Virus record (IMG/VR): IMGVR_UViG_3300050016_000156
Location: 1-64,000 of that record
Origin: a virus
Reading direction: 5' to 3' (one strand)
Length of the DNA: 64,000 nucleotides
Position numbers and translations under genes: made by a program. The notes beneath the pieces are model-generated. The model was not told the origin of the DNA and did no database searches. It was given only the letters and a program-made list of their open reading frames with translations. Below, one piece after another: positions 1-64,000 of this stretch (the first letter of the stretch is position 1; each line of letters begins with the position of its first letter).

Positions 1-1215
1 GTCCCATTCCTGTTTAACAGGAGTCGCGGCTGCCACGCCCACATTCGCGAATCGAATGCGAACGATAGCGGCTTTGCCCAAAGAAGTCCACACCACCGTG
101 CCGTCAGTAGTGGCTGCGCCCTTCGTGGTGTTGAACTTGCTGAACCCGATAAAGGTTGCGGCGGTCGTTCCACCTGTCGTAGCTACGAACAAGTAGCCGT
201 TCAACACCATATACGAAGCGGGAGTGAATCCTGCCGCAACAATCGTCGACGTTCCGGGGTAAACCGGCGAAATACAATCAATCCCGTCAACCACAATTCC
301 AGCAGTCTCGGTGGTGCCGTCAGGTCGAGCAAATTTGACAGACTTTTGAACCTTCCACTGTGATCCGGTGTTCGCCACGACTGCGACGAAATCCGCCGTG
401 CTACCGGCAGGAATCAGCGGCAAAGGGTTCTGAAGTCCAGGTACGAACGGTGCAACCGGCGCTGACACGTTAGAGGTGTTCGAAATCGTAACCGCACCGT
501 TACCCGCGCCTACTGCAAGCGCACGACCGGCCAAAGTCATGAGAGAAATGCTGTTCAGTGTGATGGATGTGTTGGCAAGAATGTTTCCAGACCAAACGTG
601 GTTGTGCGCATCAAAAGTAACCGAACTTCCAGAAAGCCAATAAACATTGTCGGCTTTAGCGCCATTAATCAGGGCAATCGTGGTTGCGGCGGTAGTTACG
701 TTCAACGCCGAGGGAACCTGAAAAACGAACATAGGATTTACGAGGCCAGCGCCATCCAATGTGACCGTGCCGCCCGAGAAAAGCAGCGTACTCGTAGCCG
801 CACCAACGAAACCAGGGCCTCCGTTGAATCCTGTAGGCGTAGCGGTGAAGGTGGTCGTCCCAAAAGACGCGGCGATAGGGGTTGAAGTCAGCCCGTTCAA
901 AAAGGTGTATGCGGCCAATCCGGCTATGCGTGCTGCCGCAGCATCCGCGTTGTCGATCCCGTACGGGGGAACAACTACGCCTGGAGGAAAGCCCACAATC
1001 GACATGGTCGGCGCGGAGCCGATGTTTCCGCCATTAATTACGGAGTTGCCTGTGTTGGTGATCCCGGCGTACGCCAAAAGTGAGTAGTTACCCGCCGAGC
1101 CCAGTTGCGGGTTCGACGAACCGGGGATAGTCCCAAAATCAGAGGCAAGAATTTCAAAATACGCGCCGGGTGCCACAGACCCGCGAAACGAACTTGTATA
1201 CCCTTTGCTTGACAT
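1..1215 (-). CDS. virion protein with ice-binding (DUF3494) fold, 3' end beyond window
   Basis: The reading frame is open from an ATG at 1215 to the left edge (405 codons, no stop), so the C-terminus lies outside the window. Residues about 45-250 show the order of motifs typical of the DUF3494/ice-binding beta-solenoid family: DAAAARIAGLAAYTFLNG, then LDGAGLVNPMFVFQV, INGAKADNVYWLSGSSV, SGNILANTSITLNS and GRALA. Residues after 255 are Gly/Thr/Val-rich, and GYLFVATTGGTT resembles segments found in phage tail and fibre proteins. A late promoter lies at 1270-1298 and a terminator at 1302-1345 separates it from the upstream gene, so it is a late single-gene unit. I infer a surface-exposed virion adhesin. 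Binding of ice itself is not shown, because DUF3494 also occurs in adhesins. Confidence 0.85.
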   Translation of the reverse strand, partial: MSSKGYTSSFRGSVAPGAYFEILASDFGTIPGSSNPQLGSAGNYSLLAYAGITNTGNSVINGGNIGSAPTMSIVGFPPGVVVPPYGIDNADAAAARIAGLAAYTFLNGLTSTPIAASFGTTTFTATPTGFNGGPGFVGAATSTLLFSGGTVTLDGAGLVNPMFVFQVPSALNVTTAATTIALINGAKADNVYWLSGSSVTFDAHNHVWSGNILANTSITLNSISLMTLAGRALAVGAGNGAVTISNTSNVSAPVAPFVPGLQNPLPLIPAGSTADFVAVVANTGSQWKVQKSVKFARPDGTTETAGIVVDGIDCISPVYPGTSTIVAAGFTPASYMVLNGYLFVATTGGTTAATFIGFSKFNTTKGAATTDGTVVWTSLGKAAIVRIRFANVGVAAATPVKQEWD

Positions 1216-1269
1216 GATATTTTCCTTTTACCATCGGGAACCGATGGGACGCCCACAAATGTTAGGCAT

Positions 1270-1298
1270 CTCTACTTATGGATTGATAAGTCAGTTTT
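1270..1298 (-). promoter_or_regulatory. phage late promoter P1
   Basis: The minus strand reads AAAACTGACT, 8 nt, then CATAAGTAGAG. This is one of ten copies with invariant 8-nt spacing. It lies 55 nt upstream of the DUF3494 virion protein. Confidence 0.8.
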
Positions 1299-1301
1299 CT
1301 C

Positions 1302-1345
1302 TAAAAAAGAAAACAGCCCCCAGAGGAAACTTTTCTTCTGGGGGC
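1302..1345 (-). terminator. rho-independent terminator
   Basis: On the minus strand a CCCCCAGA/TCTGGGGG stem is followed by a T-rich run (CTGTTTTCTTTTTT). It ends transcription of the signal-peptide protein just upstream of late promoter P1. Confidence 0.85.
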
Positions 1346-1369
1346 CGCCCCTATCACGGTGCCGTTACC

Positions 1370-2086
1370 TTAAAACTTGTCGTTTTCCGTTGCCTTGTGG
1401 CGCGGGAACTCCATCACGAAGGAAAAAGTTGATCCGCCGCCGAGGGCTCCTGTCCGATAGCAAGTTCCGTTCGGGCCGTTGCCGCCGGTGATACCATATG
1501 TTCCGTCGCACCGAGGATTCGACTGAGTTAGCACGTGCCCCCCATCGAAGCTGAATGAGAGACGAGTACAAACCGCCCCGAGACAGCCGAAGCGAGCCGT
1601 GACTCCCAGTTCTACACCCTTCAAATGCGCTGACTCTAAACCGCTGGGGGTAATCCCATTATTGAACTGACTGACGTATTTGATGGAGACCCTGGTTGGC
1701 AAACCGCCGATGTATCCTCGGTGAATAAAACCGCCCGAAGCGAAGTCGCCGTCTTTGGTGACCTTCGTAACATCATACATCGAGTCGGCGACTGAGCCCG
1801 TCAGACCCCAGTTCTGGCTCAGCCAGATAATGCCGCCCGCTGTGGTGATATTCGCGCGTCCGCCGCCGAGCGCAACGTGAGTTTCAATCGGCGAAAATGT
1901 GTCTTTCAAATCCAGTTCAAAATGTTTGGCGAAAGGAACTTCGACCGCCGCCATAACCCCAACCGATTTGTTGTCATAATCCAGCGCGCCTTCGGGTCCC
2001 AGTAGCCATCGGGTTTGAGCGTGCGTGGTTGGCGTGAATGCCAGGAAAGACAGAAGCACAAACAGGAACGAAAGAAATCTGCTCAT
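1370..2086 (-). CDS. secreted, outer-membrane barrel-like protein
   Basis: 238 residues. The start at 2086 is chosen because GGAGGA stands just upstream and the N-terminus is a clean Sec signal peptide (MSRFLSFLFVLLSFLAFTPT, cleavage near THA-Q). The mature part has alternating hydrophobic and Gly/aromatic stretches and ends in Phe, as outer-membrane beta-barrels do. Four Cys near the C-terminus (GCLGAVC and two later) could form disulfides. The gene has its own sigma70 promoter (2106-2134) and terminator (1302-1345), the layout of a moron gene expressed independently of the virion genes. Changing the host surface, for example superinfection exclusion, is an inference. I do not recognise a specific family. 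Confidence 0.7.
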   Translation of the reverse strand: MSRFLSFLFVLLSFLAFTPTTHAQTRWLLGPEGALDYDNKSVGVMAAVEVPFAKHFELDLKDTFSPIETHVALGGGRANITTAGGIIWLSQNWGLTGSVADSMYDVTKVTKDGDFASGGFIHRGYIGGLPTRVSIKYVSQFNNGITPSGLESAHLKGVELGVTARFGCLGAVCTRLSFSFDGGHVLTQSNPRCDGTYGITGGNGPNGTCYRTGALGGGSTFSFVMEFPRHKATENDKF

Positions 2087-2122
2087 AAAAAATCCTCCGA
2101 GTGTCAGTGTAGCCACTCGGAG
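2087..2122 (-). promoter_or_regulatory. hairpin that hides the ribosome-binding site, followed by a U run
   Basis: On the minus strand CTCCGAGTG pairs perfectly with CACTCGGAG (9 bp, 10-nt loop), followed by GA and TTTTTT directly before the ATG. The 3' arm contains the GGAG of the ribosome-binding site. It therefore resembles both a terminator and a translational block for transcripts arriving from upstream. A transcript starting at the overlapping sigma70 promoter lacks the 5' arm. Confidence 0.7.
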
Positions 2123-2134
2123 GGAAGATGTCAA
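2106..2134 (-). promoter_or_regulatory. sigma70 promoter of the secreted barrel-like protein
   Basis: TTGACA (2134-2129), 17 nt, TACACT (2111-2106). The expected start site falls near 2098-2100, inside the 3' arm of the hairpin at 2095-2122, so its mRNA would keep the ribosome-binding site free. Confidence 0.8.
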
Positions 2135-2141
2135 GTTATTT

Positions 2142-2624
2142 TTACTGTTGTTCTTTTTGCCGAATGGCGAGCCCGACCAGCCGATACTGCGGATGGGCTT
2201 CAACGATATGCGGGTTCCCGTCCAAATGTTCATCGGATGGTGCATTAAAGGACCACTCGCGAGGCGCAAACCATTCTTGGCAAATCATGCAAATGCCGCG
2301 TTCACGGTTGTCGGGGAAATTTCGGACGGCAGAAATGGCAAGTTTGCCCGTCGTGATGTAGGTGTGGTCGCACTGCTCGCGGCGCAGACGCTTGTCTTTC
2401 TCGCCTTGAATCTCGTCCGCCTTGAACTTCAGCTTGTCGCGCAACTTCCGCTGCTCAACAATCGGGTCCACGTACGGCTTGTTCAGGTCGCGCAGCATGG
2501 GCGTAAACTGCGACAACATCTCTTGCATGGCCGTCCGAATACCATCCGTGATGGCTGCGTTAACGTGCGCCGCAATTTCGGGTGTTATTGCCGTACTTCT
2601 GTTATTTTCATTTTCATGTCCCAA
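2142..2624 (-). CDS. hypothetical late protein with a putative Zn site
   Basis: 160 residues, TTG start preceded by AGGAG at 8 nt. The first half is helical and charged. The second half carries CDH (about residue 85) and a CMIC pair, consistent with a Zn-binding knuckle. It follows late promoter P2 directly and is followed by the sigma70 unit of the barrel-like gene. No family recognised. Confidence 0.65.
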   Translation of the reverse strand: MGHENENNRSTAITPEIAAHVNAAITDGIRTAMQEMLSQFTPMLRDLNKPYVDPIVEQRKLRDKLKFKADEIQGEKDKRLRREQCDHTYITTGKLAISAVRNFPDNRERGICMICQEWFAPREWSFNAPSDEHLDGNPHIVEAHPQYRLVGLAIRQKEQQ

Positions 2625-2657
2625 GGTAGTGCTCCTAAGAAACTCACTGCTGGATGC

Positions 2658-2686
2658 TTCTACCTATGGAATGATTAGTCAGTTTT
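2658..2686 (-). promoter_or_regulatory. phage late promoter P2
   Basis: AAAACTGACT, 8 nt, CATAGGTAGAAG on the minus strand. It overlaps the last codons of the GIY-YIG gene and lies 34 nt upstream of the gene starting at 2624. Confidence 0.8.
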
Positions 2687-3269
2687 CCGTAAGAAGTTGT
2701 AAGGAGTTTGCTCGTTTAGCCGCTTCGCGAGCAAAGGCGGCGCGGGACATTTTTGCGCGAGTTTCGAGGGATTTTGGCTCCGTATGCTTTCCGAGATGAG
2801 CGACCCTCATCTTCGCTTTGGCTTCAGGGGAATGAAAATGCCCGAGGTGGCCCGTATATCCACGCAATCGCGCCACCATCTTCTCTCGAATTTGCTCGCT
2901 AAACCTACGACCCCGATTTTGTGTGTGTCCTTTGTGGGAATCACTCATGCGGCGACGAGTTTCATCAGACGGCTTAGCCATCCCTTCCCCGCCCGCCGTC
3001 AGATTATATCCGCAGCTTGGGTCTTGAGTATTAAACAAAGCAATCAGAAACCGCTCATACGCATCGGTTGTTTTTCGGTCACCCGATTGCGAAACTAGCA
3101 CACGCCATGTAAAAGCAGCGGCCCCATATTTCCGCAAAGCAGAATAAAAACGACTTCGCCGCCCACCCCGAGCGTTTTTCTCGTGCTGCAGCCGCCGCTG
3201 TTCTAAAAGTTTGCTGGTTTGACCAACATAACTTTTAAAAGTATAGCTGTTTGTGGCAAGATAAATCAT
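2679..3269 (-). CDS. GIY-YIG homing endonuclease with NUMOD3 repeats
   Basis: 196 residues. The N-terminal GIY-YIG nuclease core is visible in divergent form: IYLATN..SYVGQTS, the helix RLQHEKNARGG, and Glu in TDAYERFLIALFN, followed by CGYNLTAGGEG. The C-terminal half holds NUMOD3-type DNA-binding repeats (SDETRRRMSDSHKGH, SPEAKAKMRVAHLGKH, SLETRAKMSRAAFA). A sigma70 promoter ends 6 nt before the ATG, so a leaderless mRNA is predicted. The 3' end runs over late promoter P2 of the next gene, a typical free-standing insertion between two genes. Confidence 0.9.
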   Translation of the reverse strand: MIYLATNSYTFKSYVGQTSKLLEQRRLQHEKNARGGRRSRFYSALRKYGAAAFTWRVLVSQSGDRKTTDAYERFLIALFNTQDPSCGYNLTAGGEGMAKPSDETRRRMSDSHKGHTQNRGRRFSEQIREKMVARLRGYTGHLGHFHSPEAKAKMRVAHLGKHTEPKSLETRAKMSRAAFAREAAKRANSLQLLTEN

Positions 3270-3275
3270 CTCGAT

Positions 3276-3304
3276 ATGCTATCACACTTCAAGCAGATTG
3301 GCAA
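3276..3304 (-). promoter_or_regulatory. sigma70 promoter, leaderless, for GIY-YIG gene
   Basis: TTGCCA (3304-3299), 17 nt, TAGCAT (3281-3276), then 6 nt to the ATG at 3269. No Shine-Dalgarno sequence can fit in between. Confidence 0.6.
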
Positions 3305-3875
3305 TATTTCTTTGCACTTGCTGCTCCCCGCCATGGCGGAAATCGGCGAGAGTTTCCGCCCACCTTTGTTCGTTGAAGCCGTCCTGGGGTTCACCAAACT
3401 CAGCAAGCACTTGTTCCCAAGTAACCGCCCCTTTTAATAGACAGTACACAATTACTGTTCGCCATCCGCGCCGTTCTTCGGTCGGAAGATTGCGGTCATC
3501 CACTAACGCCCAACTGAATTCCGTTAAAAAACCTTTAGGCACGCCCGTTAGAAACTGCACACAGCCAAGGGCAGATGAATACAACCCCCAATCTTCGGGA
3601 AAATTATAGGACTGTTGAACGAAAATGTGCGGATTTAGTTTCTGCAGACGAAAAATCAAATCACTATGATGCATTACCTCGCCTTTACGCCGCGACCAAT
3701 CCTTGAACCAATCATGGTCGGATTGCCGATATGTCTGGAGCGTCGGCTCAATCCTAGTTTGGATATACCGCTCGCGCGCTTCCTCCCACGGCTCGAAGTC
3801 TGCAGGCTTCATCGAGGCGAGACGCTGGCGCTGCTTCTGCTCAAAATGTGCTGGCGACCACAGGTCCTGCGGCAT
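3282..3875 (-). CDS. hypothetical protein
   Basis: About 197 residues, rich in Trp, Arg and acidic residues, with no signal peptide or membrane segment. AAGGA precedes the start. The upstream stop and this start overlap as TGATG (a GTG at 3878 is also possible). It is the last gene of the run transcribed from late promoter P3. No family recognised. Confidence 0.6.
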   Translation of the reverse strand: MPQDLWSPAHFEQKQRQRLASMKPADFEPWEEARERYIQTRIEPTLQTYRQSDHDWFKDWSRRKGEVMHHSDLIFRLQKLNPHIFVQQSYNFPEDWGLYSSALGCVQFLTGVPKGFLTEFSWALVDDRNLPTEERRGWRTVIVYCLLKGAVTWEQVLAEFGEPQDGFNEQRWAETLADFRHGGEQQVQRNIANLLEV

Positions 3876-4066
3876 CACGATTCCTTTATCTGCTCAACTA
3901 GATGCAACCAATCACTAAGGGCCTGCGATTGTTCGGCACTCGCCCCACAAGTGCAGGGAACCGCCGGGCTCAGCTTTGGACAACCCCGACCCATCCTGTG
4001 GCCAATGGCGCGGGCGAGCGCGGACCCAGTCTCAATCAGTTTTTCTTCGGTCGGAGTTAATCCCAT
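3875..4066 (-). CDS. small hypothetical protein, CTCG motif
   Basis: 63 residues with Cys at three positions (GCPKL, PCTCG), possibly a metal site. It overlaps both neighbours by a few bases, consistent with translational coupling in the late P3 operon. Confidence 0.55.
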   Translation of the reverse strand: MGLTPTEEKLIETGSALARAIGHRMGRGCPKLSPAVPCTCGASAEQSQALSDWLHLVEQIKES

Positions 4067-4362
4067 CGGATGTGTGCCTCTGCCAGCATGGCTTTGTCTT
4101 CGTCTGAGAGCGCGGGCAGGATAGTGCCCCGCTTAGTGGTTGTGCCGTGCGGCTCGGTATATTCATGACGCACGAGCGCCTGCGAGGGCGGCGCGCCGTA
4201 GTTTATAGATAGCACGATGTTGTCTGGGTTCCAACTCGAAAAATCGGCGGGGTGGAAAGAGATGGCGTGGTAGTTCGTAGCCTTCGCCAACTCCGCGAGG
4301 TTTTCGCCGTACATGAATCGGTCGCAGCGATTGCAGTAAAATCTGTGAACAACTCCGCTCAT
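4057..4362 (-). CDS. hypothetical protein with CNRC motif
   Basis: 101 residues from the ATG at 4362, which overlaps the upstream stop as ATGA. A longer upstream start would overlap the neighbouring gene heavily, so it is rejected. The N-terminus FYCNRCDRFMYG forms half of a Zn-ribbon-like knuckle. Function unknown. Confidence 0.6.
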   Translation of the reverse strand: MSGVVHRFYCNRCDRFMYGENLAELAKATNYHAISFHPADFSSWNPDNIVLSINYGAPPSQALVRHEYTEPHGTTTKRGTILPALSDEDKAMLAEAHIRWD

Positions 4363-4544
4363 TTTTTGTGCTCCGAAGTCCAGCCCGCAAACACGATGTA
4401 TGCTGTTTTCAGTTCGCCGTGGCCCAAGCATTCCTTGCAAGTCGTCTCGTCATAGTCATCTATTCGAGTGCCGAGTGGATACGATTTCGTCGTCACATGC
4501 CCGCTAGGGCATTTGTATTTGAATAAACTTCGTGTCGCTCCCAT
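4359..4544 (-). CDS. small Zn-ribbon protein
   Basis: 61 residues from the ATG at 4544. KCPSGH and CKECLGHG form a C-x3-H...C-x2-C pattern like FmdB-type Zn ribbons. It is the first gene after late promoter P3 and is coupled to the next gene by an ATGA overlap. Confidence 0.6.
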   Translation of the reverse strand: MGATRSLFKYKCPSGHVTTKSYPLGTRIDDYDETTCKECLGHGELKTAYIVFAGWTSEHKK

Positions 4545-4646
4545 CGGGGACCCCCTACTGCTCGACAAGAAAAGGTGACGGCGTATTTATTTGATTGGCC
4601 TCGATTTCAGATAAGCCTTGTGCCCGCCGACTGGCTCAAATTTGTG

Positions 4647-4673
4647 CTCCTATTTGTAAATGAAAAGTCTTGT
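4647..4673 (-). promoter_or_regulatory. late promoter P3 (diverged copy)
   Basis: AAGACT, 8 nt, ACAAATAGGAG on the minus strand. It keeps the GACT block and the exact spacing but diverges in the CATAAGTAGAG block. It lies between the endolysin stop and the small Zn-ribbon gene. Confidence 0.55.
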
Positions 4674-5182
4674 TATGACTTAATCCTCCGAACCCAATCA
4701 TTCAAGTCCGCTGCGTCATTCGGATTTGCGGCAGCAATTGCCTGGGCATGCATAATCATTTCCTGCTGAAATATATTCAACAAACGAATCGGGTCCGTTG
4801 CGTTTGTTCTCGCCAGAGTGTTGGGGCCAAAGATGCCGTCCATTTCCAAGTCAAGAACGGACTGCAAATTCTTCACGGCGGTGCCGACACCAAACAAGAC
4901 GCCTAGATCGGCGAGTTTGTTGGCGATCCCCTGCACGCTGATTTGAGAATAGAGCGGCTTCCAATAATGTTCAATGTAGTATGCGATAGCTTGCTCGGGC
5001 GTGATGTCCGCAATCACAACCCCAGGCATGTCGAGTGTCGTGATGCCGTACTTCGTCCCGACGAGGGTTCCGACACCGACCTGCCCGCCTGTCCAGTTCG
5101 CGCGGTCTTTCGGGTTGTTTTGGAACCCGCCCTCGTGCGCGAGGTCTATCGTGATTAAAAAAGCTGTTCGTGCGTCTGCCAT
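4673..5182 (-). CDS. endolysin, glycoside hydrolase family 108 type
   Basis: 169 residues. Residues 10-30 contain HEGGFQNNPKDRANWTGG, the family 108 lysozyme signature with catalytic Glu17. The C-terminal half (about 95-165: VKNLQSVLDLEMDGIFGPNT, then TNATDPIRLLNIFQ) matches the peptidoglycan-binding domain usually fused to this family. The enzyme cleaves the glycan strand of peptidoglycan at lysis. There is no signal peptide, so it needs a holin; a holin-like membrane protein lies far away at 56907-57236. GAGGG precedes the start. Confidence 0.9.
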   Translation of the reverse strand: MADARTAFLITIDLAHEGGFQNNPKDRANWTGGQVGVGTLVGTKYGITTLDMPGVVIADITPEQAIAYYIEHYWKPLYSQISVQGIANKLADLGVLFGVGTAVKNLQSVLDLEMDGIFGPNTLARTNATDPIRLLNIFQQEMIMHAQAIAAANPNDAADLNDWVRRIKS

Positions 5183-5199
5183 TGTGATACCCTCTTCCT

Positions 5200-5382
5200 A
5201 TGACCAAGAAAATCGACCCCGACGAACCTGGGTGGAGCCAACCTCACGTCTGCAAAATATGCGGGCAAAAGTGGGACTGCATCATCACCCTTTGCTGGGA
5301 GCCGCCGCGCACGACTTGCGCTGCTTGCCCCTGCGGCCCAATGACCTGCGGATACAAAGAAACGTTTACTTTGACTTCGTAA
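5200..5382 (+). CDS. possible small Cys-rich protein on the opposite strand
   Basis: 60 residues with CKICGQ, CIITLC, CAACPCG and C spaced like a Zn-binding fold. It fills the only gap between the endolysin and the 58-aa gene but has a weak ribosome-binding site and runs against all neighbours. Its last 17 bases overlap the converging small gene. The protein looks natural; expression is uncertain. Confidence 0.4.
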   Translation: MTKKIDPDEPGWSQPHVCKICGQKWDCIITLCWEPPRTTCAACPCGPMTCGYKETFTLTS

Positions 5383-5542
5383 CCGACTTGGCGTCTTGCT
5401 CCCGCGCTTTCTTCGTCGCCGCCACAAATTTTTCAGCTTCATCTCGGGTATTAAAATGCGCGACGTAGTTCACCATCTGCACATGCCATTGAAATTTATC
5501 GCGCTGGGGATTCTCCCAGATGTCGAACAACTCCCGCTTCAC
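5366..5542 (-). CDS. small hypothetical protein, GTG start
   Basis: 58 residues starting at a GTG that overlaps the upstream TGA (GTGA). Reads VKRELFDIWENPQRDKF at the start and ends in a charged helix (DEAEKFVAATKKAREQDAK). The coupling and natural composition support it. Function unknown. Confidence 0.6.
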   Translation of the reverse strand: MKRELFDIWENPQRDKFQWHVQMVNYVAHFNTRDEAEKFVAATKKAREQDAKSVTKSK

Positions 5543-5940
5543 GATTGCACCGTTGCCTGAGACGGCGTGTGCTGCAATATGGCGGAGGCTTCGGGTGCTG
5601 CCTCCGCTTCTGGGATTAACGTCGTCTCAGGCTCGGGTGTAGTGCTGTCTTCTTTTGTTTTATTTGTTAGTGTCGTAGATCGGTAGCCCGCGAAAGTCAA
5701 GAGGTAGCGAGCGGTGCGGTGATCGGGCAGCATTTCCTGAACCTTAAACTCCCAGAACGGATACAGCGTCTCCAGTTGATCCGCGACCTGCATCAGGATA
5801 TCATCAATACCGCTAGGACCAAACCCTTGCCGCGGACCCGCGTGCTGAATGAAATTTTTGTCGGGAAAAATGTTGTCCGGGAATATCACACGGACCTTGA
5901 CCGTTCGAAATAGTTTGTTCCCTGCTTTATCTCGCAACAT
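5539..5940 (-). CDS. hypothetical protein
   Basis: 133 residues from the ATG at 5940, preceded by AGGAG at 8 nt, which also abuts the upstream stop. The N-terminal 90 residues look globular. The C-terminal 45 are a Thr/Pro/Glu/Ala-rich tail, probably disordered. No family recognised. Confidence 0.6.
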   Translation of the reverse strand: MLRDKAGNKLFRTVKVRVIFPDNIFPDKNFIQHAGPRQGFGPSGIDDILMQVADQLETLYPFWEFKVQEMLPDHRTARYLLTFAGYRSTTLTNKTKEDSTTPEPETTLIPEAEAAPEASAILQHTPSQATVQS

Positions 5941-5945
5941 TGAGA

Positions 5946-6197
5946 TTACTCCTGATTCGGGTCCACTGGCTCCATCAACCATCGCAAATCGCTTTCAATA
6001 TCGTCCGCTAACACAACCGCATCCAAAAGAGGACCGACATCACGCCCGCAAAACACGCAGTGTTCCGTTCTCTGTTGGCCATGCTGGCAGACGAAACAAT
6101 TGCAGTGGTTGCCGAAGCAACCCCCGCATTCTGTGCAGATGCCAACCAAGTATGGGCGACCGGCATTACAGACGGCGCAATTGGGGTCCTGAGACAT
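5946..6197 (-). CDS. Cys-rich Zn-finger protein
   Basis: 83 residues with CAVC, CTECGGC, HCNCFVC and CVFC, enough ligands for two or three Zn sites, followed by an acidic C-terminus. It abuts the upstream gene. Function unknown. Confidence 0.65.
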   Translation of the reverse strand: MSQDPNCAVCNAGRPYLVGICTECGGCFGNHCNCFVCQHGQQRTEHCVFCGRDVGPLLDAVVLADDIESDLRWLMEPVDPNQE

Positions 6198-6545
6198 CTA
6201 CGCCTCGCCGCCCGCATCCTGCGACACGACATCCTCCAGAGGGACAGCCACTAACTGCGACTGCAGTATCTCGATCTGCTCGACTGCCGCGACTAGCTTC
6301 GCGTAAAGTTCAATCGTCTCTGCCTGACGCCGACTATCTTCCGCCACCATGTCCGCAATCAGAGACACCCGCAGGTCATACTGCGCCAGCAAGAAAGCGG
6401 TGTCCCCGGGAGTCACGGCGAGATGCGCTTTCAGATTTCCGCGAATCCCCTTGATGATGTCTTCTGCCGAACGAGTTTCTAGGACCTTCTTGCGTTCGGA
6501 GTTCTTTACCGCTCGTGCTGCCTGCTCGCCTACGCTGTGCGCCAT
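6198..6545 (-). CDS. hypothetical helical protein
   Basis: 115 residues with AGGAG upstream. Largely alpha-helical with a probable coiled coil at about 70-100 (RRQAETIELYAKLVAAVEQI). Function unknown. Confidence 0.6.
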   Translation of the reverse strand: MAHSVGEQAARAVKNSERKKVLETRSAEDIIKGIRGNLKAHLAVTPGDTAFLLAQYDLRVSLIADMVAEDSRRQAETIELYAKLVAAVEQIEILQSQLVAVPLEDVVSQDAGGEA

Positions 6546-6722
6546 AGCATCTCCTGAGCAGTTGAATTTTAAGAGGGGGCTGGGGAGCGTTGCTCATGCG
6601 CTCCCCGCCTAGTAGTGCCGCCGAAAAGGAGGTAACGGCGGTCTTTCGGGCACGACCAGACTCGATGCCTAACATCGAGAGGTTGTATGCAGACAACAGC
6701 ATGCCTGAAACCAATTCAGATG
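6546..6722. other. gap with a strong stem-loop, no supported gene
   Basis: GGGGAGCG and CGCTCCCC (6581-6605) form a perfect 8-bp stem. Open frames exist on both strands here but lack a ribosome-binding site or run out of frame over the next gene, so I call none. Confidence 0.5.
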
Positions 6723-7166
6723 TCAAGTCTTTTCTGCGCGCCCCGTACAAATTCTACAATCAAAAGGGCGGACGCCGTGGCGGCAAACCGTCTCCCCATC
6801 CTTGATATTGTCTGTAACGAAACCCCTCGATTCGGGGGGTTTTGATGAAGAGAATCGCGTGTTGCGGTCAGCGTGCGCGCGGCGATGGCAGGTCGGGCAA
6901 ATAAACACAGAATTCTCCAGCGATATCTCGCCGCCCTTGCCTCGGTGCTTCTGCTCGTGCATATGCCCACCCTTCTCCGTCACCATAGTCCCGCACAGTT
7001 CGCAGTTTCCGCATGACCGCATAAATATCTGGTGACGAATCTCTCCGACCGCTTTGACGTATTCCATCGTCAGATACTCTATTGAACGAGCGGCCTGTCG
7101 ATTCTTGAAAATTCGAATCGCCTGCCCTTGGGTATTTCGTTCCACAATCGCAAGACGTTCTCTCAT
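6723..7166 (-). CDS. HNH endonuclease
   Basis: 147 residues. CELCG, HEQKHRGKGGEISLENSV and CPTCHRRAH form the treble-clef HNH fold with two Cys pairs. A third pair, CRHG..DCRIC, lies at the C-terminus. The start overlaps the upstream stop as ATGA. It is coupled to its neighbour more tightly than most mobile endonucleases here. Confidence 0.85.
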   Translation of the reverse strand: MRERLAIVERNTQGQAIRIFKNRQAARSIEYLTMEYVKAVGEIRHQIFMRSCGNCELCGTMVTEKGGHMHEQKHRGKGGEISLENSVFICPTCHRRAHADRNTRFSSSKPPESRGFVTDNIKDGETVCRHGVRPFDCRICTGRAEKT

Positions 7167-7789
7167 TGTCCGTCTCCGCAGTGCGCCCCGAGGAATTCCT
7201 GCGCCAGTTTCGTCATCACGTCGAGCATCTGTGCCGACTTCGAAATTGTCGGCTTCGTCAGCGGCTCGGTCTTCATTGCCGTGGCAATCGCCTGCTCGAA
7301 GAGTTCACGCTGCTCGGGCGTCACCATGAATTCCATTTCCAAATCCATCCAATCGCCATCTTCCTCGGGCATCTTCAAGGCGGTCGATATGACCTTCTTC
7401 AATTCTTTGACGGTGATGTTCGGGTCGAGCGCGGCCCTCACAACATCAGGAGGTAGCACGAGCGCGTAATCCTTCGCGGCGCGCAAACGAATCGCCTTGG
7501 TGATGCCCATTGACGCCAACTGCTCTTTCGTGAACGTATCACTTAAATCCCTGACTGTTAAAAAGAATTGATGAAGTTGACCCGCCGACTTCTTTGATAC
7601 GAGAGCCACTGCTCGCAAGTAATCACGGAACGTATCATGCTGAACGCGCCATAACTGAAGTTCGGCGACTTCGAACAGCAGCCAGCCAAGGTGAGCATAA
7701 CCGCTCTCACATGCTCCCTCGGCGGCGGCTAATGACGCCGCTTCGTAGTTAACAACTCGAAGCCGCTCTTCTGCGTTGATTTCCGTCAT
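7163..7789 (-). CDS. DUF3102/KorB-like helix-turn-helix protein
   Basis: 208 residues. The segment from about 30 to 110 (GWLLFEVAELQLWRVQHDTF, then RDYLRAVALVSKKSAGQ) resembles a class of phage and plasmid proteins where a residue pattern like TFxxYL precedes a helix-turn-helix. A similar layout is seen in the protein at 13201-13848. DNA binding is an inference. Confidence 0.55.
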   Translation of the reverse strand: MTEINAEERLRVVNYEAASLAAAEGACESGYAHLGWLLFEVAELQLWRVQHDTFRDYLRAVALVSKKSAGQLHQFFLTVRDLSDTFTKEQLASMGITKAIRLRAAKDYALVLPPDVVRAALDPNITVKELKKVISTALKMPEEDGDWMDLEMEFMVTPEQRELFEQAIATAMKTEPLTKPTISKSAQMLDVMTKLAQEFLGAHCGDGQ

Positions 7790-7790
7790 G

Positions 7791-8075
7791 TCAGTTCACC
7801 TTCGGGCGGTGGGTGCTCGGGGCAATCCCAGGATTCTTTTTCTTCTTGATGATTTCCTCGGCGTCGAGGTCTTCAGTGAAGACTGTTCCGACTTGGTTCC
7901 GCTTCTGCGGAATAGATTGATTCGCAGGCTTCACGCACGACCAGCAGGCGGGTTTCCATGTCCCGCTGGAGTCTTTCTTGGCGTAGCCGCCTTCGATGCC
8001 GCCGCAAAATCCACAGACGCCGCGGTTGTCGGGAGAGGTCCATTCACATCCTGGTTCGATTACGAGTTCTCTCAT
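7791..8075 (-). CDS. hypothetical Zn-binding protein
   Basis: 94 residues with CGFCGG and CWSC pairs (about 21-24 and 45-48), spaced as a Zn ribbon, and a basic C-terminus. The start overlaps the stop of the upstream HNH gene (ATGA). Confidence 0.6.
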   Translation of the reverse strand: MRELVIEPGCEWTSPDNRGVCGFCGGIEGGYAKKDSSGTWKPACWSCVKPANQSIPQKRNQVGTVFTEDLDAEEIIKKKKNPGIAPSTHRPKVN

Positions 8076-8650
8076 AATTTCTCCCGCAAAATATTTTTGA
8101 GTTTGTCTGGCACAACTACCTGACAGCCGAGACTTCGCAACCAGTCCGCAAGTTCTTCTATACTATGCCCAGTATGCTGTCCCACCAGTCGAATGGTTAA
8201 ATTATCCGGGTCATTACATGCCTTACCTTTTGGGCCATGGTGAACCTGCTCGCACTGTTGAAGAGGTCGACCGATAATTTTAGACATAACGTGGCGGTGT
8301 TCAAAAACTTCCTTACCTTCTACAGTAATTACACGATATCCAGCCTTATTAATAGTCCCATCTCCGTGCGGCGCACATAAACCTCTCGAACCGCCGTTGA
8401 GTAAGTTGCTTACATGGACGCCGAGGCGTGCGCGGCCTTTTCTATCAACACAATCCCAAGTAGTTAGCGTCCCATGTGTGTTCCTCTTCTGCTTTCCCAT
8501 CTTAACGACGTGCAGATTGGTAAACCACAAGCCAGTTAAATCAGGAGAATGAGGACCCCCATGACCAGCAAAATAAATACATTCGCGAGGCTCCATCATA
8601 CTCGCTTTTTTAATTATATTCTTGCACTTGTCGCGGTTATGTGGCGACAT
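8072..8650 (-). CDS. HNH homing endonuclease
   Basis: About 192 residues from the ATG at 8650, preceded by GGAGA. The middle has GYRVITVEGKEVFEHRHVMS, a common lead-in to phage HNH domains, followed by QVHHGPKGKACNDPDNLTI, the His-His...Asn core. It overlaps the 3' end of the upstream gene by 14 bases and the next gene by ATGA. Likely mobile. Confidence 0.85.
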   Translation of the reverse strand: MSPHNRDKCKNIIKKASMMEPRECIYFAGHGGPHSPDLTGLWFTNLHVVKMGKQKRNTHGTLTTWDCVDRKGRARLGVHVSNLLNGGSRGLCAPHGDGTINKAGYRVITVEGKEVFEHRHVMSKIIGRPLQQCEQVHHGPKGKACNDPDNLTIRLVGQHTGHSIEELADWLRSLGCQVVVPDKLKNILREKL

Positions 8651-9134
8651 GTTGGTTTCTCCGTCTGCGAGCGAGGATGACGGCGCTCGCTCCGTTCTCG
8701 GTGAAGAACATCCGCATCCCACTCCGATAATCTTTCTCGTCGAGCGTCTTCACGTATTCCTGCAGCGCGCCGAGAATTTCTTCGGCCTCGCATTCGGTCA
8801 AGAGTTTGGCGACCGACCGAGCGGACGGCAGGACCCCAGTCAGTTCATACGACACCGCCGAGACCGTGGCGATACGCGGGTCGTCCATGTCGGCTTTCTT
8901 CTCCGCGAATTCGGGACCCAGGCGGGCGTCCACGACTTTCACGTATTCGGTCAGCGGATACTTCGGATGGGTGTCTTGAACCTCACGGCACCACGTCTCG
9001 AAGTCAGCCTCGACGGCGGCGCGGCCGTAGGCTTCCTCAATCAGTTCGAACTTCTCTTTCATCCGAGATAGCCCGACGTGGGTGTTGTGGAGAACCCTAG
9101 CGGCGATGCGTGGTAGCGACTTCTGAAGGCTCAT
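8637..9134 (-). CDS. hypothetical protein
   Basis: 165 residues with GAGGAG upstream and a sigma70 promoter at 9166-9194. Soluble, helical, acidic in the middle. It is the first gene left of the iteron-like array, so a role in replication control is possible but not shown. Confidence 0.6.
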   Translation of the reverse strand: MSLQKSLPRIAARVLHNTHVGLSRMKEKFELIEEAYGRAAVEADFETWCREVQDTHPKYPLTEYVKVVDARLGPEFAEKKADMDDPRIATVSAVSYELTGVLPSARSVAKLLTECEAEEILGALQEYVKTLDEKDYRSGMRMFFTENGASAVILARRRRNQHVAT

Positions 9135-9160
9135 GATTTTCTCCTCAAACCTCTACACTC

Positions 9161-9342
9161 TCTGGACTGTACCAAAAACCCCCACTAAAGTCAAGAGAAT
9201 AAACCCTTTAAGTCAGTCCAGAAGCAGTCTGGACTGAGCGTGGACTGTCTAGACCGCCAGTCCACAGTCCAGAAGCAGTCCACGATGGGTCTGGACTGCT
9301 GTATATTATTGATTTTATATATATTTAGATACCCAGTCCAGA
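9161..9342. repeat. iteron-like array, candidate replication origin or operator
   Basis: The motif CAGTCCAGA, its complement TCTGGACTG or one-base variants occur about nine times: 9161, 9214, 9228, 9240, 9258, 9265, 9276, 9290 and 9334. The pair at 9214-9236 forms a palindrome with a 5-nt centre. An AT-rich tract (TATTATTGATTTTATATATA) lies at 9303-9322. The array sits between a replication gene and a sigma70 promoter. Confidence 0.75.
9166..9194 (-). promoter_or_regulatory. sigma70 promoter overlapped by an iteron
   Basis: TTGACT (9194-9189), 17 nt, TACAGT (9171-9166). The -10 box overlaps a TCTGGACTG motif at 9161-9169, so binding to the repeats could repress it. Confidence 0.75.
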
Positions 9343-11163
9343 CATTTTTTCATTCTCTCGTGCTCCGACTTCGTTCATCTCTCGAAGTTCCCAGGTGATT
9401 CCGCGCGGGCCTTTTATGACTTGAAGGGCTTCGGCTGCACTATAGAGGGAACTGCGTTGGATGTTCTCTAAATCTCGCGCCAGACGTTCGAGGGTTTTTG
9501 GTGTTTGTGGGCCGTCTTGCAGATGTATCTCCAAAAACCGAATGGCTTTTTGAATATGCTTCGGGAATGGTTCTGGTCCTACCTCCGTGTCGGGGGTCGG
9601 CTGCACAGGAGCAAGCCGCCCGTCTTCAAACTGAGCGGTAAAATGTTCGGCTTTGGCGTTTCTTGGCAGGATGGATATCTCGCGCTGATCGGCGGTGTCG
9701 TCTCCCGCGGGGTATTGCATTGTGATGATGGTTTCACTCATCCGAGACCAAACCGCCGAGCCGAAAATGGTGTCACGTTTTGCAGCGTAGCCCTCTTTCG
9801 GTTTGGTTTTTGGAGCGCCGCAACTGCCGATAATTGCGACGTGGAAGTGGGTGGCAATTTGCTGTATTTCATGCATAAACGGCATCACGATATCCAAGGA
9901 GTTAGGGTCGCTGACGAGCATGTCAATACCCTCAATGAAGACCACCTCTGGAGTTGGGGTTGTCTGCTCAATCATGTCGATAATCTGCTGAGATGCTTCT
10001 CCGTCGACCGCGGCCTTTAAGAATTTGATTGGGACCTGCTCCATATTAAAGCCGAGGCGTCGCATTGTGCGAGTGTGGGAATCCGCACCGCGGTCAAGCA
10101 TGAGCACTAGGTATGGTCTCCCGAAAGTAGCGTGATGGTAGAAGGGGGCTCGCAACGCCTGAGCCACGCATAGGTCAAGCATGAATGTGGTTTTGCCGCT
10201 ACCTGAAGAACCACCTACGAGAGACGGACTTCCCAGTGGGAACCAGCCGTCAAATTGCCCGTCGACGGCCTGCAGCACATAATCGAAAGCGGTCCATTCC
10301 GATTTTTGTTTTTCGTCGGGAAATGCATGAAACTCAATAATTTTGCGGGGCTGCTCCACAAACTTATCCCAGGCTTTTGACGACATCGAGAGGCTGCTGG
10401 TCGCCTTGTTAAGCGTGAGAGTGCGGTAGTCTTCGCGGTCGGTCCATTTCTCTCGATGTCCAGGCACAGACGCATTGAAAAACCGCAGCATCTTGGGGAT
10501 ATCACCGTTGAAAGCCCGAGCAAAAACACCCAGTAACGCGAGGTCCACCCGCGAGTCGTCATTTTCATATTCCGAGGCGTCTCCCATCCAAAGGCGACGA
10601 AAGTGGGCGTCAGCGAATTTGGAAATCAGGAAATAGACGACATCAATGTTCGTGATTGCGGGGATTCCCTCGCCAGAATATCGGTCTCCTGTGATGGTCA
10701 GATACCTGCCGCCCTCACGGCCCGAATAAATCTCAGCCCCATACTTCTCGACACCTTTTTTCTTCGCGGAAAATTTCCTATTCCCTGGGGGAAGCGCGGA
10801 CCCTTTAACGAACACGCGCAAACCCGTGCCTGATGGCGTCACTTCGCAATAGGGGTTGCCGATTTGGGAAACGATATTCAGGACGTATGGTTCAGGCACT
10901 CCGTCGTCGACCACACCGTCGAAGTCGATACCCGTGAGGTCCGAGTCCTTGAGCATGAATCCAACGCCGTCGTAGTTCTGGTCGTTGAGAACTTCCGATG
11001 CTTTGGCTGCCTGCTCGAAAGTCGTCCAAGTAGCGGAGTCGTTTGTTTTGGCGAAGTCATGGGTTTTGGCGTCGTAAGGAACCTTCGTCCATTTCCCATT
11101 GCGCTTCTCGGATTTCCACACAACCCAGCGCGTCTCGCTCTGCAGTTCGGAGGGAATGTTCAT
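9325..11163 (-). CDS. primase-polymerase fused to a replicative helicase
   Basis: 612 residues. The N-terminus (1-250) resembles PrimPol proteins of the NrS-1 type: WVVWK...KVPYDAKT, GIDFDG (Asp80, Asp82) and SGTGLRVFVKG. The C-terminal half is a RecA/DnaB-like motor with Walker A GGSSGSGKTTF at about 314 and Walker B-like VVFIEGIDML at about 410. Such fusions make primers and unwind DNA at phage forks. There is no separate DnaG or DnaB in the window, so this is probably the only primase-helicase here. The last codons overlap the iteron array. Confidence 0.85.
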   Translation of the reverse strand: MNIPSELQSETRWVVWKSEKRNGKWTKVPYDAKTHDFAKTNDSATWTTFEQAAKASEVLNDQNYDGVGFMLKDSDLTGIDFDGVVDDGVPEPYVLNIVSQIGNPYCEVTPSGTGLRVFVKGSALPPGNRKFSAKKKGVEKYGAEIYSGREGGRYLTITGDRYSGEGIPAITNIDVVYFLISKFADAHFRRLWMGDASEYENDDSRVDLALLGVFARAFNGDIPKMLRFFNASVPGHREKWTDREDYRTLTLNKATSSLSMSSKAWDKFVEQPRKIIEFHAFPDEKQKSEWTAFDYVLQAVDGQFDGWFPLGSPSLVGGSSGSGKTTFMLDLCVAQALRAPFYHHATFGRPYLVLMLDRGADSHTRTMRRLGFNMEQVPIKFLKAAVDGEASQQIIDMIEQTTPTPEVVFIEGIDMLVSDPNSLDIVMPFMHEIQQIATHFHVAIIGSCGAPKTKPKEGYAAKRDTIFGSAVWSRMSETIITMQYPAGDDTADQREISILPRNAKAEHFTAQFEDGRLAPVQPTPDTEVGPEPFPKHIQKAIRFLEIHLQDGPQTPKTLERLARDLENIQRSSLYSAAEALQVIKGPRGITWELREMNEVGARENEKMSGLGI

Positions 11164-11174
11164 AGGTCCCCAGT

Positions 11175-12335
11175 TTAGTCTAAGTCTTCAAACTCGTCAA
11201 CCTGTTTTCTTGTGACGAGGGCGTCTCGCATTTCTGGATTCTCCGAGCAGATGCCGCGCATGGCGCAGTTCGGGCACTTTTCGTTCGGGAAGCGCACACC
11301 GCTCTGCATCGGCCAGAAGTCTTTTTCGTTCGCCGCCGCGATATTAATGACATCCCGCTTGATGGACCGCCCGATATCCTGGGCAGACTCTTTGGTGATG
11401 CGCGCCATCTTGAATTGGATGCGCTGTTTGGTCAGTGCCGACTCAACGACGTGCTTGGCGTTGCCCTCGACAAACGCCTGCCGCGCCAGCTTGACGGCTT
11501 TAGCCTCGCCAATGAACTGCCTGGACATTTCGTCGTAGAGTTTCTCGTCTGCCGCGACGTATGCGCCGAATTCATCTGTCGCCATGACAATTGCATCGGT
11601 CCCTGCCGCAATTCCTGCGTACGGCTCCAACAGCGTGACCTTGTCGCCGCGGGAAATTTCCCGCCCACACTTGCGAAACCACAGAAAGGCGACGAGCGAA
11701 CGCTCTTTCACCCAGGCGTAACTGCGGAGTTGTGGGTCGAGCACGAGTAGGTCGGGAATATCCTTCCCTGACGTTTTGATGTCGATGATGATTTCCTCGC
11801 CCGCCTCTGGCGCGATTGGAAAGAGCGGCATCGGTTGCGGTTGGGTCTTCTTGATGTTTGCCAGCAGGTCGATGTACGACGTGAATTCGATGCCCGCTAA
11901 CTTCGAACCTGGGAAGACTTCGAAATTGGTCTGGACTTGGAACGCATCCTTCGGGTTCATGACGATGTAGGGGAAGGTCGGGTATTTCAAAGCGTAGAGT
12001 TTGACGAGTTCGCTGCCCGTCATGCAAAGGGACGCCCAGTCTTTCTCGGGCTTCGAGTAAATGTATTCTTTATCCTTGTGCTCGGCCCACTGACGGACGA
12101 ATTCCGCCACCGCGTCCACCGTGACTTGGCCGTGCTGGTGCCAGAATTGAATGGCGTGTTCGAGGGCGATGCCGAATTGACTCGCGGCGCGCTGTTGCTT
12201 CTCGCCCCAGCCCTGCACGCGCTCAAGGTAGTAACGCCTGTTACAGAAATTGAAGGAATCCCCACCTGAGTAAGAATGCCTTGTCACGGGAAAACCCTTG
12301 GAATTAATATAGAGAAATGCTTTGCCGATGCTCAT
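11175..12335 (-). CDS. PD-(D/E)XK nuclease with Fe-S cluster (Cas4/RecB-like)
   Basis: 386 residues. A first Cys at about 31 (FNFCNRRYYLE) and a C-terminal CPNCAMRGIC supply four ligands, as in Cas4 and AddB Fe-S nucleases. Between them stand the helix with EHAI, YIDLL, and EEIIIDIKTSGKD, the Asp...Asp-x-Lys core, then QLRSYAW. AAGGAG precedes the start. It likely trims DNA ends in recombination or replication with the neighbouring helicases. Confidence 0.85.
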   Translation of the reverse strand: MSIGKAFLYINSKGFPVTRHSYSGGDSFNFCNRRYYLERVQGWGEKQQRAASQFGIALEHAIQFWHQHGQVTVDAVAEFVRQWAEHKDKEYIYSKPEKDWASLCMTGSELVKLYALKYPTFPYIVMNPKDAFQVQTNFEVFPGSKLAGIEFTSYIDLLANIKKTQPQPMPLFPIAPEAGEEIIIDIKTSGKDIPDLLVLDPQLRSYAWVKERSLVAFLWFRKCGREISRGDKVTLLEPYAGIAAGTDAIVMATDEFGAYVAADEKLYDEMSRQFIGEAKAVKLARQAFVEGNAKHVVESALTKQRIQFKMARITKESAQDIGRSIKRDVINIAAANEKDFWPMQSGVRFPNEKCPNCAMRGICSENPEMRDALVTRKQVDEFEDLD

Positions 12336-12355
12336 GGACGCTCCTTGATGTACGT

Positions 12356-12369
12356 TTGAAATTTTTCAA
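12356..12369. promoter_or_regulatory. short palindrome, possible operator
   Basis: TTGAAATTTTTCAA is an inverted repeat of TTGAAA. It lies in the only gap between the Fe-S nuclease and the DruA-like gene. No clear promoter accompanies it. Confidence 0.3.
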
Positions 12370-12403
12370 ATAATCCAGGGAGAGCTTCGAGTGAAACGAA
12401 AAG

Positions 12404-13204
12404 TCAAGATTTCACCTCGGAAATATGAGAAGTGCCTAGACAGTTCTGGCGGCGCGTTGCGCGCTCTTTCGCTAGGAGTTTCTCCTCGGGCGTCCCAACC
12501 TTTGTACCTGCCTTCCATGATGATTTGTATTCACAATATTGTGGTTCGGTATACCCAGAAATCCACCTACAAAAAACCAACTTTGGTTGAACTTTTGCGC
12601 GAGCGAATGACCCCTTCCCGTCTAGTTTTGGGCTCCCCGTCAAGCCGACCCCGATGTGATTTTTAGTACTGCCGTAAGTCTCCCCGACCATAGTCCAATT
12701 ATCGGCAAGATAGAGCGCCCCGACTCGCTGTCGCCCATCTTCTAAATCCTCTCGCAAAACGAAAGTTTCAAATCCATAAGGTTTGACGCCATAGAGGTAT
12801 TCCCAGTAGCCCACCACTGTTTTGCGCCACAGCGCAAGACATCGCGTCGCCAAGTTTCGCTCTGGCTTTTCGAGCCGAAAAACTGTATTGTCGATAATTC
12901 CGTTCAACACCTGTTCTCGATTGTTTTGCGTGATGTCAAAAAATGAGTCTCGGACCCCCGTGGCGTAGACGGCCCCGCCGCCAGAGATGGCTCCGACGTT
13001 TTCGCCCTTGTACCAAATAAGAAAATGAATCTGCTGTCCGTGGTGTCCTCGCGGCATCCCTTCTTTTTTTGACATCGGGCCTAAACGCGCACGCTCTAAT
13101 TCTGACATTTGCTCTAAGGCCAGCATCTTTTCGACGTAGTGGCGTTTCTCAAATTCCACGATGGATGAAGAACTGCAGAAAGTTAAATAGAGTTCTGGCT
13201 TCAT
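12404..13204 (-). CDS. DruA/DUF4338-domain protein
   Basis: 266 residues. The order HFLIWYKGENVGAISGGGAV, NREQVLNGIIDNTVFRLEK, NLATRCLALWRKTV, YGVKPYGFETFVL, GALYLADNWTMVGETYGSTK follows the DUF4338 domain found in DruA of the Druantia anti-phage system and in transposon-like genes. GAGGG precedes the start, which overlaps the upstream stop as ATGA. No other Druantia gene is present. As part of the replication operon it is more likely a DNA-processing or modification-linked protein than a defence system. Its activity is unknown. Confidence 0.7.
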   Translation of the reverse strand: MKPELYLTFCSSSSIVEFEKRHYVEKMLALEQMSELERARLGPMSKKEGMPRGHHGQQIHFLIWYKGENVGAISGGGAVYATGVRDSFFDITQNNREQVLNGIIDNTVFRLEKPERNLATRCLALWRKTVVGYWEYLYGVKPYGFETFVLREDLEDGRQRVGALYLADNWTMVGETYGSTKNHIGVGLTGSPKLDGKGSFARAKVQPKLVFCRWISGYTEPQYCEYKSSWKAGTKVGTPEEKLLAKERATRRQNCLGTSHISEVKS

Positions 13205-13848
13205 GCGAGTTTGCCCTCACACACCTTCAAAATTTGCTGATACACTTCCAACTTCGCTTTTTCAATAACAGCTAGGTCAGTCGCATGTTGAAATGAATAT
13301 TTGGAAAATTTTGCAGCATAATAGCCATACGGCTGCATCACAATTTTGGTTACCAACGCCTCGACTGCATCTTCGAGTGTGATTTCCCTCGGCTCTTTAG
13401 TTGGGGCGACCGGCTCTTTACCGAGAACCGCGTCCACTTTCGCTTTCACCTCTTTGACAGTTGCCTCGGCGAAATCAAACCCTCTCGCCACCTCGCTTTG
13501 CTGACTTGGCGTCATCCGCGCCAACTCAACCGCTTGAGTTAACGAGGGGGAAGTTTGTGCAGTTAAATGCACATTCTCAAACACTTGCCTGGCGGAAATA
13601 TAGTTGTACGCTTGGCGGCGCTCGAACCCCCACCGTTTCTCACAATACTCCTCGAAGGTGTTGTACGCGGTTTTGTAGAGGCGTTCACTTTGAATTGCGG
13701 TCAGAGCCATGCCGACCGCGACATAATCTCCCTGCCCATCGCGAATCATCGTCTCGAACTGCGCGAGCCTATCAGAAGAATTGGAGCGAGAGGGTGGCGC
13801 GCCAAGCCGACCTTTGTCTGGGTGGACCCCAGCCGTAATTTGTGGCAT
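13201..13848 (-). CDS. DUF3102-like DNA-binding protein
   Basis: 215 residues from the ATG at 13848, with GGGAG at 6 nt. Residues 40-95 (GMALTAIQSERLYKTAYNTF, EEYCEKRWGFERRQAYNYIS) are typical of phage and plasmid proteins with a helix-turn-helix that lets the recognition helix follow WGFxRxxA. It probably regulates transcription or replication. Confidence 0.65.
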   Translation of the reverse strand: MPQITAGVHPDKGRLGAPPSRSNSSDRLAQFETMIRDGQGDYVAVGMALTAIQSERLYKTAYNTFEEYCEKRWGFERRQAYNYISARQVFENVHLTAQTSPSLTQAVELARMTPSQQSEVARGFDFAEATVKEVKAKVDAVLGKEPVAPTKEPREITLEDAVEALVTKIVMQPYGYYAAKFSKYSFQHATDLAVIEKAKLEVYQQILKVCEGKLA

Positions 13849-13865
13849 ATACGACTCCCGCAATC

Positions 13866-14378
13866 TCAGACTGACGCCTGAGAAACTTTTCCAAACCGAA
13901 AACCGTGCTGCTCAATTAAGTACCAGATGTACTCGTTATCATTCAAGACGCCTTTGCCTTTGTCGTAAACTCGTGGATGGGCATCGGCGGGGAATGCAGG
14001 TTCAAAGTCTCCGAGCCTGAAAGTCATTAGTAACTCATCACCCCATTTGTTCTCTTGCTCCGAAATTAAAATCCCTGGGGTCGTTTGGGATAAGCGCACG
14101 CCCGTTACATCATAATACCGCTTGAAAAATTTGTCGGTATCTCGGACCTTCGCGTAGAGAGTATGCTCAAATCTGCGCAGCAGAGCAACAAATTTCTGTC
14201 CATCTCCGCTTTTGAGATAACGAACAATTGGGTTGCGCTCTACCGATTCAACGCGGAGAGTAGGATTCACAATCCGAGATAGTTGACGCGCCGCTTCGGC
14301 GCTGGCTGCCACTACATCAAAACGCCTTATCTTTCCTGACCCCAGCGGGGCTTCGTACGTGAGTTCATATGTTGGCAT
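13866..14378 (-). CDS. hypothetical protein
   Basis: 170 residues, strong GTAGGAGG ribosome-binding site and a sigma70 promoter 45 nt upstream. It begins like a beta-rich domain (MPTYELTYEAPLGSGKIRRF). First gene of an early operon leading to the DruA-like and PrimPol genes. No family recognised. Confidence 0.65.
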   Translation of the reverse strand: MPTYELTYEAPLGSGKIRRFDVVAASAEAARQLSRIVNPTLRVESVERNPIVRYLKSGDGQKFVALLRRFEHTLYAKVRDTDKFFKRYYDVTGVRLSQTTPGILISEQENKWGDELLMTFRLGDFEPAFPADAHPRVYDKGKGVLNDNEYIWYLIEQHGFRFGKVSQASV

Positions 14379-14423
14379 AACTGCCTCCTACCACAATGGC
14401 CTCACAGAAGCGGAAACAGGTCA

Positions 14424-14451
14424 ATAGTACCAAAGTACTACGAGAAGTCAA
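14424..14451 (-). promoter_or_regulatory. sigma70 promoter
   Basis: TTGACT (14451-14446), 16 nt, TACTAT (14429-14424). The -35 box overlaps the stop codon of the UvrD-like helicase gene. The GTACTTTGGTACTATTGAC stretch is shared with the promoter at 17999-18027. Confidence 0.8.
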
Positions 14452-16025
14452 GCAAAAAGATTGTGTTGCGCCCGCAGGTGGTCGACTTCCTCGGCTTTTT
14501 CACGCAGCTTGTCCAAGATGGAGTCGGGAAGATAGCGCCGCAAATACGGAGAGGGCGTCCCCGAGAAACTGATGCGAAGCATATCAATCGCGCGGCTGAT
14601 GGCGACGAAATAAATCCTGCGCTCTTCCTTCGGGTCGCCCTTCACATGTGGAAACCCTTTTGCGTTCACGCCGATGACGAATACATTCTTCCACTCACCG
14701 CCTTTTGCTTGATGACACGTCGAGATAGAAACGCCCTTCGGGTCGTTGCGCCGATGCTGCATTTTATTGGCGTATGTCGTGAAGTCGCTCGCCAATCTGA
14801 AATCTTTTCCGATGACACGGAGCACGCCGAGGTTCTCGATGGCGTCGTTATCGCGCTCGGTCCTGTCGTCGACGGCGTACTTTGCCACCAGTCCAGGCAA
14901 CGCGAGGCTCATCGCCGCTGCCGTTTCGAGCGTCGGGTAGTTCTTCAGCAGGTCGACGGCTTTCCGAATTTCGTTCTGCTTCCAGAAGCCCGTCTTGCCC
15001 ATCAGGTGATAGCGGACGTTGTGCTTGTTGCAAATCCGCTCCAACAACCCGACCATCCGATTCGTCCTCGCAAGGATGATGGACTGGAGCGGGTCCTTGT
15101 TCGCCAGCGCCAGCGCGGATTCCGCTTCCTGCTCTTCGGACCAATACATCTTGAAATCAATCGGCACACCCACTTCCGCGCGCGACGCCACCATTCGGTC
15201 TAGCAACTCCTGGGGGGTGTCGCCAGGGGCATTCTCGCGGACGAATTTCACGATGGTCTGGGTCGACCTGTAGTTCTTGCCGAGGTAGTACTTCCTGCCT
15301 GTCGGAAACCATTGCTGGAAGTTCGTGATGTTGTCGGGCTTCGCGCCGCGGAATCCGTAGATAGCTTGGTTTGGGTCTCCCACGACCGTGATGTTACCGT
15401 GCTTCTCGGCCATCAACTGCATCATCCGCCATTGGCAGTCATCCGTGTCTTGGGCCTCGTCCACAATCAGGTACTGGGGCTGCCAGCGAGCCCGTACAGA
15501 TGGTTTCTCCAAAGACTGGACTGCGTCTGCCAGCATGGAGTCAAAGTCCATCCAGCCCTCTTCTGCGCGCGCCCGTTCGTATTCTGAGTATGCCTTCGCC
15601 ATCACGTAGGACAGGTCATGGTCGCCGTCCAGCGCCTGCTGCGGGGTGATGTTCTGCCGTCGCATTCTGGCGATAAAGTGGTCCAGTTCTTTGTAGTCGA
15701 GGCCGAATCGACGAATGAGTTTGCACATCAGGCGATGGCGCAGTTCGGGCTCGACGGGCTTGCGCTCGGTCTCCGAACAAATCAGGTAGCCGAGGCTGTG
15801 GAAGGTTGAGGCCACACCTTTAATTTTCAATTTGCGTTCCAACACCCCAGCCATCTCTTTGCTGAACGTCACAGCCCGCACATCGGACGGAGAGACGCCG
15901 GATTCTAGAAGATGGCGAATCATCCCCACCATAGTGGTGCTCTTCCCCGAGCCAGGCCCAGCCACCACACTGCGGGCTCCATTTGGGTTCTCAATAACCG
16001 CTTGCTGGTCTTGATTGAAGTCCAC
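14448..16025 (-). CDS. UvrD/PcrA-like superfamily 1 helicase
   Basis: 525 residues. Walker A AGPGSGKST at 22-30, TFSKEMA (motif Ia), DEAQD at about 188 (motif II), VGDPNQAIYGFRGA (motif III), NYRSTQTI (motif IV), STCHQAKGGEWKNV (motif V) and YFVAISRAIDML (motif VI). A 3'-5' DNA helicase for repair or recombination. Shorter than host UvrD (about 720), as in other phage members. Confidence 0.95.
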   Translation of the reverse strand: MDFNQDQQAVIENPNGARSVVAGPGSGKSTTMVGMIRHLLESGVSPSDVRAVTFSKEMAGVLERKLKIKGVASTFHSLGYLICSETERKPVEPELRHRLMCKLIRRFGLDYKELDHFIARMRRQNITPQQALDGDHDLSYVMAKAYSEYERARAEEGWMDFDSMLADAVQSLEKPSVRARWQPQYLIVDEAQDTDDCQWRMMQLMAEKHGNITVVGDPNQAIYGFRGAKPDNITNFQQWFPTGRKYYLGKNYRSTQTIVKFVRENAPGDTPQELLDRMVASRAEVGVPIDFKMYWSEEQEAESALALANKDPLQSIILARTNRMVGLLERICNKHNVRYHLMGKTGFWKQNEIRKAVDLLKNYPTLETAAAMSLALPGLVAKYAVDDRTERDNDAIENLGVLRVIGKDFRLASDFTTYANKMQHRRNDPKGVSISTCHQAKGGEWKNVFVIGVNAKGFPHVKGDPKEERRIYFVAISRAIDMLRISFSGTPSPYLRRYLPDSILDKLREKAEEVDHLRAQHNLFA

Positions 16026-16032
16026 GGCGGCC

Positions 16033-16215
16033 TCAGCTAGAAAAATAGTCGTGAATTTTGTGAAACCAGTGCTCTGGGTCTATCTTATGCGCGATTCGCG
16101 AATGGAGAATGTGCCAACAGACCCAGAGCGTAAGAAACGACAGTTCTATTCCGAAGCTTTGCCCAAGACCAAGCCAGAAGCCTTGGGCAACGATATGCCA
16201 AAGATATTTTAGCAT
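16033..16215 (-). CDS. small membrane protein
   Basis: 60 residues from the ATG at 16215 with CTAAGG upstream. The longer frame would run into SSB and is rejected. About 35 hydrophobic residues (positions 4-40) form one or two membrane segments, followed by a His-rich cytoplasmic tail. Located between SSB and the helicase. Function unknown. Confidence 0.6.
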   Translation of the reverse strand: MLKYLWHIVAQGFWLGLGQSFGIELSFLTLWVCWHILHSRIAHKIDPEHWFHKIHDYFSS

Positions 16216-16222
16216 AGATACC

Positions 16223-16687
16223 TTAGAATCCGATATCATCATCGTTAATAACAGGAGTCGCCTGTCGCTGAGCAGGACGAGCAGGACCCCGGGGGTTTCC
16301 CATCTTATTGGTTGATTGCGCGGAACGCTGTTGCTGGGGTTGCGCATCGGCTGGGGCTGTGACCAGACCTTTGATGTCGGTGATGTTGATTTCGGTCGTG
16401 TACTTCTTCACGCCGTCTTTTTCCCACGAGCGGGTTTGCAATTTTCCCTCGACATAAATCAGGTCGCCTTTGTGGAGATATGGCTGAACATATGCTTCAA
16501 CTGAGTTTCCCCAAACGACCAGACTCACCCATTCGGTTTTCTTTTGCTTCTCGCCGTTCGCATCTTTGTAAGATTCATCGCAAGCAATACTAAAATTTGC
16601 AACTGCTTTGCCTCCCGCCGTAAATCGAACCTCTGGGTCTTTGCCCAGCCGCCCGATTCCTATCCATTTATTTACTGATGCTGACAT
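16223..16687 (-). CDS. ssb: single-stranded DNA-binding protein
   Basis: 154 residues. The N-terminal OB fold begins NKWIGIGRLGKDPEVRFTAG and includes WVSLVVWGNSVE and YVEGKLQTRSW. A Gln/Pro/Arg linker leads to the acidic tip NDDDIGF, close to the bacterial DDDIPF that recruits partner proteins. It covers single strands for the adjacent ERF protein, helicase and polymerase. Confidence 0.95.
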   Translation of the reverse strand: MSASVNKWIGIGRLGKDPEVRFTAGGKAVANFSIACDESYKDANGEKQKKTEWVSLVVWGNSVEAYVQPYLHKGDLIYVEGKLQTRSWEKDGVKKYTTEINITDIKGLVTAPADAQPQQQRSAQSTNKMGNPRGPARPAQRQATPVINDDDIGF

Positions 16688-16731
16688 AGTACACCATCCT
16701 TATTTGAGTTTCCCCCCAAGGGGGCGTGATT

Positions 16732-17982
16732 CTACTGCTTTGGTTCAATTCCGTTGGCCTTGTTCACGAGCGTGGCGAGCCCGACCAATCCGACTTCGGG
16801 GTTTGCCGTCGCGGCGTCAACACGTTTGAAGAAGTTATCCCACTGATTCTTACTTATTTGTTTGGCGTCTGGAGCCTTCGTGATGCTCAGCAGGAAGACA
16901 TGGACTTTGCGATTGACGGGTAAACTGCGGCTTGCAGTCAGTTTTCCTTTGGCGGCGAGGTCATCGCCGAGCATCTTGAATTTTGCACGGTACGTCACGA
17001 GTTGTTCCTCGGTCGGCAGCGCGTCGGAATCGGGACCCTCGTAGGCGTCACCGTGCTCAGGAGCCGCAGCCTGTGCAGTCTCCGTTTTCGACGGGGCATC
17101 CGCAACGAACACACCAGACGATATTGGGGTCGCCATGGACTGGACAGCTTGCGATGACCCAGGCACAACACGTGCAGATGTCGCCGTAGTCTTGGGGTCT
17201 ACGGCTACAGTAGGGCGGGGGGCGGGATTGGATTTTACAGGACCGCGCTGAGCATCTTGGAAGTCAGGCACATCGTTCGGGCGCGGATAATCCGTGTAAT
17301 CACGCAGCGGCGCGCTAGTGTTATTGTCCACATTCTGGTCAGCCTCGGGGTCGCCGCCATTCGGGTCTCCCTCGTCGGGTATGAGCAGCCCGTTACGAAG
17401 CGCATTTTTAATCGCGCCCGTCTGGGCCTTATAGATGCCCTTATCGCCCGAATCCGCGCCGTCGCCCAAGCCGCTGATGGTCTTCGTTTCATCGGAGTCG
17501 GTGTCGTACAACTTGATGGTTACTTTCACAATCGCGGTGTGCATATTCCCGCCGCTATTGGTTTTGATGTCATAGAAGCCGAGGTATTCGACGTTTGGTT
17601 CGGCATAGATACCATATTTGGCGAACACATCGCGGACTGGCCGCATGACATCCGCGGCGCGCACGAAGAAATAGTGCTGCTTGGTATTCTCGCCCGCCTT
17701 GTCGACGTGGTCGAGTTCCTTGTAAATTTCCACCAACTTTTGGCGCAGGTTCAGCTTCGGTGTGTCGGTCATTTTTGTCTCCGGGGTGAAATAGAGTGTT
17801 GCCAGTTTGATAGGGTCAAAATCGTTTGGGTCGAATGGAGGGCGTTTTGTCACTCTCCATTTTTGAATTACAAGCCGCGGCAGGGCGGGCGGAATTGCCT
17901 CTTGCACGCCGCACCACTCCCATCCGGCCTTGATTGCCAGTTGGGCGAACTGTTCCACTTTGTGTTGGGTTATCAGGTCCAT
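16732..17982 (-). CDS. ERF-family single-strand annealing protein
   Basis: 416 residues. The core (about 75-215) has VRAADVMRPVRDVFAKYGI and GLGDGADSGDKGIYKAQTGA followed by KNALRNGLLIPDEGDPNGGD, the ERF signature. A Pro/Ala/Thr-rich linker and a helical C-terminal domain follow. The start at 17982 has AGGTGA and lies behind the promoter at 17999-18027. A second in-frame ATG at 17772 has GGAG and would give the usual ERF N-terminus (MTDTPKLNLRQKLVEIYKEL), so the first 70 residues may be an added domain or two products are made. Confidence 0.85.
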   Translation of the reverse strand: MDLITQHKVEQFAQLAIKAGWEWCGVQEAIPPALPRLVIQKWRVTKRPPFDPNDFDPIKLATLYFTPETKMTDTPKLNLRQKLVEIYKELDHVDKAGENTKQHYFFVRAADVMRPVRDVFAKYGIYAEPNVEYLGFYDIKTNSGGNMHTAIVKVTIKLYDTDSDETKTISGLGDGADSGDKGIYKAQTGAIKNALRNGLLIPDEGDPNGGDPEADQNVDNNTSAPLRDYTDYPRPNDVPDFQDAQRGPVKSNPAPRPTVAVDPKTTATSARVVPGSSQAVQSMATPISSGVFVADAPSKTETAQAAAPEHGDAYEGPDSDALPTEEQLVTYRAKFKMLGDDLAAKGKLTASRSLPVNRKVHVFLLSITKAPDAKQISKNQWDNFFKRVDAATANPEVGLVGLATLVNKANGIEPKQ

Positions 17983-17998
17983 CGCTGCTCACCTGTCA

Positions 17999-18027
17999 AT
18001 AGTACCAAAGTACTGGTTTCCTGTCAA
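17999..18027 (-). promoter_or_regulatory. sigma70 promoter of the ERF-SSB-helicase operon
   Basis: TTGACA (18027-18022), 17 nt, TACTAT (18004-17999). Near-consensus and directly upstream of the ERF gene. Confidence 0.85.
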
Positions 18028-18036
18028 GCCCTTTTT

Positions 18037-18064
18037 CGGGGAATTATATAGATGACTCCCTTAA
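18037..18064. repeat. solo copy of the 31-bp inverted-repeat end
   Basis: GGGGAATTATATAGATGACT followed by CCCTTA matches 26 bases of the ends of the 32541-32725 element. It lies between the stop of the small basic protein and the ERF promoter. It contains TATAAT on the minus strand, so it may be a promoter-like or protein-binding site rather than a transposon scar. Confidence 0.7.
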
Positions 18065-18267
18065 AGCACATCCACAGAATTCTGTTGCCGTTGATTTAAT
18101 TGCATACGTTCTTTATCTGACATCCTCGATTTCATCCTAGCCGCACGCTTATTCCTTCGCGCTCTACGTTTTGCAGCCTTCGTCTTTATTTTCGGATGAT
18201 ATGCGAGAATTTCATCCGCGATTTTGTCCAGTCCGGGCGGAACAATCCAAGTGAAATTTTGGTTCAT
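18061..18267 (-). CDS. small basic protein
   Basis: 68 residues. Positions 28-48 are almost entirely Lys and Arg (KTKAAKRRARRNKRAARMKS), suggesting nucleic-acid binding. The ATG overlaps the stop of the 43-aa gene as ATGA, with GAGAGG upstream. Confidence 0.6.
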   Translation of the reverse strand: MNQNFTWIVPPGLDKIADEILAYHPKIKTKAAKRRARRNKRAARMKSRMSDKERMQLNQRQQNSVDVL

Positions 18268-18395
18268 GCCGTTAGCCTCTCGAATGTCAGTCGCTTGCCC
18301 GCTACAGCATCAATAGAACAAACCCCGTCTTGTTTGCGTCGGTTACGAATTTTCTTTTGATAAGTCTTATTGTATTCTTTTTCCTTGAACGGCAT
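18264..18395 (-). CDS. 43-aa basic protein
   Basis: Starts at the ATG at 18395, just after the polymerase stop, with AAAGG upstream. Begins MPFKEKEYNKTYQKKIRNRR and has one Cys. ATGA overlap with the next small basic gene. It could be a decayed endonuclease N-terminus, since several here begin with similar Lys/Arg helices. Confidence 0.55.
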   Translation of the reverse strand: MPFKEKEYNKTYQKKIRNRRKQDGVCSIDAVAGKRLTFERLTA

Positions 18396-18397
18396 AT

Positions 18398-20668
18398 TCA
18401 ACCTTTTTTATAGACTGAACTAGTATACCCTTCCGCGCCCAACATTAGCCCGGGAGCCCAAGATGGAACCTGAACCATGCACCAGAGCAAATCACGGAGC
18501 GTCAGACCGTCCCAAGTATCCTCGGCTTCGACGGCGATTTCATCGTGAAAGAGGCCCCAGATGTCGAAGCCCATCTCGGCCGCCAGGAGCATGGAGTTGA
18601 GTAGGTCATCGCGGGACATCGCCTGGATGACGTTCTCGCAAAGCTTTCCGCCGTACGTCTTGACACGGCCCCATGTGTGTTTCTTCTTGGCGGTCTTACC
18701 GTCCGCGCCTTGCGTGGCGCTGTGCTCGATGCCCCCGTAGTGAATCGTTTCGACGGTGTATGGGCGGCCGTCGCGCGGACTAGTGCGCGTCTCTTCGTCG
18801 ATTGAGACATCCAAATAATGCAGCGCGCGCCCCGAGGGCAGTTCGATGCGAATTGCATATCCCTCGTCCATCTTGACGCGACGAAACGTAAGAACGCAGC
18901 CCTGACCTTTGGTCGGATGCTCGACCCATTCTTTTGTGCGCTTGTCCCAGGTGACTTCGCCGACCTTTATGACGCCCCCACGCTTGAATACCTGTTTGAA
19001 GGCCTCTTCTAAATCGTTCCAAAAGATAACCACTTCAGGCCACGCGTCTCGCAAAATCTTGATGGCTTTATGTGCGAGGTCTTTCGGCATGTCGACGCCG
19101 CAGACGTTCAGAGCGTATCCCCACAGCCCGCCGCGTTTTTGGTCGCCGTGTTCATCAATGTAGAGTTCGCCGCCGCCGAGACAATAGCCTCCACCCAGCA
19201 CAGGAGGCTTGGAATTCTGGCGCTTCTCCTCGAAATCGGCGTTCTTTGGTTTGTGATTTCCGTGCTCGTCGATGCGAATCCACTCTTCGTATGGAATGCC
19301 ATATAGATACGCCCCAAAAGCCATATAGGGGTCGCGGCCTTTGCGAAAAACATCCAGAATCGCTTCGCAGCCCGCGGCCCAGCCGAGCATTCTGTTTTCG
19401 ATGGCGTTCTTATCGGCGACGTGGAAGACCTTGCCCAGCTTCGCCTGAAAGAGCGAGCGCAACAATGTGATAACAAACGCCACGACAGAAACGGAATCCT
19501 TCGGACTCGGTGTGTTGGTAAACTCCCGAACAATTCCGTCGTAGTCTTCAGCCTCAAGTAACTCCAGAGCGCGCGCGAGGTTCTTCTTGACGAGTTTCGC
19601 GCCGCGCGACATATTCTGAACTTGCATCGAATCTTCATCACCGCCGCCGCTTGCCCACCGTCCCGTACGCGGCGCGCCCATGAAACGAAGTTGGTAGCGA
19701 AGGCGGTCATCTTCGCCTAACAGATGCAGAAGATTTTCAATCTTAGTGTAGGACGACTTGCGCGCCAGCATCCGCGCCTTGAGCGCGGTCTTACATTCAG
19801 GCGTCATCGCTGAACTGGGGTTGTTGAGTTCGGCTTCAACAGTGCTCGCCAACAGGGAATTGAGCGTGTACCCCCGCGCTTTTACCCAGCCCTTCATTTG
19901 AACATCAGAATTCGGATTCTCCAGCCCCGTCAGTTGTTTGCAGGTGTCTTTTTGCTCTTTGATATAACGACGGGCCAGTCGGAGCCCTTTTTCGGCGAGG
20001 TCTCGCCGCACGGGGATGCCGAATTCGTTCAACTTCTGGTCGAGCAGCCAACCTCGCCATTCGTCTTCGGGAAAACCAAGTTTGCTGAGTTTGTACCACA
20101 GGTCTCGCTCAGCGCGCACGTCCTGCTTGCAATACTCGACGTACTCGGCGAATTCTCGCGGGTGGCTGTTGTGGTCGCGGAATAGCGGCGTAGTCACACC
20201 AAACAGCGTCTGCTCGCCGCCCATGCTGACAGGCTGAGAAAACATTTTGACGAGTTCTTTGCCGCGCTCATCTTTCTTATTCTGCATCTTGAGGATGATG
20301 GCGACCTTCTCCAACTTCCCAGGCAGCGAAGCGTTGTGAGAAAGCACCATTGGGTCACGAAACTGGTCCATTGGAATTCGGAATTCAGGTGTGATATAGC
20401 GCGGCCCTGCAACGCGGTTTGTGATGTTGTACTCGAACTGGGCGTTCCAAGCGATTTTGATTATGCTGGGGGTCGCCAGCGCGTCACGTAATTTCGCGGG
20501 CATCGGTCCCTTGTGCGGGAGCCACACCTCTACCTCCTCGTCGTCAAGCGCCCAGCCTAGCATAGAGATTCCCGTGCTCGGGTGCTTAGCGTAGTTGTCG
20601 AGACCCACTTCCTTCAGGTTAAGAAGGGAGAAGGTTTCGTAGTCGAGGAATAGTATTTTGTAGTTCAC
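18398..20668 (-). CDS. family A DNA polymerase with 3'-5' exonuclease
   Basis: 756 residues. The N-terminal DnaQ-like exonuclease shows DYETF (Asp9, Glu11), KIAWNAQFEYN and a later YCKQD. The polymerase half has FHVADKNAIENRMLGWAAG (motif A, about 415-430), KRQNSKPPVLGGGYCLGGGE (motif B) and LFHDEIAVEAED (motif C, about 704). It is the replicative polymerase, as in T7-like phages. Its start overlaps the stop of the preceding gene. Confidence 0.95.
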   Translation of the reverse strand: MNYKILFLDYETFSLLNLKEVGLDNYAKHPSTGISMLGWALDDEEVEVWLPHKGPMPAKLRDALATPSIIKIAWNAQFEYNITNRVAGPRYITPEFRIPMDQFRDPMVLSHNASLPGKLEKVAIILKMQNKKDERGKELVKMFSQPVSMGGEQTLFGVTTPLFRDHNSHPREFAEYVEYCKQDVRAERDLWYKLSKLGFPEDEWRGWLLDQKLNEFGIPVRRDLAEKGLRLARRYIKEQKDTCKQLTGLENPNSDVQMKGWVKARGYTLNSLLASTVEAELNNPSSAMTPECKTALKARMLARKSSYTKIENLLHLLGEDDRLRYQLRFMGAPRTGRWASGGGDEDSMQVQNMSRGAKLVKKNLARALELLEAEDYDGIVREFTNTPSPKDSVSVVAFVITLLRSLFQAKLGKVFHVADKNAIENRMLGWAAGCEAILDVFRKGRDPYMAFGAYLYGIPYEEWIRIDEHGNHKPKNADFEEKRQNSKPPVLGGGYCLGGGELYIDEHGDQKRGGLWGYALNVCGVDMPKDLAHKAIKILRDAWPEVVIFWNDLEEAFKQVFKRGGVIKVGEVTWDKRTKEWVEHPTKGQGCVLTFRRVKMDEGYAIRIELPSGRALHYLDVSIDEETRTSPRDGRPYTVETIHYGGIEHSATQGADGKTAKKKHTWGRVKTYGGKLCENVIQAMSRDDLLNSMLLAAEMGFDIWGLFHDEIAVEAEDTWDGLTLRDLLWCMVQVPSWAPGLMLGAEGYTSSVYKKG

Positions 20669-21108
20669 GGGTGACTTTGTGGGACGCGCGGCCCCGTTAA
20701 GTCAAGCACTAAATCTCGAACGAGTTCCCACGATTCGAAGTGGCTGACTTCGGGACAGTGATGGAAGATGTTCTCATCTTCTAGGCCGACAACAAAAACA
20801 GGCGCATGCCTATGGCGAGCGTGATTCAGCCCAATCCAAATCCCCAGTTCCGCGGTGCGGCCTTGGCGGATGATAGATTTGGTGGGGTCCGTCCACAGAA
20901 TGAGAATGTCCGCGGCGGCGACATCCTTCACATCTTGGACGGCGTAGCCCTGATTAATGTCGTGCGGGAGGTCTTGCATTTGCGTGTCTGGTTTGTGTGG
21001 CTCTTCCAACCACGAGGATGTGACGATAACGCCGCCTGCTCGAAGTTCCGCGGCATATTTGTTGATTTCATCTTTGCGACTATACGGGGCTGCCAAATAG
21101 ATTTTCAT
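20665..21108 (-). CDS. nucleoside 2-deoxyribosyltransferase-like protein
   Basis: 147 residues. Opens MKIYLAAPYSRKDEI, the family's substrate loop, with DVAAADILILWTDP and GRTAELGIWIGL (Glu likely catalytic). The family cleaves or exchanges nucleoside bases; in phages it is thought to adjust nucleotide pools. Coupled to the polymerase gene. Confidence 0.75.
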   Translation of the reverse strand: MKIYLAAPYSRKDEINKYAAELRAGGVIVTSSWLEEPHKPDTQMQDLPHDINQGYAVQDVKDVAAADILILWTDPTKSIIRQGRTAELGIWIGLNHARHRHAPVFVVGLEDENIFHHCPEVSHFESWELVRDLVLDLTGPRVPQSHP

Positions 21109-21120
21109 GGTGCTCCTCCA

Positions 21121-21591
21121 TTAGAATCGTTTGCCGTGTTCCGACGCTCGGGCCTCTGCGGAGTGGTCTGCCCGATTGCGATTGAATTCGTTCTTGGCGA
21201 AGATGGCGTCGGCCAGCCGCAACTTCCTGTCGGTGGCGTAATTCATGAGTCTGATGACGGCGTCGGCTACTTCGGATTCCTCAGACGTAAATTCAGGAAT
21301 GTGGGAGTCGGGTCCCAAGTTCTTTCTGACCGCTTCGAGAGTCTCGCCCAGTTCACCCATGATGAGAGCCAGTTTCAGGCCGACTCGGGCGTTGTGAAAT
21401 GAAGCCACCAAAGGTTTAAACTTTTCTGCGGCTTGGTCGGAGAGAAGCGGTTGAACCCAGCGCCAAAACTCATCAAAAAGCAAATCATCTGTGCTGAACC
21501 CGTTCTTCTTGTTGATGGCTGCAGCATCTGCCTGCAGTTCAGTGAAAGCCTGAATGAATGTCATTGCCTTCATTTCATTTTCGGCGTTCAT
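21121..21591 (-). CDS. MazG-like nucleotide pyrophosphohydrolase
   Basis: 156 residues from the ATG at 21591, with GGAGG and an ATGA overlap with the preceding gene. The pattern LALIMGELGETLEAVRKN, then EESEVADAVIRLMNYATDRK fits the ExxE...ExxD metal-binding helices of all-alpha NTP pyrophosphohydrolases. Such enzymes remove unwanted dNTPs or act on ppGpp-type signals. Confidence 0.75.
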   Translation of the reverse strand: MNAENEMKAMTFIQAFTELQADAAAINKKNGFSTDDLLFDEFWRWVQPLLSDQAAEKFKPLVASFHNARVGLKLALIMGELGETLEAVRKNLGPDSHIPEFTSEESEVADAVIRLMNYATDRKLRLADAIFAKNEFNRNRADHSAEARASEHGKRF

Positions 21592-21956
21592 TTTGCCTCC
21601 GGTAATTTCGCTCCACGAGCTAAGGGCGCACCCTCGGCTTCGCATTCGAGTTGCAGCATCGCCAGTACACGCCATGCCAGCTTGGCTGAATGCTTGACGC
21701 CGTCCACATCCGTCTTGCCTCGCTCCATGAAGTGACGGATTATTGTGTCTTCCTGGTCGGTGGACTTGCCGCGAGACCAGTGCAGAGGCTCGCCTGGGTT
21801 GTGCTGGTCGTTGCCGACCTTCGAAACCTTGGCGATTTCAATCAGGGCGTTTGGGAAATAGTCCAACACGCCTGTGGCGATAGGAATGGCCTTGCGTTCC
21901 TTCGCATTGGAAGGAAGAACCGCTTTGACGATTGCGTCTATGGATTGCGCGCTCAT
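21588..21956 (-). CDS. dATP/dGTP diphosphohydrolase-like (DUF5664-type)
   Basis: 122 residues. [51 protein letters not shown] and [15 protein letters not shown] follow the phage family annotated as dATP/dGTP diphosphohydrolase N-terminal domain. It forms an operon with the MazG-like gene and recA. No PurZ is visible, so there is no sign of 2-aminoadenine synthesis here. Confidence 0.65.
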
Positions 21957-22954
21957 AGGGACCCTTTCGGAAAGAATATTGCCCTCAACTTGGTTTCAAT
22001 CTTACCAGCAATTTCGGGGTTTTGCAACAGAAAAATACGTGATTGCTCGAATCCTTGGCCGATTTTTTCGCCCTCAAATGCCAGCCACGCGCCTGATTTT
22101 TCGAGAACGCCTTTGTCAGCGCCCAGGAGAATCAGGTCGGCCTCGTGTGAGATTCCATGCCCATAAATAATACGGACTTCGGCCTCGGTGTACGGCGAGG
22201 CAACTTTGTTCTTGACGACCTTGATGCGAGTCTTCGCTCCAACTACCTTGTCGCCCTCTTTGATGAGTTCGGTTTTACGAATGTCGAGCCTGACGGAAGC
22301 GTAGAATTTCAGCGCACGGCCGCCTGTCGTCGTTTCGGGACTGCCGAACATCACGCCAATCTTTTCACGAATCTGGTTGATGAAAATCAGGATGGTTTTC
22401 GTCTGATTCGTCATGCCTGTCAGCTTGCGCAGGGCCTGAGACATCAAACGGGCTTGTAGTCCCATCTGTGGGTCGCCCATGTCGCCCTCAAGTTCGGCCT
22501 TCGGGACGAGCGCGGCGACGGAATCCACAATGATGATGGCGACTTTGCCCGATTCAATCAGCGACTTGGCGATTTCGAGGGCCTGTTCGCCGTTATCGGG
22601 CTGCGCGACTAGGAGATGGTCCACGTCGACACCTAGTTTGCGCGCGTAGACGGGGTCCAGGGCGTGCTCAGCGTCGATATAGGCAGCCTGCCCGCCGAGT
22701 TTCTGCGCTTCGGCGATAATCTGCAGGCAGAGAGTCGTCTTTCCGCCCGATTCGGGGCCGTAAACTTCGACTACGCGCCCGCGCGGGATACCACCGACGC
22801 CCAGAGCCACGTCAAGAGCGAGTGATGATGTTGGAACCACGTCCATCGCTTCAAACTTTTTGCTGCCGAGCATCACAATTGAGCCTTTGCCGTGCGTGCT
22901 CTCGATGCCTGCCAGCACATCGCTCAGTTTGTTGGAGATTTCATCTTTGCTCAC
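21953..22954 (-). CDS. recA: RecA recombinase of bacterial type
   Basis: 333 residues. Walker [10 protein letters not shown] at 66-74, [10 protein letters not shown], Walker [16 protein letters not shown], loop L1 [17 protein letters not shown], loop L2 [21 protein letters not shown]. The whole length follows bacterial RecA rather than the shorter UvsX, except for a trimmed C-terminus (IFFPKGSL, no acidic tail). Strand exchange in repair and replication. Probably acquired from a host. Confidence 0.95.
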
Positions 22955-22972
22955 AAAGTACCTCCGGCAAGA

Positions 22973-24028
22973 CTACACAAAAATTGGGGCGACCATGGTC
23001 TTCATTCCGTACTTCTTATTAATCAAAAAGAACGTCTGCGATGGCGGTTCCCAACTTGCCTTTATCGACACACCATACGCGGTCATGCCGATCATACTGC
23101 CGTTGCAAATGAAGTTTCCGCCATCAACCCGCGTGTGAAAGTGCCCAAACACGTCGAGAGAAATATCGGACACCGACTTATTCCACTGGGCAATGGCCTT
23201 GTTCACGCTGATCGAAATTCCGCCGACCCCGCCTTGGTAATTCATTTGATGTCCGTGATGGAAGCGGATATTATACGCCCCTTCGAAACAGCGGACATAG
23301 GAGTGATATCCCGGCTGCACAATAAAAGTGATGCGCTTCTCGCCAGCAAAATAATCTTGCAGCATCTTGTACATGAAGTATTCTAGCGAGTTCCCGGCCT
23401 CCGTGGCGATACGTTGCTTCTTTGTCATGCGCCCATGGTTTCCGCTATGACAGGGGATAATGAACGCCACGTCGCGAGGAGTATGCTTTAGCATGAACTT
23501 GATGCCCGTAACGATCAAGGAGTACGCCTTGTGAATGGCCTCGGCGGGGGACAATTGGTTTCCTTCGGCCAAGTCTTCATGGATACTGCCTGTGATGAAA
23601 TCCCCGAGCAACGCCAAGATGATGGTTTTGATGGACGTATCCCGACTTGCGATCTTCCACCACGCTAGACCGCCATGAAGTAGGTTCAAAAACCGGGTTT
23701 CGGCGACTTCAAGATTGTACTCATTCCGGTTACTGACTTGTTCAAGAAGCACGGTCTCCTCGATATGCCAGTCGGACCACACAAAGCAGGCGATGGACTC
23801 GCTCGTGCCTGAAGGCGTTTTTGACGGGATGTCGATTACTTGTGGGGGAAGATCGCGCAGCGACGAGAACACCTCGTTTTCGGCTTCCAGCGTCACCACT
23901 CGCTCTTGCAGCGCCTTGACGACCGCTTCTTTCCCTTCGCGCTTATCACGCAGTTTCTGCAGTTCGATATCGACTTTCGCCTTCTCAGAAATGGGTTTGG
24001 ATTTCTTCACGACATCATTGATTTTCAT
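22973..24028 (-). CDS. calcineurin-like metallophosphoesterase
   Basis: 351 residues from the ATG at 24028, with GAGG upstream. An N-terminal coiled coil (about 15-55) precedes the catalytic domain: SDWH (86-88), LGDFITG, GNHGRMTKK and GHFHT supply the Asp/His/Asn dimetal ligands. Position next to recA suggests a nuclease-like or DNA-related phosphoesterase; the substrate is not evident. Confidence 0.85.
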   Translation of the reverse strand: MKINDVVKKSKPISEKAKVDIELQKLRDKREGKEAVVKALQERVVTLEAENEVFSSLRDLPPQVIDIPSKTPSGTSESIACFVWSDWHIEETVLLEQVSNRNEYNLEVAETRFLNLLHGGLAWWKIASRDTSIKTIILALLGDFITGSIHEDLAEGNQLSPAEAIHKAYSLIVTGIKFMLKHTPRDVAFIIPCHSGNHGRMTKKQRIATEAGNSLEYFMYKMLQDYFAGEKRITFIVQPGYHSYVRCFEGAYNIRFHHGHQMNYQGGVGGISISVNKAIAQWNKSVSDISLDVFGHFHTRVDGGNFICNGSMIGMTAYGVSIKASWEPPSQTFFLINKKYGMKTMVAPIFV

Positions 24029-24317
24029 TGGTATCCTCGGGTTCAGACAATTGCTTGCGCAGCTTTGCGATGCTCGCTCGATTGCCCCAAAACAATTTGT
24101 TGTCAACTTTCTCCCGATACTCGCCGAGGACAGGTTGGTTGGTGAAATTCCCACTCATCGAGAGGCCCAAGCGGGCGCTTACTTCCATGGTGGTCAGGAG
24201 TTCGTTGGCAGGCAGAGAGTTCAGGATGTCCATAATTTTCCTGACCCGCGGTGAAATCGGAATTCGATTCGCATCCAGTTTTTCGCCGTTCACTTTGAAT
24301 CCGACAGGGATAGGCAT
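24015..24317 (-). CDS. hypothetical protein
   Basis: 100 residues. The segment RVRKIMDILNSLPANELLTT, then MEVSARLGLS, looks like a winged helix. Overlaps the neighbouring starts on both sides. A transcription or replication regulator is possible. Confidence 0.6.
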   Translation of the reverse strand: MPIPVGFKVNGEKLDANRIPISPRVRKIMDILNSLPANELLTTMEVSARLGLSMSGNFTNQPVLGEYREKVDNKLFWGNRASIAKLRKQLSEPEDTNENQ

Positions 24318-25057
24318 CAGAGCACGCTCCGAAGAATGACGCCCCCGACGATTCCGCCGATGGTCGCCCAGAATCCGCGTTTGCGGTCTTTCTTGGCTTG
24401 CGCGTCAACTTCGACTTTGCACGCCGCATTGTCTGCTTTGATGGTTTGAATAAGTTCGGTCTTGTCTGCTGCGATGACGTTCTGAGCCGCAGCGGCCTCT
24501 ACTTTAGCATCGGAAGTCAGAATCTGCTGCGCGCCAAGCTGGCCTTGGAGATTATTCACATCGGACTGTGCTTGCTGCAATAGGTCCAAATCGGTGACGA
24601 CGACCTGGGTGAGAGGTAAATCCATAGCTACAAGGTTATTACTCACGGTCACTTGACTGGGTTGCGCTTTGGTCTGAAGAACGAGCCGCGCGGCTGCGGA
24701 TTGCGCATCGAGGGTAGCGTCAGTCTTAATCTGCTTCGCGGTTTGGGCGCGTTGCTGAGACATCTGCTGGACAAGGGTCTGAATCAGGGCTGTCTGCTGG
24801 GCGTCGCGAGCAGTGTTAGCCGCCTGAAGTTGCGCTAGTTGCTGCGCGAACGCCGCCTGTGTGGCAGTGTCAACGCCTTCCTTCTGGAGTTGCGCCACGG
24901 CAACGCGGGCATCGTGGCGTTCAATCAAGGATTCAAATAAGCCTATGCCGCCGATGATGATGCCCGCCAGCAGCACCACGGAAAAAACGACAGCAAGAAT
25001 ATGGGCATGAAACCAAGTCAAATCTTTTTCGATTGTTGTGATGGGTGAGTCGCTCAT
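24317..25057 (-). CDS. membrane-anchored coiled-coil protein
   Basis: 246 residues from the ATG at 25057 (a start at 25063 would lie too close to the -10 box). One membrane helix at about 18-42, then a long Gln/Ala-rich coiled coil (50-120), a domain to 225, and a Gly-rich hydrophobic C-terminus (GFWATIGGIVGGVILRSVL). One Cys near 215. It sits in the replication operon, not the lysis genes, so membrane anchoring of replication is as likely as a spanin role. mRNA from the promoter at 25066 would have almost no leader. Confidence 0.65.
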   Translation of the reverse strand: MSDSPITTIEKDLTWFHAHILAVVFSVVLLAGIIIGGIGLFESLIERHDARVAVAQLQKEGVDTATQAAFAQQLAQLQAANTARDAQQTALIQTLVQQMSQQRAQTAKQIKTDATLDAQSAAARLVLQTKAQPSQVTVSNNLVAMDLPLTQVVVTDLDLLQQAQSDVNNLQGQLGAQQILTSDAKVEAAAAQNVIAADKTELIQTIKADNAACKVEVDAQAKKDRKRGFWATIGGIVGGVILRSVL

Positions 25058-25065
25058 AGGCATTC

Positions 25066-25094
25066 ACAATACCAAAGTCCTAGCGTGCTGTCAA
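25066..25094 (-). promoter_or_regulatory. sigma70 promoter, near-leaderless
   Basis: TTGACA (25094-25089), 17 nt, TATTGT (25071-25066), 8 nt to the ATG at 25057. Likely drives the membrane coiled-coil gene, the metallophosphoesterase and recA. Confidence 0.75.
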
Positions 25095-25559
25095 GCGATT
25101 TCGCAAATATTCGATGACTGGGAGAAGATTTTCTGGATGCGCGGCGGCGTCAAAGAACCGTTCAACCATACCGAGCCCGTAATTACACTTGCCGCACAGG
25201 ATACCGCGAATCGACCACGGCATCATAATTTGCTTGATAGATGCTCGCGCGAGCGTTTTCGTTTTTGCATGTCGCCAGCCAACGATTTCGCCTTTTTCAT
25301 CATAGGCTGTTGCGCACCATTTTAATCCCGCGTTTCGTAACCCTTCGGCGGTTTCGCGCACAGTTTGAATTTTGAAATGGAAATGATCTACGCAGGGGTA
25401 TCCGTGGGCGTCGAGGGGGCCGCCGCAGATTTTGCAGAGATTGTTTTGTTGGGCGGCGCGGTGCTCGCGCTCGGCGAGGGTGATTCCGTACTTACGCTGA
25501 AGTCCAAGGTCTTTGGCGCGGTCTTTTTCCGCTGCTGTTCTTGCTTTTCTAATCGCCAT
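25080..25559 (-). CDS. endonuclease VII-type homing endonuclease
   Basis: About 159 residues from the ATG at 25559. CKICGG, VDHFHFK, RGILCGKCNYGLGM form the Endonuclease VII / HNH core with a Zn knuckle. Upstream, Lys/Arg-rich helices. The gene overlaps the end of the membrane-protein frame at 25388-25690 and its 3' end touches the promoter at 25066-25094. Probably a mobile insertion. Confidence 0.85.
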   Translation of the reverse strand: MAIRKARTAAEKDRAKDLGLQRKYGITLAEREHRAAQQNNLCKICGGPLDAHGYPCVDHFHFKIQTVRETAEGLRNAGLKWCATAYDEKGEIVGWRHAKTKTLARASIKQIMMPWSIRGILCGKCNYGLGMVERFFDAAAHPENLLPVIEYLRNRLTAR

Positions 25560-25690
25560 TTTTTTCTTTCGTCGAACCGCTCTGCGTTCATGCGCCATAC
25601 TTCCCTCTCATAGAACCGAACAAACTCCCCTTGCACCACAATCCAAATCAGCAGGATAATTTCCAGCAACATGAGGATTCGGTCGAACAT
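25388..25690 (-). CDS. short membrane protein, possibly truncated by the endonuclease gene
   Basis: 100 codons from the ATG at 25690 (AAGG upstream, overlapping the previous stop). Residues 4-24 are a clear membrane helix followed by a charged helix to about 57. The rest is Ser/Thr/Pro-rich and lies over the endonuclease gene in another frame, so it looks like accidental read-on. I infer the original gene was cut by insertion. Confidence 0.45.
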   Translation of the reverse strand: MFDRILMLLEIILLIWIVVQGEFVRFYEREVWRMNAERFDERKKWRLEKQEQQRKKTAPKTLDFSVSTESPSPSASTAPPNKTISAKSAAAPSTPTDTPA

Positions 25691-25697
25691 AGGCACC

Positions 25698-28600
25698 TTA
25701 TTTTTTCTTGAGACCTTTGCCGAGCCCCTTCTGCATCGCTTCCTGTTTCGCCTTCATCATTTCCGCAACCTTCGCGGTGTTCTCGGCGTGGACATCCTTG
25801 ACGTTCGCACCGAAGTTGAAGTCGGTGGAACCTAGCTCTTCTTCTGGTACTTCTCGGGGAGTTCCGACTCCAGTTCCCCGTCCAGTTCCGCTGGCGGGTT
25901 CCCCAGAAACTCCAGCCGCAAATAGTTTTCCCTGGTCAGCGGGAGCCCCAGTTCCTGCAGCATTTTCTCGGTTCCATTCAGTTGCGTAGTCCCAGATTCT
26001 GTTTCGGGCTTGGTCGGCTGTGATTTTGCCATCTGAGTGTTCCTTCCAAATTGCGTCTATCGCTTGCTGGTTCTCGGGCGTCTTAAAATCATCGGTAAAT
26101 ACGTCCCGAATCTTGGTCCACGTAGGCGATTGTAGCCTACTTGGGATGGGAATGTCAAGTTCTTTCGCGGCTAGTCGGTAAGCCGCGTCGTGGAGAGCGT
26201 ACGTTCCCTTGAGTCCATACTCACCGTTCTTAATGTTGCCGAAGTTGTCCCGAACGGCGGGGATCTTTCCTGACATCGGGCGCAACTGTGCCACGTTGAT
26301 GGCGTGCGTGTCCATCGTTAGGTAGCGCGGGTCATCTGGCGACAACATGTTGTTGTAGAAATTCCGAACCTTGTGCCCGTACCCGAGGTTCTTGCTGATG
26401 TTTTCGGGCGACCCATCTTTCAAAATTTCAATCGCTTTCTGAATGTGAGACTGGAAACTCCAACCGACGTTGCGCGGCGACCCATCTTGATTGAGCGCAA
26501 GACCGTTCGATGTGCCGTCAGGATTCCATGTCTGGTACTCGCGAGGATTGTGACCCTCGTCGTACAGGCGCAACCAAATTGCCTGCTGTTCGGTTGTCGG
26601 CAGTTCGGCTAGCGTCTTTCCTTGGACCTTTTTGATGAGCGGTTTGAATGAACTGTTGGCAGGCAGAGACGTAATATTATCCGCCGCGTCCTGCATCTCG
26701 GGCGTGAACTTCGTGGCTTGCTGATTCTTCCAGATATTCGCGGTGCGCTCAGCGAGCGAGGTATTCTGGTCCCAATCCGTCATCGGCGATTCCACGGCGG
26801 TCACGCCTGCAATCTGGTGCGGAGTAAAGCCATGCTGTGCGGCAACCGCCTGCACGCGCTCGTGCGCGCCGACTGGATACCACTTCTCGTCGCGTTTAAT
26901 GGCATCAGGCAACATCTTGCTCATTACAAATTTGATGTTGTCCGCCGCATGCCGAATGTATGCATTGGCGTGCGCCAGCGCGTCGCCCTCGGGCGGTGTG
27001 AATCCTGGCGTCGTATTCGTTCGGTTCACCATCTTTTGCAGATACCCTGGCGCGGCCTTCGCGGCGTCCATATCCGAAGTCATATCCCGCTGAGTGTGGT
27101 CTTCAACGACTTCGCCCTTGACCTTCTTCGTGGGCACACGAGTGCTGACGGTTGGAATGTCTTTCGACGCTGCAGGCGCGGCCCCAGCCGCAGGCGCTTC
27201 AGGAGTGCCGCCCGTCGAGGGCTTGAATACTGCAGCCTGTTGAGCCGCCGCAGCCGTTGCTTTATCCGCGGCTTTCTGTTCTTTCGCGGACAATTTCGGA
27301 GCAGGCCCTTCGCCTGTGCCGCCTGTCTGAATTTCTCCCTCACCGCCGAGATGATATATGGCTTTCTGATTTGCGTCTTTGCCTGCAGCAACCGCTTCAG
27401 CGCGGTCGGCATAGGTCTTGCTGACATCCAACACCGCTTTTCCTGTGTCGGGGTCTTTCCATGTGCCGACAGCGTGGTCACCCTTCTCCAATACATCGGC
27501 GTTATCTGCTTTGAACTTCGCCAGAACTTCGGGCGTGAGCTTGTCGACTTGGACGGTGCGCTCAGGATATGCGCCAACCGAATATAAATCTTTTCCTGCC
27601 AGATTTTCTCCCGCAGGCGTGAAGGTCGAGCCGCCGCCTTCTTCATGAGCGGACAGTTGATCGTCTTCAGGCGTCTTAATCTTTTCTTTCGAGACTATGC
27701 CTTTTTTAGCTTCGGCAGGCGAAGTTCCAGTTGCTTGCGCACTTCCGCCTTCTCCTCGGGCGACATTGCCTTCACGTCCTGTAAGACCTTCTCCGCTAAC
27801 TGCTCGGTTGTCAGGTTGTTCTTGTCCTGTGGCATTTGCTATTCTCCTCTGTGCTTCTTGATGCATTGATGTCAATCGGTCGGGGCTAGCGTGAAACTGG
27901 CGAGAGAGTCCTGCTTCACGGAAGCCTGCGTTCTCATTTATGATACCTGAAACAGCGGGATGTTGCAAGTACTCTTTCCCTGCATCAATTGCCTTATGCA
28001 TGTACTCCATCGCGTCTTCGTGACTGACTCCCGCCGCCTGCAGAATCTGGTATGCGCGCGACCCATCCCCGCCAGTTCCGAGAAAGAAATTATGATTGGC
28101 GCTCCGAGGCAAATCATTGAAAACCTCATCTGCCGCGATACCGCCCATCAGGGTTTTCACAATTGGGGCCACTTTATCTGGGCGGACCTGCCCTGCGGGG
28201 TTAAAGAGTATGTTTTCTCGCCCAGGCCACCGTACCGCGGCGCGCGCGTCTTTCCCCAGATCGGGATGACTCGAACTGAGCATGCCCCCCGTAACGAGAC
28301 CTTCGTTTTGTCCAACCATTGCGTGCCCGAGTTCATGACGAATAGTGTGAATTTCAGGGCGGCCCGCCGATGCTGGCATCTTCGCCAGTTTGCCTGTCGG
28401 CACAGAGTACTCTGTCGACGGCTCGCGCTCACCCATCTTTTCGATGCGCCACGAGTAAGCCCGCGTGCCTGGGAATTTTTTCTGGGCAACCGCAATTGCG
28501 TTCTTCGATGAGAAAGCCTCGATGGGCTCCATGTGAGTGGTGCCATCAGCATCCGTAATTTCAACGGTGTACTTTTCTTTCAGAGGCGACTGCAGTTCCT

Positions 28601-30470
28601 TGGAGAGAAGGTCTTGTTGGTCAGGATGCGCGCCAATTTGTTTCAGCATAGGTTCGATGTCGGTGTCGGTCGCTAATTCCTTGTACGGGGCCGTCTTGAT
28701 GTCCCGAGGATTGTCAGCGGTCTCCATCATCACATTGCCGTAGCCCAACCCCTTGGCGACTCCCTGTTTGAGAGCATCAATTTGCTCGGGGCTGATACCC
28801 TCACGAGGCACGGAAATATGCAATGTCGTTCCACCTTTATCGGTAGTGGGCCGAACACGAACGGCCTTCGAGTCGTTGATGAACGCCACACGGTTGTCGG
28901 GGGCTTCCCGAGTCGGGCCTTTCGAGCCCTGCGCCCAATCAATCGCCATATCGTGGTGGGTGCTGCCGAGCGGAATAAACTTCCCGTCAGGCGCAATGAA
29001 AGAAGGACCGTCCGCAATCTTCGTTGGGTCGGTATGAGTTCCAAACTTGTCCGCAATCTTCTGCAGGTCGGGATGATATGCGACAGCGGGTGCTGGGGGC
29101 TCAGGAGTCTTCCCTACAAACTTCCCGCCTACGGATGCGAAGGCTTCTGGGTCCACATGACCGGGACCGGGAAGCACTGCAGAAATCGACCCCTCATCCT
29201 CGCCGATGTTTTTATAATATGCTCCGGCGGCTTCCGACTGTCCTTTTATTTTTGCACCGATGCGGTTTGCGCCTACATCCGTCAGAGGACGGGCAGGAGT
29301 ATTTCGCATCGGACCTGTTATCTTCACAGGCATGACGTTGGGTTTTGCGTCTGTTGCGACGGGAGTTTTGTCAGAATACACCGCCTTTCCGATAGTCGGA
29401 TAGTGGTCTTCTTCGGGCACATCAACATTATACCCCGTTACATTATTTCCTGTCGGGTCGAGTTTCGCCAAAGTTTTCTTGCCTGCTAAAAGGGTTTTTC
29501 CGTACTCCTGCGTACCATCCCATGGTTGTCCATCCGCTCGAATTCCGATGCGCGCCTCAAGGGCTTGAGTTGCAGCCCTCTGCGTACCGACGTGGAGACC
29601 CTGCTCGCCGCCCCGCAAATCCCCGCTGGGTGTTCCATGATAGAGTTGTTGCGGAACAGACCCGACTTTCTTGCCGCCGAGTTTGGCGAACCCTGCTTCG
29701 AGACTGCCCTCGGGTGCTTTCGCTTCGAGTGCGGCCTTGCCTTCTTCCTTGGCGCTGGCAACGGCAGTCTGCGCCAAATCTTTCAAGTGTGTCCCAACTT
29801 TTGATGCGACTTCACCCGCACCTTTGCCCGCATGCGTGGCCGCTTCAAGAGCCATGAATGAATCCACACCCATGTGCGTCAAGATGCGCTGAGTATCAGC
29901 AAAAGCATCCGCCCGTTGTTCGGGAGTCGTGGCAGCCTTACCTTTTTCAATAGACGCTTTCAATTCAGGGTACTGGTCGTAAACACCTTTGCCCATCTGC
30001 AGTGCAAACAGCCCCTCCGCCACTTTCTGAATAAGAGCGGGAGTCTCACCGAGCCCGGCAGTCGCCGCAACCGTGCCGATGGTGCCGGGCGATGTCAGAC
30101 CACCAGCAGATTCCAACGCCCCCGTCAGGACAGGAGCCTGTTTTTGCTCAGCGGGCGTCAGCGCCTCTTCAGGCGACAGAAATTGCTCACGCCCATACTT
30201 TGGATTTTCCACTGTCCGAGATGAGTATCGGGGAATGCCTTCCGTGACAATCTTCTTAGCCTTCTGAACAACCGACGGTTCCGGGGCAGCCTCGATAGTT
30301 GGGCCGGACGGATTCAAATTAGTTTTGAGAAAAGGCGCACGGGTATCCTTAGCCGGATCGTACTCAGGATTCAGGTCTATTGGGATGGCCTGAGACGCAG
30401 TCGGGTCCGTGATCGGAATAGAATCCGGCACAGGCGTTGGGGTCGGCGTAACTGGGGTCTCGTTGGCCAC
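25698..30470 (-). CDS. giant polyvalent protein: ART-like, HExxH peptidase-like and DUF7178-like domains
   Basis: 1590 residues. In order: Pro/Thr-rich N-terminus; an ADP-ribosyltransferase-like segment at about 275 (LYHGTPSGDL...GLHVGTQRAATQA); mixed alpha/beta regions; a Zn peptidase motif HELGHAM at about 711; linkers rich in Ala, Gly and Pro (about 930-1130); a domain at about 1170-1400 with GVTAVESPMTDWDQN and LTMDTHAINVAQL resembling phage DUF7178; a Lys-rich C-terminus. This modular build is typical of polyvalent proteins injected with phage DNA. Domain names are my reading of motifs; the enzyme activities are inferred. It is adjacent to the small partner gene at 30475. Confidence 0.75.
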   Translation of the reverse strand: MANETPVTPTPTPVPDSIPITDPTASQAIPIDLNPEYDPAKDTRAPFLKTNLNPSGPTIEAAPEPSVVQKAKKIVTEGIPRYSSRTVENPKYGREQFLSPEEALTPAEQKQAPVLTGALESAGGLTSPGTIGTVAATAGLGETPALIQKVAEGLFALQMGKGVYDQYPELKASIEKGKAATTPEQRADAFADTQRILTHMGVDSFMALEAATHAGKGAGEVASKVGTHLKDLAQTAVASAKEEGKAALEAKAPEGSLEAGFAKLGGKKVGSVPQQLYHGTPSGDLRGGEQGLHVGTQRAATQALEARIGIRADGQPWDGTQEYGKTLLAGKKTLAKLDPTGNNVTGYNVDVPEEDHYPTIGKAVYSDKTPVATDAKPNVMPVKITGPMRNTPARPLTDVGANRIGAKIKGQSEAAGAYYKNIGEDEGSISAVLPGPGHVDPEAFASVGGKFVGKTPEPPAPAVAYHPDLQKIADKFGTHTDPTKIADGPSFIAPDGKFIPLGSTHHDMAIDWAQGSKGPTREAPDNRVAFINDSKAVRVRPTTDKGGTTLHISVPREGISPEQIDALKQGVAKGLGYGNVMMETADNPRDIKTAPYKELATDTDIEPMLKQIGAHPDQQDLLSKELQSPLKEKYTVEITDADGTTHMEPIEAFSSKNAIAVAQKKFPGTRAYSWRIEKMGEREPSTEYSVPTGKLAKMPASAGRPEIHTIRHELGHAMVGQNEGLVTGGMLSSSHPDLGKDARAAVRWPGRENILFNPAGQVRPDKVAPIVKTLMGGIAADEVFNDLPRSANHNFFLGTGGDGSRAYQILQAAGVSHEDAMEYMHKAIDAGKEYLQHPAVSGIINENAGFREAGLSRQFHASPDRLTSMHQEAQRRIANATGQEQPDNRAVSGEGLTGREGNVARGEGGSAQATGTSPAEAKKGIVSKEKIKTPEDDQLSAHEEGGGSTFTPAGENLAGKDLYSVGAYPERTVQVDKLTPEVLAKFKADNADVLEKGDHAVGTWKDPDTGKAVLDVSKTYADRAEAVAAGKDANQKAIYHLGGEGEIQTGGTGEGPAPKLSAKEQKAADKATAAAAQQAAVFKPSTGGTPEAPAAGAAPAASKDIPTVSTRVPTKKVKGEVVEDHTQRDMTSDMDAAKAAPGYLQKMVNRTNTTPGFTPPEGDALAHANAYIRHAADNIKFVMSKMLPDAIKRDEKWYPVGAHERVQAVAAQHGFTPHQIAGVTAVESPMTDWDQNTSLAERTANIWKNQQATKFTPEMQDAADNITSLPANSSFKPLIKKVQGKTLAELPTTEQQAIWLRLYDEGHNPREYQTWNPDGTSNGLALNQDGSPRNVGWSFQSHIQKAIEILKDGSPENISKNLGYGHKVRNFYNNMLSPDDPRYLTMDTHAINVAQLRPMSGKIPAVRDNFGNIKNGEYGLKGTYALHDAAYRLAAKELDIPIPSRLQSPTWTKIRDVFTDDFKTPENQQAIDAIWKEHSDGKITADQARNRIWDYATEWNRENAAGTGAPADQGKLFAAGVSGEPASGTGRGTGVGTPREVPEEELGSTDFNFGANVKDVHAENTAKVAEMMKAKQEAMQKGLGKGLKKK
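25832..26032 (-). CDS. nested gene in another frame of the giant protein
   Basis: 66 residues that look like a real protein (EKMLQELGLPLTRENYLRLE, NPPAELDGELESELPEKYQ). GGAAGG stands about 9 nt before the ATG, and a sigma70 promoter lies at 26129-26158. It is fully inside the C-terminal coding part of the 1590-aa gene, where that frame is low-complexity. Similar small proteins with LTRENYxxLxxxGxPPxELxxE patterns occur in other phages, from memory. Confidence 0.6.
   Translation of the reverse strand: MAKSQPTKPETESGTTQLNGTEKMLQELGLPLTRENYLRLEFLGNPPAELDGELESELPEKYQKKS
26129..26158 (-). promoter_or_regulatory. internal sigma70 promoter for the nested gene
   Basis: TTGACA (26158-26153), 18 nt, TACAAT (26134-26129), about 95 nt upstream of the nested ATG at 26032 and inside the giant gene. 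Confidence 0.6.
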
Positions 30471-30474
30471 GGGC

Positions 30475-31056
30475 TTAGCTTTCCGGGTTCAGGACATGGA
30501 GATTCGGGTCAAGCGCCCGAGCCTGCTCAATATTCTCGGCGGGGATGTCGTGAACGCCACCATCGGACGCTAAAATACGGTGATGCCCGTCAGGAATCGC
30601 TGGGAAATGGGGCTGGCCATCTGGGCGAGGCGCTAGGGGGGTAACAGGAGGCTTTTCGACCTTGGGTGCCTTCGTACCCTTCGATTCGGCGGATGCCCCG
30701 CTGGCGGGCGCTGCAGGCTCTTTTTCAGGGGTCGTGGCGGCAGTCGTGAACGCTTTCAGGAGATTTGGGGATGCTTCCGCAATTTGACGAATTTGGGGGT
30801 CCAAACTAGCGATTTTCGTCACTGCGGCGGTTACTTTATCGGTTGGACTCGGAACGGGGAGGGAAGCTTGTTTTGCCTGCCAAAGTCGATGTTTCGTCTC
30901 ATTTGGGATAGCGAGTGCAGAAAGGTGTTGGGCTAGTTCGTCTGCGTTTTTGGTCGCGAACGCATCCCAGAGGTCTGATCTTTGCTGGTCAGATAGACTC
31001 GGATCACCAGAGAGAATGGGAGCCGCATGATCTATAAAAGGACTATTCATATCCAT
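30475..31056 (-). CDS. hypothetical partner of the giant protein
   Basis: 193 residues with GAGGA upstream. The N-terminal half is helical, the middle is Pro/Ala/Lys-rich, and the end (GHHRILASDGGVHDIPAENI) resembles a short domain often found in phage internal or injected proteins. Ends 4 bases before the giant gene begins, so the two are probably co-translated. Confidence 0.6.
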   Translation of the reverse strand: MDMNSPFIDHAAPILSGDPSLSDQQRSDLWDAFATKNADELAQHLSALAIPNETKHRLWQAKQASLPVPSPTDKVTAAVTKIASLDPQIRQIAEASPNLLKAFTTAATTPEKEPAAPASGASAESKGTKAPKVEKPPVTPLAPRPDGQPHFPAIPDGHHRILASDGGVHDIPAENIEQARALDPNLHVLNPES

Positions 31057-31063
31057 GATATCC

Positions 31064-31660
31064 TCACGCCAAAACTTCTAAAAACGCCATCTTTTGATTG
31101 TACTCATGTAAGTCTCGCATTGCGGTTTTACCGCGCTTTTCAGCGCCTTGATCGGCCCAAGTCCCCCAGTCAACATTTCCAGGCTCATAGTCTCCTGTAT
31201 CCAAGTGTCGGCTAAGAGAATGTTTCGGCGAAGGGCGATCACCCATGTCGGCGAGGAAATTCTCAAATGTCAACCAACGCTCGCAAACACCTACATTGCG
31301 ATACGCTCGCGCCCCATGAAAATTTTTATTGGTGGCACGAGTCAACATATTGCTCCAAATACGATAGGTGCCTTGATGCAACTCCGACGCATGTCGGTCT
31401 TGTCCACCGTGTCGAAAATTTCGATTCTCTGCGCCGCGTTGATGTTGATTTCTTATCTGCGCGCGTTCGCTAGATTTTTCGCGGAGCAAACACCCGCACG
31501 ATTGAGTGCGCCCATCCCGCAAGCTGCCGCTAGTTGTTTCGCATATCTGCCCGCAAGAACAGACACAGCGCCAGAAAGCACGCCGCTGAACTATTCCCAT
31601 CAATTCCTGCACCAGTAAACGACCGAATTGTTGACCAACCAAATCAATCACTTTGCCCAT
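31064..31660 (-). CDS. HNH homing endonuclease with Cys-rich N-terminal finger
   Basis: 198 residues. The finger WRCVCSCGQICETTSGSLRD...QSCGC is followed by YRIWSNMLTRATN, VCERWLTFENFLADMGDRPS and HSLSRHLDTGDYEPGNVDWG, the AP2/HNH-type phage homing pattern in which the usual SLDRID has become SLSRHLD. A sigma70 promoter ends 6 nt before the ATG. Inserted between the histidine phosphatase and the polyvalent operon. Confidence 0.85.
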   Translation of the reverse strand: MGKVIDLVGQQFGRLLVQELMGIVQRRAFWRCVCSCGQICETTSGSLRDGRTQSCGCLLREKSSERAQIRNQHQRGAENRNFRHGGQDRHASELHQGTYRIWSNMLTRATNKNFHGARAYRNVGVCERWLTFENFLADMGDRPSPKHSLSRHLDTGDYEPGNVDWGTWADQGAEKRGKTAMRDLHEYNQKMAFLEVLA

Positions 31661-31666
31661 AGAGCC

Positions 31667-31696
31667 AGTCTATCACTTAACCTGAACCCTTGTCAA
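31667..31696 (-). promoter_or_regulatory. sigma70 promoter, leaderless, for HNH gene
   Basis: TTGACA (31696-31691), 18 nt, TAGACT (31672-31667), 6 nt to the ATG at 31660. Confidence 0.7.
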
Positions 31697-31704
31697 GCCC
31701 TAAT

Positions 31705-32322
31705 CTATGAAACCCCCTTATCCGAGTCGGTTTGGCCGAGCAGTACCTGAAAGGATATCTCACCTTTCGGATTCATGTACGCGCCAATGATGCCCCCAGG
31801 CAAGCAAGCGTCTTTCACGTCATGCAGTCCCATGACACATTTGATGACGGAGTTATGCAGGAAGATGGCAGTCGGAAGTTGTTCGTACGGTGTTGCGAGA
31901 TACTGAAACACGACCTGGACGCGGTCGTTCAGTTGGTCATGGCTTTCGCCGCCAGGAATCACAAGGGAAGTGTCTTCGAGATACTTTTTGAATTCGGCAA
32001 TCATCTCGGGCGTCTTCTCTTTTCCCGTAAAATCAGCAACCATCCACGGCCGCAAGTTCGGGTCGCAACCCATGAACGGGCACTGAACTGCGCCCGTATC
32101 CATCAGGTATTGTGCGGTATGGATTGTGCGCGGAACGTCTGAGGAAATTACGCGACCGATGCGCTCAAAAGATAGCCAGCGCGCCGCGGCTGCGGCCTGC
32201 TCACGCCCTTTTTCGGAAAGTTCCATTCCAGACCAGCCATCCCATACCGACATATCGGTAAGTTCACCGTGGCGGCACAAAAAGCCGATTAATTCAAGCG
32301 ATGGGTCCATGTTAAAAAACAT
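31705..32322 (-). CDS. histidine phosphatase family protein
   Basis: 205 residues, GAGGA upstream. LCRHGE at 16-20 gives the RHG catalytic His; VISSDVPRTIHTAQYL, PGGESHDQLNDRV and FLHNSVIKCVMG supply the second Arg, Glu and His of the phosphoglycerate-mutase-like fold. Substrate unknown; possibly a nucleotide or sugar phosphatase. It follows tRNA-Thr directly. Confidence 0.85.
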   Translation of the reverse strand: MFFNMDPSLELIGFLCRHGELTDMSVWDGWSGMELSEKGREQAAAAARWLSFERIGRVISSDVPRTIHTAQYLMDTGAVQCPFMGCDPNLRPWMVADFTGKEKTPEMIAEFKKYLEDTSLVIPGGESHDQLNDRVQVVFQYLATPYEQLPTAIFLHNSVIKCVMGLHDVKDACLPGGIIGAYMNPKGEISFQVLLGQTDSDKGVS

Positions 32323-32338
32323 TCTATCCTCAATCTGG

Positions 32339-32409
32339 AGCCCAATCGACGAATCGAACGCCAGTCTGCTGAGTACAGGTCAGCCGTCCTACCACTGAAC
32401 GAATCGGGC
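32339..32409 (-). tRNA. tRNA-Thr (TGT)
   Basis: All four arms fold: acceptor GCCCGAT/ATTGGGC (with wobbles), D stem GTTC/GGAC, anticodon stem GCTGA/TCAGC, T stem TGGCG/CGTCG, discriminator T and encoded CCA (32336-32338). The 7-nt loop CCTGTAC gives anticodon TGT but has C instead of U at position 33. Confidence 0.85.
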
Positions 32410-32499
32410 AATCTGTTTCCATCCGCACTTGCAAACGAAACCAGTCTCACGTTTTTGCGAGTCTCGTTGAATCGTTTCTTTACAGCGATGGCACCGCAT
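32389..32499 (-). CDS. 36-aa Zn-ribbon peptide
   Basis: MRCHRCKETIQ...GFVCKCGWKQ has C-x2-C and C-x-C. It starts 7 nt after a sigma70 -10 box (32507-32512), so a leaderless mRNA is expected; an alternative ATG at 32508 overlaps the -10 box. The 3' end overlaps the 5' part of tRNA-Thr. Could also be just the tRNA leader. Confidence 0.4.
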   Translation of the reverse strand: MRCHRCKETIQRDSQKRETGFVCKCGWKQIARFVQW

Positions 32500-32506
32500 G
32501 GAGTCC

Positions 32507-32536
32507 ATGATACCACCCAGACCTGCTCGCGGTCAA
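32507..32536 (-). promoter_or_regulatory. sigma70 promoter for tRNA-Thr and the phosphatase
   Basis: TTGACC (32536-32531), 18 nt, TATCAT (32512-32507). The -35 box lies 5 bases from the inverted-repeat element. Confidence 0.6.
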
Positions 32537-32540
32537 GCAC

Positions 32541-32725
32541 AATATTGGGGAATTATATAGATGACTCCCTTAGCGGCAAACGTGCTCCGCATAACGCTTT
32601 CGTCTCCACTTAGTAGGGCACTTAGCACAGTGCCTCCTCTAACCGTTGTCGGGCTGAAACGAGCCGCCGCAGTACACACGGCGGTTATCTTTTCAAGGGA
32701 GTCATCTATATAATTCCCCAATATT
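32541..32725. mobile_element. 185-bp element with perfect 31-bp inverted ends (MITE-like)
   Basis: Bases 32541-32571 and 32695-32725 are perfect reverse complements (AATATTGGGGAATTATATAG... outward). The 123-bp interior has two strong stems, GGCACT/AGTGCC and CCGCCG/CGGCGG. A single end also occurs at 18037-18064. The ends contain TATAAT facing outward, so this could equally be a divergent promoter pair or a structured RNA. No target duplication is visible. Confidence 0.55.
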
Positions 32726-32727
32726 GG

Positions 32728-32791
32728 AGCCGAGTGTTAGAGTTACGACCTCCGGCTTCATCCTTGCGCGCAAGGATTTATCCCACTCGGC
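32728..32791 (-). ncRNA. tRNA-like structure with encoded CCA
   Basis: GCCGAGT and ACTCGGC form a perfect 7-bp acceptor followed by T and CCA, as in the true tRNAs next door. The body is only 49 nt: no D arm, a palindromic ATCCTTGC/GCAAGGAT arm without a 7-nt anticodon loop, and a poor T arm. A decayed tRNA or a tRNA mimic. Confidence 0.45.
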
Positions 32792-32848
32792 ACAAATCTG
32801 GGCCGCAAACTCCTGCCTTAACGTGGCGGCCATACGTTTGCAAAATGG

Positions 32849-32922
32849 TTGGCGGGGATGGACTCGAACCACCGACCTGACGGTTATCGACCGACTGCTC
32901 TAACCAACTGAGCTACCCGCCA
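32849..32922 (-). tRNA. tRNA-Ile (GAT)
   Basis: Acceptor TGGCGGG/CCCGCCA, D stem GCTC/GAGC, T arm GGTGG-TTCGAGT-CCATC, discriminator A and encoded CCA (32846-32848). The loop TCGATAA gives anticodon GAT with C at position 33, and the anticodon stem has one T-T mismatch. Confidence 0.8.
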
Positions 32923-33151
32923 TCTGATAATGGACTGCGCGACAGCCCAGGCTCGTGATTTCAGCAACCTTGTTCATGCCGCCGCGCGCCAGTCAGGTGT
33001 TTCCACGTTTTGCCGAGGGTATCAATTTTGAGCAAACAACTCAGGCTCTTGATTCTCGGCAATCTTGATTACGAGACGGCGGCTGCGGTCATAGGCTTTC
33101 GCCAACCATTCCGCACTTCGAGGGGCTGAGTACCCACGCTCGTAAATTTGG
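32923..33151. other. spacer between tRNA genes
   Basis: Several 24-40 codon frames on the minus strand look partly protein-like but lack starts with ribosome-binding sites. I see no supported gene. Confidence 0.5.
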
Positions 33152-33223
33152 TGGACATGGAGGGATTTGAACCCCCGACTTCCTGCTTGCAAAGCAGGCA
33201 CTCTCCCGCTGAGTTACACGCCC
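33152..33223 (-). tRNA. tRNA-Ala (TGC)
   Basis: Acceptor GGGCGTG/CATGTCC with wobbles, anticodon stem CCTGC/GCAGG, loop TTTGCAA (anticodon TGC, normal U33), T loop TTCAAAT, discriminator A and encoded CCA (33149-33151). Confidence 0.93.
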
Positions 33224-33231
33224 GAAGTTGT

Positions 33232-33260
33232 ATTATACCACACGATCTGACGTGTGTCCG
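33232..33260 (-). promoter_or_regulatory. promoter of the tRNA cluster
   Basis: CGGACA (33260-33255), 17 nt, TATAAT (33237-33232), directly upstream of tRNA-Ala and overlapping the end of the gene at 33233. Confidence 0.55.
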
Positions 33261-33445
33261 CTTTGCACTTCCGCCTGATACAAAAGCGCAGCCTGGGCTG
33301 TGTCGTTTGGGTCCGAGGGCGTTGTGGCGAATCGGCCAGCAACCGGATTTGACTGCTGGACAGATGCCAGCGGCCAGCCTGGCGTGATGAGCGCGGACCC
33401 GAGTGAAGCGGTTCCGCTTCCGATATTCGGTGTAATGAGAGCCAT
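33233..33445 (-). CDS. small virion-associated protein
   Basis: 70 residues, Gly/Ser/Ala/Pro-rich, with AAGGA upstream. It ends a run of four small structural-type genes after the capsid protein. No family recognised. Confidence 0.55.
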   Translation of the reverse strand: MALITPNIGSGTASLGSALITPGWPLASVQQSNPVAGRFATTPSDPNDTAQAALLYQAEVQSGHTSDRVV

Positions 33446-33464
33446 GGTGGTTCATCCTTAAAAC

Positions 33465-33707
33465 TTACTTCGTCGGCGCTTGAAGGCCGAAGATCACATT
33501 CGCGCCTGTTGGCGAAGGAACTCCCTGCGCCGTGACGATGGCAACAGGAGTAGCACTGATTGCGCTATTCGTAGTCGACTCCGTGCCGAATGTCGCCTGT
33601 TCCTGTGAAACGCCCTTGCCGAGCATTTCTGTGCCTTGCGCGTTGAATGGTGCGGGAGTCTGTTGCGCGCTGCCGCCCGTCGCACCGTTATATAGAAATC
33701 CTGACAT
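33465..33707 (-). CDS. small virion-associated protein
   Basis: 80 residues, rich in Gly, Thr, Ala and Gln, starting MSGFLYNGATGGSAQQTPAP. Composition fits a virion protein. Located between two similar small genes. Confidence 0.55.
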   Translation of the reverse strand: MSGFLYNGATGGSAQQTPAPFNAQGTEMLGKGVSQEQATFGTESTTNSAISATPVAIVTAQGVPSPTGANVIFGLQAPTK

Positions 33708-33737
33708 GTTAATTCTCCTTTTTTTATTTCTAGCTCA

Positions 33738-33953
33738 TTAAAACTGATTCGGTTGTCTCCACAAACCGAGAATTGGAATGCCGCCATTCCCGACCAGTGC
33801 CGCTTCGACCAGCACGCGAATCGCGGCAGGCGTGGCGACAATGCCGTTCGGAGTTACGCTGAATCCTGTGACTGTATCCACGCCGACTCCAAGACCCTCT
33901 TGTCCCGGCCCGTTCGTGTTGGGAAATCCCGGCAATAAAAGTGACGCTGGCAT
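33738..33953 (-). CDS. small virion-associated protein
   Basis: 71 residues, starting MPASLLLPGFPNTNGPGQEG, with a beta-prone C-terminus (AIRVLVEAALVGNGGIPILG). It follows a terminator, so it may start a new unit; no promoter was found. Confidence 0.55.
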   Translation of the reverse strand: MPASLLLPGFPNTNGPGQEGLGVGVDTVTGFSVTPNGIVATPAAIRVLVEAALVGNGGIPILGLWRQPNQF

Positions 33954-33964
33954 GTTGCCTCCTT

Positions 33965-34001
33965 GAAATAAAAAAGCCTTGGACTATTTCTAGCCCAAGG
34001 C
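33965..34001 (-). terminator. rho-independent terminator
   Basis: On the minus strand AGCCTTGG pairs with CCAAGGCT, followed by TTTTTT. It ends the capsid transcription unit after the gene at 34041. Confidence 0.9.
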
Positions 34002-34040
34002 TTCTGGTTGGGCTTGCGCCCGAAAATATTTCCCGAGCGA

Positions 34041-34649
34041 TTACACCGCGTTCAGTGAAAACTCATCGAGAGTGACGACGTTTCCTGTTTCCGCAACGCC
34101 CTGCGTGGCGGTCACGAAGAAGTTCAGGTCGGCTTCGCCGACGAGACCAGTAACCTGGGTGAGAGCCGCGAAGGGTGTGACGGTATTGAAAGTCTCCCCT
34201 TCAAAGTTGCCCGTCAGGTTGCCCTGCGCGTCCAGTTGGACATACGCGTCGAGGAAAAAGCTGCCGGATGTTCGGCCAGCAGCCAGAGTCCCAGTTGCCG
34301 ACGTGGCGATCAGGTTCGACCCGGTGATGACCTGGGCCGAAGTATCGGCCGAAGGCACTGGAAGGAAAGAAGCAGGCACTTGGTACAGCTTGAGTATCAG
34401 CGTAGCGACGTTGGCGGACGTGGCTGTCAGCGTTCCTGCGGCGTGAATCCAGATGACTGCGCCAGTTCCCTGGTACAAGCCAGTGACGCCCGCGACGAGA
34501 GGAATGTACCCACCGCCCGTTAATGTCAAACCATTGTTATTCAACTGAAATACAGTCTCAGTCGTGGTGACGACGGTCCCGAGAATCGGGGCGATTGTCA
34601 ATTGCTGAGTGCCAGCTACCTGGCGGCGAATCGTGGATGCGTTAGACAC
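34041..34649 (-). CDS. putative capsid decoration or minor structural protein
   Basis: 202 residues, almost entirely beta-prone, rich in Thr, Val, Gly and Ala (VVTTTETVFQLNNNGLTLTG). It is the gene after the major capsid protein apart from an inserted endonuclease, the usual place of a decoration or cement protein. Function is inferred from position. Confidence 0.6.
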   Translation of the reverse strand: MSNASTIRRQVAGTQQLTIAPILGTVVTTTETVFQLNNNGLTLTGGGYIPLVAGVTGLYQGTGAVIWIHAAGTLTATSANVATLILKLYQVPASFLPVPSADTSAQVITGSNLIATSATGTLAAGRTSGSFFLDAYVQLDAQGNLTGNFEGETFNTVTPFAALTQVTGLVGEADLNFFVTATQGVAETGNVVTLDEFSLNAV

Positions 34650-35242
34650 GGTAGTTCTCCCTTTTCAAACTTGTATTTCTTCACGTAAGAAATTGCTGCT
34701 TCCAAAATTTCTACGCTGTCGTGGGCACTGCCCAGAAGCGTGTTGCAGTTCGTGCAAAGAAGCCCACGTCTGCATTTGTCGCATGCCGCTCGTTCAGGAC
34801 AGCAGTCGTGGTCATGATCTATTGCTAGACGAAACCCGTTCTGTTGTGGTCTCCTGCAGATATCGCAAAGACCCTGTCGCTTCTCATTCTCGGCTTCGTA
34901 CTGTTCTGCAGTCCATCCATAATATGTGGGGTGGTATTTTCTTTTATACCCCTTCACGGTCTCTGGATTTTCCGCTCGCCAATCCCGCTGCGTTTCTAAC
35001 TTACGCGCCTTGCGTTCTTCCTCGCTCTTTTTAGGAGCCAAGGATTGTTCAAGAGCCGCGCCAGTTAACTGCATTCGGCCTTCGGCGTACGCAAGTTTAA
35101 GTGATTCACTCTGCTTGCGTTTGGTCTCTTCGGACGGAACGTAGTTCTTTCGCCCGCGACCTTCAGCGTGTGCTTTTTTAAGAGCCTCGCTGACTTTCCG
35201 TCGAGTTTCCTCGGACGGAACATAACCTTTTGAGTTTCCCAT
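34616..35242 (-). CDS. endonuclease VII-type homing endonuclease with NUMOD3 repeats
   Basis: 208 residues from the ATG at 35242 with GGAGG upstream. N-terminal repeats VPSEETRRKVSEALKKAHAEG and VPSEETKRKQSESLKLAYAEG bind DNA. The C-terminal core has CDICRRPQ, IDHDHDCC, CRRGLLCTNCNTLLG. Its sigma70 promoter leaves a short leader with a ribosome-binding site. The 3' end overlaps the next start by 34 bases. Confidence 0.9.
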   Translation of the reverse strand: MGNSKGYVPSEETRRKVSEALKKAHAEGRGRKNYVPSEETKRKQSESLKLAYAEGRMQLTGAALEQSLAPKKSEEERKARKLETQRDWRAENPETVKGYKRKYHPTYYGWTAEQYEAENEKRQGLCDICRRPQQNGFRLAIDHDHDCCPERAACDKCRRGLLCTNCNTLLGSAHDSVEILEAAISYVKKYKFEKGELPCLTHPRFAAR

Positions 35243-35259
35243 GACCGCCTCCAAGGTGA

Positions 35260-35288
35260 ATACTAACACCTCAGAAATCGGTTGTCAA
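35260..35288 (-). promoter_or_regulatory. sigma70 promoter of the endonuclease gene
   Basis: TTGACA (35288-35283), 17 nt, TAGTAT (35265-35260), 17 nt to the ATG with GGAGG between. Confidence 0.75.
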
Positions 35289-35311
35289 GTGCTATTATTC
35301 AAATACTAGCA

Positions 35312-36307
35312 CTAGACGGCACTCACCTCGCCTCTGATCCGTCTGAAACCTGGGGTGTTGTTGGTATTTGGGCGTGCCACGACCCCAAGGAACCAGTCGT
35401 AGCTCACGATTGCGCGTGTCTGTAACATCGGGTTGCTGAGGTCGATGTCGTTATCGCCGAAGGTCTTGACGTTAACCTTGAAGCTGGGGTTCCGAGGTGC
35501 GCGGACGCCCAACAGTTCAGATGCCATCATCGCTTCGCGGCCAACGACGTACGTCGCATAGCCCGTCTTGCCGACCGAAGGATAGTTCGAGTAGGTCGGA
35601 GTCGTCTGGGTGCGGAGGATGCGAACGCCCGACCATTCAAGGACGGTGTATCCGCGAGTCATATCCGACTTCAGAACGGCTGCGCCAGCTTCGCTGCGCT
35701 TCAGCGTGTCGACGGCAGACCCTGCGCTGTTGTCCGACATGAAGTCGTACACAACGTACGGGTGCATTGCCGAGGTGTACATTCCGCCATCGCGGCCAGG
35801 AACTGCGTTGCCCATCAACTGGGATTCGCACTTCCGAATCGTGTTGGACAGCATGTACTCGTTGTCGAGCAGGTCGATGCGGGCCGAGGCCTGCGCCGTT
35901 GCGGCAGCTTCGAAGCCGTTAATCGCAATCAGGTTGCTCGTGAGAGCGCCCCGATACGAGAGGTTGCGGCTGGCATCCAGAGTGATGTCGGCCAAGAACA
36001 TCGCCTGCGCGACGTTTGAAACGCCCAGCCAGTCGCCGTATTCATCAGCGAACGCTGCGCTGAACACTTGGTTCAACTGGAGCGACGGCCCAGGAACGCC
36101 TTCAGACAGGTCGTAGGTCGCGGCAGCGAACGGAGTTTGTCCATAGAACTGGATAGTTCGCCCTGAACGGCGGGGCAGAGGACGGAAGTCACACAGTTCC
36201 TCCAAAAAGGGCGTGTTGAATTGCCACTCCATAATTGCCATTCGGTCGTAAGCGATTTGTGGGAAGCCCGCCAAAGTGGTGGACTGTACCCCGGGAGGGA
36301 GGATCAA
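35312..36307 (-). CDS. major capsid protein, N4-gp56 family
   Basis: 331 residues, TTG start with AGGAG at 7 nt. PLPRRSGRTIQFYGQTPFAA, then TYDLSEGVPGPSLQL and a YGDWLGVSN stretch follow the N4-gp56 group of HK97-fold capsid proteins. Preceded by late promoter P4 and the scaffold gene and followed by small structural genes, the classic capsid order. Confidence 0.85.
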   Translation of the reverse strand: MILPPGVQSTTLAGFPQIAYDRMAIMEWQFNTPFLEELCDFRPLPRRSGRTIQFYGQTPFAAATYDLSEGVPGPSLQLNQVFSAAFADEYGDWLGVSNVAQAMFLADITLDASRNLSYRGALTSNLIAINGFEAAATAQASARIDLLDNEYMLSNTIRKCESQLMGNAVPGRDGGMYTSAMHPYVVYDFMSDNSAGSAVDTLKRSEAGAAVLKSDMTRGYTVLEWSGVRILRTQTTPTYSNYPSVGKTGYATYVVGREAMMASELLGVRAPRNPSFKVNVKTFGDNDIDLSNPMLQTRAIVSYDWFLGVVARPNTNNTPGFRRIRGEVSAV

Positions 36308-36370
36308 AGTAGTTCTCCTTGTGAGTCGTGATCGACTCGAATCTGTCGATATCCCTTGCTCAAGGAGACT

Positions 36371-36397
36371 ATCTACTTATGGATTGATTAGTCAAAA
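36371..36397 (-). promoter_or_regulatory. phage late promoter P4 for the capsid gene
   Basis: TTTTTGACT, 8 nt, CATAAGTAGAT on the minus strand, about 65 nt upstream of the capsid start. Confidence 0.8.
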
Positions 36398-36476
36398 ACC
36401 TAAAGGGAGGGGGGCTGAGTGGGGACGTGTGAGCGTCCCCGTGTCTCGCCTAAGCGGGTGTGGCCAACACTCGAAA

Positions 36477-37607
36477 TTATCGAATTGCGCTACCGCGATG
36501 TGATTCCAAAAATACTTGATTAGGGTCTTTTCCTTGCGCTACTTGTTCAGCATGATATGCTGCAAGAATCTCTTCAGGCGTAGCATTCGCAGGAATAACC
36601 GCTTTTGCGGCGACAACTGCGGGCGACACAACTGGCGCGCCGCTCGTACCAGAACTTTGGCCGAACAATGAAGACGACATCGAGCGTGCTTTTTCGACTA
36701 CCGCAGCCGCCGAAGCCGCGCGCGCCGTAGCAATTGCTTGCGCAGCAGCCGCATCCGCAGCAGCCGCATCCGCAGCAGCCTTTGCAGCACCAGCATTCGC
36801 ATCGGGCGCGGCAGCCGCAACTACAGCATCGCCTTCGGGAAAATACAGGCCAGCTTTCTGCATTTCAGCATACGCCTTTTGAATCGCTTCGACTTTATTG
36901 GGAGCGTCCAAAAGGTCCATGGCCTGAATTTGAAGTTGCAAGATTTGGAAATTGCGATCCCCGCCAGCCCACGATGGAGTCACTCGTTGAAATTCTTCGC
37001 CCGCGTCTTTCCATGACTGTTCGAGTTTCTTACCGATGCTTTCTTCGGTGCGCTCTTTCAGCGCCTCGATAGAGACGCCCTGAGATTCGAGATAGGCTTT
37101 GACAGCCCCTGACTGCGTGATGTAGTCAGCCGCAGAGATTTCATTCAGTCTGAACTTGCGTTCCAGTTCTGCCTTGGCAGCAACTTCGGCCGCCTGGGCT
37201 GCGGCAACAGCCGCGGCATCAGGAACAACTTCCTGCGCGGGGGCGTTCGCCTTCAAGGTGTATGCGACCTTCAGGGCATTCAATTCCTGACGGTCCAGTT
37301 CGGCCTCGGTGTTGGCTTCAAAATGAAATTCCTGTCCGCCGATTACGGAAGTCCGCTTAAAGATTTCGGGCTCAGCCTGAGCAGCCGCCAATACCGCGGC
37401 ATCGGCCGCAGCTTTATCAGTCGCCGCCTGCGTAGCCACTGCCTGCGCGGCGTCGAGTTGATTCTTTTCCGCCATCTGCTTCTCGGCTTCCGCAATCAGC
37501 AGGACACGAATGTCCGTGGCGGAAAGCGCCTTCGAAACAGCGTCAGAAAGTTCAGCGGTCATCTTCACATCGGGAAGAACTTGGATTTCAGGATTTTCAG
37601 TGCCCAT
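36477..37607 (-). CDS. scaffolding protein
   Basis: 376 residues, extremely Ala-rich and helical (a long run of DAAAA repeats near 275-300), acidic in the first half, with a basic C-terminus. This composition and the place between portal and capsid genes are typical of internal scaffold proteins. A stem-loop GGGGACG/CGTCCCC lies just beyond its stop (36421-36440). Confidence 0.8.
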   Translation of the reverse strand: MGTENPEIQVLPDVKMTAELSDAVSKALSATDIRVLLIAEAEKQMAEKNQLDAAQAVATQAATDKAAADAAVLAAAQAEPEIFKRTSVIGGQEFHFEANTEAELDRQELNALKVAYTLKANAPAQEVVPDAAAVAAAQAAEVAAKAELERKFRLNEISAADYITQSGAVKAYLESQGVSIEALKERTEESIGKKLEQSWKDAGEEFQRVTPSWAGGDRNFQILQLQIQAMDLLDAPNKVEAIQKAYAEMQKAGLYFPEGDAVVAAAAPDANAGAAKAAADAAAADAAAAQAIATARAASAAAVVEKARSMSSSLFGQSSGTSGAPVVSPAVVAAKAVIPANATPEEILAAYHAEQVAQGKDPNQVFLESHRGSAIR

Positions 37608-37639
37608 TGGAATGCTCCTATTCCTCGGTACAAATCAGT

Positions 37640-37668
37640 ATCTACCTATGGAATGATTAGTCAGTTTT
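37640..37668 (-). promoter_or_regulatory. phage late promoter P5 for the scaffold gene
   Basis: AAAACTGACT, 8 nt, CATAGGTAGAT on the minus strand. Its first 25 bases are identical to those of P2. Confidence 0.8.
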
Positions 37669-37681
37669 CCGTAATAAGATG

Positions 37682-38071
37682 TCAGGAGTTTGCGGGGGCG
37701 TAACTGCCCGCCGCACGATTGTCGGATTCCATTTCTTCGAACTTGGTCAGGACGGCCTGACGCACATAATCGCCCTGCTCAAGAACTTCGGCAATCGTTT
37801 TACTGTGGAGGTCTGGGCTCGCGGCCTGCGCGCGAACGCCTGCCTCAATGGCGTCTTTGATTGTGCCGAACAGGAGTTCGTGATGTTCTTTCGCGGCTTG
37901 GGCGCGCGCTTTCAGAACCATCAACTGTTGCAAGTCCCAGCCAGGATACTCTATGGCGGTGGCGGTAAGGTTTTTTACAAGGTCTTGAGATATTTCCCAG
38001 AGGTCAGGAAAGCCCTGATTCGCCTGCAGACCCATTAGCCTATTAGCTCGCTCGATTGTAGGTGTGCTCAT
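37682..38071 (-). CDS. hypothetical structural-module protein
   Basis: 129 residues, helical, soluble (MVLKARAQAAKEHHELLFGT). GGAG upstream. Lies between portal and scaffold, a place often used by a capsid assembly or protease cofactor. No family recognised. Confidence 0.6.
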   Translation of the reverse strand: MSTPTIERANRLMGLQANQGFPDLWEISQDLVKNLTATAIEYPGWDLQQLMVLKARAQAAKEHHELLFGTIKDAIEAGVRAQAASPDLHSKTIAEVLEQGDYVRQAVLTKFEEMESDNRAAGSYAPANS

Positions 38072-38657
38072 TTACTTGCTCCGTTTTCTTTTTGCCGTTC
38101 TGATTTCCCATCATTTTAGTGGATACAGATGGCATTTTGATTCCTTTGTTCCAAGCCGAGTATTTTTTAGTGGCGCGCCACTGTTTAACCGCAAGACCGA
38201 TGTTCACCGCGTGTTCGGAAGATTTCGGTTTATTCTTCGCTGCCGCAGATTGTTTGGCGCGAGTCTCGAACGAAGCGCACTTACCTTTATGTGCCTCTGC
38301 CATCCGTGCTCGGGCTGCTAGCGAGCGCTTCATCCCGAGATTGATTTTATTTCCTAACTTTGCTTGAGATTGTTTTGCTCTTGTACTGGCCGTGGGATTA
38401 GACCCGCCTTCGCCGCCATCACTAGTATTATGCAGGCATCCACTTCCTAAATCTTTTCGTCCAAACAACCAAATTAGGGATCGCTCGGATTCAAATGCAT
38501 CTGCTTCTGAATCCTGCGGAAAAATAAAAATGCGCGAGCGATCTTTTGGTGCCCAATGGCCTTTGCATCTCTGGTATGCGCGATTTCCAGAACCTTTTCC
38601 AACATACCATGGGGTGTCTTCAGTTGCTCGCAACCAAAGATATGAATAGAAGGTCAT
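38043..38657 (-). CDS. GIY-YIG homing endonuclease with NUMOD3 repeats
   Basis: 204 residues. FYSYLWL...PWYVGKGSGNRAY is the GIY-YIG core, with SERSLIWLFGRKDLGSG...NTSDGGEGGSN after it. NUMOD3-type repeats (TRAKQSQAKLGNKINLGMK, KTAKQ-type helices, NKGIKMPSVSTKM) fill the C-terminus. The promoter ends 6 nt before the ATG. The 3' end overlaps the next start by 29 bases. Confidence 0.9.
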   Translation of the reverse strand: MTFYSYLWLRATEDTPWYVGKGSGNRAYQRCKGHWAPKDRSRIFIFPQDSEADAFESERSLIWLFGRKDLGSGCLHNTSDGGEGGSNPTASTRAKQSQAKLGNKINLGMKRSLAARARMAEAHKGKCASFETRAKQSAAAKNKPKSSEHAVNIGLAVKQWRATKKYSAWNKGIKMPSVSTKMMGNQNGKKKTEQVNEHTYNRAS

Positions 38658-38663
38658 CGTTCA

Positions 38664-38692
38664 ATTATACCGATACGAAAGGACCGAGTCAA
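38664..38692 (-). promoter_or_regulatory. sigma70 promoter, leaderless, for GIY-YIG gene
   Basis: TTGACT (38692-38687), 17 nt, perfect TATAAT (38669-38664), 6 nt to the ATG at 38657. Confidence 0.8.
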
Positions 38693-40926
38693 CCCCCAAA
38701 AGAGCTTTTATCCATGTTTGCGAACGCGCCCTTGGCTGCACGGTCAAGTCCCTGTTCTTGGGGCGTCGCCGCGAACGCTTTCTCGCGGGCTTGCAGGTCA
38801 ACATCGTTTGCGTGCTCCGAAGCCGCGCCGTGCTCGTTGAGGGTGTGCTTGCCTGTTTCAATCAACATGCGGTTTTCGGCCTGATTGTCGTCGATGTTCT
38901 TCTTGACTTCACCTTGAGCCTGAATGGCTCCGATTTTACCTTGCGCCATCGCGGCCTTCGTGTTCGCAGCCAGCCGCGCCTTGTCGTCATCGTTCATCGG
39001 GACGATAATCTTTTCCTTGTACGGAACGCCATAGGTATCAAACAGCGCCGAGAACATGGCATTATAGTCGATTTTTAGCGCTTGCACTGCTAGGTTTTCA
39101 ACGGTTCCTGGGGATTGGAGGAAGGTTTCAAGAATACCCATGTACTTGTTCAGAGCCTCACGAGCCGCCAACTTCGACCCAGCGGAGATATCGACTTTGT
39201 ATGTGCCGTTCAACATGTTCAAAGGTGTCGCAACGTGCGCTTCGCCGAGTGTTTCGGACAATAGCATCCGAATTTGCGACGGTTTTAGTTTTTGGTTCTG
39301 TCCGATGCAGAATTCTAGGAACGGAACGAAGACCTGTTCGGAAATTACGTCAATCAAGTCCTGCAACTTGACGGATTCACCGCCCGTGACCGCCGCCACG
39401 CCGCCAGGAGTCCGCATTGCGCCTGACGAGCCTGGATTTCCGCCCAATGTGCTCGGGCCTGCGCCTGTAATCGACGATGCCCACTCTTTCATCTGCGCAA
39501 TAACGGCCAGCGGCTCTTGAGCGTTGACGGCATTGCGTGTAAGCGGCTCCATCTTGTTTGGGCCGTCCGATTTGAAGATTTTTCCAGGGAATATCCACTG
39601 GGCCTGCGCAGAGTTGTTCGTTCCCGCGGGTGCGGTGTATGTTCCCATCAAATTCAAGTTCATGTCGTCCAAAAAGGCGTTGATGACGCCCTGACAGACT
39701 CGTTGGAAGTCCGTCAGCCAATAAGCGATGCCATATCCGTGCGCGGAGTCAGGCGCATTACGGAAACAGAAGCCCAGGAACGGCGGACGCTTGAAATTGT
39801 GTGTTTCATTCAGCAAGCAGTACTGTTTTCCAAGAATAATACAGTGTCTGTCGGCAGTCCAGTAGTCGAACGCTTCGAATTTGCGCATCAGCGGATCGTG
39901 CGCCGTTCGTTCGGTATAATTTTCGGGATACGCCTTCTGTGGCGTCGTCGTTTGTTGAAAAATCGGGTTGCCGGTATTCGATCCAAGCGTTTCAAGTGGA
40001 TTTGTTGGGGCTTGCGCCTGCATTTGTGGTGTCGTCAAGGCAACAATCTGCTCACGAGTAGGAATATTCCAACCTTCGGTATTGCGCAGAGCATCCAAAT
40101 CATACCCCGTGACATAAATGATGCGTCCTGCCCACTCAGCGACGCGAGGGTCGCCGCGGCGAAGGTCGGGGGCGTAACGGAAGCGCCGAATCGGCACATG
40201 TTCGAATACAGGCTCGTTGATTTCACAGACGCCGATGGTTTTTTCGATGATATTGTCTTCGTCCAGAGCAGGAATCGTGACAGCAATGCCGTTGATGACG
40301 ACCGTTTTCGGGTGCGTCGCTTGAACTTTCTTGAGTATATTCTTTTTGATTGTCTTCCAGCCGTAGATGGCCACGCCGAAGCCATAGAACAGCCCGTCGT
40401 ACGTGACTTCCCGCATTTCAGTCTTGGCAGAGACGCCCTTGTAGCCGCAAGTCTTCAATTGTGCATTGAGAATTGCCTGTTCGGCCTCGGCGCACTCAAT
40501 CGGAGTGCCTGAAGTCGGGTCAATCTTGAAAACTTGGTATCCACCGAACAGCGTCTGGTTGACGACGCTATGAATGCTGTAAAATTGTTCTGCAACGAGC
40601 GGCACGCCAAGGTTCGAGCGGAACAGTTCAGAGCCCTTCCACTTGATAGGGTCGACCCACGCGCGCAACATCAGTTCAGCGATGTTCCAACGACCAATCA
40701 AACCCCGAGTTGCTATGAATTGTTCTGATTCCTCACGGTTTAAATTTGCCTCTTTCATGAGGCTTAAGTCACTACGTAATTGGTCAGCAAAAGCGACTTC
40801 GGTTGGCCCAATTGGTAGAGCCGTTTCACCATAAGATACTGCACCCGGCAGTTCTAGCAGGCTGATCTGTCCGCGGTCAGAAAAATGACTGGTTGCTGTA
40901 ATTCGAGTTGTCGTATCTTCAGACAT
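38689..40926 (-). CDS. portal protein
   Basis: 745 residues. Position between terminase and scaffold, length, and segments such as HGYGIAYWLTDFQRVCQGVI, NAFLDDMNLNLMGTYTAP and the acidic/Ala-rich C-terminal helices match portal proteins of N4- and T7-like podoviruses. It forms the dodecameric DNA gate. Late promoter P6 lies directly upstream. Confidence 0.8.
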   Translation of the reverse strand: MSEDTTTRITATSHFSDRGQISLLELPGAVSYGETALPIGPTEVAFADQLRSDLSLMKEANLNREESEQFIATRGLIGRWNIAELMLRAWVDPIKWKGSELFRSNLGVPLVAEQFYSIHSVVNQTLFGGYQVFKIDPTSGTPIECAEAEQAILNAQLKTCGYKGVSAKTEMREVTYDGLFYGFGVAIYGWKTIKKNILKKVQATHPKTVVINGIAVTIPALDEDNIIEKTIGVCEINEPVFEHVPIRRFRYAPDLRRGDPRVAEWAGRIIYVTGYDLDALRNTEGWNIPTREQIVALTTPQMQAQAPTNPLETLGSNTGNPIFQQTTTPQKAYPENYTERTAHDPLMRKFEAFDYWTADRHCIILGKQYCLLNETHNFKRPPFLGFCFRNAPDSAHGYGIAYWLTDFQRVCQGVINAFLDDMNLNLMGTYTAPAGTNNSAQAQWIFPGKIFKSDGPNKMEPLTRNAVNAQEPLAVIAQMKEWASSITGAGPSTLGGNPGSSGAMRTPGGVAAVTGGESVKLQDLIDVISEQVFVPFLEFCIGQNQKLKPSQIRMLLSETLGEAHVATPLNMLNGTYKVDISAGSKLAAREALNKYMGILETFLQSPGTVENLAVQALKIDYNAMFSALFDTYGVPYKEKIIVPMNDDDKARLAANTKAAMAQGKIGAIQAQGEVKKNIDDNQAENRMLIETGKHTLNEHGAASEHANDVDLQAREKAFAATPQEQGLDRAAKGAFANMDKSSFGG

Positions 40927-40933
40927 AAATGGC

Positions 40934-40960
40934 CTCTACTTAAGGCAGGAAAAGTCTTAT
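40934..40960 (-). promoter_or_regulatory. phage late promoter P6 for the portal gene
   Basis: AATAAGACT, 8 nt, CTTAAGTAGAG on the minus strand, 8 nt upstream of the portal ATG. Confidence 0.75.
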
Positions 40961-40975
40961 TGTGCGGCAGATGCC

Positions 40976-42910
40976 CTACTTCCAAGAGTTATACGGGTCA
41001 CTTGGGTCGAAAGTCCCAGGTAGTCGATTCTCTTCATCGCCCGCAGGCTGACTGGCGTTCAGTTTCCGTAGCCAGTTCCCGATAGAGGGGTCCGCAGGGG
41101 GGTTTTCGAACTGGTATCCAGTCGGAACCGTCACTACCATGCCCGCCGTATCGGCAAAATCGTCGTGGCGGCCCAACTTCGGCCACTTGATGAGTTGCTG
41201 GACGAGTTGGTCATAGCCTTTCATAGGCGCGAAGAACCAAAGTCGACGCTGGTCGAGCGGTCCCTTGACGGTTCCGATGCGAATCAGCTTCGCGTTCGGG
41301 GCCTGCGAGCCCTTCACCCACTCAATCGGCACTTTCAGCAGCCCGCGCGCGGAGCAATACGCTGTAATGACGTTGTTGTAGGCTTCCCAACCATTGAACT
41401 TTTCCAAATAAACCGTATTCGGACGTTCGACCGCGACCAAGTTGTAGATATTCTCAGCTATTTGCGCCGAGTCCCACGTTCCAAACTCGCATCGGTAGAT
41501 AAAAATCTGCCCTCGAAAAATTCTGCAGACAAACAAGACAGAGTAGTCGCGCCCTTCTTGGCCGACGTACGCCAAATCTCCGACGACGATAGTCGGACCT
41601 GCCATATACGGCGGGATTTGCATAACGGTATGCAGTGTTTGACGGCCGATGATGGTCTCAGTGAACGTCTGCGTACCCGTTGCAATGGGTTGGTTCTCGT
41701 ACTGGTTGGCGAAGAATTCGGGCGTGATACGAATTCGTTCGCCTTCGAGAAATTGAAGGGTGTGCCCAATCGAACGACCGTCATGCGTACGAGTCTGCGG
41801 AAACAATACGTCTTTATTTCCACGGTCCTTGTAGCCTGGACATTTGCAGTCCGCAACCGTGCATGGCGGCTGCAGAATGTTCACATCGTAGTCGTGATAC
41901 ACATTGGTGTGCGTGCAGTTCTGGCAGCCGTGGCTCCAGCAGTCTCGAATCGAGAAGCGCCAGATCGTCCGCCCCATCTCTTTCATTTCGCGCTGGGCGT
42001 CTTCTTGAATGCGCTCGTATGTGTCGCCGAAGGAGTAGCGCGTTCCTGTCACAATCATGAAGCCTGGCGGCTCCAACAAAGGGCAGACGCCGAGGTAATC
42101 TTGGTAGCACTTCTCCAATGCGTCGACTTTGCGGTAGTTCGTTTCGTTCACCAAGTCGTCGATGTAGATGAGGTCAAAGTGGGACCCAGCTTTAACAGAC
42201 TTCGCCGTGGATATCGCGAATGTCGGCTCGGGGAAGATGTCACTCGTCCTACACGGGACGGTGAATTCGTGCGCGGTTCCGAGTTTAGCGGGCTGTGTCT
42301 CCCATGCTCGGGGATTCGGCGAGCCATCTTCGAGTGTTTCCAGTACTCGACGATTGCGCACATCCCGCAAACAAAATTCAGGAAAGAGCCACGAGAAGAG
42401 TTTGGTCGGTTTTTCGAAGAACTGTTTGATGACAGCGAGTTGGCGCTTGGCGAGTTTGTCGCCGCCCGTTAAAAACAGGATGCGGACGTTCGGATAATTC
42501 AAAATCGTCTGGATGATGTCGACCCTGACTGCCGACGTTTTGAACAAACCGCGGGACCAGAGAATCATTCTCTTTTTAGTGACCTGTTCTAAATCCGAGA
42601 GAACGAAGCCTTCGCCTGGGCGCTTCTGGATGAATTGATTGAACAGCAGCCGATGCGGGTTCTCTTGGAAGTTCATTCCGAGAATCGGCAAATATTTGAC
42701 GGGGACGCCTGGGTCGGCGGCAGCGTCGGGAGGGGTGATGAACCCCGCCAAGTAGAGGGGGTCTTGCAGACAGCGGTATCGCATCTCAAACCATTCGGTT
42801 CGTTCTGTATGCGACGCACCGTCATACCATTTGAGGAATGAACGAGGAAAGTTCGTCAGGTCGACGGACTTGCGGTAGTTTTCAAAAAGAGTTGGGTCTA
42901 TATCGAACAT
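40976..42910 (-). CDS. terL: terminase large subunit with Cys-rich insertion
   Basis: 644 residues. ATPase: MILWSRGLFKTSAVRVD (variant Walker A), VRILFLTGGDK, LIYIDDLVNE (Walker B with catalytic Glu), FMIVTGTRYSFGD (coupling motif). Nuclease: VVGDLAYVGQEGRDYSVLFV, TVYLEKFNG and HDDFADTAGMV supply the acidic residues. Between them at about 320-370 lies an extra Cys/His segment (CWSHGCQNCTHTNVYH...CTVADCKCPG) that looks like two Zn knuckles, not usual in TerL. Confidence 0.92.
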   Translation of the reverse strand: MFDIDPTLFENYRKSVDLTNFPRSFLKWYDGASHTERTEWFEMRYRCLQDPLYLAGFITPPDAAADPGVPVKYLPILGMNFQENPHRLLFNQFIQKRPGEGFVLSDLEQVTKKRMILWSRGLFKTSAVRVDIIQTILNYPNVRILFLTGGDKLAKRQLAVIKQFFEKPTKLFSWLFPEFCLRDVRNRRVLETLEDGSPNPRAWETQPAKLGTAHEFTVPCRTSDIFPEPTFAISTAKSVKAGSHFDLIYIDDLVNETNYRKVDALEKCYQDYLGVCPLLEPPGFMIVTGTRYSFGDTYERIQEDAQREMKEMGRTIWRFSIRDCWSHGCQNCTHTNVYHDYDVNILQPPCTVADCKCPGYKDRGNKDVLFPQTRTHDGRSIGHTLQFLEGERIRITPEFFANQYENQPIATGTQTFTETIIGRQTLHTVMQIPPYMAGPTIVVGDLAYVGQEGRDYSVLFVCRIFRGQIFIYRCEFGTWDSAQIAENIYNLVAVERPNTVYLEKFNGWEAYNNVITAYCSARGLLKVPIEWVKGSQAPNAKLIRIGTVKGPLDQRRLWFFAPMKGYDQLVQQLIKWPKLGRHDDFADTAGMVVTVPTGYQFENPPADPSIGNWLRKLNASQPAGDEENRLPGTFDPSDPYNSWK

Positions 42911-42934
42911 GCTCGGGCTGCTCCCCGTGCCAAA

Positions 42935-44140
42935 TTATCTAATCACGCGCCAGTTCAATGTTGCGGCTGCTGGTGTCAACGCGCCCGCAGTCGGATTCAC
43001 TACAGAGAAATTTACGTTACCTGTCGACACAAAAGCGAGAACATGCAGACCGGTAGTATATCCGGTCCCAGGCGTGGCGTTGAACGCCCACTCAATGGAG
43101 TCAGTTGAGAGAATGCCCGCCCCGGCGACGGTCACCACGGTCGCGGCAGTGACGGCAGGAATCGCCGCCGTGTTCAGGACTGCTGTACCGCTCGCGACGA
43201 GCGTTGTTCCTGTTAGCGCAACCCAACTCGTTTGCTGGGGGTTAGCGCCGTCTGTTTGTAAAAAGGTTCCTGCGGCACCCGTCGCGATTGGCAGGTTGAT
43301 TCGATTGGGCGTGCCTGCAACGGCAGCGACACCGAGAATAGCCTTGCCGCTGGTGGCTCCATCTAAGGTGAGCTGTCCACCAAACTCTGTCCCTTGAGGT
43401 CCGCCGAAGAAGTTCTTTCCTCCCTCGGAGTAGTATGCAAAGTTTGAGGCACCAGATGTTTGATTCACAGCGTAAAAAGCGGCGTTAAGGGTGATAATGC
43501 CGCCTGTACCCGCTTGAGCGCCTGAATAGAAACCTACACTCTTAGCGATAGTGCTTCCGGTATTGGCTCCGTTTGGTTGAGCATAAAATCCGGTAGAAAC
43601 TCCCGCAGTTCCACTCCCATTTACATTTGAGTTTCCTACGACACCTGCAACAATACCTGAGACATTGCCACCAGCAAGGTTAGTGACCCCCTGAATTCCA
43701 TAAAAACTTCCAGAAGTTGTGCCAAGGGAAGAAGGTTGAACCTCCGCAAAAATACCGACTTCACTAACCCCAGAAGAGGGCGCATTGTTGTTCTGAAGAA
43801 ATAAAGTATTCTCACCAATTGTATCAGGATTAACAGAAGAAACTATAGTGAGAAATTCCTTGGTACTATCCCAAAAGAGAGATGCGGAACCAAAAAATGA
43901 AGGGCCTGTCCCCCCAATTGTATTCGCTCCGGTTCCGAACGCGACCTGACCTGTTGCTATGGTGCCCGCGATAGTTCCAAATGAAGCGATGGTAATTGTT
44001 CCAGAGGTGTTCGTTACTGTAGTGTTTGCGCCCGCGGCAATCGTAATTGCGCCCGTCATGCCGTTGAGCGAAGACACACCACCACTGCCGCTTCCTATAC
44101 GGAAGCTCGCGAGAATCTCTGTGCCTCCTATGACTGCCAC
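42935..44140 (-). CDS. tail fibre or appendage protein
   Basis: 401 residues, Gly/Thr/Ser/Ala-rich. GSGGVSSLNGMTGAITIAAG is a segment shared by many phage fibre and tail-spike proteins. Repeated beta-type stretches follow and the C-terminus ends TLNWRVIR. Probably surface-exposed. Confidence 0.7.
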   Translation of the reverse strand: MAVIGGTEILASFRIGSGSGGVSSLNGMTGAITIAAGANTTVTNTSGTITIASFGTIAGTIATGQVAFGTGANTIGGTGPSFFGSASLFWDSTKEFLTIVSSVNPDTIGENTLFLQNNNAPSSGVSEVGIFAEVQPSSLGTTSGSFYGIQGVTNLAGGNVSGIVAGVVGNSNVNGSGTAGVSTGFYAQPNGANTGSTIAKSVGFYSGAQAGTGGIITLNAAFYAVNQTSGASNFAYYSEGGKNFFGGPQGTEFGGQLTLDGATSGKAILGVAAVAGTPNRINLPIATGAAGTFLQTDGANPQQTSWVALTGTTLVASGTAVLNTAAIPAVTAATVVTVAGAGILSTDSIEWAFNATPGTGYTTGLHVLAFVSTGNVNFSVVNPTAGALTPAAATLNWRVIR

Positions 44141-44152
44141 GATAATACCTCT

Positions 44153-44863
44153 TTAGTAAATGACTGAAATCATTGCTTGCGTTGTACCTGCGGTGCCTGA
44201 TGTATCTATGAAGAGGCCCTCGGGCGGGATATTTTCTCCGGCCACCTCGATAGAGAACTGACCAGTAAGCGACAGAGCGGCCATGTACTGCGTTGCGGAA
44301 ACATTTAGATCGCCGATATACAAAACATCGGTGCCGAGCGTCTGCGCACATTCAATTCGAATTACTCTGTAGTGTTGCGCAGGACTCGGAGCCGTCCGAC
44401 CAGTTGCGTCAGCAGTATTGGCAACATCTGCGTGCTGAAAATAAAATCGAAACGAATTAGTCGCGGGATTGTTGTCGATCACGGTAATGCGTTTGCCGTT
44501 GAAGTACGTGGCGGTTCCGAAGGCCCACAATGTCACTTGCTCCCCTCGGCCCGGAATACCCGGCGCAATTCCGCCATAAATATTAAAAGGCTGCCCGTTG
44601 AGGGCATTGAATTCCTGAGTGGCGCTTGCAGGAGACGCGGTCTGAACCGGGATGAACCCGTTTTCGCCATTGTACCCGATTACCGGCAGCGTTGTGCTGA
44701 GAAAAACTGTAGCAATCCCTTTCAAAATTGAAAAGGAGGCGACAGGAAGAACCACTCCAGGCGTCGCTAAATTGGCGCTTGTATAGTACGCGGCGGCCAA
44801 AACGACTGGCGTCGGCGTTCCCTTAATCGCTGTGACCAAACCCAACGTTCTAACAGCACCCAT
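44153..44863 (-). CDS. structural protein
   Basis: 236 residues, beta-rich with aromatic residues (ITVIDNNPATNSFRFYFQHA). First gene of a virion set shared with the fibre-like protein next to it. No family recognised. Confidence 0.6.
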   Translation of the reverse strand: MGAVRTLGLVTAIKGTPTPVVLAAAYYTSANLATPGVVLPVASFSILKGIATVFLSTTLPVIGYNGENGFIPVQTASPASATQEFNALNGQPFNIYGGIAPGIPGRGEQVTLWAFGTATYFNGKRITVIDNNPATNSFRFYFQHADVANTADATGRTAPSPAQHYRVIRIECAQTLGTDVLYIGDLNVSATQYMAALSLTGQFSIEVAGENIPPEGLFIDTSGTAGTTQAMISVIY

Positions 44864-44874
44864 AGAAAATCTCC

Positions 44875-45420
44875 TTACGCCTTCGAAATATTGCTTACCG
44901 GCGGTTTCATTTTCGGCGTCGCATTAATTTCTGGTTTAATTGACCCACTTGGCGCAGCGCCCTTAGTCGTAACATTGTTTGCACCGCCTTCGCCGAATCC
45001 ACGGTCCAGATTCTTGTCCGTGAACGTCTTTGGCTTGGCGGGCATGGGGTCTATAGCGCCGACAGATGCGTTGCCTGTTCTTACCCTTGGTCCTGGCGTA
45101 GCGAGAGACTTCATGCCGCTCGCCATAAGCGCGTGACTGCGCGCCTTGGCCGCTTCTGGCGCGGTCAGGACATGCTCACCCGCTTTCAGATTATAGTCGC
45201 CGTCTACTTTAACGGTGCCGCCCTTGTGCATCTTCGGCAGAGCCTGCCGTGCTTTGTCGACCATGGTTTTCTTGGCCGCGAGTTCCTGGCCAAGATTCGG
45301 GGCCACGGGTTTGGCAGCGACCTTCGGCGCGGGTGCGGCGCTCGATGACGACGCGGAACTGGGAAATGCTTTGTTGGCTGCGTCCAGCGCGGCCTTAGCG
45401 TCTGATAGAGCATCTGGCAT
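44875..45420 (-). CDS. virion protein with KGGTVKVDGDY motif
   Basis: 181 residues. Ala/Pro/Ser-rich start, then MHKGGTVKVDGDYNLKAGEH followed by VLTAPEA, a short motif that recurs in phage virion proteins. C-terminus Lys/Pro-rich and likely disordered. Confidence 0.65.
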   Translation of the reverse strand: MPDALSDAKAALDAANKAFPSSASSSSAAPAPKVAAKPVAPNLGQELAAKKTMVDKARQALPKMHKGGTVKVDGDYNLKAGEHVLTAPEAAKARSHALMASGMKSLATPGPRVRTGNASVGAIDPMPAKPKTFTDKNLDRGFGEGGANNVTTKGAAPSGSIKPEINATPKMKPPVSNISKA

Positions 45421-45423
45421 AAA

Positions 45424-45678
45424 TTATCCTTTGTGTCCTGCACCTGGCTTTTTCAGACCAGATAATGCCGAGCCAATGCTCGGGAATTTCGCATGGACTT
45501 TGGCGCGAACCGTCGCCTTTTCAGAGGAACTGCCGAACTGCGACACTCGCGATAAAGCGTTCCTGGCGTGAGCTTTATCGGGCACCGGATAGCCACCTTT
45601 GCCGCCCTCGCGCTTGGCGGGTAGGGCAAAACTCTTTTTGGGCAGGGCCTTGCGAGCCTCTGTAGTTAAAACAGCCAT
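45424..45678 (-). CDS. DUF6582-like small protein
   Basis: 84 residues from the ATG at 45678 with GAGGA upstream. The pattern KSFALPAKREGGKGGYPVPD, then KAHARNALSRVSQFG, matches a small phage and bacterial family (FAxPxxRxYPIxDxxHARNALxR). Longer upstream starts lie inside promoter P7. Confidence 0.75.
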   Translation of the reverse strand: MAVLTTEARKALPKKSFALPAKREGGKGGYPVPDKAHARNALSRVSQFGSSSEKATVRAKVHAKFPSIGSALSGLKKPGAGHKG

Positions 45679-45689
45679 GACAGGTCTTC

Positions 45690-45717
45690 CTCTACTTATG
45701 GAAAGAAAAGTCTTAAT
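45690..45717 (-). promoter_or_regulatory. phage late promoter P7
   Basis: TTAAGACT, 8 nt, CATAAGTAGAGG on the minus strand, 11 nt upstream of the gene at 45678. Overlaps the stop of the next gene upstream. Confidence 0.85.
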
Positions 45718-45967
45718 TTGAGGTAGGTGCACAATTTGCACAACGTCCGGCACTGTTGTACCGTGCTACGACCTTATGGCAAGAGACACACTCGATATGG
45801 GCCGCGTCATTGACGGCGGGTATGGCAGGGGCTGGGCCAGGAATCGCAGAGGCCGATACGCCGTCTTTACCTGCAGGCCCAGGCGCGCCTGTTCGCCCGC
45901 GACGACAGATCGCCGTCACTGACAAGATGAGACTTGCGCCTGCAATGATAAGACTCGGTTCGACCAT
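45713..45967 (-). CDS. membrane-anchored collagen-like Zn-knuckle protein
   Basis: 84 residues. Membrane helix at 4-20 (PSLIIAGASLILSVTAI), then a short Gly-x-y stretch (GRTGAPGPAGKDG), a Pro/Ala linker, and CVSCHK...CANC at the end, a C-x2-C...C-x2-C Zn site. An unusual domain mix for so small a protein; virion anchoring or host membrane insertion are both possible. Confidence 0.6.
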   Translation of the reverse strand: MVEPSLIIAGASLILSVTAICRRGRTGAPGPAGKDGVSASAIPGPAPAIPAVNDAAHIECVSCHKVVARYNSAGRCANCAPTSN

Positions 45968-45980
45968 ATGGGTTCCTTCG

Positions 45981-46214
45981 TTATAGAGTTACAGTACCAG
46001 TTGTCGCTATCAGTTCCTTTTGGTCGACCCCCTGCGGGCAATGATGCAACAGAAGATACGCAAGGTAATTATTCGCAAGAGCGGCGGTAGAGAAAGAGCC
46101 AAGCACTGCGCGACTGGCGTTGGCGCTTGCGTTCGTGCCATTAACCAATCCCTGTATTATCACGGAGTCCCCGCCGTTCGGTATGATTGCCTTTATTTCA
46201 ATTATGTGCTTCAT
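45981..46214 (-). CDS. small hypothetical protein
   Basis: 77 residues, beta-rich. Lies between virion genes with short spacing on both sides. No family recognised. Confidence 0.5.
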   Translation of the reverse strand: MKHIIEIKAIIPNGGDSVIIQGLVNGTNASANASRAVLGSFSTAALANNYLAYLLLHHCPQGVDQKELIATTGTVTL

Positions 46215-46221
46215 AAATCTC

Positions 46222-46479
46222 CTATTGGCTGAACGTACCGGCCGCCGTTACGCTCGGGACGGTCACAGGCGGCGTTGGGGCGATGAGTCCTGCGGCTATG
46301 GCCGCCTTTAAGATCATGGGCGCAATAAGATTCTCGACAGAAAGCACGTTCGGTTGCTGATTAATCAAAGATAGCCATGGGGTAATCGTGACCGGGCCAA
46401 GGCCGTTCACCGTTGCCACTATTTGGCAGACATCGTTGCCGATATTTTCGGCGCTTAGAATAACAAAAGTGTTTGCCAT
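46222..46479 (-). CDS. small hypothetical protein
   Basis: 85 residues, beta-prone (ICQIVATVNGLGPVTITPWL). Co-transcribed with the tail proteins upstream. No family recognised. Confidence 0.5.
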   Translation of the reverse strand: MANTFVILSAENIGNDVCQIVATVNGLGPVTITPWLSLINQQPNVLSVENLIAPMILKAAIAAGLIAPTPPVTVPSVTAAGTFSQ

Positions 46480-46488
46480 TTCATCTCC

Positions 46489-48027
46489 TTACGTGTTCTT
46501 GATGAACTGCGCGAATATCTGAGCACCTGTGCTTGTTCCCGTACCTGCTTGGATAGTCCAGTTAGTTGCTGCGGTTGTCTGGGCCAGGGGCGGGTTAAAT
46601 GTAATCACGAACGGCAGAGCCGTAGCCCCCACAGGGACATTAAACGACGCGATAGGCGTCCCCGCTGTGGTGTTTCTCAGCGTCCAGACGGTGGCCGCAG
46701 TGCTCTGCCCAGAAATAACAAGCGCACACAGGTCGTTGAACACTCCTGCCGCGCCCGCTGTGACAATAGTCGTCTCCGTGCCGCTGGCGGCTATGGTGGT
46801 AGTTTGTGTTCCCTGCAAATCTCTTACGTGGCCGGAGGTGACAACCAATCTCCCAGCTTTGTCCGCCATCACGCCTACGAGGTTACCGCCCGTGGCGTTA
46901 GTTGGATTAGCAGTCGCGGCACGGGCCCCTTTATAGAGCGCGTTGACTGGGACAGCGGCCCCGGTTGCGCCATCTAAAATTCCCCCGGCGTTACCTTCGA
47001 TCTTGACCGGATTCGTAACGGTCGTCAGCGCAGTCACGGTAGAAACGGTCGTGACAGTCCCGCTCGTGATCGTGACCGCCGGAGTGTTCGTGATGAACGC
47101 GTTCACGCCTTCAACCGCGACAGCACCGGGGGACGTGCCATAATTCGATGGCGACCCGAGTGCAACTACATTCAATTGCGTAAAATTCACAGGAGTGGTC
47201 GGCATCGCGGCAATGCTAACTGGCTGCGTGGTCTGCCAGAAGGTGCCTGTAACCGCTACTGTGTTGTTCGGGCTGATCGCCACAACTAAAGCAGGGTCCG
47301 TTGCGACTGCCGCGGCGGAAGCCACCTTAACTGCCGCAGGGCCGTGCGTCCCGTCCGTAATAGCTTCGTACCCCGGCGTTCCAAGCGTTTGGTTTACGTT
47401 CCAAACGCCGGACTCTGTTGCCGCTATCGTTCCAGACACCGGCTGTGTTGTCTGCCAAAAAGTGCCGGTAACCGGAGTGCTGGGCATTGATGCGATACTG
47501 ACTGGCTGAGTTGCTTGCCAAAATGTTCCCGTGACGGGAGTTGTTGGCATCGTCGCGATACTGACGGGCTGCGTTACTGCTGAGCCGTTTGTAAGCGCAT
47601 ACCCGACCGGCGAATACGGCAGGTAGGAAATAAATGGCAATATCGAGGCCCCTGCGCCAGTCATCGGCGTAGATTCTAGTGCCCGAACGGCTTGGTAGCC
47701 GCCCACTAAAATAAGAAACGACTTATTCGTAGAAGGGACGAAAGTATAAGGGTTTGCGATCTGCGCAAAAGTTGGAGACGTTGGATCGAGGACCTGCATC
47801 GCAGGAATTGCTACCCAATTAATTCCGTCATATGTTCCTTGCCACGTCACCGCACCAGCAGTAATCGACGAGTTCTGATTCAATTGAATCAAAATGGATT
47901 GAAAACCAGCGTCTTGCGTAACTACAGAAAAGAAGCCTCCGGTCCAATTGGCTGGCGTCCACGACGCAGGAGTCGCAGTAGTGAGCAGGGTAGTAACTTT
48001 TAGATTTCCGGCGGCATCAAAAAGCAT
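46489..48027 (-). CDS. repetitive virion or fibre protein
   Basis: 512 residues. The block TGTFWQ-[AT]-TQPVS occurs three times (about 165-275), separated by I(A)xMPxTPV segments. The N-terminus (FFSVVTQDAGFQSILIQLNQ) and C-terminus are beta-rich. The repeats resemble the DNA-level repeats in the next protein. Likely fibre or whisker. Confidence 0.65.
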   Translation of the reverse strand: MLFDAAGNLKVTTLLTTATPASWTPANWTGGFFSVVTQDAGFQSILIQLNQNSSITAGAVTWQGTYDGINWVAIPAMQVLDPTSPTFAQIANPYTFVPSTNKSFLILVGGYQAVRALESTPMTGAGASILPFISYLPYSPVGYALTNGSAVTQPVSIATMPTTPVTGTFWQATQPVSIASMPSTPVTGTFWQTTQPVSGTIAATESGVWNVNQTLGTPGYEAITDGTHGPAAVKVASAAAVATDPALVVAISPNNTVAVTGTFWQTTQPVSIAAMPTTPVNFTQLNVVALGSPSNYGTSPGAVAVEGVNAFITNTPAVTITSGTVTTVSTVTALTTVTNPVKIEGNAGGILDGATGAAVPVNALYKGARAATANPTNATGGNLVGVMADKAGRLVVTSGHVRDLQGTQTTTIAASGTETTIVTAGAAGVFNDLCALVISGQSTAATVWTLRNTTAGTPIASFNVPVGATALPFVITFNPPLAQTTAATNWTIQAGTGTSTGAQIFAQFIKNT

Positions 48028-48031
48028 GGCT

Positions 48032-50377
48032 TTATTCCTCGACGCCTTGCGCTATGATCCTGCAAACTCCCGTTACCAATGCGCTGCTGAGATTTACGTT
48101 CAACACGTTATTTGCTGCCGCGCTCAAAATTCCGAGTGATCCTAAATCCACTTGTATTTCTGCGCCGTCTCCAATAACAGTCGTTACTGCCGTCTGGGGA
48201 ACGAACACGCTGAAAGTTATGTTCGTAGAGGTCGTGGCATCTTGAATATCAATAGTTAGAACACCGCCCGCAGCAAGCGAAGCGTTATCAGTGACTTCAA
48301 TGAACAACTTTAGAAGTCGGAACTTGTTTCCCGACCCCGGCGTCCAGATGGCGGTATTTCCTGAGGCTGTTGCCGCAACGGTTCTAAAAACCGTCGAGGC
48401 TCGCATCTTGTCCCAGCCCTGCAAGGCCGCGTTAGGGGTGCCGCTGAACGCGCCACCATAAACTGAATCGGCAACATAGAGCGGTCCACTTATACCAACA
48501 GAGTCAACAAATAGGCTAACTTTTAAATTGTTATCCGCTATCGCGTTAGCCAATCCTACGGAGCGAACACCTATAGCCGTGCCATTAAACAAAGTCGTTA
48601 TATTAGACGAGCCGTTCACTGCATTTTCGGCTATGCCAACATTCACGGTGCCGGTTCCGGTAATGACGGTACTTAGCCGGACACGAAAAGCAGCCCATCC
48701 CGCGACATTAACTATCCACCCTTGATTGGCGCTTGCGACAAAGGAGTATGTTGTGCCGGTATTAGCGCTGTTTACCTGCAAGCCTGTGATCGTATACGCG
48801 TTCGTAAAAGCGGTCGTATCTGAAACTTCAAAGGTGACCGCTCCGGCGGTTAAAGTCGTAGTTTGATTGAACGTAACCACGACTTCTGCGTACCCGAGCG
48901 TCGTCATAGTTAGCGCAGTGTTTAACGCCGTCGCCGATGTCCAAGACGCAGTGGCCTCTGGAGGATTTCCACTGATGATTCGCTGACCGCCGTACAAATC
49001 AACGGATTCAAGGACCTGATCCCCTTCTGTCCACAAGGGCGCGAGAGCTTTTGCCAGAGCGGGCAAGGTCCCAATATTCGTAGCGGCGGGAGCGGCGTTG
49101 TTGTTCGTTAAGTTGCCGAGTACTGTAGTTGTTGCGCCCGCAGCAGGCGAGGTCGATACGCGAAGGTTGCCCGCTATGTCCAAAGACAGGGGGTTAGTCG
49201 TGCCGGTTGTGTATGTCGGCGCAGCCGTAGTCACGGAGCCGCCAACCTGCAAAACCGTTGTCAGAACAGTTGTATTTGAATTCGCAACGGGGAGTTCTTG
49301 AACAAGACCCGCAGCATCTACACCGGCAACTACGACAGGGCTGCCGGTAAAGGTGGCATCTATCGGGTTCTGCCCCATGATACGCTGACGACCGCTTAAG
49401 TCAACGGATTCGAGAACTTGAAAACCCTCTGTCCAACTAGGATTTGCGGCGTTTGCGAGAGCGGGTGAAACATTTACTTCAAATGAAGGGGCTGCGGCAT
49501 TATTTGTTCGAGTTCCTATGATGCGTGTATTTCCGTTTAAATCAACGGAGCCCAGAACGAGATTGCCTTCTGTATATGTCGGAGCGACCGCATTGGCAAT
49601 GTAGTTCAGCGAACTCTGGGCATCTCCGGCTGGCGCGGCGACATTGGTGCTAAGCGTTCCACGGACCCGTTGACGACCAGTTAGATCAACGGATATGAGA
49701 GTATTAAATCCTTCGGTCCATGCTGGGGAAGCGGCGTTCGCAATCGCCGGAAGAACTTCGAGCGCGGCAGCAGCTTCAGGCGCGGCGGCATTATTGGTTT
49801 CGTCACCCTCAATCGTGAGGGCTCCCCCAGTAGTTCCCGTGACATTCACATTCAGTGAAGTGCCTGTCGCCGTAATACCAGTCGTGCCTGCAAAGATCGA
49901 AGAATTGACTCCCGGCACATTCGCTGCGGCAGGTGCTGTTCCGAATGCGGTAACCGCGGTCGCTCCGAGGACGACGCCCGCAACTTGAACCAAATTATCC
50001 ACCCATGGGGTTGTGCCTTGAGTGGCGGTAATGGTGCCAGATACTGGCTGCACAGTGGTGCCGGTTGGGTCGATGCGGACAGGGTTGGTTGCGCTGGCCC
50101 CGACGAGTAGGCCGCCCGCGTTAATGACCCCGATCTCAGTTGCGAATGCGGGGGCTGCGACTCCGGTCGCACCGACAGACGGGTTACTTGCTGTGATGGT
50201 TCCTGTGATCGGCAGGGGATTGGCTGCACTGACGCCGACTTCATTTCCCGATGCGTTTATGAACCCGATTTCAGTCGAGGATAGGGGCGCGGGCGCGCCA
50301 TTTAGACCGACAGACGCGTTAGACCCGCTACTACCCCCGGTCCCGCCTCCGCCGCTGATTATCACGCTTGATGGCAT
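48032..50377 (-). CDS. long repetitive virion or fibre protein
   Basis: 781 residues. A Gly/Ser start (ISGGGGTGGSSGSNASVGLN) precedes tandem copies of a unit of about 60 residues whose core is P-x-W/Y-TEG-x(4-5)-L-x-SVDL-x-G; four clear and one degenerate copies at about 230-530. The C-terminal 200 residues are beta-rich without repeats. Shares style with the 512-aa protein. Probably host-contacting. Confidence 0.7.
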   Translation of the reverse strand: MPSSVIISGGGGTGGSSGSNASVGLNGAPAPLSSTEIGFINASGNEVGVSAANPLPITGTITASNPSVGATGVAAPAFATEIGVINAGGLLVGASATNPVRIDPTGTTVQPVSGTITATQGTTPWVDNLVQVAGVVLGATAVTAFGTAPAAANVPGVNSSIFAGTTGITATGTSLNVNVTGTTGGALTIEGDETNNAAAPEAAAALEVLPAIANAASPAWTEGFNTLISVDLTGRQRVRGTLSTNVAAPAGDAQSSLNYIANAVAPTYTEGNLVLGSVDLNGNTRIIGTRTNNAAAPSFEVNVSPALANAANPSWTEGFQVLESVDLSGRQRIMGQNPIDATFTGSPVVVAGVDAAGLVQELPVANSNTTVLTTVLQVGGSVTTAAPTYTTGTTNPLSLDIAGNLRVSTSPAAGATTTVLGNLTNNNAAPAATNIGTLPALAKALAPLWTEGDQVLESVDLYGGQRIISGNPPEATASWTSATALNTALTMTTLGYAEVVVTFNQTTTLTAGAVTFEVSDTTAFTNAYTITGLQVNSANTGTTYSFVASANQGWIVNVAGWAAFRVRLSTVITGTGTVNVGIAENAVNGSSNITTLFNGTAIGVRSVGLANAIADNNLKVSLFVDSVGISGPLYVADSVYGGAFSGTPNAALQGWDKMRASTVFRTVAATASGNTAIWTPGSGNKFRLLKLFIEVTDNASLAAGGVLTIDIQDATTSTNITFSVFVPQTAVTTVIGDGAEIQVDLGSLGILSAAANNVLNVNLSSALVTGVCRIIAQGVEE

Positions 50378-50786
50378 TTTGTTTCCTTCCCGAAAAATTT
50401 AATGCGGCTGGCGATGCCACAGGATTGTCGTTCTTTCGTTCCAAATAGACAATCAACTGCCTAAGATTTTCAACACTATCGTGGACGTGCCCAAGAGCCA
50501 GATTGCAGTTAGCACAAATCCACCCACGAAACTGATTGGTCTTATAATCGTGGTCCCAAACAATCCGTCGTTCGCCGTCGTGGCCACATGCATCGCAGAC
50601 TGTCGGCTTTGAGCGACCCGCGCTAGTTTCCATCGTTCTATGGCGATAGCGGGTGCGAGCAGCGTATTCAAGTTTGCGAACCTTCTCAGGGTTCTCCTGA
50701 CGATACCTTTTATTGTATTCTCGCCGCCATTCGCGATAAACTGCCCATTCTTCGGGCGTTACATCAGCCTTGCGTAGGCTTTTCAT
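50331..50786 (-). CDS. endonuclease VII-type homing endonuclease
   Basis: 151 residues, ribosome-binding site GGAGG. CDACGHDG, WDHDYKTNQFRGWICANCNL, ALGHVHDSVENLRQL is the Endonuclease VII signature. Its leader from late promoter P8 holds a predicted pseudoknot. Overlaps the next start by 47 bases. Confidence 0.9.
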   Translation of the reverse strand: MKSLRKADVTPEEWAVYREWRREYNKRYRQENPEKVRKLEYAARTRYRHRTMETSAGRSKPTVCDACGHDGERRIVWDHDYKTNQFRGWICANCNLALGHVHDSVENLRQLIVYLERKNDNPVASPAALNFSGRKQNAIKRDNQRRRRDRG

Positions 50787-50793
50787 ATGTCCT

Positions 50794-50828
50794 CCGATAA
50801 AGAACTTGGGGGTGTTATCGGCACCCCC
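50794..50828 (-). promoter_or_regulatory. predicted RNA pseudoknot before the endonuclease ribosome-binding site
   Basis: On the minus strand GGGGGTG-CCGATAA-CACCCCC is followed 7 nt later by TTATCGG. The hairpin loop CCGATAA is exactly complementary to TTATCGG, so an H-type pseudoknot or two exclusive hairpins form. AGGA of the ribosome-binding site begins at the base after TTATCGG. Confidence 0.65.
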
Positions 50829-50851
50829 GCCATCAGGTAATTAAGCTGTGG

Positions 50852-50878
50852 CTCTACTTATGGAATAGAAAGTCTTAA
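50852..50878 (-). promoter_or_regulatory. phage late promoter P8
   Basis: TTAAGACT, 8 nt, CATAAGTAGAG on the minus strand. Overlaps the stop of the 54-aa gene and drives the endonuclease and the two fibre-like genes. Confidence 0.85.
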
Positions 50879-51039
50879 TGCTTGGCGTTCTTACCCGGCC
50901 TACTTAACCCAGCCTTCGAGAGAGCCACAGCGATCATCATCTTGCGTTTGGCTGCGCCTGTTTTACCTGTCGCAGTCACCGTTTTTGGAGTCTTAGCGTA
51001 GACTTCTTTGAAGGCTTCTTTTTTACTCATGTCGGCCAT
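50875..51039 (-). CDS. 54-aa basic protein
   Basis: Start at 51039 with AAGGAA; the longer frame would run into the upstream gene. Begins MADMSKKEAFKEVYAKTPKT, Lys-rich, basic. No family recognised. Confidence 0.55.
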   Translation of the reverse strand: MADMSKKEAFKEVYAKTPKTVTATGKTGAAKRKMMIAVALSKAGLSRPGKNAKH

Positions 51040-51041
51040 TA

Positions 51042-51347
51042 TCATTCCTTGTCTTCGGGTCCGCCTTCGAGCGGCTGATTCACGAATTTGCAACATCCGT
51101 GGCACATATCAATCTTCGCAACAGGCCGCCCATCGAGCAGCACGACGCGGTTCTGCATCGCAGGGTCCGCCAGGACTTTCGGATGAATACAGAACGGCTC
51201 GTCGGACGCAGTCTTGTGAATGCAGTCTTCGCAGTGGTACGGCCCGTGTTCCTCGTAGCCCGAGTCAGGCGTCCCAGTCTCATCGTAGATGGACCCCAGG
51301 CGTGGTTGCCCGAGCACAGAGAGGCCAGAGATGAAGAAAGGGTCCAT
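51042..51347 (-). CDS. Zn-binding hypothetical protein
   Basis: 101 residues from the ATG at 51347. YHCEDCIHK, CIHPKVLAD and MCHGCCKF give Cys and His ligands for a Zn site. Long upstream starts are rejected as they run antiparallel to real coding sequence. The late-promoter-like element at 51345-51370 overlaps its ATG, so its own promoter is uncertain. Confidence 0.55.
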   Translation of the reverse strand: MDPFFISGLSVLGQPRLGSIYDETGTPDSGYEEHGPYHCEDCIHKTASDEPFCIHPKVLADPAMQNRVVLLDGRPVAKIDMCHGCCKFVNQPLEGGPEDKE

Positions 51348-51370
51348 ACTTATACTTTCGTTAGTCTTAT
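51345..51370 (-). promoter_or_regulatory. late-promoter-like element P9 (doubtful)
   Basis: AATAAGACT, 8 nt, TATAAGTATGG on the minus strand. Spacing fits but the ATG of the next gene lies inside it, so use is uncertain. Confidence 0.4.
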
Positions 51371-51891
51371 TTCCAGCGGTTGTCGAAATCGGAGGGGGGT
51401 TCGGCTTTCGGTGGGCGCTCGGCCTTCTCGGGCTTCTTGCGCTTTGCTTTTCGTGCGGCTTTGTCTGCTTCGATGACATCAGGAGGAATGACACCAGTCG
51501 GCAGACCCGAAGTTCCAGGCAGGCGACTCGTATACCCAAGGATGTCGCCCTTCAACTTCAGCGCCGAGAGTTGCGCGATGGTGAGTTTTTTATTTCGGAT
51601 GGCCCGGTCAATCTGAATCAAAAACTCCTCAATCGGCTCTCGATTAAAATGGCGATTGAGAACAGCAACAATCCGAATGTTCGCCAGCAGAGAATAAGAC
51701 ATCACACGAGCGTTTTCCCGCGACTTGCATTTATAAGCCTGCATCGTGGCGAAAATCGGATCATAGATTCCCGTATTTAGACCGCTCGCGCAGTAAGTTT
51801 CAATGAACATTTGTTGTTTTCCGGTGAGCACGGCATATTCTTGTGTATTTTTTATTTCGGCCAAGGTTAGGCGCTTCGATTTATCACTCAT
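51367..51891 (-). CDS. terminase small subunit-like protein
   Basis: 174 residues. LTGKQQMFIETYCASG..., then FATMQAYKCKSRENARVMSY and a helical bundle ending in a Lys/Pro-rich tail follow small-terminase proteins with an N-terminal helix-turn-helix. It would recognise the packaging site. Nine kilobases separate it from terL, the fibre genes being in between. Confidence 0.65.
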   Translation of the reverse strand: MSDKSKRLTLAEIKNTQEYAVLTGKQQMFIETYCASGLNTGIYDPIFATMQAYKCKSRENARVMSYSLLANIRIVAVLNRHFNREPIEEFLIQIDRAIRNKKLTIAQLSALKLKGDILGYTSRLPGTSGLPTGVIPPDVIEADKAARKAKRKKPEKAERPPKAEPPSDFDNRWK

Positions 51892-52411
51892 AAAATTTGA
51901 GATACCTCACTAGCCCTTCTAGGATGGTACAACTATCCTGAGCCATCCCCAGCGCCACATTGCATCGACTACAAAGTTCTCCGCGCAACTTTCCTGTCGC
52001 ATGCGAATGATCGGTAGCGAATCCTTTCTTTCCTGGGTTCTCTGTCTGACAGCCAGGATTCGCGCAGCGAAAATTTTGCGTTGCAATGCGTTGTTCTTTC
52101 TGTTCTAAAGTTATCCCATAGGCCGATTTATACGCGGTGTTGCGATAAGAGCGCAACCGAGCGGCGCGCAACTCAGCACTAGCATTGACCTTATTCATGT
52201 GTCTTTTTCGTGCTGCTATCGCTTTATCGGGATTTCGAGCATTCCAGTTCTGTACCGAGCGTTGGCACGACTTTGGGTTGTTTTTTCGTGCTCTGCGGCT
52301 ATTCATAATCAGACGACAGCGCGTCGAACAAAATTTTTGCGCCGACTTATTCGATTTGAATGGGCGAACACAGTCGGGTCGCGCGCATAGCCTTGCGATT
52401 CGTATCGACAT
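51884..52411 (-). CDS. endonuclease VII-type homing endonuclease
   Basis: 175 residues. N-terminal Cys pairs (CARPDC...KFCSTRC) form a finger; the core CANPGCQTENPGKKGFATDH, then SHATGKLRGELCSRCNVALG is Endonuclease VII-type. Sits between groES and the small terminase, overlapping the next start. Coupled to groES by a TAATG overlap. Confidence 0.9.
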   Translation of the reverse strand: MSIRIARLCARPDCVRPFKSNKSAQKFCSTRCRLIMNSRRARKNNPKSCQRSVQNWNARNPDKAIAARKRHMNKVNASAELRAARLRSYRNTAYKSAYGITLEQKEQRIATQNFRCANPGCQTENPGKKGFATDHSHATGKLRGELCSRCNVALGMAQDSCTILEGLVRYLKFYE

Positions 52412-52692
52412 TACTGAGTTTTCCTTATGTACGCTTCAATCTGCCCTTCACGCAGAAGACGGAATTCGATTCCGTCAATGATGATGTTCTTTCCAGCCCA
52501 AGGGCCGTAGAGAACGATATCGTTCACGTGAGTTGCGCGACTGACTTCAGGTCCAGTGAAAATAACCATGCCCATCAGCATTTCGCGCTGCTTGACGTTG
52601 TCGGGCATTGCAATCCCGTCGACGACGAGTTCCTGCAAACCTTCTTTGATGATGACGTGGTCTGTGGCTGGTTCAATGTAACTTTTAGACAT
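52411..52692 (-). CDS. groES: GroES-like co-chaperonin
   Basis: 93 residues from the ATG at 52692, AGGAG upstream. IEPATDHVIIKEGLQE, then VIFTGPEVSRATHVNDIVLYG and GIEFRLLREGQIEAYI follow the GroES beta-barrel. The mobile loop (about residues 18-35: ELVVDGIAMPDNVKQREM) differs from bacterial ones. Paired with the phage GroEL, overlapping its end. Confidence 0.85.
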   Translation of the reverse strand: MSKSYIEPATDHVIIKEGLQELVVDGIAMPDNVKQREMLMGMVIFTGPEVSRATHVNDIVLYGPWAGKNIIIDGIEFRLLREGQIEAYIRKTQ

Positions 52693-54280
52693 TTGGTTTC
52701 TCCTGAATTTCTGAAACAGTGCAGCCCATGGTGATAAAACTGCATGAGACTGCTGATGCATTCCGCAACGATTCGATTACGACCTGAACGGGGTCAATGA
52801 TCCCAGCGTCGATTAAATTTTCAAACTGGTCGGATGCGGCGTTATAGCCCAAATCGGGTGTAGCCATCAATTGCGAGACCACCATATCGCCATCAATCCC
52901 TGCATTTTTAGCGATTTGTTTTACTACTGCGCGACAAGCGTTATGGACAATGTCTCGTCCAGTCAATTCAGCGGCAGGTAGCCTTAAGCTTGCCAAAACC
53001 GTCGACGCTTGCAAAAGGGCGATACCGCCCCCCGCCACAACGCCAGATTCCACCGCGGCCTTTGCCGCAGACATTGCATCAACTACCCGATCTTTCTTTT
53101 CTTCCATCTCGGTGACAGTTACTCCTCCCACTTTAATCATGGTGATGCCACCAAGCAGTGCAGCAAGCCGTTGACGAAATGGTGGGCGTTCAGCAGGGGC
53201 TGCGCCTTCAATACATTTTTTGATTTGAGCAACTCGCCCAATCAGTTCTTCCTGGTTCCCTTTCCCTTCGATAATTTGGGTCTTTGACATGGTCGTGATG
53301 ACCTTACGTGCCTGTCCCAACTCCATCAGCTTCACGGTTTCAATTTTCAAGCCCATGTCTTCGGTGTACGCTTTGCCGCCTGTCAGCGCGGCTAAATCGC
53401 GAAGAACTTCTTTTCGGCGGTCCCCATAAGCATCGAGTCGAACCGCAATTAAAGGTAACGCGAGACTCGCCTTGTTTTTAATAATACAAGCCAACGCCTC
53501 GGCCTCGTAGCCCCCCGCTATAATCAGCAGAGGTATTCCGCCAGCCGCGAGCGACTCATTCACCTGCTTCAAAAGCGGCACGATAGATTTAGCGGTTGCG
53601 ATCACACCCTCCCACAACAAAATCCGACAATTGTGAAGCTCGGCAGACATGGTTTCGGGGTGCGTGATAAACACGCTGTGCAATAAATTCGATTTTGGGA
53701 GTTCCAAACCCGCGACGGATTCGACATAGGTGTCCGATGTCGATGAAGGTTCGGCGGTGATGACGCCATCTTTTCCTGCTTTTTGAACAGCATCTGCGAC
53801 GAGGCGTCCAATCTCCGTATCCCCATGTGCTGAGACCGTTGCCACTTGAAAAACTTTCTCTGGCGATACCTCAACAGCCATAGATCGTAATTGTTTGATA
53901 ACGGCATCAGTCGCTTTGTGTATCCCCCGCTCCATCGCTATTGGGTTTGATCCTTGGGAAATCAAATCAAAACCAGTATGAATCATGGATTGAGCTAGAG
54001 TAACCGTACAGGTTGAGCCATCGCCTACCAGATTATCGGTTTTTTGGCTTGCTTCTCGAATTAGATCACAAGCCAATTGCTCTGTTGCATCGGCAGGGTC
54101 TAAATAATTAGCCACGGATATTCCATCCCGAGAAACACGGGGGGTCTGGCCCAAGGCTCGTTGCCCGAGGATCGCAGTACGCCCGCGCGGGCCTTCCGTT
54201 AGAACCACGGCGTCGGCAATAAAATCTACTCCTCGAAGAAGCGCGGTGCGAGCATCTGCTCCATGTTTCACTATTTTTGG
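52685..54280 (-). CDS. groEL: phage GroEL chaperonin
   Basis: 531 residues from the ATG at 54280, GGGAGG upstream. Begins PKIVKHGADARTALLRGVDF. ATP site: PRVSRDGISVAN (Asp52 equivalent), GDGSTCTVTLAQ, VVDAMSAAKAAVESGVVAGG (Asp398 equivalent) and NAASDQFENLIDAGIIDP. The apical substrate-binding region is highly diverged: the FDRGYLSPYF site reads LPKSNLLHSVFI. The Gly-Gly-Met tail is absent (ends EIQEKPNV). It folds phage proteins, probably with the GroES next to it. Confidence 0.92.
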   Translation of the reverse strand, partial: PKIVKHGADARTALLRGVDFIADAVVLTEGPRGRTAILGQRALGQTPRVSRDGISVANYLDPADATEQLACDLIREASQKTDNLVGDGSTCTVTLAQSMIHTGFDLISQGSNPIAMERGIHKATDAVIKQLRSMAVEVSPEKVFQVATVSAHGDTEIGRLVADAVQKAGKDGVITAEPSSTSDTYVESVAGLELPKSNLLHSVFITHPETMSAELHNCRILLWEGVIATAKSIVPLLKQVNESLAAGGIPLLIIAGGYEAEALACIIKNKASLALPLIAVRLDAYGDRRKEVLRDLAALTGGKAYTEDMGLKIETVKLMELGQARKVITTMSKTQIIEGKGNQEELIGRVAQIKKCIEGAAPAERPPFRQRLAALLGGITMIKVGGVTVTEMEEKKDRVVDAMSAAKAAVESGVVAGGGIALLQASTVLASLRLPAAELTGRDIVHNACRAVVKQIAKNAGIDGDMVVSQLMATPDLGYNAASDQFENLIDAGIIDPVQVVIESLRNASAVSCSFITMGCTVSEIQEKPNV

Positions 54281-54723
54281 CATGAATCCTCCCAAAGAGC
54301 CTGAATTTCTTTCCAAGACATGTCACGCTTGCAGCGATTCGCCCTATCTGAAACAATTCGCACATTGCCTGGGGTATACCCCAATGCGTTGTTGATGCGG
54401 TCCAATGACGGAGAATTATCATGCAATCCTGTCCCGATGTGGCGTTCTAATTTAATCCAAGGAAAGACAGGACAAAATTCTGGCATAGCGGGAATGTCCG
54501 CCAAAACTAATGTACACATCAAACCTTTCTGTTTCGCGCGAGAGCGCGCCTGGTATAGCATGACTGCATCAGGACGATTCCGCCGTTTATTTAGTCCCTG
54601 TGCGCGGACTTTCTCTGGATTCGCTAGTCTCCACTGGCGAGAGTACTCTCGCGTATGCCGCTTATGACTATCTCGCCAGCGCTGAGTCGCTGCAAGGGCT
54701 GTCTTGGGTGTTGGTTTGCTCAT
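54271..54723 (-). CDS. HNH homing endonuclease
   Basis: 150 residues. The N-terminus is basic helices (HKRHTREYSRQWRLANPEKV), and SPSLDRINNALGYTPGNVRI, VSDRANRCKRDMS is the phage HNH core. The promoter ends 5 nt before the ATG. Inserted directly upstream of groEL, overlapping its start by 10 bases. Confidence 0.85.
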   Translation of the reverse strand: MSKPTPKTALAATQRWRDSHKRHTREYSRQWRLANPEKVRAQGLNKRRNRPDAVMLYQARSRAKQKGLMCTLVLADIPAMPEFCPVFPWIKLERHIGTGLHDNSPSLDRINNALGYTPGNVRIVSDRANRCKRDMSWKEIQALWEDSCQK

Positions 54724-54728
54724 AGCTC

Positions 54729-54757
54729 ATTTTACTCCGTCAGCGTAGCAATGTCAA
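54729..54757 (-). promoter_or_regulatory. sigma70 promoter, leaderless, for HNH and groEL/groES
   Basis: TTGACA (54757-54752), 17 nt, TAAAAT (54734-54729), 5 nt to the ATG at 54723. Likely makes the chaperonin genes early. Confidence 0.75.
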
Positions 54758-55065
54758 TTCGCCTGAACATTCCCTGCTCGCAAAGACGCCAAGTCGATAT
54801 TATCCTCGGGCTCGTTGGCGGGCGACGGCAACGCCAACTTGATGGCGGCTGCAGGCACGCACGGGAGTGAGCAGGCGTTGGACTGGACCTTGGTGAATCG
54901 GGGTCGGCCCGTTTCATCAGGAAGAATAACATTGCGTATCACCAGATACCAATCCTGCATTTCGTTGATGGCCTGCTCGGACGCGCCGACCAGTTCCCAC
55001 TCCACCTCTTTGCCGCACCCATCACAACCACGCTTCATCTTCTGGCTCACCATGGCTTCGCTCAT
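54754..55065 (-). CDS. hypothetical Zn-binding protein
   Basis: 103 residues. CDGCGKEVEW and ACSLPCV provide four Cys. Overlaps the -35 box of the chaperonin promoter at its end and the endonuclease stop at its start. No family recognised. Confidence 0.6.
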   Translation of the reverse strand: MSEAMVSQKMKRGCDGCGKEVEWELVGASEQAINEMQDWYLVIRNVILPDETGRPRFTKVQSNACSLPCVPAAAIKLALPSPANEPEDNIDLASLRAGNVQAN

Positions 55066-55466
55066 ATCTTTTCTCCCTTATGTTTTTTGATGTAGATAAG
55101 TGCCGCTTCAATTTCTTCGACCGAATCGTGAAACCCGCCAAGAGCGGCATTATGTGTTCTACACAGCACGTCTCGGTTCTTACCTGTCTCATGGTCGTGG
55201 TCTTGCGCGGGGGCGTTCCATTGCTTACCGCTGCCAAATTCGTGATTGCCGATAGGACAGCGATTATTTTGAGCCGCTATTTTGGCCTCAAACTCCACCA
55301 GAGTAATGCCTCGCCGTTTCCTGTACATCAAATCTCGCCCGTGTTTCGCCCACCAGTCTTTCGCGGACTGTTTGCGACTGGCCCAATATGCTGGGTCATC
55401 TTTATGGCGCTCTTTCCATCGCCGAGAGGCCGCACGGTTGAGCCTCAGTTGGTGCTCCGACAGCAT
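55062..55466 (-). CDS. endonuclease VII-type homing endonuclease
   Basis: 134 residues, GGGAG upstream. IAAQNNRCPIGNHEFGSG, APAQDHDHETGKNRDVLCRT, HNAALGGFHDSVEEIEAAL is the Endonuclease VII core with one Cys replaced (CRTHN for CxxCN), which may weaken the Zn site. Overlaps both neighbours. Confidence 0.85.
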   Translation of the reverse strand: MLSEHQLRLNRAASRRWKERHKDDPAYWASRKQSAKDWWAKHGRDLMYRKRRGITLVEFEAKIAAQNNRCPIGNHEFGSGKQWNAPAQDHDHETGKNRDVLCRTHNAALGGFHDSVEEIEAALIYIKKHKGEKI

Positions 55467-55774
55467 TTGAGTATCTCCCGTAGTCCGTGTAGGATGATTA
55501 GAACTGCGTTCTTAAAACGAAACTTTCGCGGCATGGGAGCCAGCATTTTCGGCTCCTCGATTTGGTAGCGCACGGACCCGACCGTTCGCCCGACTTCCCG
55601 CCCCTGATCGTTCAAATAGACCGTGACAACATTCTCGCCGATGACCTGCAGCGTATCTGGCTTGTAGACGGCTTGATTGTAGGTCAGCCTCATATATGCG
55701 CCGTCCGTCTCCGCATTCCTGAAGGTATAGCCTTCGGGCGGGACGAGCGTCTTGTTCTTGTCTTCGAACCTCAT
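55445..55774 (-). CDS. hypothetical protein with hydrophobic C-terminus
   Basis: 109 residues from the ATG at 55774, an ATGA overlap with the protease gene. A beta-rich domain (VTVYLNDQGREVGRTVGSVR) is followed by a short hydrophobic stretch with two Cys at the very end. Function unknown. Confidence 0.55.
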   Translation of the reverse strand: MRFEDKNKTLVPPEGYTFRNAETDGAYMRLTYNQAVYKPDTLQVIGENVVTVYLNDQGREVGRTVGSVRYQIEEPKMLAPMPRKFRFKNAVLIILHGLREILKCCRSTN

Positions 55775-56910
55775 GGAATCCACACTTGGACTCGGACGCC
55801 CGGATGCGCGGGCGAGTACATGAAATAGTATTCACCATCCATGTCAATGAAGACATCTTCGGCGGGATAAGGCCACTGGTTTTCGAAGTCAAACCAGAAT
55901 CCAGCGTAATATACACTATAGAACCCGCCATTGAAATAAATTTCAGGGCGGAAGTAGTGCGCGCGTCCGAAATGCCGCGCAAAGACTTCATGGTCAATCG
56001 AGCGCCCGCCTTCGTGGTGATGTTCGCTAGGGCGCGATGTGGAGTGCGAGTTTGATGATTTGCCACCCGAACCATGCCCAGAATGCGAGCCATGCCAGCC
56101 AGCGAATAATGAAGTTTCGCCGAACAGGTAGTACTCCTGTTCGTTTCGCGGGACGTTTGGGATTGACGGCTTCGTGATAAGGTCGAGAATATTCACGCTA
56201 TTTAGGTCTGCTTCGACAAGGGAAATCGGTTCGACCCAATTCGGAAGCGTCTCACCATCATCGCCCGCGATTATCAGTCCGACGATTTTCTTTGTCTTCG
56301 GGTCCACAACCGAAGAGCCTGATGCGCCATGGCTGGCAAACTCCTGCACGCCGAAGAAGCCATTCATCACGCCTTTGGTGATGGTGAGTGTGGATACGAT
56401 GCCGGGGCTGACGTACTTCGCTTGCCCTTCGGAGAAGTTCACATTTAAGGTTGGACTACCGATATGCAGACTGTTCTCATTGCCGACTTGGATGGTCGGA
56501 ATTTTCTCAGTCGTCTTCAGATAGAACAGAGCGTAGTCATAGGCAGTCGTAATGGGAGTCGTTGTCGGGATGCCGAATTGCTCCGTAAACCTCGCTGTCA
56601 ACAGTTCCACAGAGACAGGTGTCCGCTGCAGGTCTGTCTCGACGAAAAATTTCATGTCGTCGGGCAGGTCAGGATTCACAACCGTGCAATGGCCCGCGCC
56701 AAGGAGCAGATACCCATCCTGAATCTTCTGGATGGCGGTGACGGTGCAGATGAATTTCGGTTCGGAGAAGCCGCGGTCGACGCTCGTGGCGTAGAGCGCG
56801 TAGGATGCATCGTATACGTGTTTGGTGAACCCCTTCGGGGGTTTGATAGACCCAGCGAAAAGACCGATTGCGAAAATCAGAGATAGGGCCAAGGATAGAA
56901 ACTTCTTCAT
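55771..56910 (-). CDS. secreted trypsin-like serine protease
   Basis: 379 residues. Signal peptide (MKKFLSLALSLIFAIGLFAG). Catalytic triad: His74 in LLLGAGHCTVV, Asp124 in TAYDYALFYL, Ser196 in FASHGASGSSVVD, as in S1 proteases. After about 265 comes a His/Ser/Gly-rich linker (HGSHSGHGSGGKSS) and a Tyr/Phe-rich C-terminal domain (PEIYFNGGFYSVYYAGFWFD). Acts in the periplasm or outside; a role in envelope remodelling, lysis or exclusion is inferred. Confidence 0.85.
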   Translation of the reverse strand: MKKFLSLALSLIFAIGLFAGSIKPPKGFTKHVYDASYALYATSVDRGFSEPKFICTVTAIQKIQDGYLLLGAGHCTVVNPDLPDDMKFFVETDLQRTPVSVELLTARFTEQFGIPTTTPITTAYDYALFYLKTTEKIPTIQVGNENSLHIGSPTLNVNFSEGQAKYVSPGIVSTLTITKGVMNGFFGVQEFASHGASGSSVVDPKTKKIVGLIIAGDDGETLPNWVEPISLVEADLNSVNILDLITKPSIPNVPRNEQEYYLFGETSLFAGWHGSHSGHGSGGKSSNSHSTSRPSEHHHEGGRSIDHEVFARHFGRAHYFRPEIYFNGGFYSVYYAGFWFDFENQWPYPAEDVFIDMDGEYYFMYSPAHPGVRVQVWIP

Positions 56911-57236
56911 TGTTGTGTACCGCTTTCGTTAGATGCCGCTGGCGGTATTGGCGCTTGCGGGGGCTGACTGTTCTGTTGCGCTCTCTGCGCACGACGGTCT
57001 TCAAAGTAATCTTCCTTGAGCGAGTGCCCCACAACGCCCGTGAAAATTGCCGCAACGAACGCCGCATACGAAGTTAAGTCGTACTTCTTGAAAAAGCCGA
57101 TGATGCCAACCACAGTGAACACGATTGCAAAGGCTGTCGCGCGTCCCTGGAAGAACGAGAAGAACGATGCGGTCAAGCCCAGACCTTTGTAGGTCGAGAC
57201 TGCTGTCTGAATGTCGTTCTTAATTGCCTGAAGCAT
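56907..57236 (-). CDS. holin-like membrane protein
   Basis: 109 residues. Two membrane helices (about 32-50 and 55-73), a short loop, and a polar Gln/Pro-rich C-terminus, the class II holin layout. ATGA overlap with the secreted protease gene. No other holin candidate is as good, though the endolysin lies 50 kb away. Confidence 0.6.
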   Translation of the reverse strand: MLQAIKNDIQTAVSTYKGLGLTASFFSFFQGRATAFAIVFTVVGIIGFFKKYDLTSYAAFVAAIFTGVVGHSLKEDYFEDRRAQRAQQNSQPPQAPIPPAASNESGTQQ

Positions 57237-57522
57237 CTTTCGCTCCTATCCGAATTTCAATCGCGCCGTCCTGCGCACGAACACATACTCCCCAGACCGC
57301 CAACTCCCAGGGCTTCTCGCCCTCGTTCGAAACTCGAAATAACTCTCGAATCGGAACCCCAGCAACTCGCACATCGGCAGCATGCCAAATAACCCTCTCG
57401 CTATCGGGCAAATCGTTTCCGCCGCGCTTCTCGCACTGCTCCACTTCCCATAATTTCTTCGGGTCGACCTGATGCGTTAGCGCGCTGACGGACTTTGGGT
57501 TCCAGCGAACGATGTATTTCAT
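57220..57522 (-). CDS. hypothetical protein
   Basis: 100 residues, mixed alpha/beta, one Cys pair (C30, C80). Ends overlap both neighbours. No family recognised. Confidence 0.55.
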   Translation of the reverse strand: MKYIVRWNPKSVSALTHQVDPKKLWEVEQCEKRGGNDLPDSERVIWHAADVRVAGVPIRELFRVSNEGEKPWELAVWGVCVRAQDGAIEIRIGAKDASGN

Positions 57523-57779
57523 TAGTCTACTTTCGGCAATACTTCCGTGGTGGTCTGCACCAACCGTTCGGCTGCTGCCTTTCGCAACTTTGAAACCTTC
57601 TGCAACTCGCCCATGATGGCTTCGTTGAGCTTATGCTGCGCCCATGGAATCGCAAATTCCAGTATCAGTTGCTCTGTAGTTGCGTCCGCGGGGTCCGAGG
57701 GCTCTCGCTCTACAGTCCAACCCTCGACGCGCACTGCCTGCTCGATTAAAATTACCACGCCGTATTGATTGACTTTCAT
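57522..57779 (-). CDS. hypothetical protein
   Basis: 85 residues, acidic, helical C-terminus (HKLNEAIMGELQKVSKLRKA). Shares a single base with the previous stop. No family recognised. Confidence 0.55.
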   Translation of the reverse strand: MKVNQYGVVILIEQAVRVEGWTVEREPSDPADATTEQLILEFAIPWAQHKLNEAIMGELQKVSKLRKAAAERLVQTTTEVLPKVD

Positions 57780-57952
57780 TGCCCGCCGCTCCGAACTTGC
57801 TTGATGCGTCGGACGAGGCCTTTATAATCATCCGCATATACAGCGGTCCAACCGAAGTACCCACTCAGGTCCGCCTTGATGTATCCTGGCCGCTGGGTGA
57901 CGGCGTACGATACTCCATTCACAAATACTCGGGGCAATTTAAGTCGCCGCAT
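57776..57952 (-). CDS. small hypothetical protein
   Basis: 58 residues from the ATG at 57952 with GGGAG upstream. Begins MRRLKLPRVFVNGVSYAVTQ; ATGA overlap with the next gene. No family recognised. Confidence 0.5.
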   Translation of the reverse strand: MRRLKLPRVFVNGVSYAVTQRPGYIKADLSGYFGWTAVYADDYKGLVRRIKQVRSGGQ

Positions 57953-58122
57953 GGGGTCTCCCGAAACGTCAAAAGCCAAGTTTCCAATGCATCAATCAGA
58001 GCTTGCTTTTGCCAGTACACACCTTTGCTTACGAGTTCTAGTTCGATATCGGTCGTGACTGTATCCAGTTCGGCTCGTTTGCTGATGCATAACGGACCCC
58101 GCCAATGAATAGAATTGCTCAT
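57919..58122 (-). CDS. small hypothetical protein
   Basis: 67 residues from the ATG at 58122 (ATGA overlap with the gene before). A longer upstream start is rejected as it would overlap fully. Two Cys at the C-terminus (PCGDLNC). No family recognised. Confidence 0.55.
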   Translation of the reverse strand: MSNSIHWRGPLCISKRAELDTVTTDIELELVSKGVYWQKQALIDALETWLLTFRETPCGDLNCPEYL

Positions 58123-58721
58123 CGGGTCATAATCTTTTCGAGACCAGGAATCGGGAACGGCGAAAGGATGACACGATTCTCTGGCATCAATGATGTCAGG
58201 ACCCAGCGAGTGTTGGACCCAGGCATCGTCACGACGCCATTCGGGACCTTGTCGCCAATCCATTGGTATTGGGCCATCGTCTTTGGGTGCATGTATCCGA
58301 ACGGCGTGATAGCGCGCTTGAACCAACTCGGCCCCTCGAATTTGCTGGGGGCATCCATCATCGGCGCGCTGGCCAGCAGGAACTTTAGTTGTACGATATC
58401 GGAATGCGCAGCGGCGAGGGCGTCTGATACAGGCTGCAAGGAACTAAAAGTTTTTCCCGCTACCCGCACAACGTCGTTCGGGATAATCAAAGGGCGCTCG
58501 GACTTCCAACCCGTGGCTTCCTTCAGCCCAGACGCTAAGGCGACGAAGTCTATGGTTTGGCCATTCGCTGCGAGTTGCGGCGCGAGAGAGACCATCGCAG
58601 GCGACTCCAGATAGGACTTGAGGGTCGCCATGAACTTCTGTAAGCTTTTACGTGCCCTGCGCTTCACAAGAAATGACTTGATGCTCACTTGCGTGCTCCC
58701 GAGGGCTCCGTCAGGAACCAT
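58119..58721 (-). CDS. hypothetical late protein
   Basis: 200 residues. Starts 2 nt after the late promoter P10 motif, so a leaderless late mRNA is possible; an ATG 30 codons on (MATLKSYLESPAM) is an alternative start. Soluble, alpha/beta. No family recognised. Confidence 0.6.
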   Translation of the reverse strand: MVPDGALGSTQVSIKSFLVKRRARKSLQKFMATLKSYLESPAMVSLAPQLAANGQTIDFVALASGLKEATGWKSERPLIIPNDVVRVAGKTFSSLQPVSDALAAAHSDIVQLKFLLASAPMMDAPSKFEGPSWFKRAITPFGYMHPKTMAQYQWIGDKVPNGVVTMPGSNTRWVLTSLMPENRVILSPFPIPGLEKIMTR

Positions 58722-58723
58722 CG

Positions 58724-58752
58724 CTCTACTTATGAAACCAAAAGTCAGTTTT
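58724..58752 (-). promoter_or_regulatory. phage late promoter P10
   Basis: AAAACTGACT, 8 nt, CATAAGTAGAG on the minus strand, 2 nt before the ATG at 58721. Confidence 0.75.
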
Positions 58753-58785
58753 CTGTAATGAGGGTGTCAGCATGCTCCTGATAGA

Positions 58786-58810
58786 ACGCCCGAGCCGTCC
58801 CGGGCGCTCG
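58786..58810 (-). terminator. possible terminator stem
   Basis: CGCCCG/CGGGCG stem on the minus strand between the signal-peptide gene and promoter P10, followed only by TTCT. Weak. Confidence 0.35.
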
Positions 58811-58819
58811 ACTGAAGCA

Positions 58820-59353
58820 CTAACGAATCGAAAGCGAATCCTCGAACTCAAACCACTGGGGTTGATCCCCAGAGCCTACAGGACCGTCGGTGAAAGGCGC
58901 AATCTGCATGATAAAAATAACTTCGCGTGAGTTGACGATAATGAAGCGCGTCCGCTTGGACAGTTCAACCCCGTTGTCGACATAGTCTCGGCGAGTGTAG
59001 GTGAAAGGATGCCCTTGATATTCGCCAGTCGAGCGGTTCGTGATGGTGCCGCCCGTCCTGTCGTCATCAGCGTAGAAGTCAGATGAAGTGAGGTCGACCG
59101 GGATATCATGATTAACGATACGGACAATAACAAGTTGTCCGACGGTTTGCGTCGGGTTGTAAGACCAGAACGAGTAGTTCGTGCTCTGATTATCATCGCT
59201 CGCCACCGGAGCGTCAGCGGTCACATTTGCGTTGAACGTCGCGGAGAAGCTGTTGGTCGAGTACGGGGTGTTTTGAAAAGTCCCCGCGCCAGCCATCCCC
59301 GCGATTGCGAGAACTGAAAAAGCAAGAGCCAGAAATAGTGCTTTGATTTTCAT
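58820..59353 (-). CDS. secreted hypothetical protein
   Basis: 177 residues. Sec signal peptide (MKIKALFLALAFSVLAIAGM). The mature part is beta-rich with Asn/Asp/Thr (NYSFWSYNPTQTVGQLVIVR, IVNHDIPVDLTSSDFYADDD) like lipoprotein- or PsbP-type folds. No Cys, so not a lipoprotein. Periplasmic or external; function unknown. Confidence 0.65.
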   Translation of the reverse strand: MKIKALFLALAFSVLAIAGMAGAGTFQNTPYSTNSFSATFNANVTADAPVASDDNQSTNYSFWSYNPTQTVGQLVIVRIVNHDIPVDLTSSDFYADDDRTGGTITNRSTGEYQGHPFTYTRRDYVDNGVELSKRTRFIIVNSREVIFIMQIAPFTDGPVGSGDQPQWFEFEDSLSIR

Positions 59354-59355
59354 TT

Positions 59356-59652
59356 TTATTCCTTAGTTTGGATTTTACTCTCTGAAGCCGTAAACTCTTT
59401 TGCGACCTTGATATGTCCACAGCCCAAGCACCACTCGATGCCGCTTTCAATCAGGTGCTTGACTGTGCCGCCGCAGCCCTCACAGAGGCCGCGCGGGGTT
59501 TCGAGCACTGAGTGAACCGGCCGATGCTTCTGTCTCCAGCGCCGATAAAGTTTCCACATCCCCGCGAGAATACCGTCGAAGAGCAGCATCAGGAACATTT
59601 CGAATTCCCAATGTGCGCGGTCACGCATCAGCGTCCAGAAAGTTTCGTTCAT
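59356..59652 (-). CDS. membrane protein with Zn ribbon
   Basis: 98 residues from the ATG at 59652, preceded by GGAGGA. Membrane helix at about 18-35 (FEMFLMLLFDGILAGMWKLY), then CEGCGG and CLGCGH. The longer frame runs antiparallel and is rejected. Ribbon on the cytoplasmic side is likely. Confidence 0.6.
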   Translation of the reverse strand: MNETFWTLMRDRAHWEFEMFLMLLFDGILAGMWKLYRRWRQKHRPVHSVLETPRGLCEGCGGTVKHLIESGIEWCLGCGHIKVAKEFTASESKIQTKE

Positions 59653-59678
59653 TGCTCGATTCCTCCGAATCATACCCG

Positions 59679-59861
59679 TTACGCCAGCGACGACTCCCTG
59701 CGCGGAGAGCGGACAGGCGGGGGAATTACGAGAGCGCGCCCATACAAGAGTTCGAACGCTTCGGGGTAACTCGTGGCGACGACGCCTGGGGTTTTGAATT
59801 CTAAACCGATTTGGTACCAACGTCCTGTCTCTTCCCGATAGACCGCTTGTTCTAGATTCAT
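59679..59861 (-). CDS. small hypothetical protein
   Basis: 60 residues, strong AGGAGG, first gene after the sigma70 promoter at 59883-59911. Begins MNLEQAVYREETGRWYQIGL. No family recognised. Confidence 0.6.
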   Translation of the reverse strand: MNLEQAVYREETGRWYQIGLEFKTPGVVATSYPEAFELLYGRALVIPPPVRSPRRESSLA

Positions 59862-59869
59862 ACTGCCTC

Positions 59870-60037
59870 CTATTCGTTTCTGAGTCTACGCAACAACCCC
59901 AAAGAAGTCAAGAGTAAAATGAAGCCGAACCCACAAATAAGTTTGTCGTTCGTGGACGCCGCCAAAACCATCACCAAGAGCGCGCCCAAGATATCAAGCG
60001 CCGCGAGAATCTGACCGTAGAACTGGCTCGGTGTCAT
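59870..60037 (-). CDS. small two-helix membrane protein
   Basis: 55 residues from the ATG at 60037 (ATGA overlap). Two membrane helices (YGQILAALDILGALLVMVLA and LICGFGFILLLTSLGLL). Contains the promoter for the next gene in its coding sequence. Function unknown; a holin-type size. Confidence 0.55.
   Translation of the reverse strand: MTPSQFYGQILAALDILGALLVMVLAASTNDKLICGFGFILLLTSLGLLRRLRNE
59883..59911 (-). promoter_or_regulatory. sigma70 promoter
   Basis: TTGACT (59911-59906), 17 nt, TAGACT (59888-59883), followed by a leader with AGGAGG. Confidence 0.75.
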
Positions 60038-60261
60038 ATCGAGTGACCTGTCCCATCTGGAACGCTCGTCACCGTTCCGTCCAACAGCTTCGGGTGCAAC
60101 AGCCAATCGGTCTCTTCCCAGCGCCGAGCCAGTTGCAGAACCTCCAGCAGTTCGGCCCGATGAACGGCGAGGTCCGCCTGGACTTCTTCGTCGTCTGGGT
60201 CTTGACCGTAGGCGGCAACCATCGACTCATAATCCTTCAGAATGTCAACCAGTGCTCGCAT
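60034..60261 (-). CDS. hypothetical helical protein
   Basis: 75 residues, charged helices (DPDDEEVQADLAVHRAELLE). ATGA-type overlap with the next gene. No family recognised. Confidence 0.55.
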   Translation of the reverse strand: MRALVDILKDYESMVAAYGQDPDDEEVQADLAVHRAELLEVLQLARRWEETDWLLHPKLLDGTVTSVPDGTGHSI

Positions 60262-60557
60262 TACTTCCTCCCGAGTTGAGCCCGGCGACGTTCTGGGCGA
60301 GTGCTGGTCTGCAAGCCGAGATGCTGACGGGGTTCGAACTCAATAATCCAGCCTCCCGCGCACAAGGCTTCGAGTCGCTTGCGAGTCTGGCGAGCGCGAC
60401 GATCCCGAGTCCGACCAAGAGTCAGCAGTTCAACCATAGCGTTGACCGCTACCTCGTGCGTAGCGTCTTCGACTGCCTTCTGCTTCTCGGCTTCGGTCGG
60501 CTCGGGGAAGTTCAAAGTAAATTCATTGAACGTCGGTTGGAGAAATTGGATGCTCAT
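60261..60557 (-). CDS. hypothetical protein
   Basis: 98 residues. First half like a short alpha domain (PTEAEKQKAVEDATHEVAVN), second half Arg-rich (GRTRDRRARQTRKRLEAL), perhaps DNA binding. Overlaps both neighbours. Confidence 0.55.
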   Translation of the reverse strand: MSIQFLQPTFNEFTLNFPEPTEAEKQKAVEDATHEVAVNAMVELLTLGRTRDRRARQTRKRLEALCAGGWIIEFEPRQHLGLQTSTRPERRRAQLGRK

Positions 60558-60738
60558 AGGTCATCTCCGTATTCTGTATCATATAGGATTTGTTTTGTTT
60601 CTGCAAGTTCGGCCTTCAAGGCGGCGATGTCGTTCCGCAGTCCCGTGACTTCCTCGCAGTAAGGACACGGAAGAATCCGAGACGAGTTGTAGCTGTCATA
60701 CACCACAACTGCATCGCCGTGTTTGCACGCTTCCATGC

Positions 60739-60742
<4 letters not shown>
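60554..60742 (-). CDS. small Zn-knuckle coiled-coil protein
   Basis: 62 residues, GAGGAG upstream. C-x-H and CPYC in the first half, then a helix RNDIAALKAELAETKQILYD. Short spacing with neighbours. Confidence 0.55.
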
Positions 60743-61043
<301 letters not shown>

Positions 61044-61047
<4 letters not shown>

Positions 61048-61142
61048 CGGTCCTCCATAACCAGCGACGCAAGCAAAAAGAACAGCCCCATCCCAGCATC
61101 CACGGTGTCGTGGAGAGCCAGCCCGAATACAAAACAAATCAA
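61044..61142 (-). CDS. 33-aa membrane peptide, TTG start, coupled
   Basis: Starts at a TTG that overlaps the stop of an 11-codon upstream frame (61139-61174, good GAGGAG site) and ends overlapping the next ATG. Two short hydrophobic stretches (ICFVFGLALHD and MGLFFLLASLVM). The upstream frame acts like a leader peptide or the gene is frameshifted. Confidence 0.4.
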
Positions 61143-61226
61143 CCCAACCCACAGACGGCCACGATTGCTTTCATTACTCTGCTCCTCTCGGGCAAGTCCC
61201 CGTTGGGGTTTTACTATTCGTAGGGG

Positions 61227-61255
61227 AGTTTATAGGGACCCCGACGATTTGTCAA
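61227..61255 (-). promoter_or_regulatory. sigma70 promoter of the 61.1-59.9 kb operon
   Basis: TTGACA (61255-61250), 17 nt, TAAACT (61232-61227). The -35 box overlaps the stop of the endonuclease gene. Confidence 0.6.
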
Positions 61256-61692
61256 GAAGATTCGTACTTTGCTAGGCGGTCTTTCAACTGCCGATTCTCA
61301 ATCAACAGTTTGGTAAGCATCTCTTCCCTCTTATGCTCGCTGCGGGGAACCCACGCCAAGTTCCACGGCACAAAACCGAGTCGTCTGTCAATGATGTGCA
61401 ATTCATAGTCTCGGGATGGCTTGCGCCCGATGTTCTCGATTATCCAGCGTGCTCCGTCAGTATACGTTCCACCTTTGTCGGGGTCCCATCCCACATAGAA
61501 TGGCATTCCTCTATAGGTGGCGTGCTTGGTCTTGTAACTCGTCTTCATGCTTTGGTGATGGGTGTTCACCGACGCGTACTCAGGAGTTCCCGAGTACCGA
61601 ATAAATTTGCGCGGACGCCCGGTCTTACGCGACTGGACAGATACGTCGGGGTTTGAAACCATGGGGGTGAGTTCTATCTCTATAGATGCCAT
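61252..61692 (-). CDS. HNH-type homing endonuclease relative
   Basis: 146 residues from the ATG at 61692. Basic N-terminal part (SRKTGRPRKFIRYSGTPEYA), then ARWIIENIGRKPSRDYELHI, IDRRLGFVPWNLAWVPRSEH keeps the phage HNH fold (usually SLDRIDNxGYxPxNxRW) with Ser-Leu-Asp changed to Glu-Leu-His, so activity is doubtful. The promoter ends 8 nt before the ATG; a longer start lies inside the promoter. Confidence 0.75.
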   Translation of the reverse strand: MASIEIELTPMVSNPDVSVQSRKTGRPRKFIRYSGTPEYASVNTHHQSMKTSYKTKHATYRGMPFYVGWDPDKGGTYTDGARWIIENIGRKPSRDYELHIIDRRLGFVPWNLAWVPRSEHKREEMLTKLLIENRQLKDRLAKYESS

Positions 61693-61700
61693 AGAGTTAT

Positions 61701-61729
61701 AATATATCAAATCCTGCAAGATGTGTCAA
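61701..61729 (-). promoter_or_regulatory. sigma70 promoter, leaderless, for HNH-like gene
   Basis: TTGACA (61729-61724), 17 nt, TATATT (61706-61701), 8 nt to the ATG at 61692. Confidence 0.75.
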
Positions 61730-62349
61730 GCAAAATCGCAAGAACGGTGTAATGAGTTTTCATGGATATTGTTGCAAGGGAAAAACAAGACATGATGGTG
61801 CTGCCAAGCTAGGCTCGCCAGGAGACCCGTCTGGGGTTTTTGAATTTCAAAATAAATTCTCTAAGGGACCCCTACTTGCTCCCCCTGCACGCCTCATGCC
61901 ACGACACGCCGCCCGCCAAACCGGAAACTATTTCGCATCTCGTTGATTCAATTGGTGTTGTGGGGCGTTCTGCTGTGCGTCTTTCGAAGCGGTCATTTAA
62001 TCAGACATTAAATATGACCTGCTCATTAAACATGCCTGCATTATCAAGCACTTAGCCATGCGCACGCTGCGGACATTCAAGCGGCCACGACTATGACAAA
62101 ATCCTGAAAAGGAACAAGTTGTTGCAAACAAACGAGATTTTCGATTCGATGTCGGCGCTCGGCGACTTTCCAAGATGTCGGCGCTCGGCGACACGTTTGT
62201 GCGCTCATCAAACTGTGGCGTATTGACCACAAATACAAAAATCTGTACATCTGGCGACCGATATTCCATTTTTCATAGCCCAAATATCGGCAGCGAGCGA
62301 TATGTTGTGCCCAAATAACGTCACTACGCTTATCGCCCCGCTGTATAAT
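61730..62349. other. non-coding region with repeats and palindromes
   Basis: No frame is supported on either strand. It holds a 19-bp direct repeat (62148-62166 and 62174-62192, 26-bp period), a hairpin GGTCAT...ATGACC with AT-rich arms (61991-62019) and, at its right end, a TGTATAATTTATACA palindrome. Such a mix suggests a control region, an origin or a packaging site. Confidence 0.55.
62148..62192. repeat. two 19-bp direct repeats
   Basis: GATGTCGGCGCTCGGCGAC occurs twice, perfect, with a 26-bp period. Iteron-like, in the non-coding region. Confidence 0.8.
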
Positions 62350-62356
62350 TTATACA
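62342..62356. promoter_or_regulatory. 15-bp palindrome, possible operator or -10 region
   Basis: TGTATAATTTATACA is a palindrome around one central base, with TATAAT inside. It overlaps the end of the first accessory gene. Confidence 0.4.
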
Positions 62357-62553
62357 CGCTTGCTGCTTGCGAATGCCTTCCAATACGCGGCATGCTCTTC
62401 ATCCGCCGTCCGATACTCAGTGCGCCAGAATGGCAGGTCCGCGTGCCTTGCCTCCCCGCACCGCCACCCCAAATACAGATACGAGCCTGCTACCTTCGAT
62501 TGCCATGTCATGCAGCCACAGAAGTGGCAGAACGCGCGCCGACGCTCCATCAC
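62350..62553 (-). CDS. small Cys-rich accessory protein
   Basis: 67 residues. CHFCGC and a later Cys, aromatic and charged. Coupled to the previous gene by an ATGA overlap. Last gene of a three-gene unit. No family recognised. Confidence 0.55.
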   Translation of the reverse strand: MMERRRAFCHFCGCMTWQSKVAGSYLYLGWRCGEARHADLPFWRTEYRTADEEHAAYWKAFASSKRV

Positions 62554-62714
62554 ATCCCCCTCTCGTCATCTATCGCCGCTATGCAGCGGTCTATCTTCTG
62601 CAGGTCCGCATGCGTCAAGCCTAGGCGCGCCGCCTCCGCAGCCACTTCGGTATTCGCATCCATGAACAGAGCGAGATATGGAATCACCTGCCGCACATCC
62701 AATTCTTCAGCCAT
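62550..62714 (-). CDS. small accessory protein
   Basis: 54 residues from the ATG at 62714 (ATGA overlaps on both sides). Acidic helical (MAEELDVRQVIPYLALFMDA). No family recognised. Confidence 0.55.
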   Translation of the reverse strand: MAEELDVRQVIPYLALFMDANTEVAAEAARLGLTHADLQKIDRCIAAIDDERGM

Positions 62715-62935
62715 CACATCATCCTCGTGTTGTACAGCCACCGATAGGCTATACTCGCCCGAACACCCGCCTGACTATCGCAGGCTGTTCGGTCGCCGCA
62801 ACGCTCAATGCATTGACGCTCATGTTGCCCCAAACAGTCCAGACAAACCTTCGCTTCACATCCCTCACCATTGCACCTAACCGTTGGACGGTCGGCACCG
62901 CACACATCACACTCGAATCTCGGTGTCTTAGCCAT
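62714..62935 (-). CDS. Cys-rich (B-box-like) accessory protein
   Basis: 73 residues from the ATG at 62935. CDVCGADRPTVRCNGEGC, then KVCLDCLGQHERQCIERCGD gives eight or more Cys/His, like a RING or B-box Zn fold. First gene after the shared leader module. Protein-protein contact is an inference. Confidence 0.6.
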   Translation of the reverse strand: MAKTPRFECDVCGADRPTVRCNGEGCEAKVCLDCLGQHERQCIERCGDRTACDSQAGVRASIAYRWLYNTRMM

Positions 62936-62954
62936 ACCTATCTGTCTCTCCTGT

Positions 62955-63010
62955 AATTGCCAACTATATCCTTGAACGTGCACCAGTTAGCGTGCGCTGT
63001 TTGTTTGAAA
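62955..63010 (-). repeat. leader module copy A
   Basis: The block ACAAACAGCGCACGCTA, then CGTTCAAG, precedes the gene at 62935 by about 20-70 nt. It is shared with the copy at 63715-63765 upstream of the gene at 63692. Confidence 0.6.
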
Positions 63011-63061
63011 CTCGACGTAATGAAATAGCCCCGAGGTCAGTCTGTGAACGCCGAACCGCAC

Positions 63062-63268
63062 TTAGCACCACGGCTTTGGCGGACCCATTCGCTCGATTAT
63101 TCGATACCACATGTGCCGAGCCATCAGATGGGCCTCTTGGATGGGCGCATCCTTCAGCCAGTCATAGTCGGCCACACCTTGCGGTATGCGCGTGCTGAAT
63201 TGGTTCGCTGCCCACGTCGCCAAGAACTGCGTCATGAACTGGTCAATGAATGTCTCTTGTTCCATCAC
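63062..63268 (-). CDS. small accessory protein
   Basis: 68 residues, helical, with ATGA overlap to the gene before. Starts MMEQETFIDQFMTQFLATWA. No family recognised. Confidence 0.5.
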   Translation of the reverse strand: MMEQETFIDQFMTQFLATWAANQFSTRIPQGVADYDWLKDAPIQEAHLMARHMWYRIIERMGPPKPWC

Positions 63269-63519
63269 ATCCTCCTACAAGAGTCGCAGTACACATCGAG
63301 CGCACGCATATGCACGCACCGCTCGGGATACCCACCTAGGTTGTCGGGATATTGAAAGACGATGGTGCGCCCAGGCCCAAGATGTCGTTGCGGCGCGGCC
63401 ATTAATTGCCGCTTGCACGCTCGAATCATGTCCACTGTCAGGACTGGATACTCGCGGTCACACGCATCGCAATGGCTGTCTGGACCCAGGCTATGCTGAC
63501 ACTCTGGATGCTCGCACAT
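63265..63519 (-). CDS. Cys-rich accessory protein
   Basis: 84 residues from the ATG at 63519 (TGATG overlap). CEHPECQHS...HCDAC in the N-terminal part and CDSCRRM at the end. Two Zn sites likely. No family recognised. Confidence 0.55.
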   Translation of the reverse strand: MCEHPECQHSLGPDSHCDACDREYPVLTVDMIRACKRQLMAAPQRHLGPGRTIVFQYPDNLGGYPERCVHMRALDVYCDSCRRM

Positions 63520-63692
63520 CACATCCCCCCTGATGAGCGCCTGTTTAGCCCGCTACGATCCTCGGCCAGTGCCTGAGCAATCGCATCTTCAACCACCACC
63601 ATCTGCGCATCTAAGCTGCCGTTAGTCACATGCCCGCTGAACTTCTTTCCTTCGACAGCCAGCCGCTCCCTCAACTCTTCTCTGGTCTCCAT
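63519..63692 (-). CDS. 57-aa accessory protein
   Basis: Starts at the ATG at 63692 with a strong GAGGAG. Begins METREELRERLAVEGKKFSG and overlaps the next ATG. First gene after leader module copy B. No family recognised. Confidence 0.6.
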   Translation of the reverse strand: METREELRERLAVEGKKFSGHVTNGSLDAQMVVVEDAIAQALAEDRSGLNRRSSGGM

Positions 63693-63714
63693 ATGTTTCT
63701 CCTCTGCCTTGGCT

Positions 63715-63765
63715 CTTGAACGAGCATCGTGTAGCGTGCGCTGTTTGTTCGAAGCGCAGCATACC
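63715..63765 (-). repeat. leader module copy B
   Basis: Same ACAAACAGCGCACGCTA and CGTTCAAG blocks as copy A, about 25-75 nt before the ATG at 63692. Confidence 0.6.
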
Positions 63766-63809
63766 GAAACAAGCCCGCTGCCCCTCTGAAATGCCGACCG
63801 CGCGTTGCG

Positions 63810-64000
63810 CTAGGCCGCGTCGTATGTCGCAACAAAGATATCAGGCTTGCAGGGATACAACTCTCCTGCGACACCTCGAATAATCCAGTCGTTTGGACTC
63901 GCTAGCGTTTGTCCTTCCTTTGTGCCGACCGTTACGCCACTACCATCGTCCCGCTCGAAGAATGCGCCCTGCATTTTATCGCCGAACTTCGTCCGCAAGG
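63810..64000 (-). CDS. phage protein with WIIRGVAGELYPCKPDIF C-terminus, 5' end beyond window
   Basis: At least 62 codons and open at the right edge. The C-terminus (SPNDWIIRGVAGELYPCKPD, then IFVATYDAA) is shared by a common group of small phage and prophage proteins that end in a PGDW...PCKPDIFxxTY-like stretch, from memory. Its function is not known to me. Confidence 0.65.
   Translation of the reverse strand, partial: LRTKFGDKMQGAFFERDDGSGVTVGTKEGQTLASPNDWIIRGVAGELYPCKPDIFVATYDAA

Follow-up and report, generated by a model that had tools for sequence, protein, structure and literature searches.

Among the domains added on to phage particles, immunoglobulin (Ig)-like domains are the classic case. 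In T4 Hoc, a conserved C-terminal anchor carries variable Ig-like display domains, with long and short paralogues per genome (PMC10385173), and in tail sheaths extra domains are inserted away from the tube-contacting core, for which adhesion or stability has been proposed (PMC9230969). The ice-binding domain PF11999 (DUF3494) has been reported on three Arctic viral contigs, where it was taken from annotation as a means of host cryoprotection, and Synechococcus phage S-SKS1 was named among the sources of homologues (PMC11515562). A literature search for DUF3494 together with phage found no paper, and tblastn with DUF3494 queries against 50,697 deposited phage records gave no match; as a positive control, one such query matched 32 plasmid records. 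Here we describe a DUF3494 domain in a putative virion protein of an SU10-like phage known from environmental DNA, encoded at one end of the window, the 64,000-nucleotide stretch analysed, whose position 1 is position 1 of a linear 64,521-bp IMG/VR record (Table 1).

The DUF3494 domain of the window protein

The gene is a minus-strand open reading frame that exits the contig end after 405 residues. Full-length homologues occur in viral contigs L002 and L003, and their C-terminal ends lie 4 residues past the last residue of the window protein, which is thus almost complete, and a third homologue is present in viral contig L006. The full-length homologues in these phage contigs rule out a contig-end artefact or host contamination.

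Compared to the curated Pfam cut-off of 28.7 bits, PF11999.13 (Ice_binding, formerly DUF3494) matched residues 47-247 with 94.6 bits (E 8.6e-27), and a sequence search of the PDB returned DUF3494 ice-binding or antifreeze proteins only (6eio, 7bwx, 7bwy, and 6bg8). In an AlphaFold model built on 24 sequences, which supersedes an earlier one on only 4 sequences (mean pLDDT 43.7), residues 37-250 mostly reached pLDDT 84-95, with a weak stretch at about 111-140 (pLDDT 53-62). The modelled domain consists of serial short strands and a single long helix (residues 92-107), the arrangement of a discontinuous beta-solenoid. All 31 Foldseek matches in the PDB at E ≤ 0.001 were DUF3494 proteins, the best being 6eio (TM 0.78 by target length), and both the model and Foldseek give a beta-solenoid, not an immunoglobulin fold. 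Among predicted viral structures (BFVD), the sole significant fold matches were 3 DUF3494 proteins of the giant virus Hyperionvirus (A0A3G5A745, A0A3G5ACG7, and A0A3G5AEI1), and no phage protein was significant. A preliminary description had recognised this fold from motifs that we also found in the protein (NPMFVFQV, INGAKADNVYW, and GRALA), and its assignment is borne out by the profile score, the model and the fold matches. The PF11999 score, the PDB sequence matches and the Foldseek matches exclude a chance or misread motif.

Table 1. Features of the window and of related contigs; positions refer to the window unless a contig is named
Feature	Position	Strand	Details
DUF3494-containing putative virion protein	1..1215	-	405 aa read; last ~4 codons and stop past contig end
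Conserved C-terminal domain, proposed virion anchor	1..432	-	residues 262-405; 67-87% identical to relatives
Variable linker	433..465	-	residues 251-261; 9-27% identity to relatives
DUF3494/PF11999 beta-solenoid domain	466..1107	-	residues 37-250; Pfam match 47-247
N-terminal arm	1108..1215	-	residues 1-36, starts MSSKGYTSSFRGSVAPGAYFEI; 74% identical to L002
Leader stem-loop 2	1231..1247	-	CCATCGG UUC CCGAUGG
Leader stem-loop 1 of mRNA	1249..1269	-	
Late-promoter-like repeat	1270..1297	-	sense strand ...GACTTATCAATCCATAAGTAGAG
237-aa protein	1370-2083	-	starts MSRFLSFLFVLLSFLAFTPTTHAQ, signal-peptide-like; no Pfam match; just upstream of DUF3494 gene
Small ORFs resembling GIY-YIG/HNH homing endonucleases by eye	2679-3269; 38043-38657; 50331-50786; 54271-54723		
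1590-aa protein, possibly internal virion protein	25698-30470	-	DUF7178 stretch, 75 bits
Histidine phosphatase superfamily protein	31705-32322	-	PF00300, 80.3 bits; adjoins three tRNA genes (32336-33223)
Major head protein	35312..36307	-	phrog_1357, 53 bits; promoter motif at 36371
Probable scaffold	36477..37607	-	position only (flanked by portal and head protein); promoter motif at 37640
SU10-type portal protein	38689..40926	-	PF23899, 58.5 bits; motif at 40934
Terminase large subunit	40976..42910	-	phrog_38, 119.9 bits
Chaperonin, phage-encoded	52685-54316	-	PF00118, 173.6 bits
Tandem paralogue without DUF3494	L002:5037-5585		
Tandem paralogue without DUF3494	L003:11252-11782		
Large proteins with signal-peptide-like start	L023:5035-7329; L017:8770-10245; L017:10562-12612; L033:9596-11053		

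Flanking domains, paralogues, and expression signals

An N-terminal arm precedes the DUF3494 domain and a conserved C-terminal domain follows it, and these parts differ in conservation. Between the window protein and its L002 homologue, identity was 87% in the C-domain, 52% in DUF3494, and 27% in the linker; the ranges among the four phages were 67-87%, 49-67%, and 0-30%, respectively, and the DUF3494 domain of the window itself was 49-52% identical to its relatives. The order of divergence was the same, or tied with the C-domain ahead, in all pairs except those with L006, where the gap was small. The proposed anchor diverges more slowly than the DUF3494 domain it would display, for which relaxed constraint can be an alternative cause.

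In both L002 and L003, an adjoining tandem paralogue consists of the C-domain and a similar short N-terminus, without DUF3494; compared by eye, the counterpart of the N-terminal arm in these paralogues reads MAGSxGYNxRAYVSNAPGAFxI. Residues 262-405 gave no match in Pfam, PHROGs or fibre families, nor in the PDB, and none to a known capsid- or tail-binding domain, and were modelled poorly (pLDDT 25-47). The role of the C-domain as a virion anchor is therefore one that we infer. This domain had previously been called a fibre-like region, a label that finds no support, as the domain matches no fibre family and also occurs without DUF3494; conserved anchor is the more fitting description. At the other end of the protein, the N-terminus (MSSKGYTSSFRGSVAPGAYFEI) contains no hydrophobic stretch by a simple hydrophobicity window, as distinct from a trained predictor, the best 12-residue mean being 1.09 at residue 14.

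A 28-nt element, in the sense orientation near GACTnATCATTCCATAAGTAGAG, precedes the DUF3494 gene as well as the head protein, scaffold-position and portal genes. Its 22-mer form was present in five copies at ≤3 mismatches, compared to 0 in 100 shuffles, and eight looser copies were also seen, some of them ahead of the genes for capsid, scaffold and portal. Each of the four phages (window, L002, L003, and L006) has a recognisable version of the motif ahead of its DUF3494 gene, and L007 has one ahead of its large tail-type gene. Because it is common to structural genes, it supports late expression of the DUF3494 gene alongside them, in agreement with the phage late promoter noted earlier ahead of this gene. 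The mRNA leader upstream of the DUF3494 coding sequence forms two neighbouring stem-loops in each of the four phages, and in stem 2 all 7 pairs are kept, with compensatory changes at 4 of them; these stem-loops may act in transcript stabilisation or translation control.

The same phage also encodes a GH108-type lysozyme and RecA. Some of the small ORFs that resemble homing endonucleases adjoin structural genes.

Occurrence and origin of phage DUF3494 domains

Scanning IMG/VR with five phage DUF3494 domains gave at least 21 loci, and PF11999 gave at least 24 matches, spread over 20 viral records and each exceeding the cut-off; both counts are lower bounds because the scan requires short conserved peptides. 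The tail region of L007 encodes a protein of 1696 aa, which we refer to as a large tail-type protein by gene position and length, and the domain is found close to its end. In the relative L012, the flanks can be aligned on both sides, but some 300 residues of different sequence fill the slot between them (residues ~1290-1600 in L012, from G003, and ~1315-1536 in L007). Occupied by unrelated domains in two related phages, this is a putative hypervariable display slot. A tail sheath protein of 1447 or more residues (L027:1-4341; phrog_2839, 85 bits) carries DUF3494 inserted at 295-485, and the DUF3494 protein of L036 matches tail-fibre families. The L027 contig encodes another DUF3494 protein, L055, and two DUF3494 domains were found in each of G001, G007, G013, and G019.

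The layout with and without the domain was also observed in L017, L028, L032, and L033, where a 120-residue gene adjoins a 335-residue gene. Both ends are common to the two, and the 335-residue copy has DUF3494 inserted between them; in L017 a head-protein match lies upstream of the pair (phrog_9953, E 6.7e-6). Here an unrelated protein, in an unrelated phage group, has arrived at the architecture of the window protein. Together, the sheath, fibre, large tail-type and small proteins show DUF3494 to be a module that recurs in different phages and in different virion proteins, which the preliminary description had not noted.

A signal-peptide-like N-terminus was seen in the phage DUF3494 protein of L023/L041, which contradicts the proposal that phage DUF3494 proteins never carry one. 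Signal-peptide-like starts, such as MKSIGAVIRRVLVVLSTSILALSGVIAFAQ, also occur in large proteins near DUF3494 genes in phage contigs (Table 1), which is odd for virion proteins.

To place these domains, we compared 20 phage with 25 cellular DUF3494 domains, the latter from one bacterial phylum and four PDB proteins. Nineteen of the 20 phage domains formed one clade (100/100) apart from the sampled cellular domains, and given that cellular sample, a single origin of the phage clade is provisional. The twentieth (L037, G007:C1:70458-71009), carried by the G007 large tail-type protein, groups with cellular proteins, which suggests two acquisitions and subsequent spread among phages. The phage with this cellular-type domain also carries a phage-clade domain (L053). 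The DUF3494 domain of the window has a long branch and a floating position in wide trees, and in the phage-only tree it groups, still on a long branch, with L002 (93/81, not firm). This fits inheritance with fast divergence. We do not claim a domain swap in the window lineage, since the phage-only tree pairs it with L002 and accelerated divergence suffices for the long branch.

Proposed function and comparison with known systems

We consider it likely that the window gene encodes a late virion protein whose anchor holds out an exchangeable DUF3494 display domain, most likely for accessory adhesion. The anchor, made up of the N-terminal arm and the C-domain, would join the particle in late assembly and present the solenoid outward. 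The domain would be exchangeable: phages have placed it in a tail sheath, in tail fibres, in a large tail protein and in small proteins of the head or neck region, at slots that may otherwise be empty or occupied by other domains. By analogy, the solenoid could bind the virion weakly to surface polysaccharide, either of the host or of the host's matrix, and would thereby concentrate particles near cells. The preliminary description had called the protein a late virion protein and had raised use of the fold as a surface adhesin or as a cold-adaptation factor. Gene context and architecture point to the virion; that the protein resides there, with DUF3494 facing outward and binding a surface, is what we infer.

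The same slot may be empty or filled by an unrelated domain, so the exact fold is dispensable, and this agrees with a ligand-free DUF3494 that acts as a structural spacer or stabiliser, lengthening or stiffening a projection or cementing neighbouring subunits; stabilisation is among the roles suggested for extra domains of sheaths (PMC9230969). We regard this explanation as rather unlikely, since a distinct phage clade of the fold has been retained across many unrelated host proteins, which suggests selection for something specific to it. The fold and sequence are nearest to proven ice binders (6eio and 7bwx), and by eye the strands equivalent to their solvent face are rich in Thr, Ser, Ala, and Asn (SSVTF, TSITLN, and GAVTIS), much like 6eio. 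The domain might thus adsorb the particle to ice or inhibit recrystallisation around it, which we think unlikely, and the consequences drawn from it are equally doubtful, namely that virions are protected through freezing or held where hosts gather, such as ice or brine channels. Many ice-free settings harbour PF11999 proteins as well (PMC12337378), so that ice does not follow from the fold, and because DUF3494 ice-binding sites have no consensus motif (PMC7966756), an ice-binding face is not readable from sequence. A combination of the two ideas, in which the phage-specific ice-fold lineage is a general display module that still binds ice in some phages, whose virions attach to or are protected by ice, likewise seems improbable.

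Host protection by a soluble ice-binding protein, encoded as an auxiliary metabolic gene, has been proposed from annotation for PF11999 genes in viral contigs (PMC11515562), and is in our view very improbable here. The window protein starts without a signal-peptide-like sequence, which many of the sampled bacterial proteins have, and a secreted protective protein is therefore unlikely. Furthermore, the gene is under a structural-gene promoter, DUF3494 is embedded elsewhere in sheath, fibre and large tail proteins, and the record of S-SKS1, the deposited phage named in that study, gave no PF11999 match even at E 10.

Accessory adhesion by a displayed domain remains the reading we favour, and these results suggest a new exchangeable surface-display module of phage particles. 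A second fold, unrelated to Ig, would be used in the way Ig-like domains are, in sheath, fibre, large tail and small decoration-type proteins, with before-and-after pairs (with and without DUF3494) within one genome. The findings also call for caution where PF11999 on a viral contig is taken for a host cryoprotection gene, and they provide concrete proteins for asking what DUF3494 binds besides ice and whether virions bind ice.

Compared to the cellular DUF3494 ice-binding proteins (6eio, EfcIBP; 7bwx, AnpIBP), the window domain has the same solenoid-plus-helix fold, with 32-34% identity in the Foldseek alignments; unlike them, it has no secretion signal and is fused between phage-specific parts. 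As in the Arctic study (PMC11515562), PF11999 is found on viral contigs, but there it was interpreted as host cryoprotection genes and here as a domain of a particle protein. The SU10-type portal links the window phage to Kuravirus SU10, in which gp10, possibly an Ig-like protein of the head surface, is likewise encoded immediately ahead of the adaptor. Adaptor and nozzle genes fall beyond the end of the window's contig and were assessed in L007, whose adaptor-position protein scored 14.6 bits for the SU10-type adaptor, below the 27-bit cut-off. Profile comparison, based on shallow alignments, revealed no sequence relation to SU10 gp17, gp11, and gp10 for the large tail protein, the protein in the adaptor position and the C-domain, respectively. 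L027 is a sheath with an added domain of the kind described in PMC9230969, mostly Ig-like there and DUF3494 in L027. In architecture, the window family parallels T4 Hoc: both have a conserved C-terminal domain next to a faster-diverging displayed domain, and the proposed anchor also occurs without the displayed domain, in the short tandem paralogue of L002 and L003. Unlike Hoc, the displayed domain is a beta-solenoid instead of an Ig fold, and the anchor is a proposed one, put forward from sequence. By this analogy, the phage-specific DUF3494 is probably used as Ig-like domains are in Hoc and in tail sheaths, for surface adhesion.
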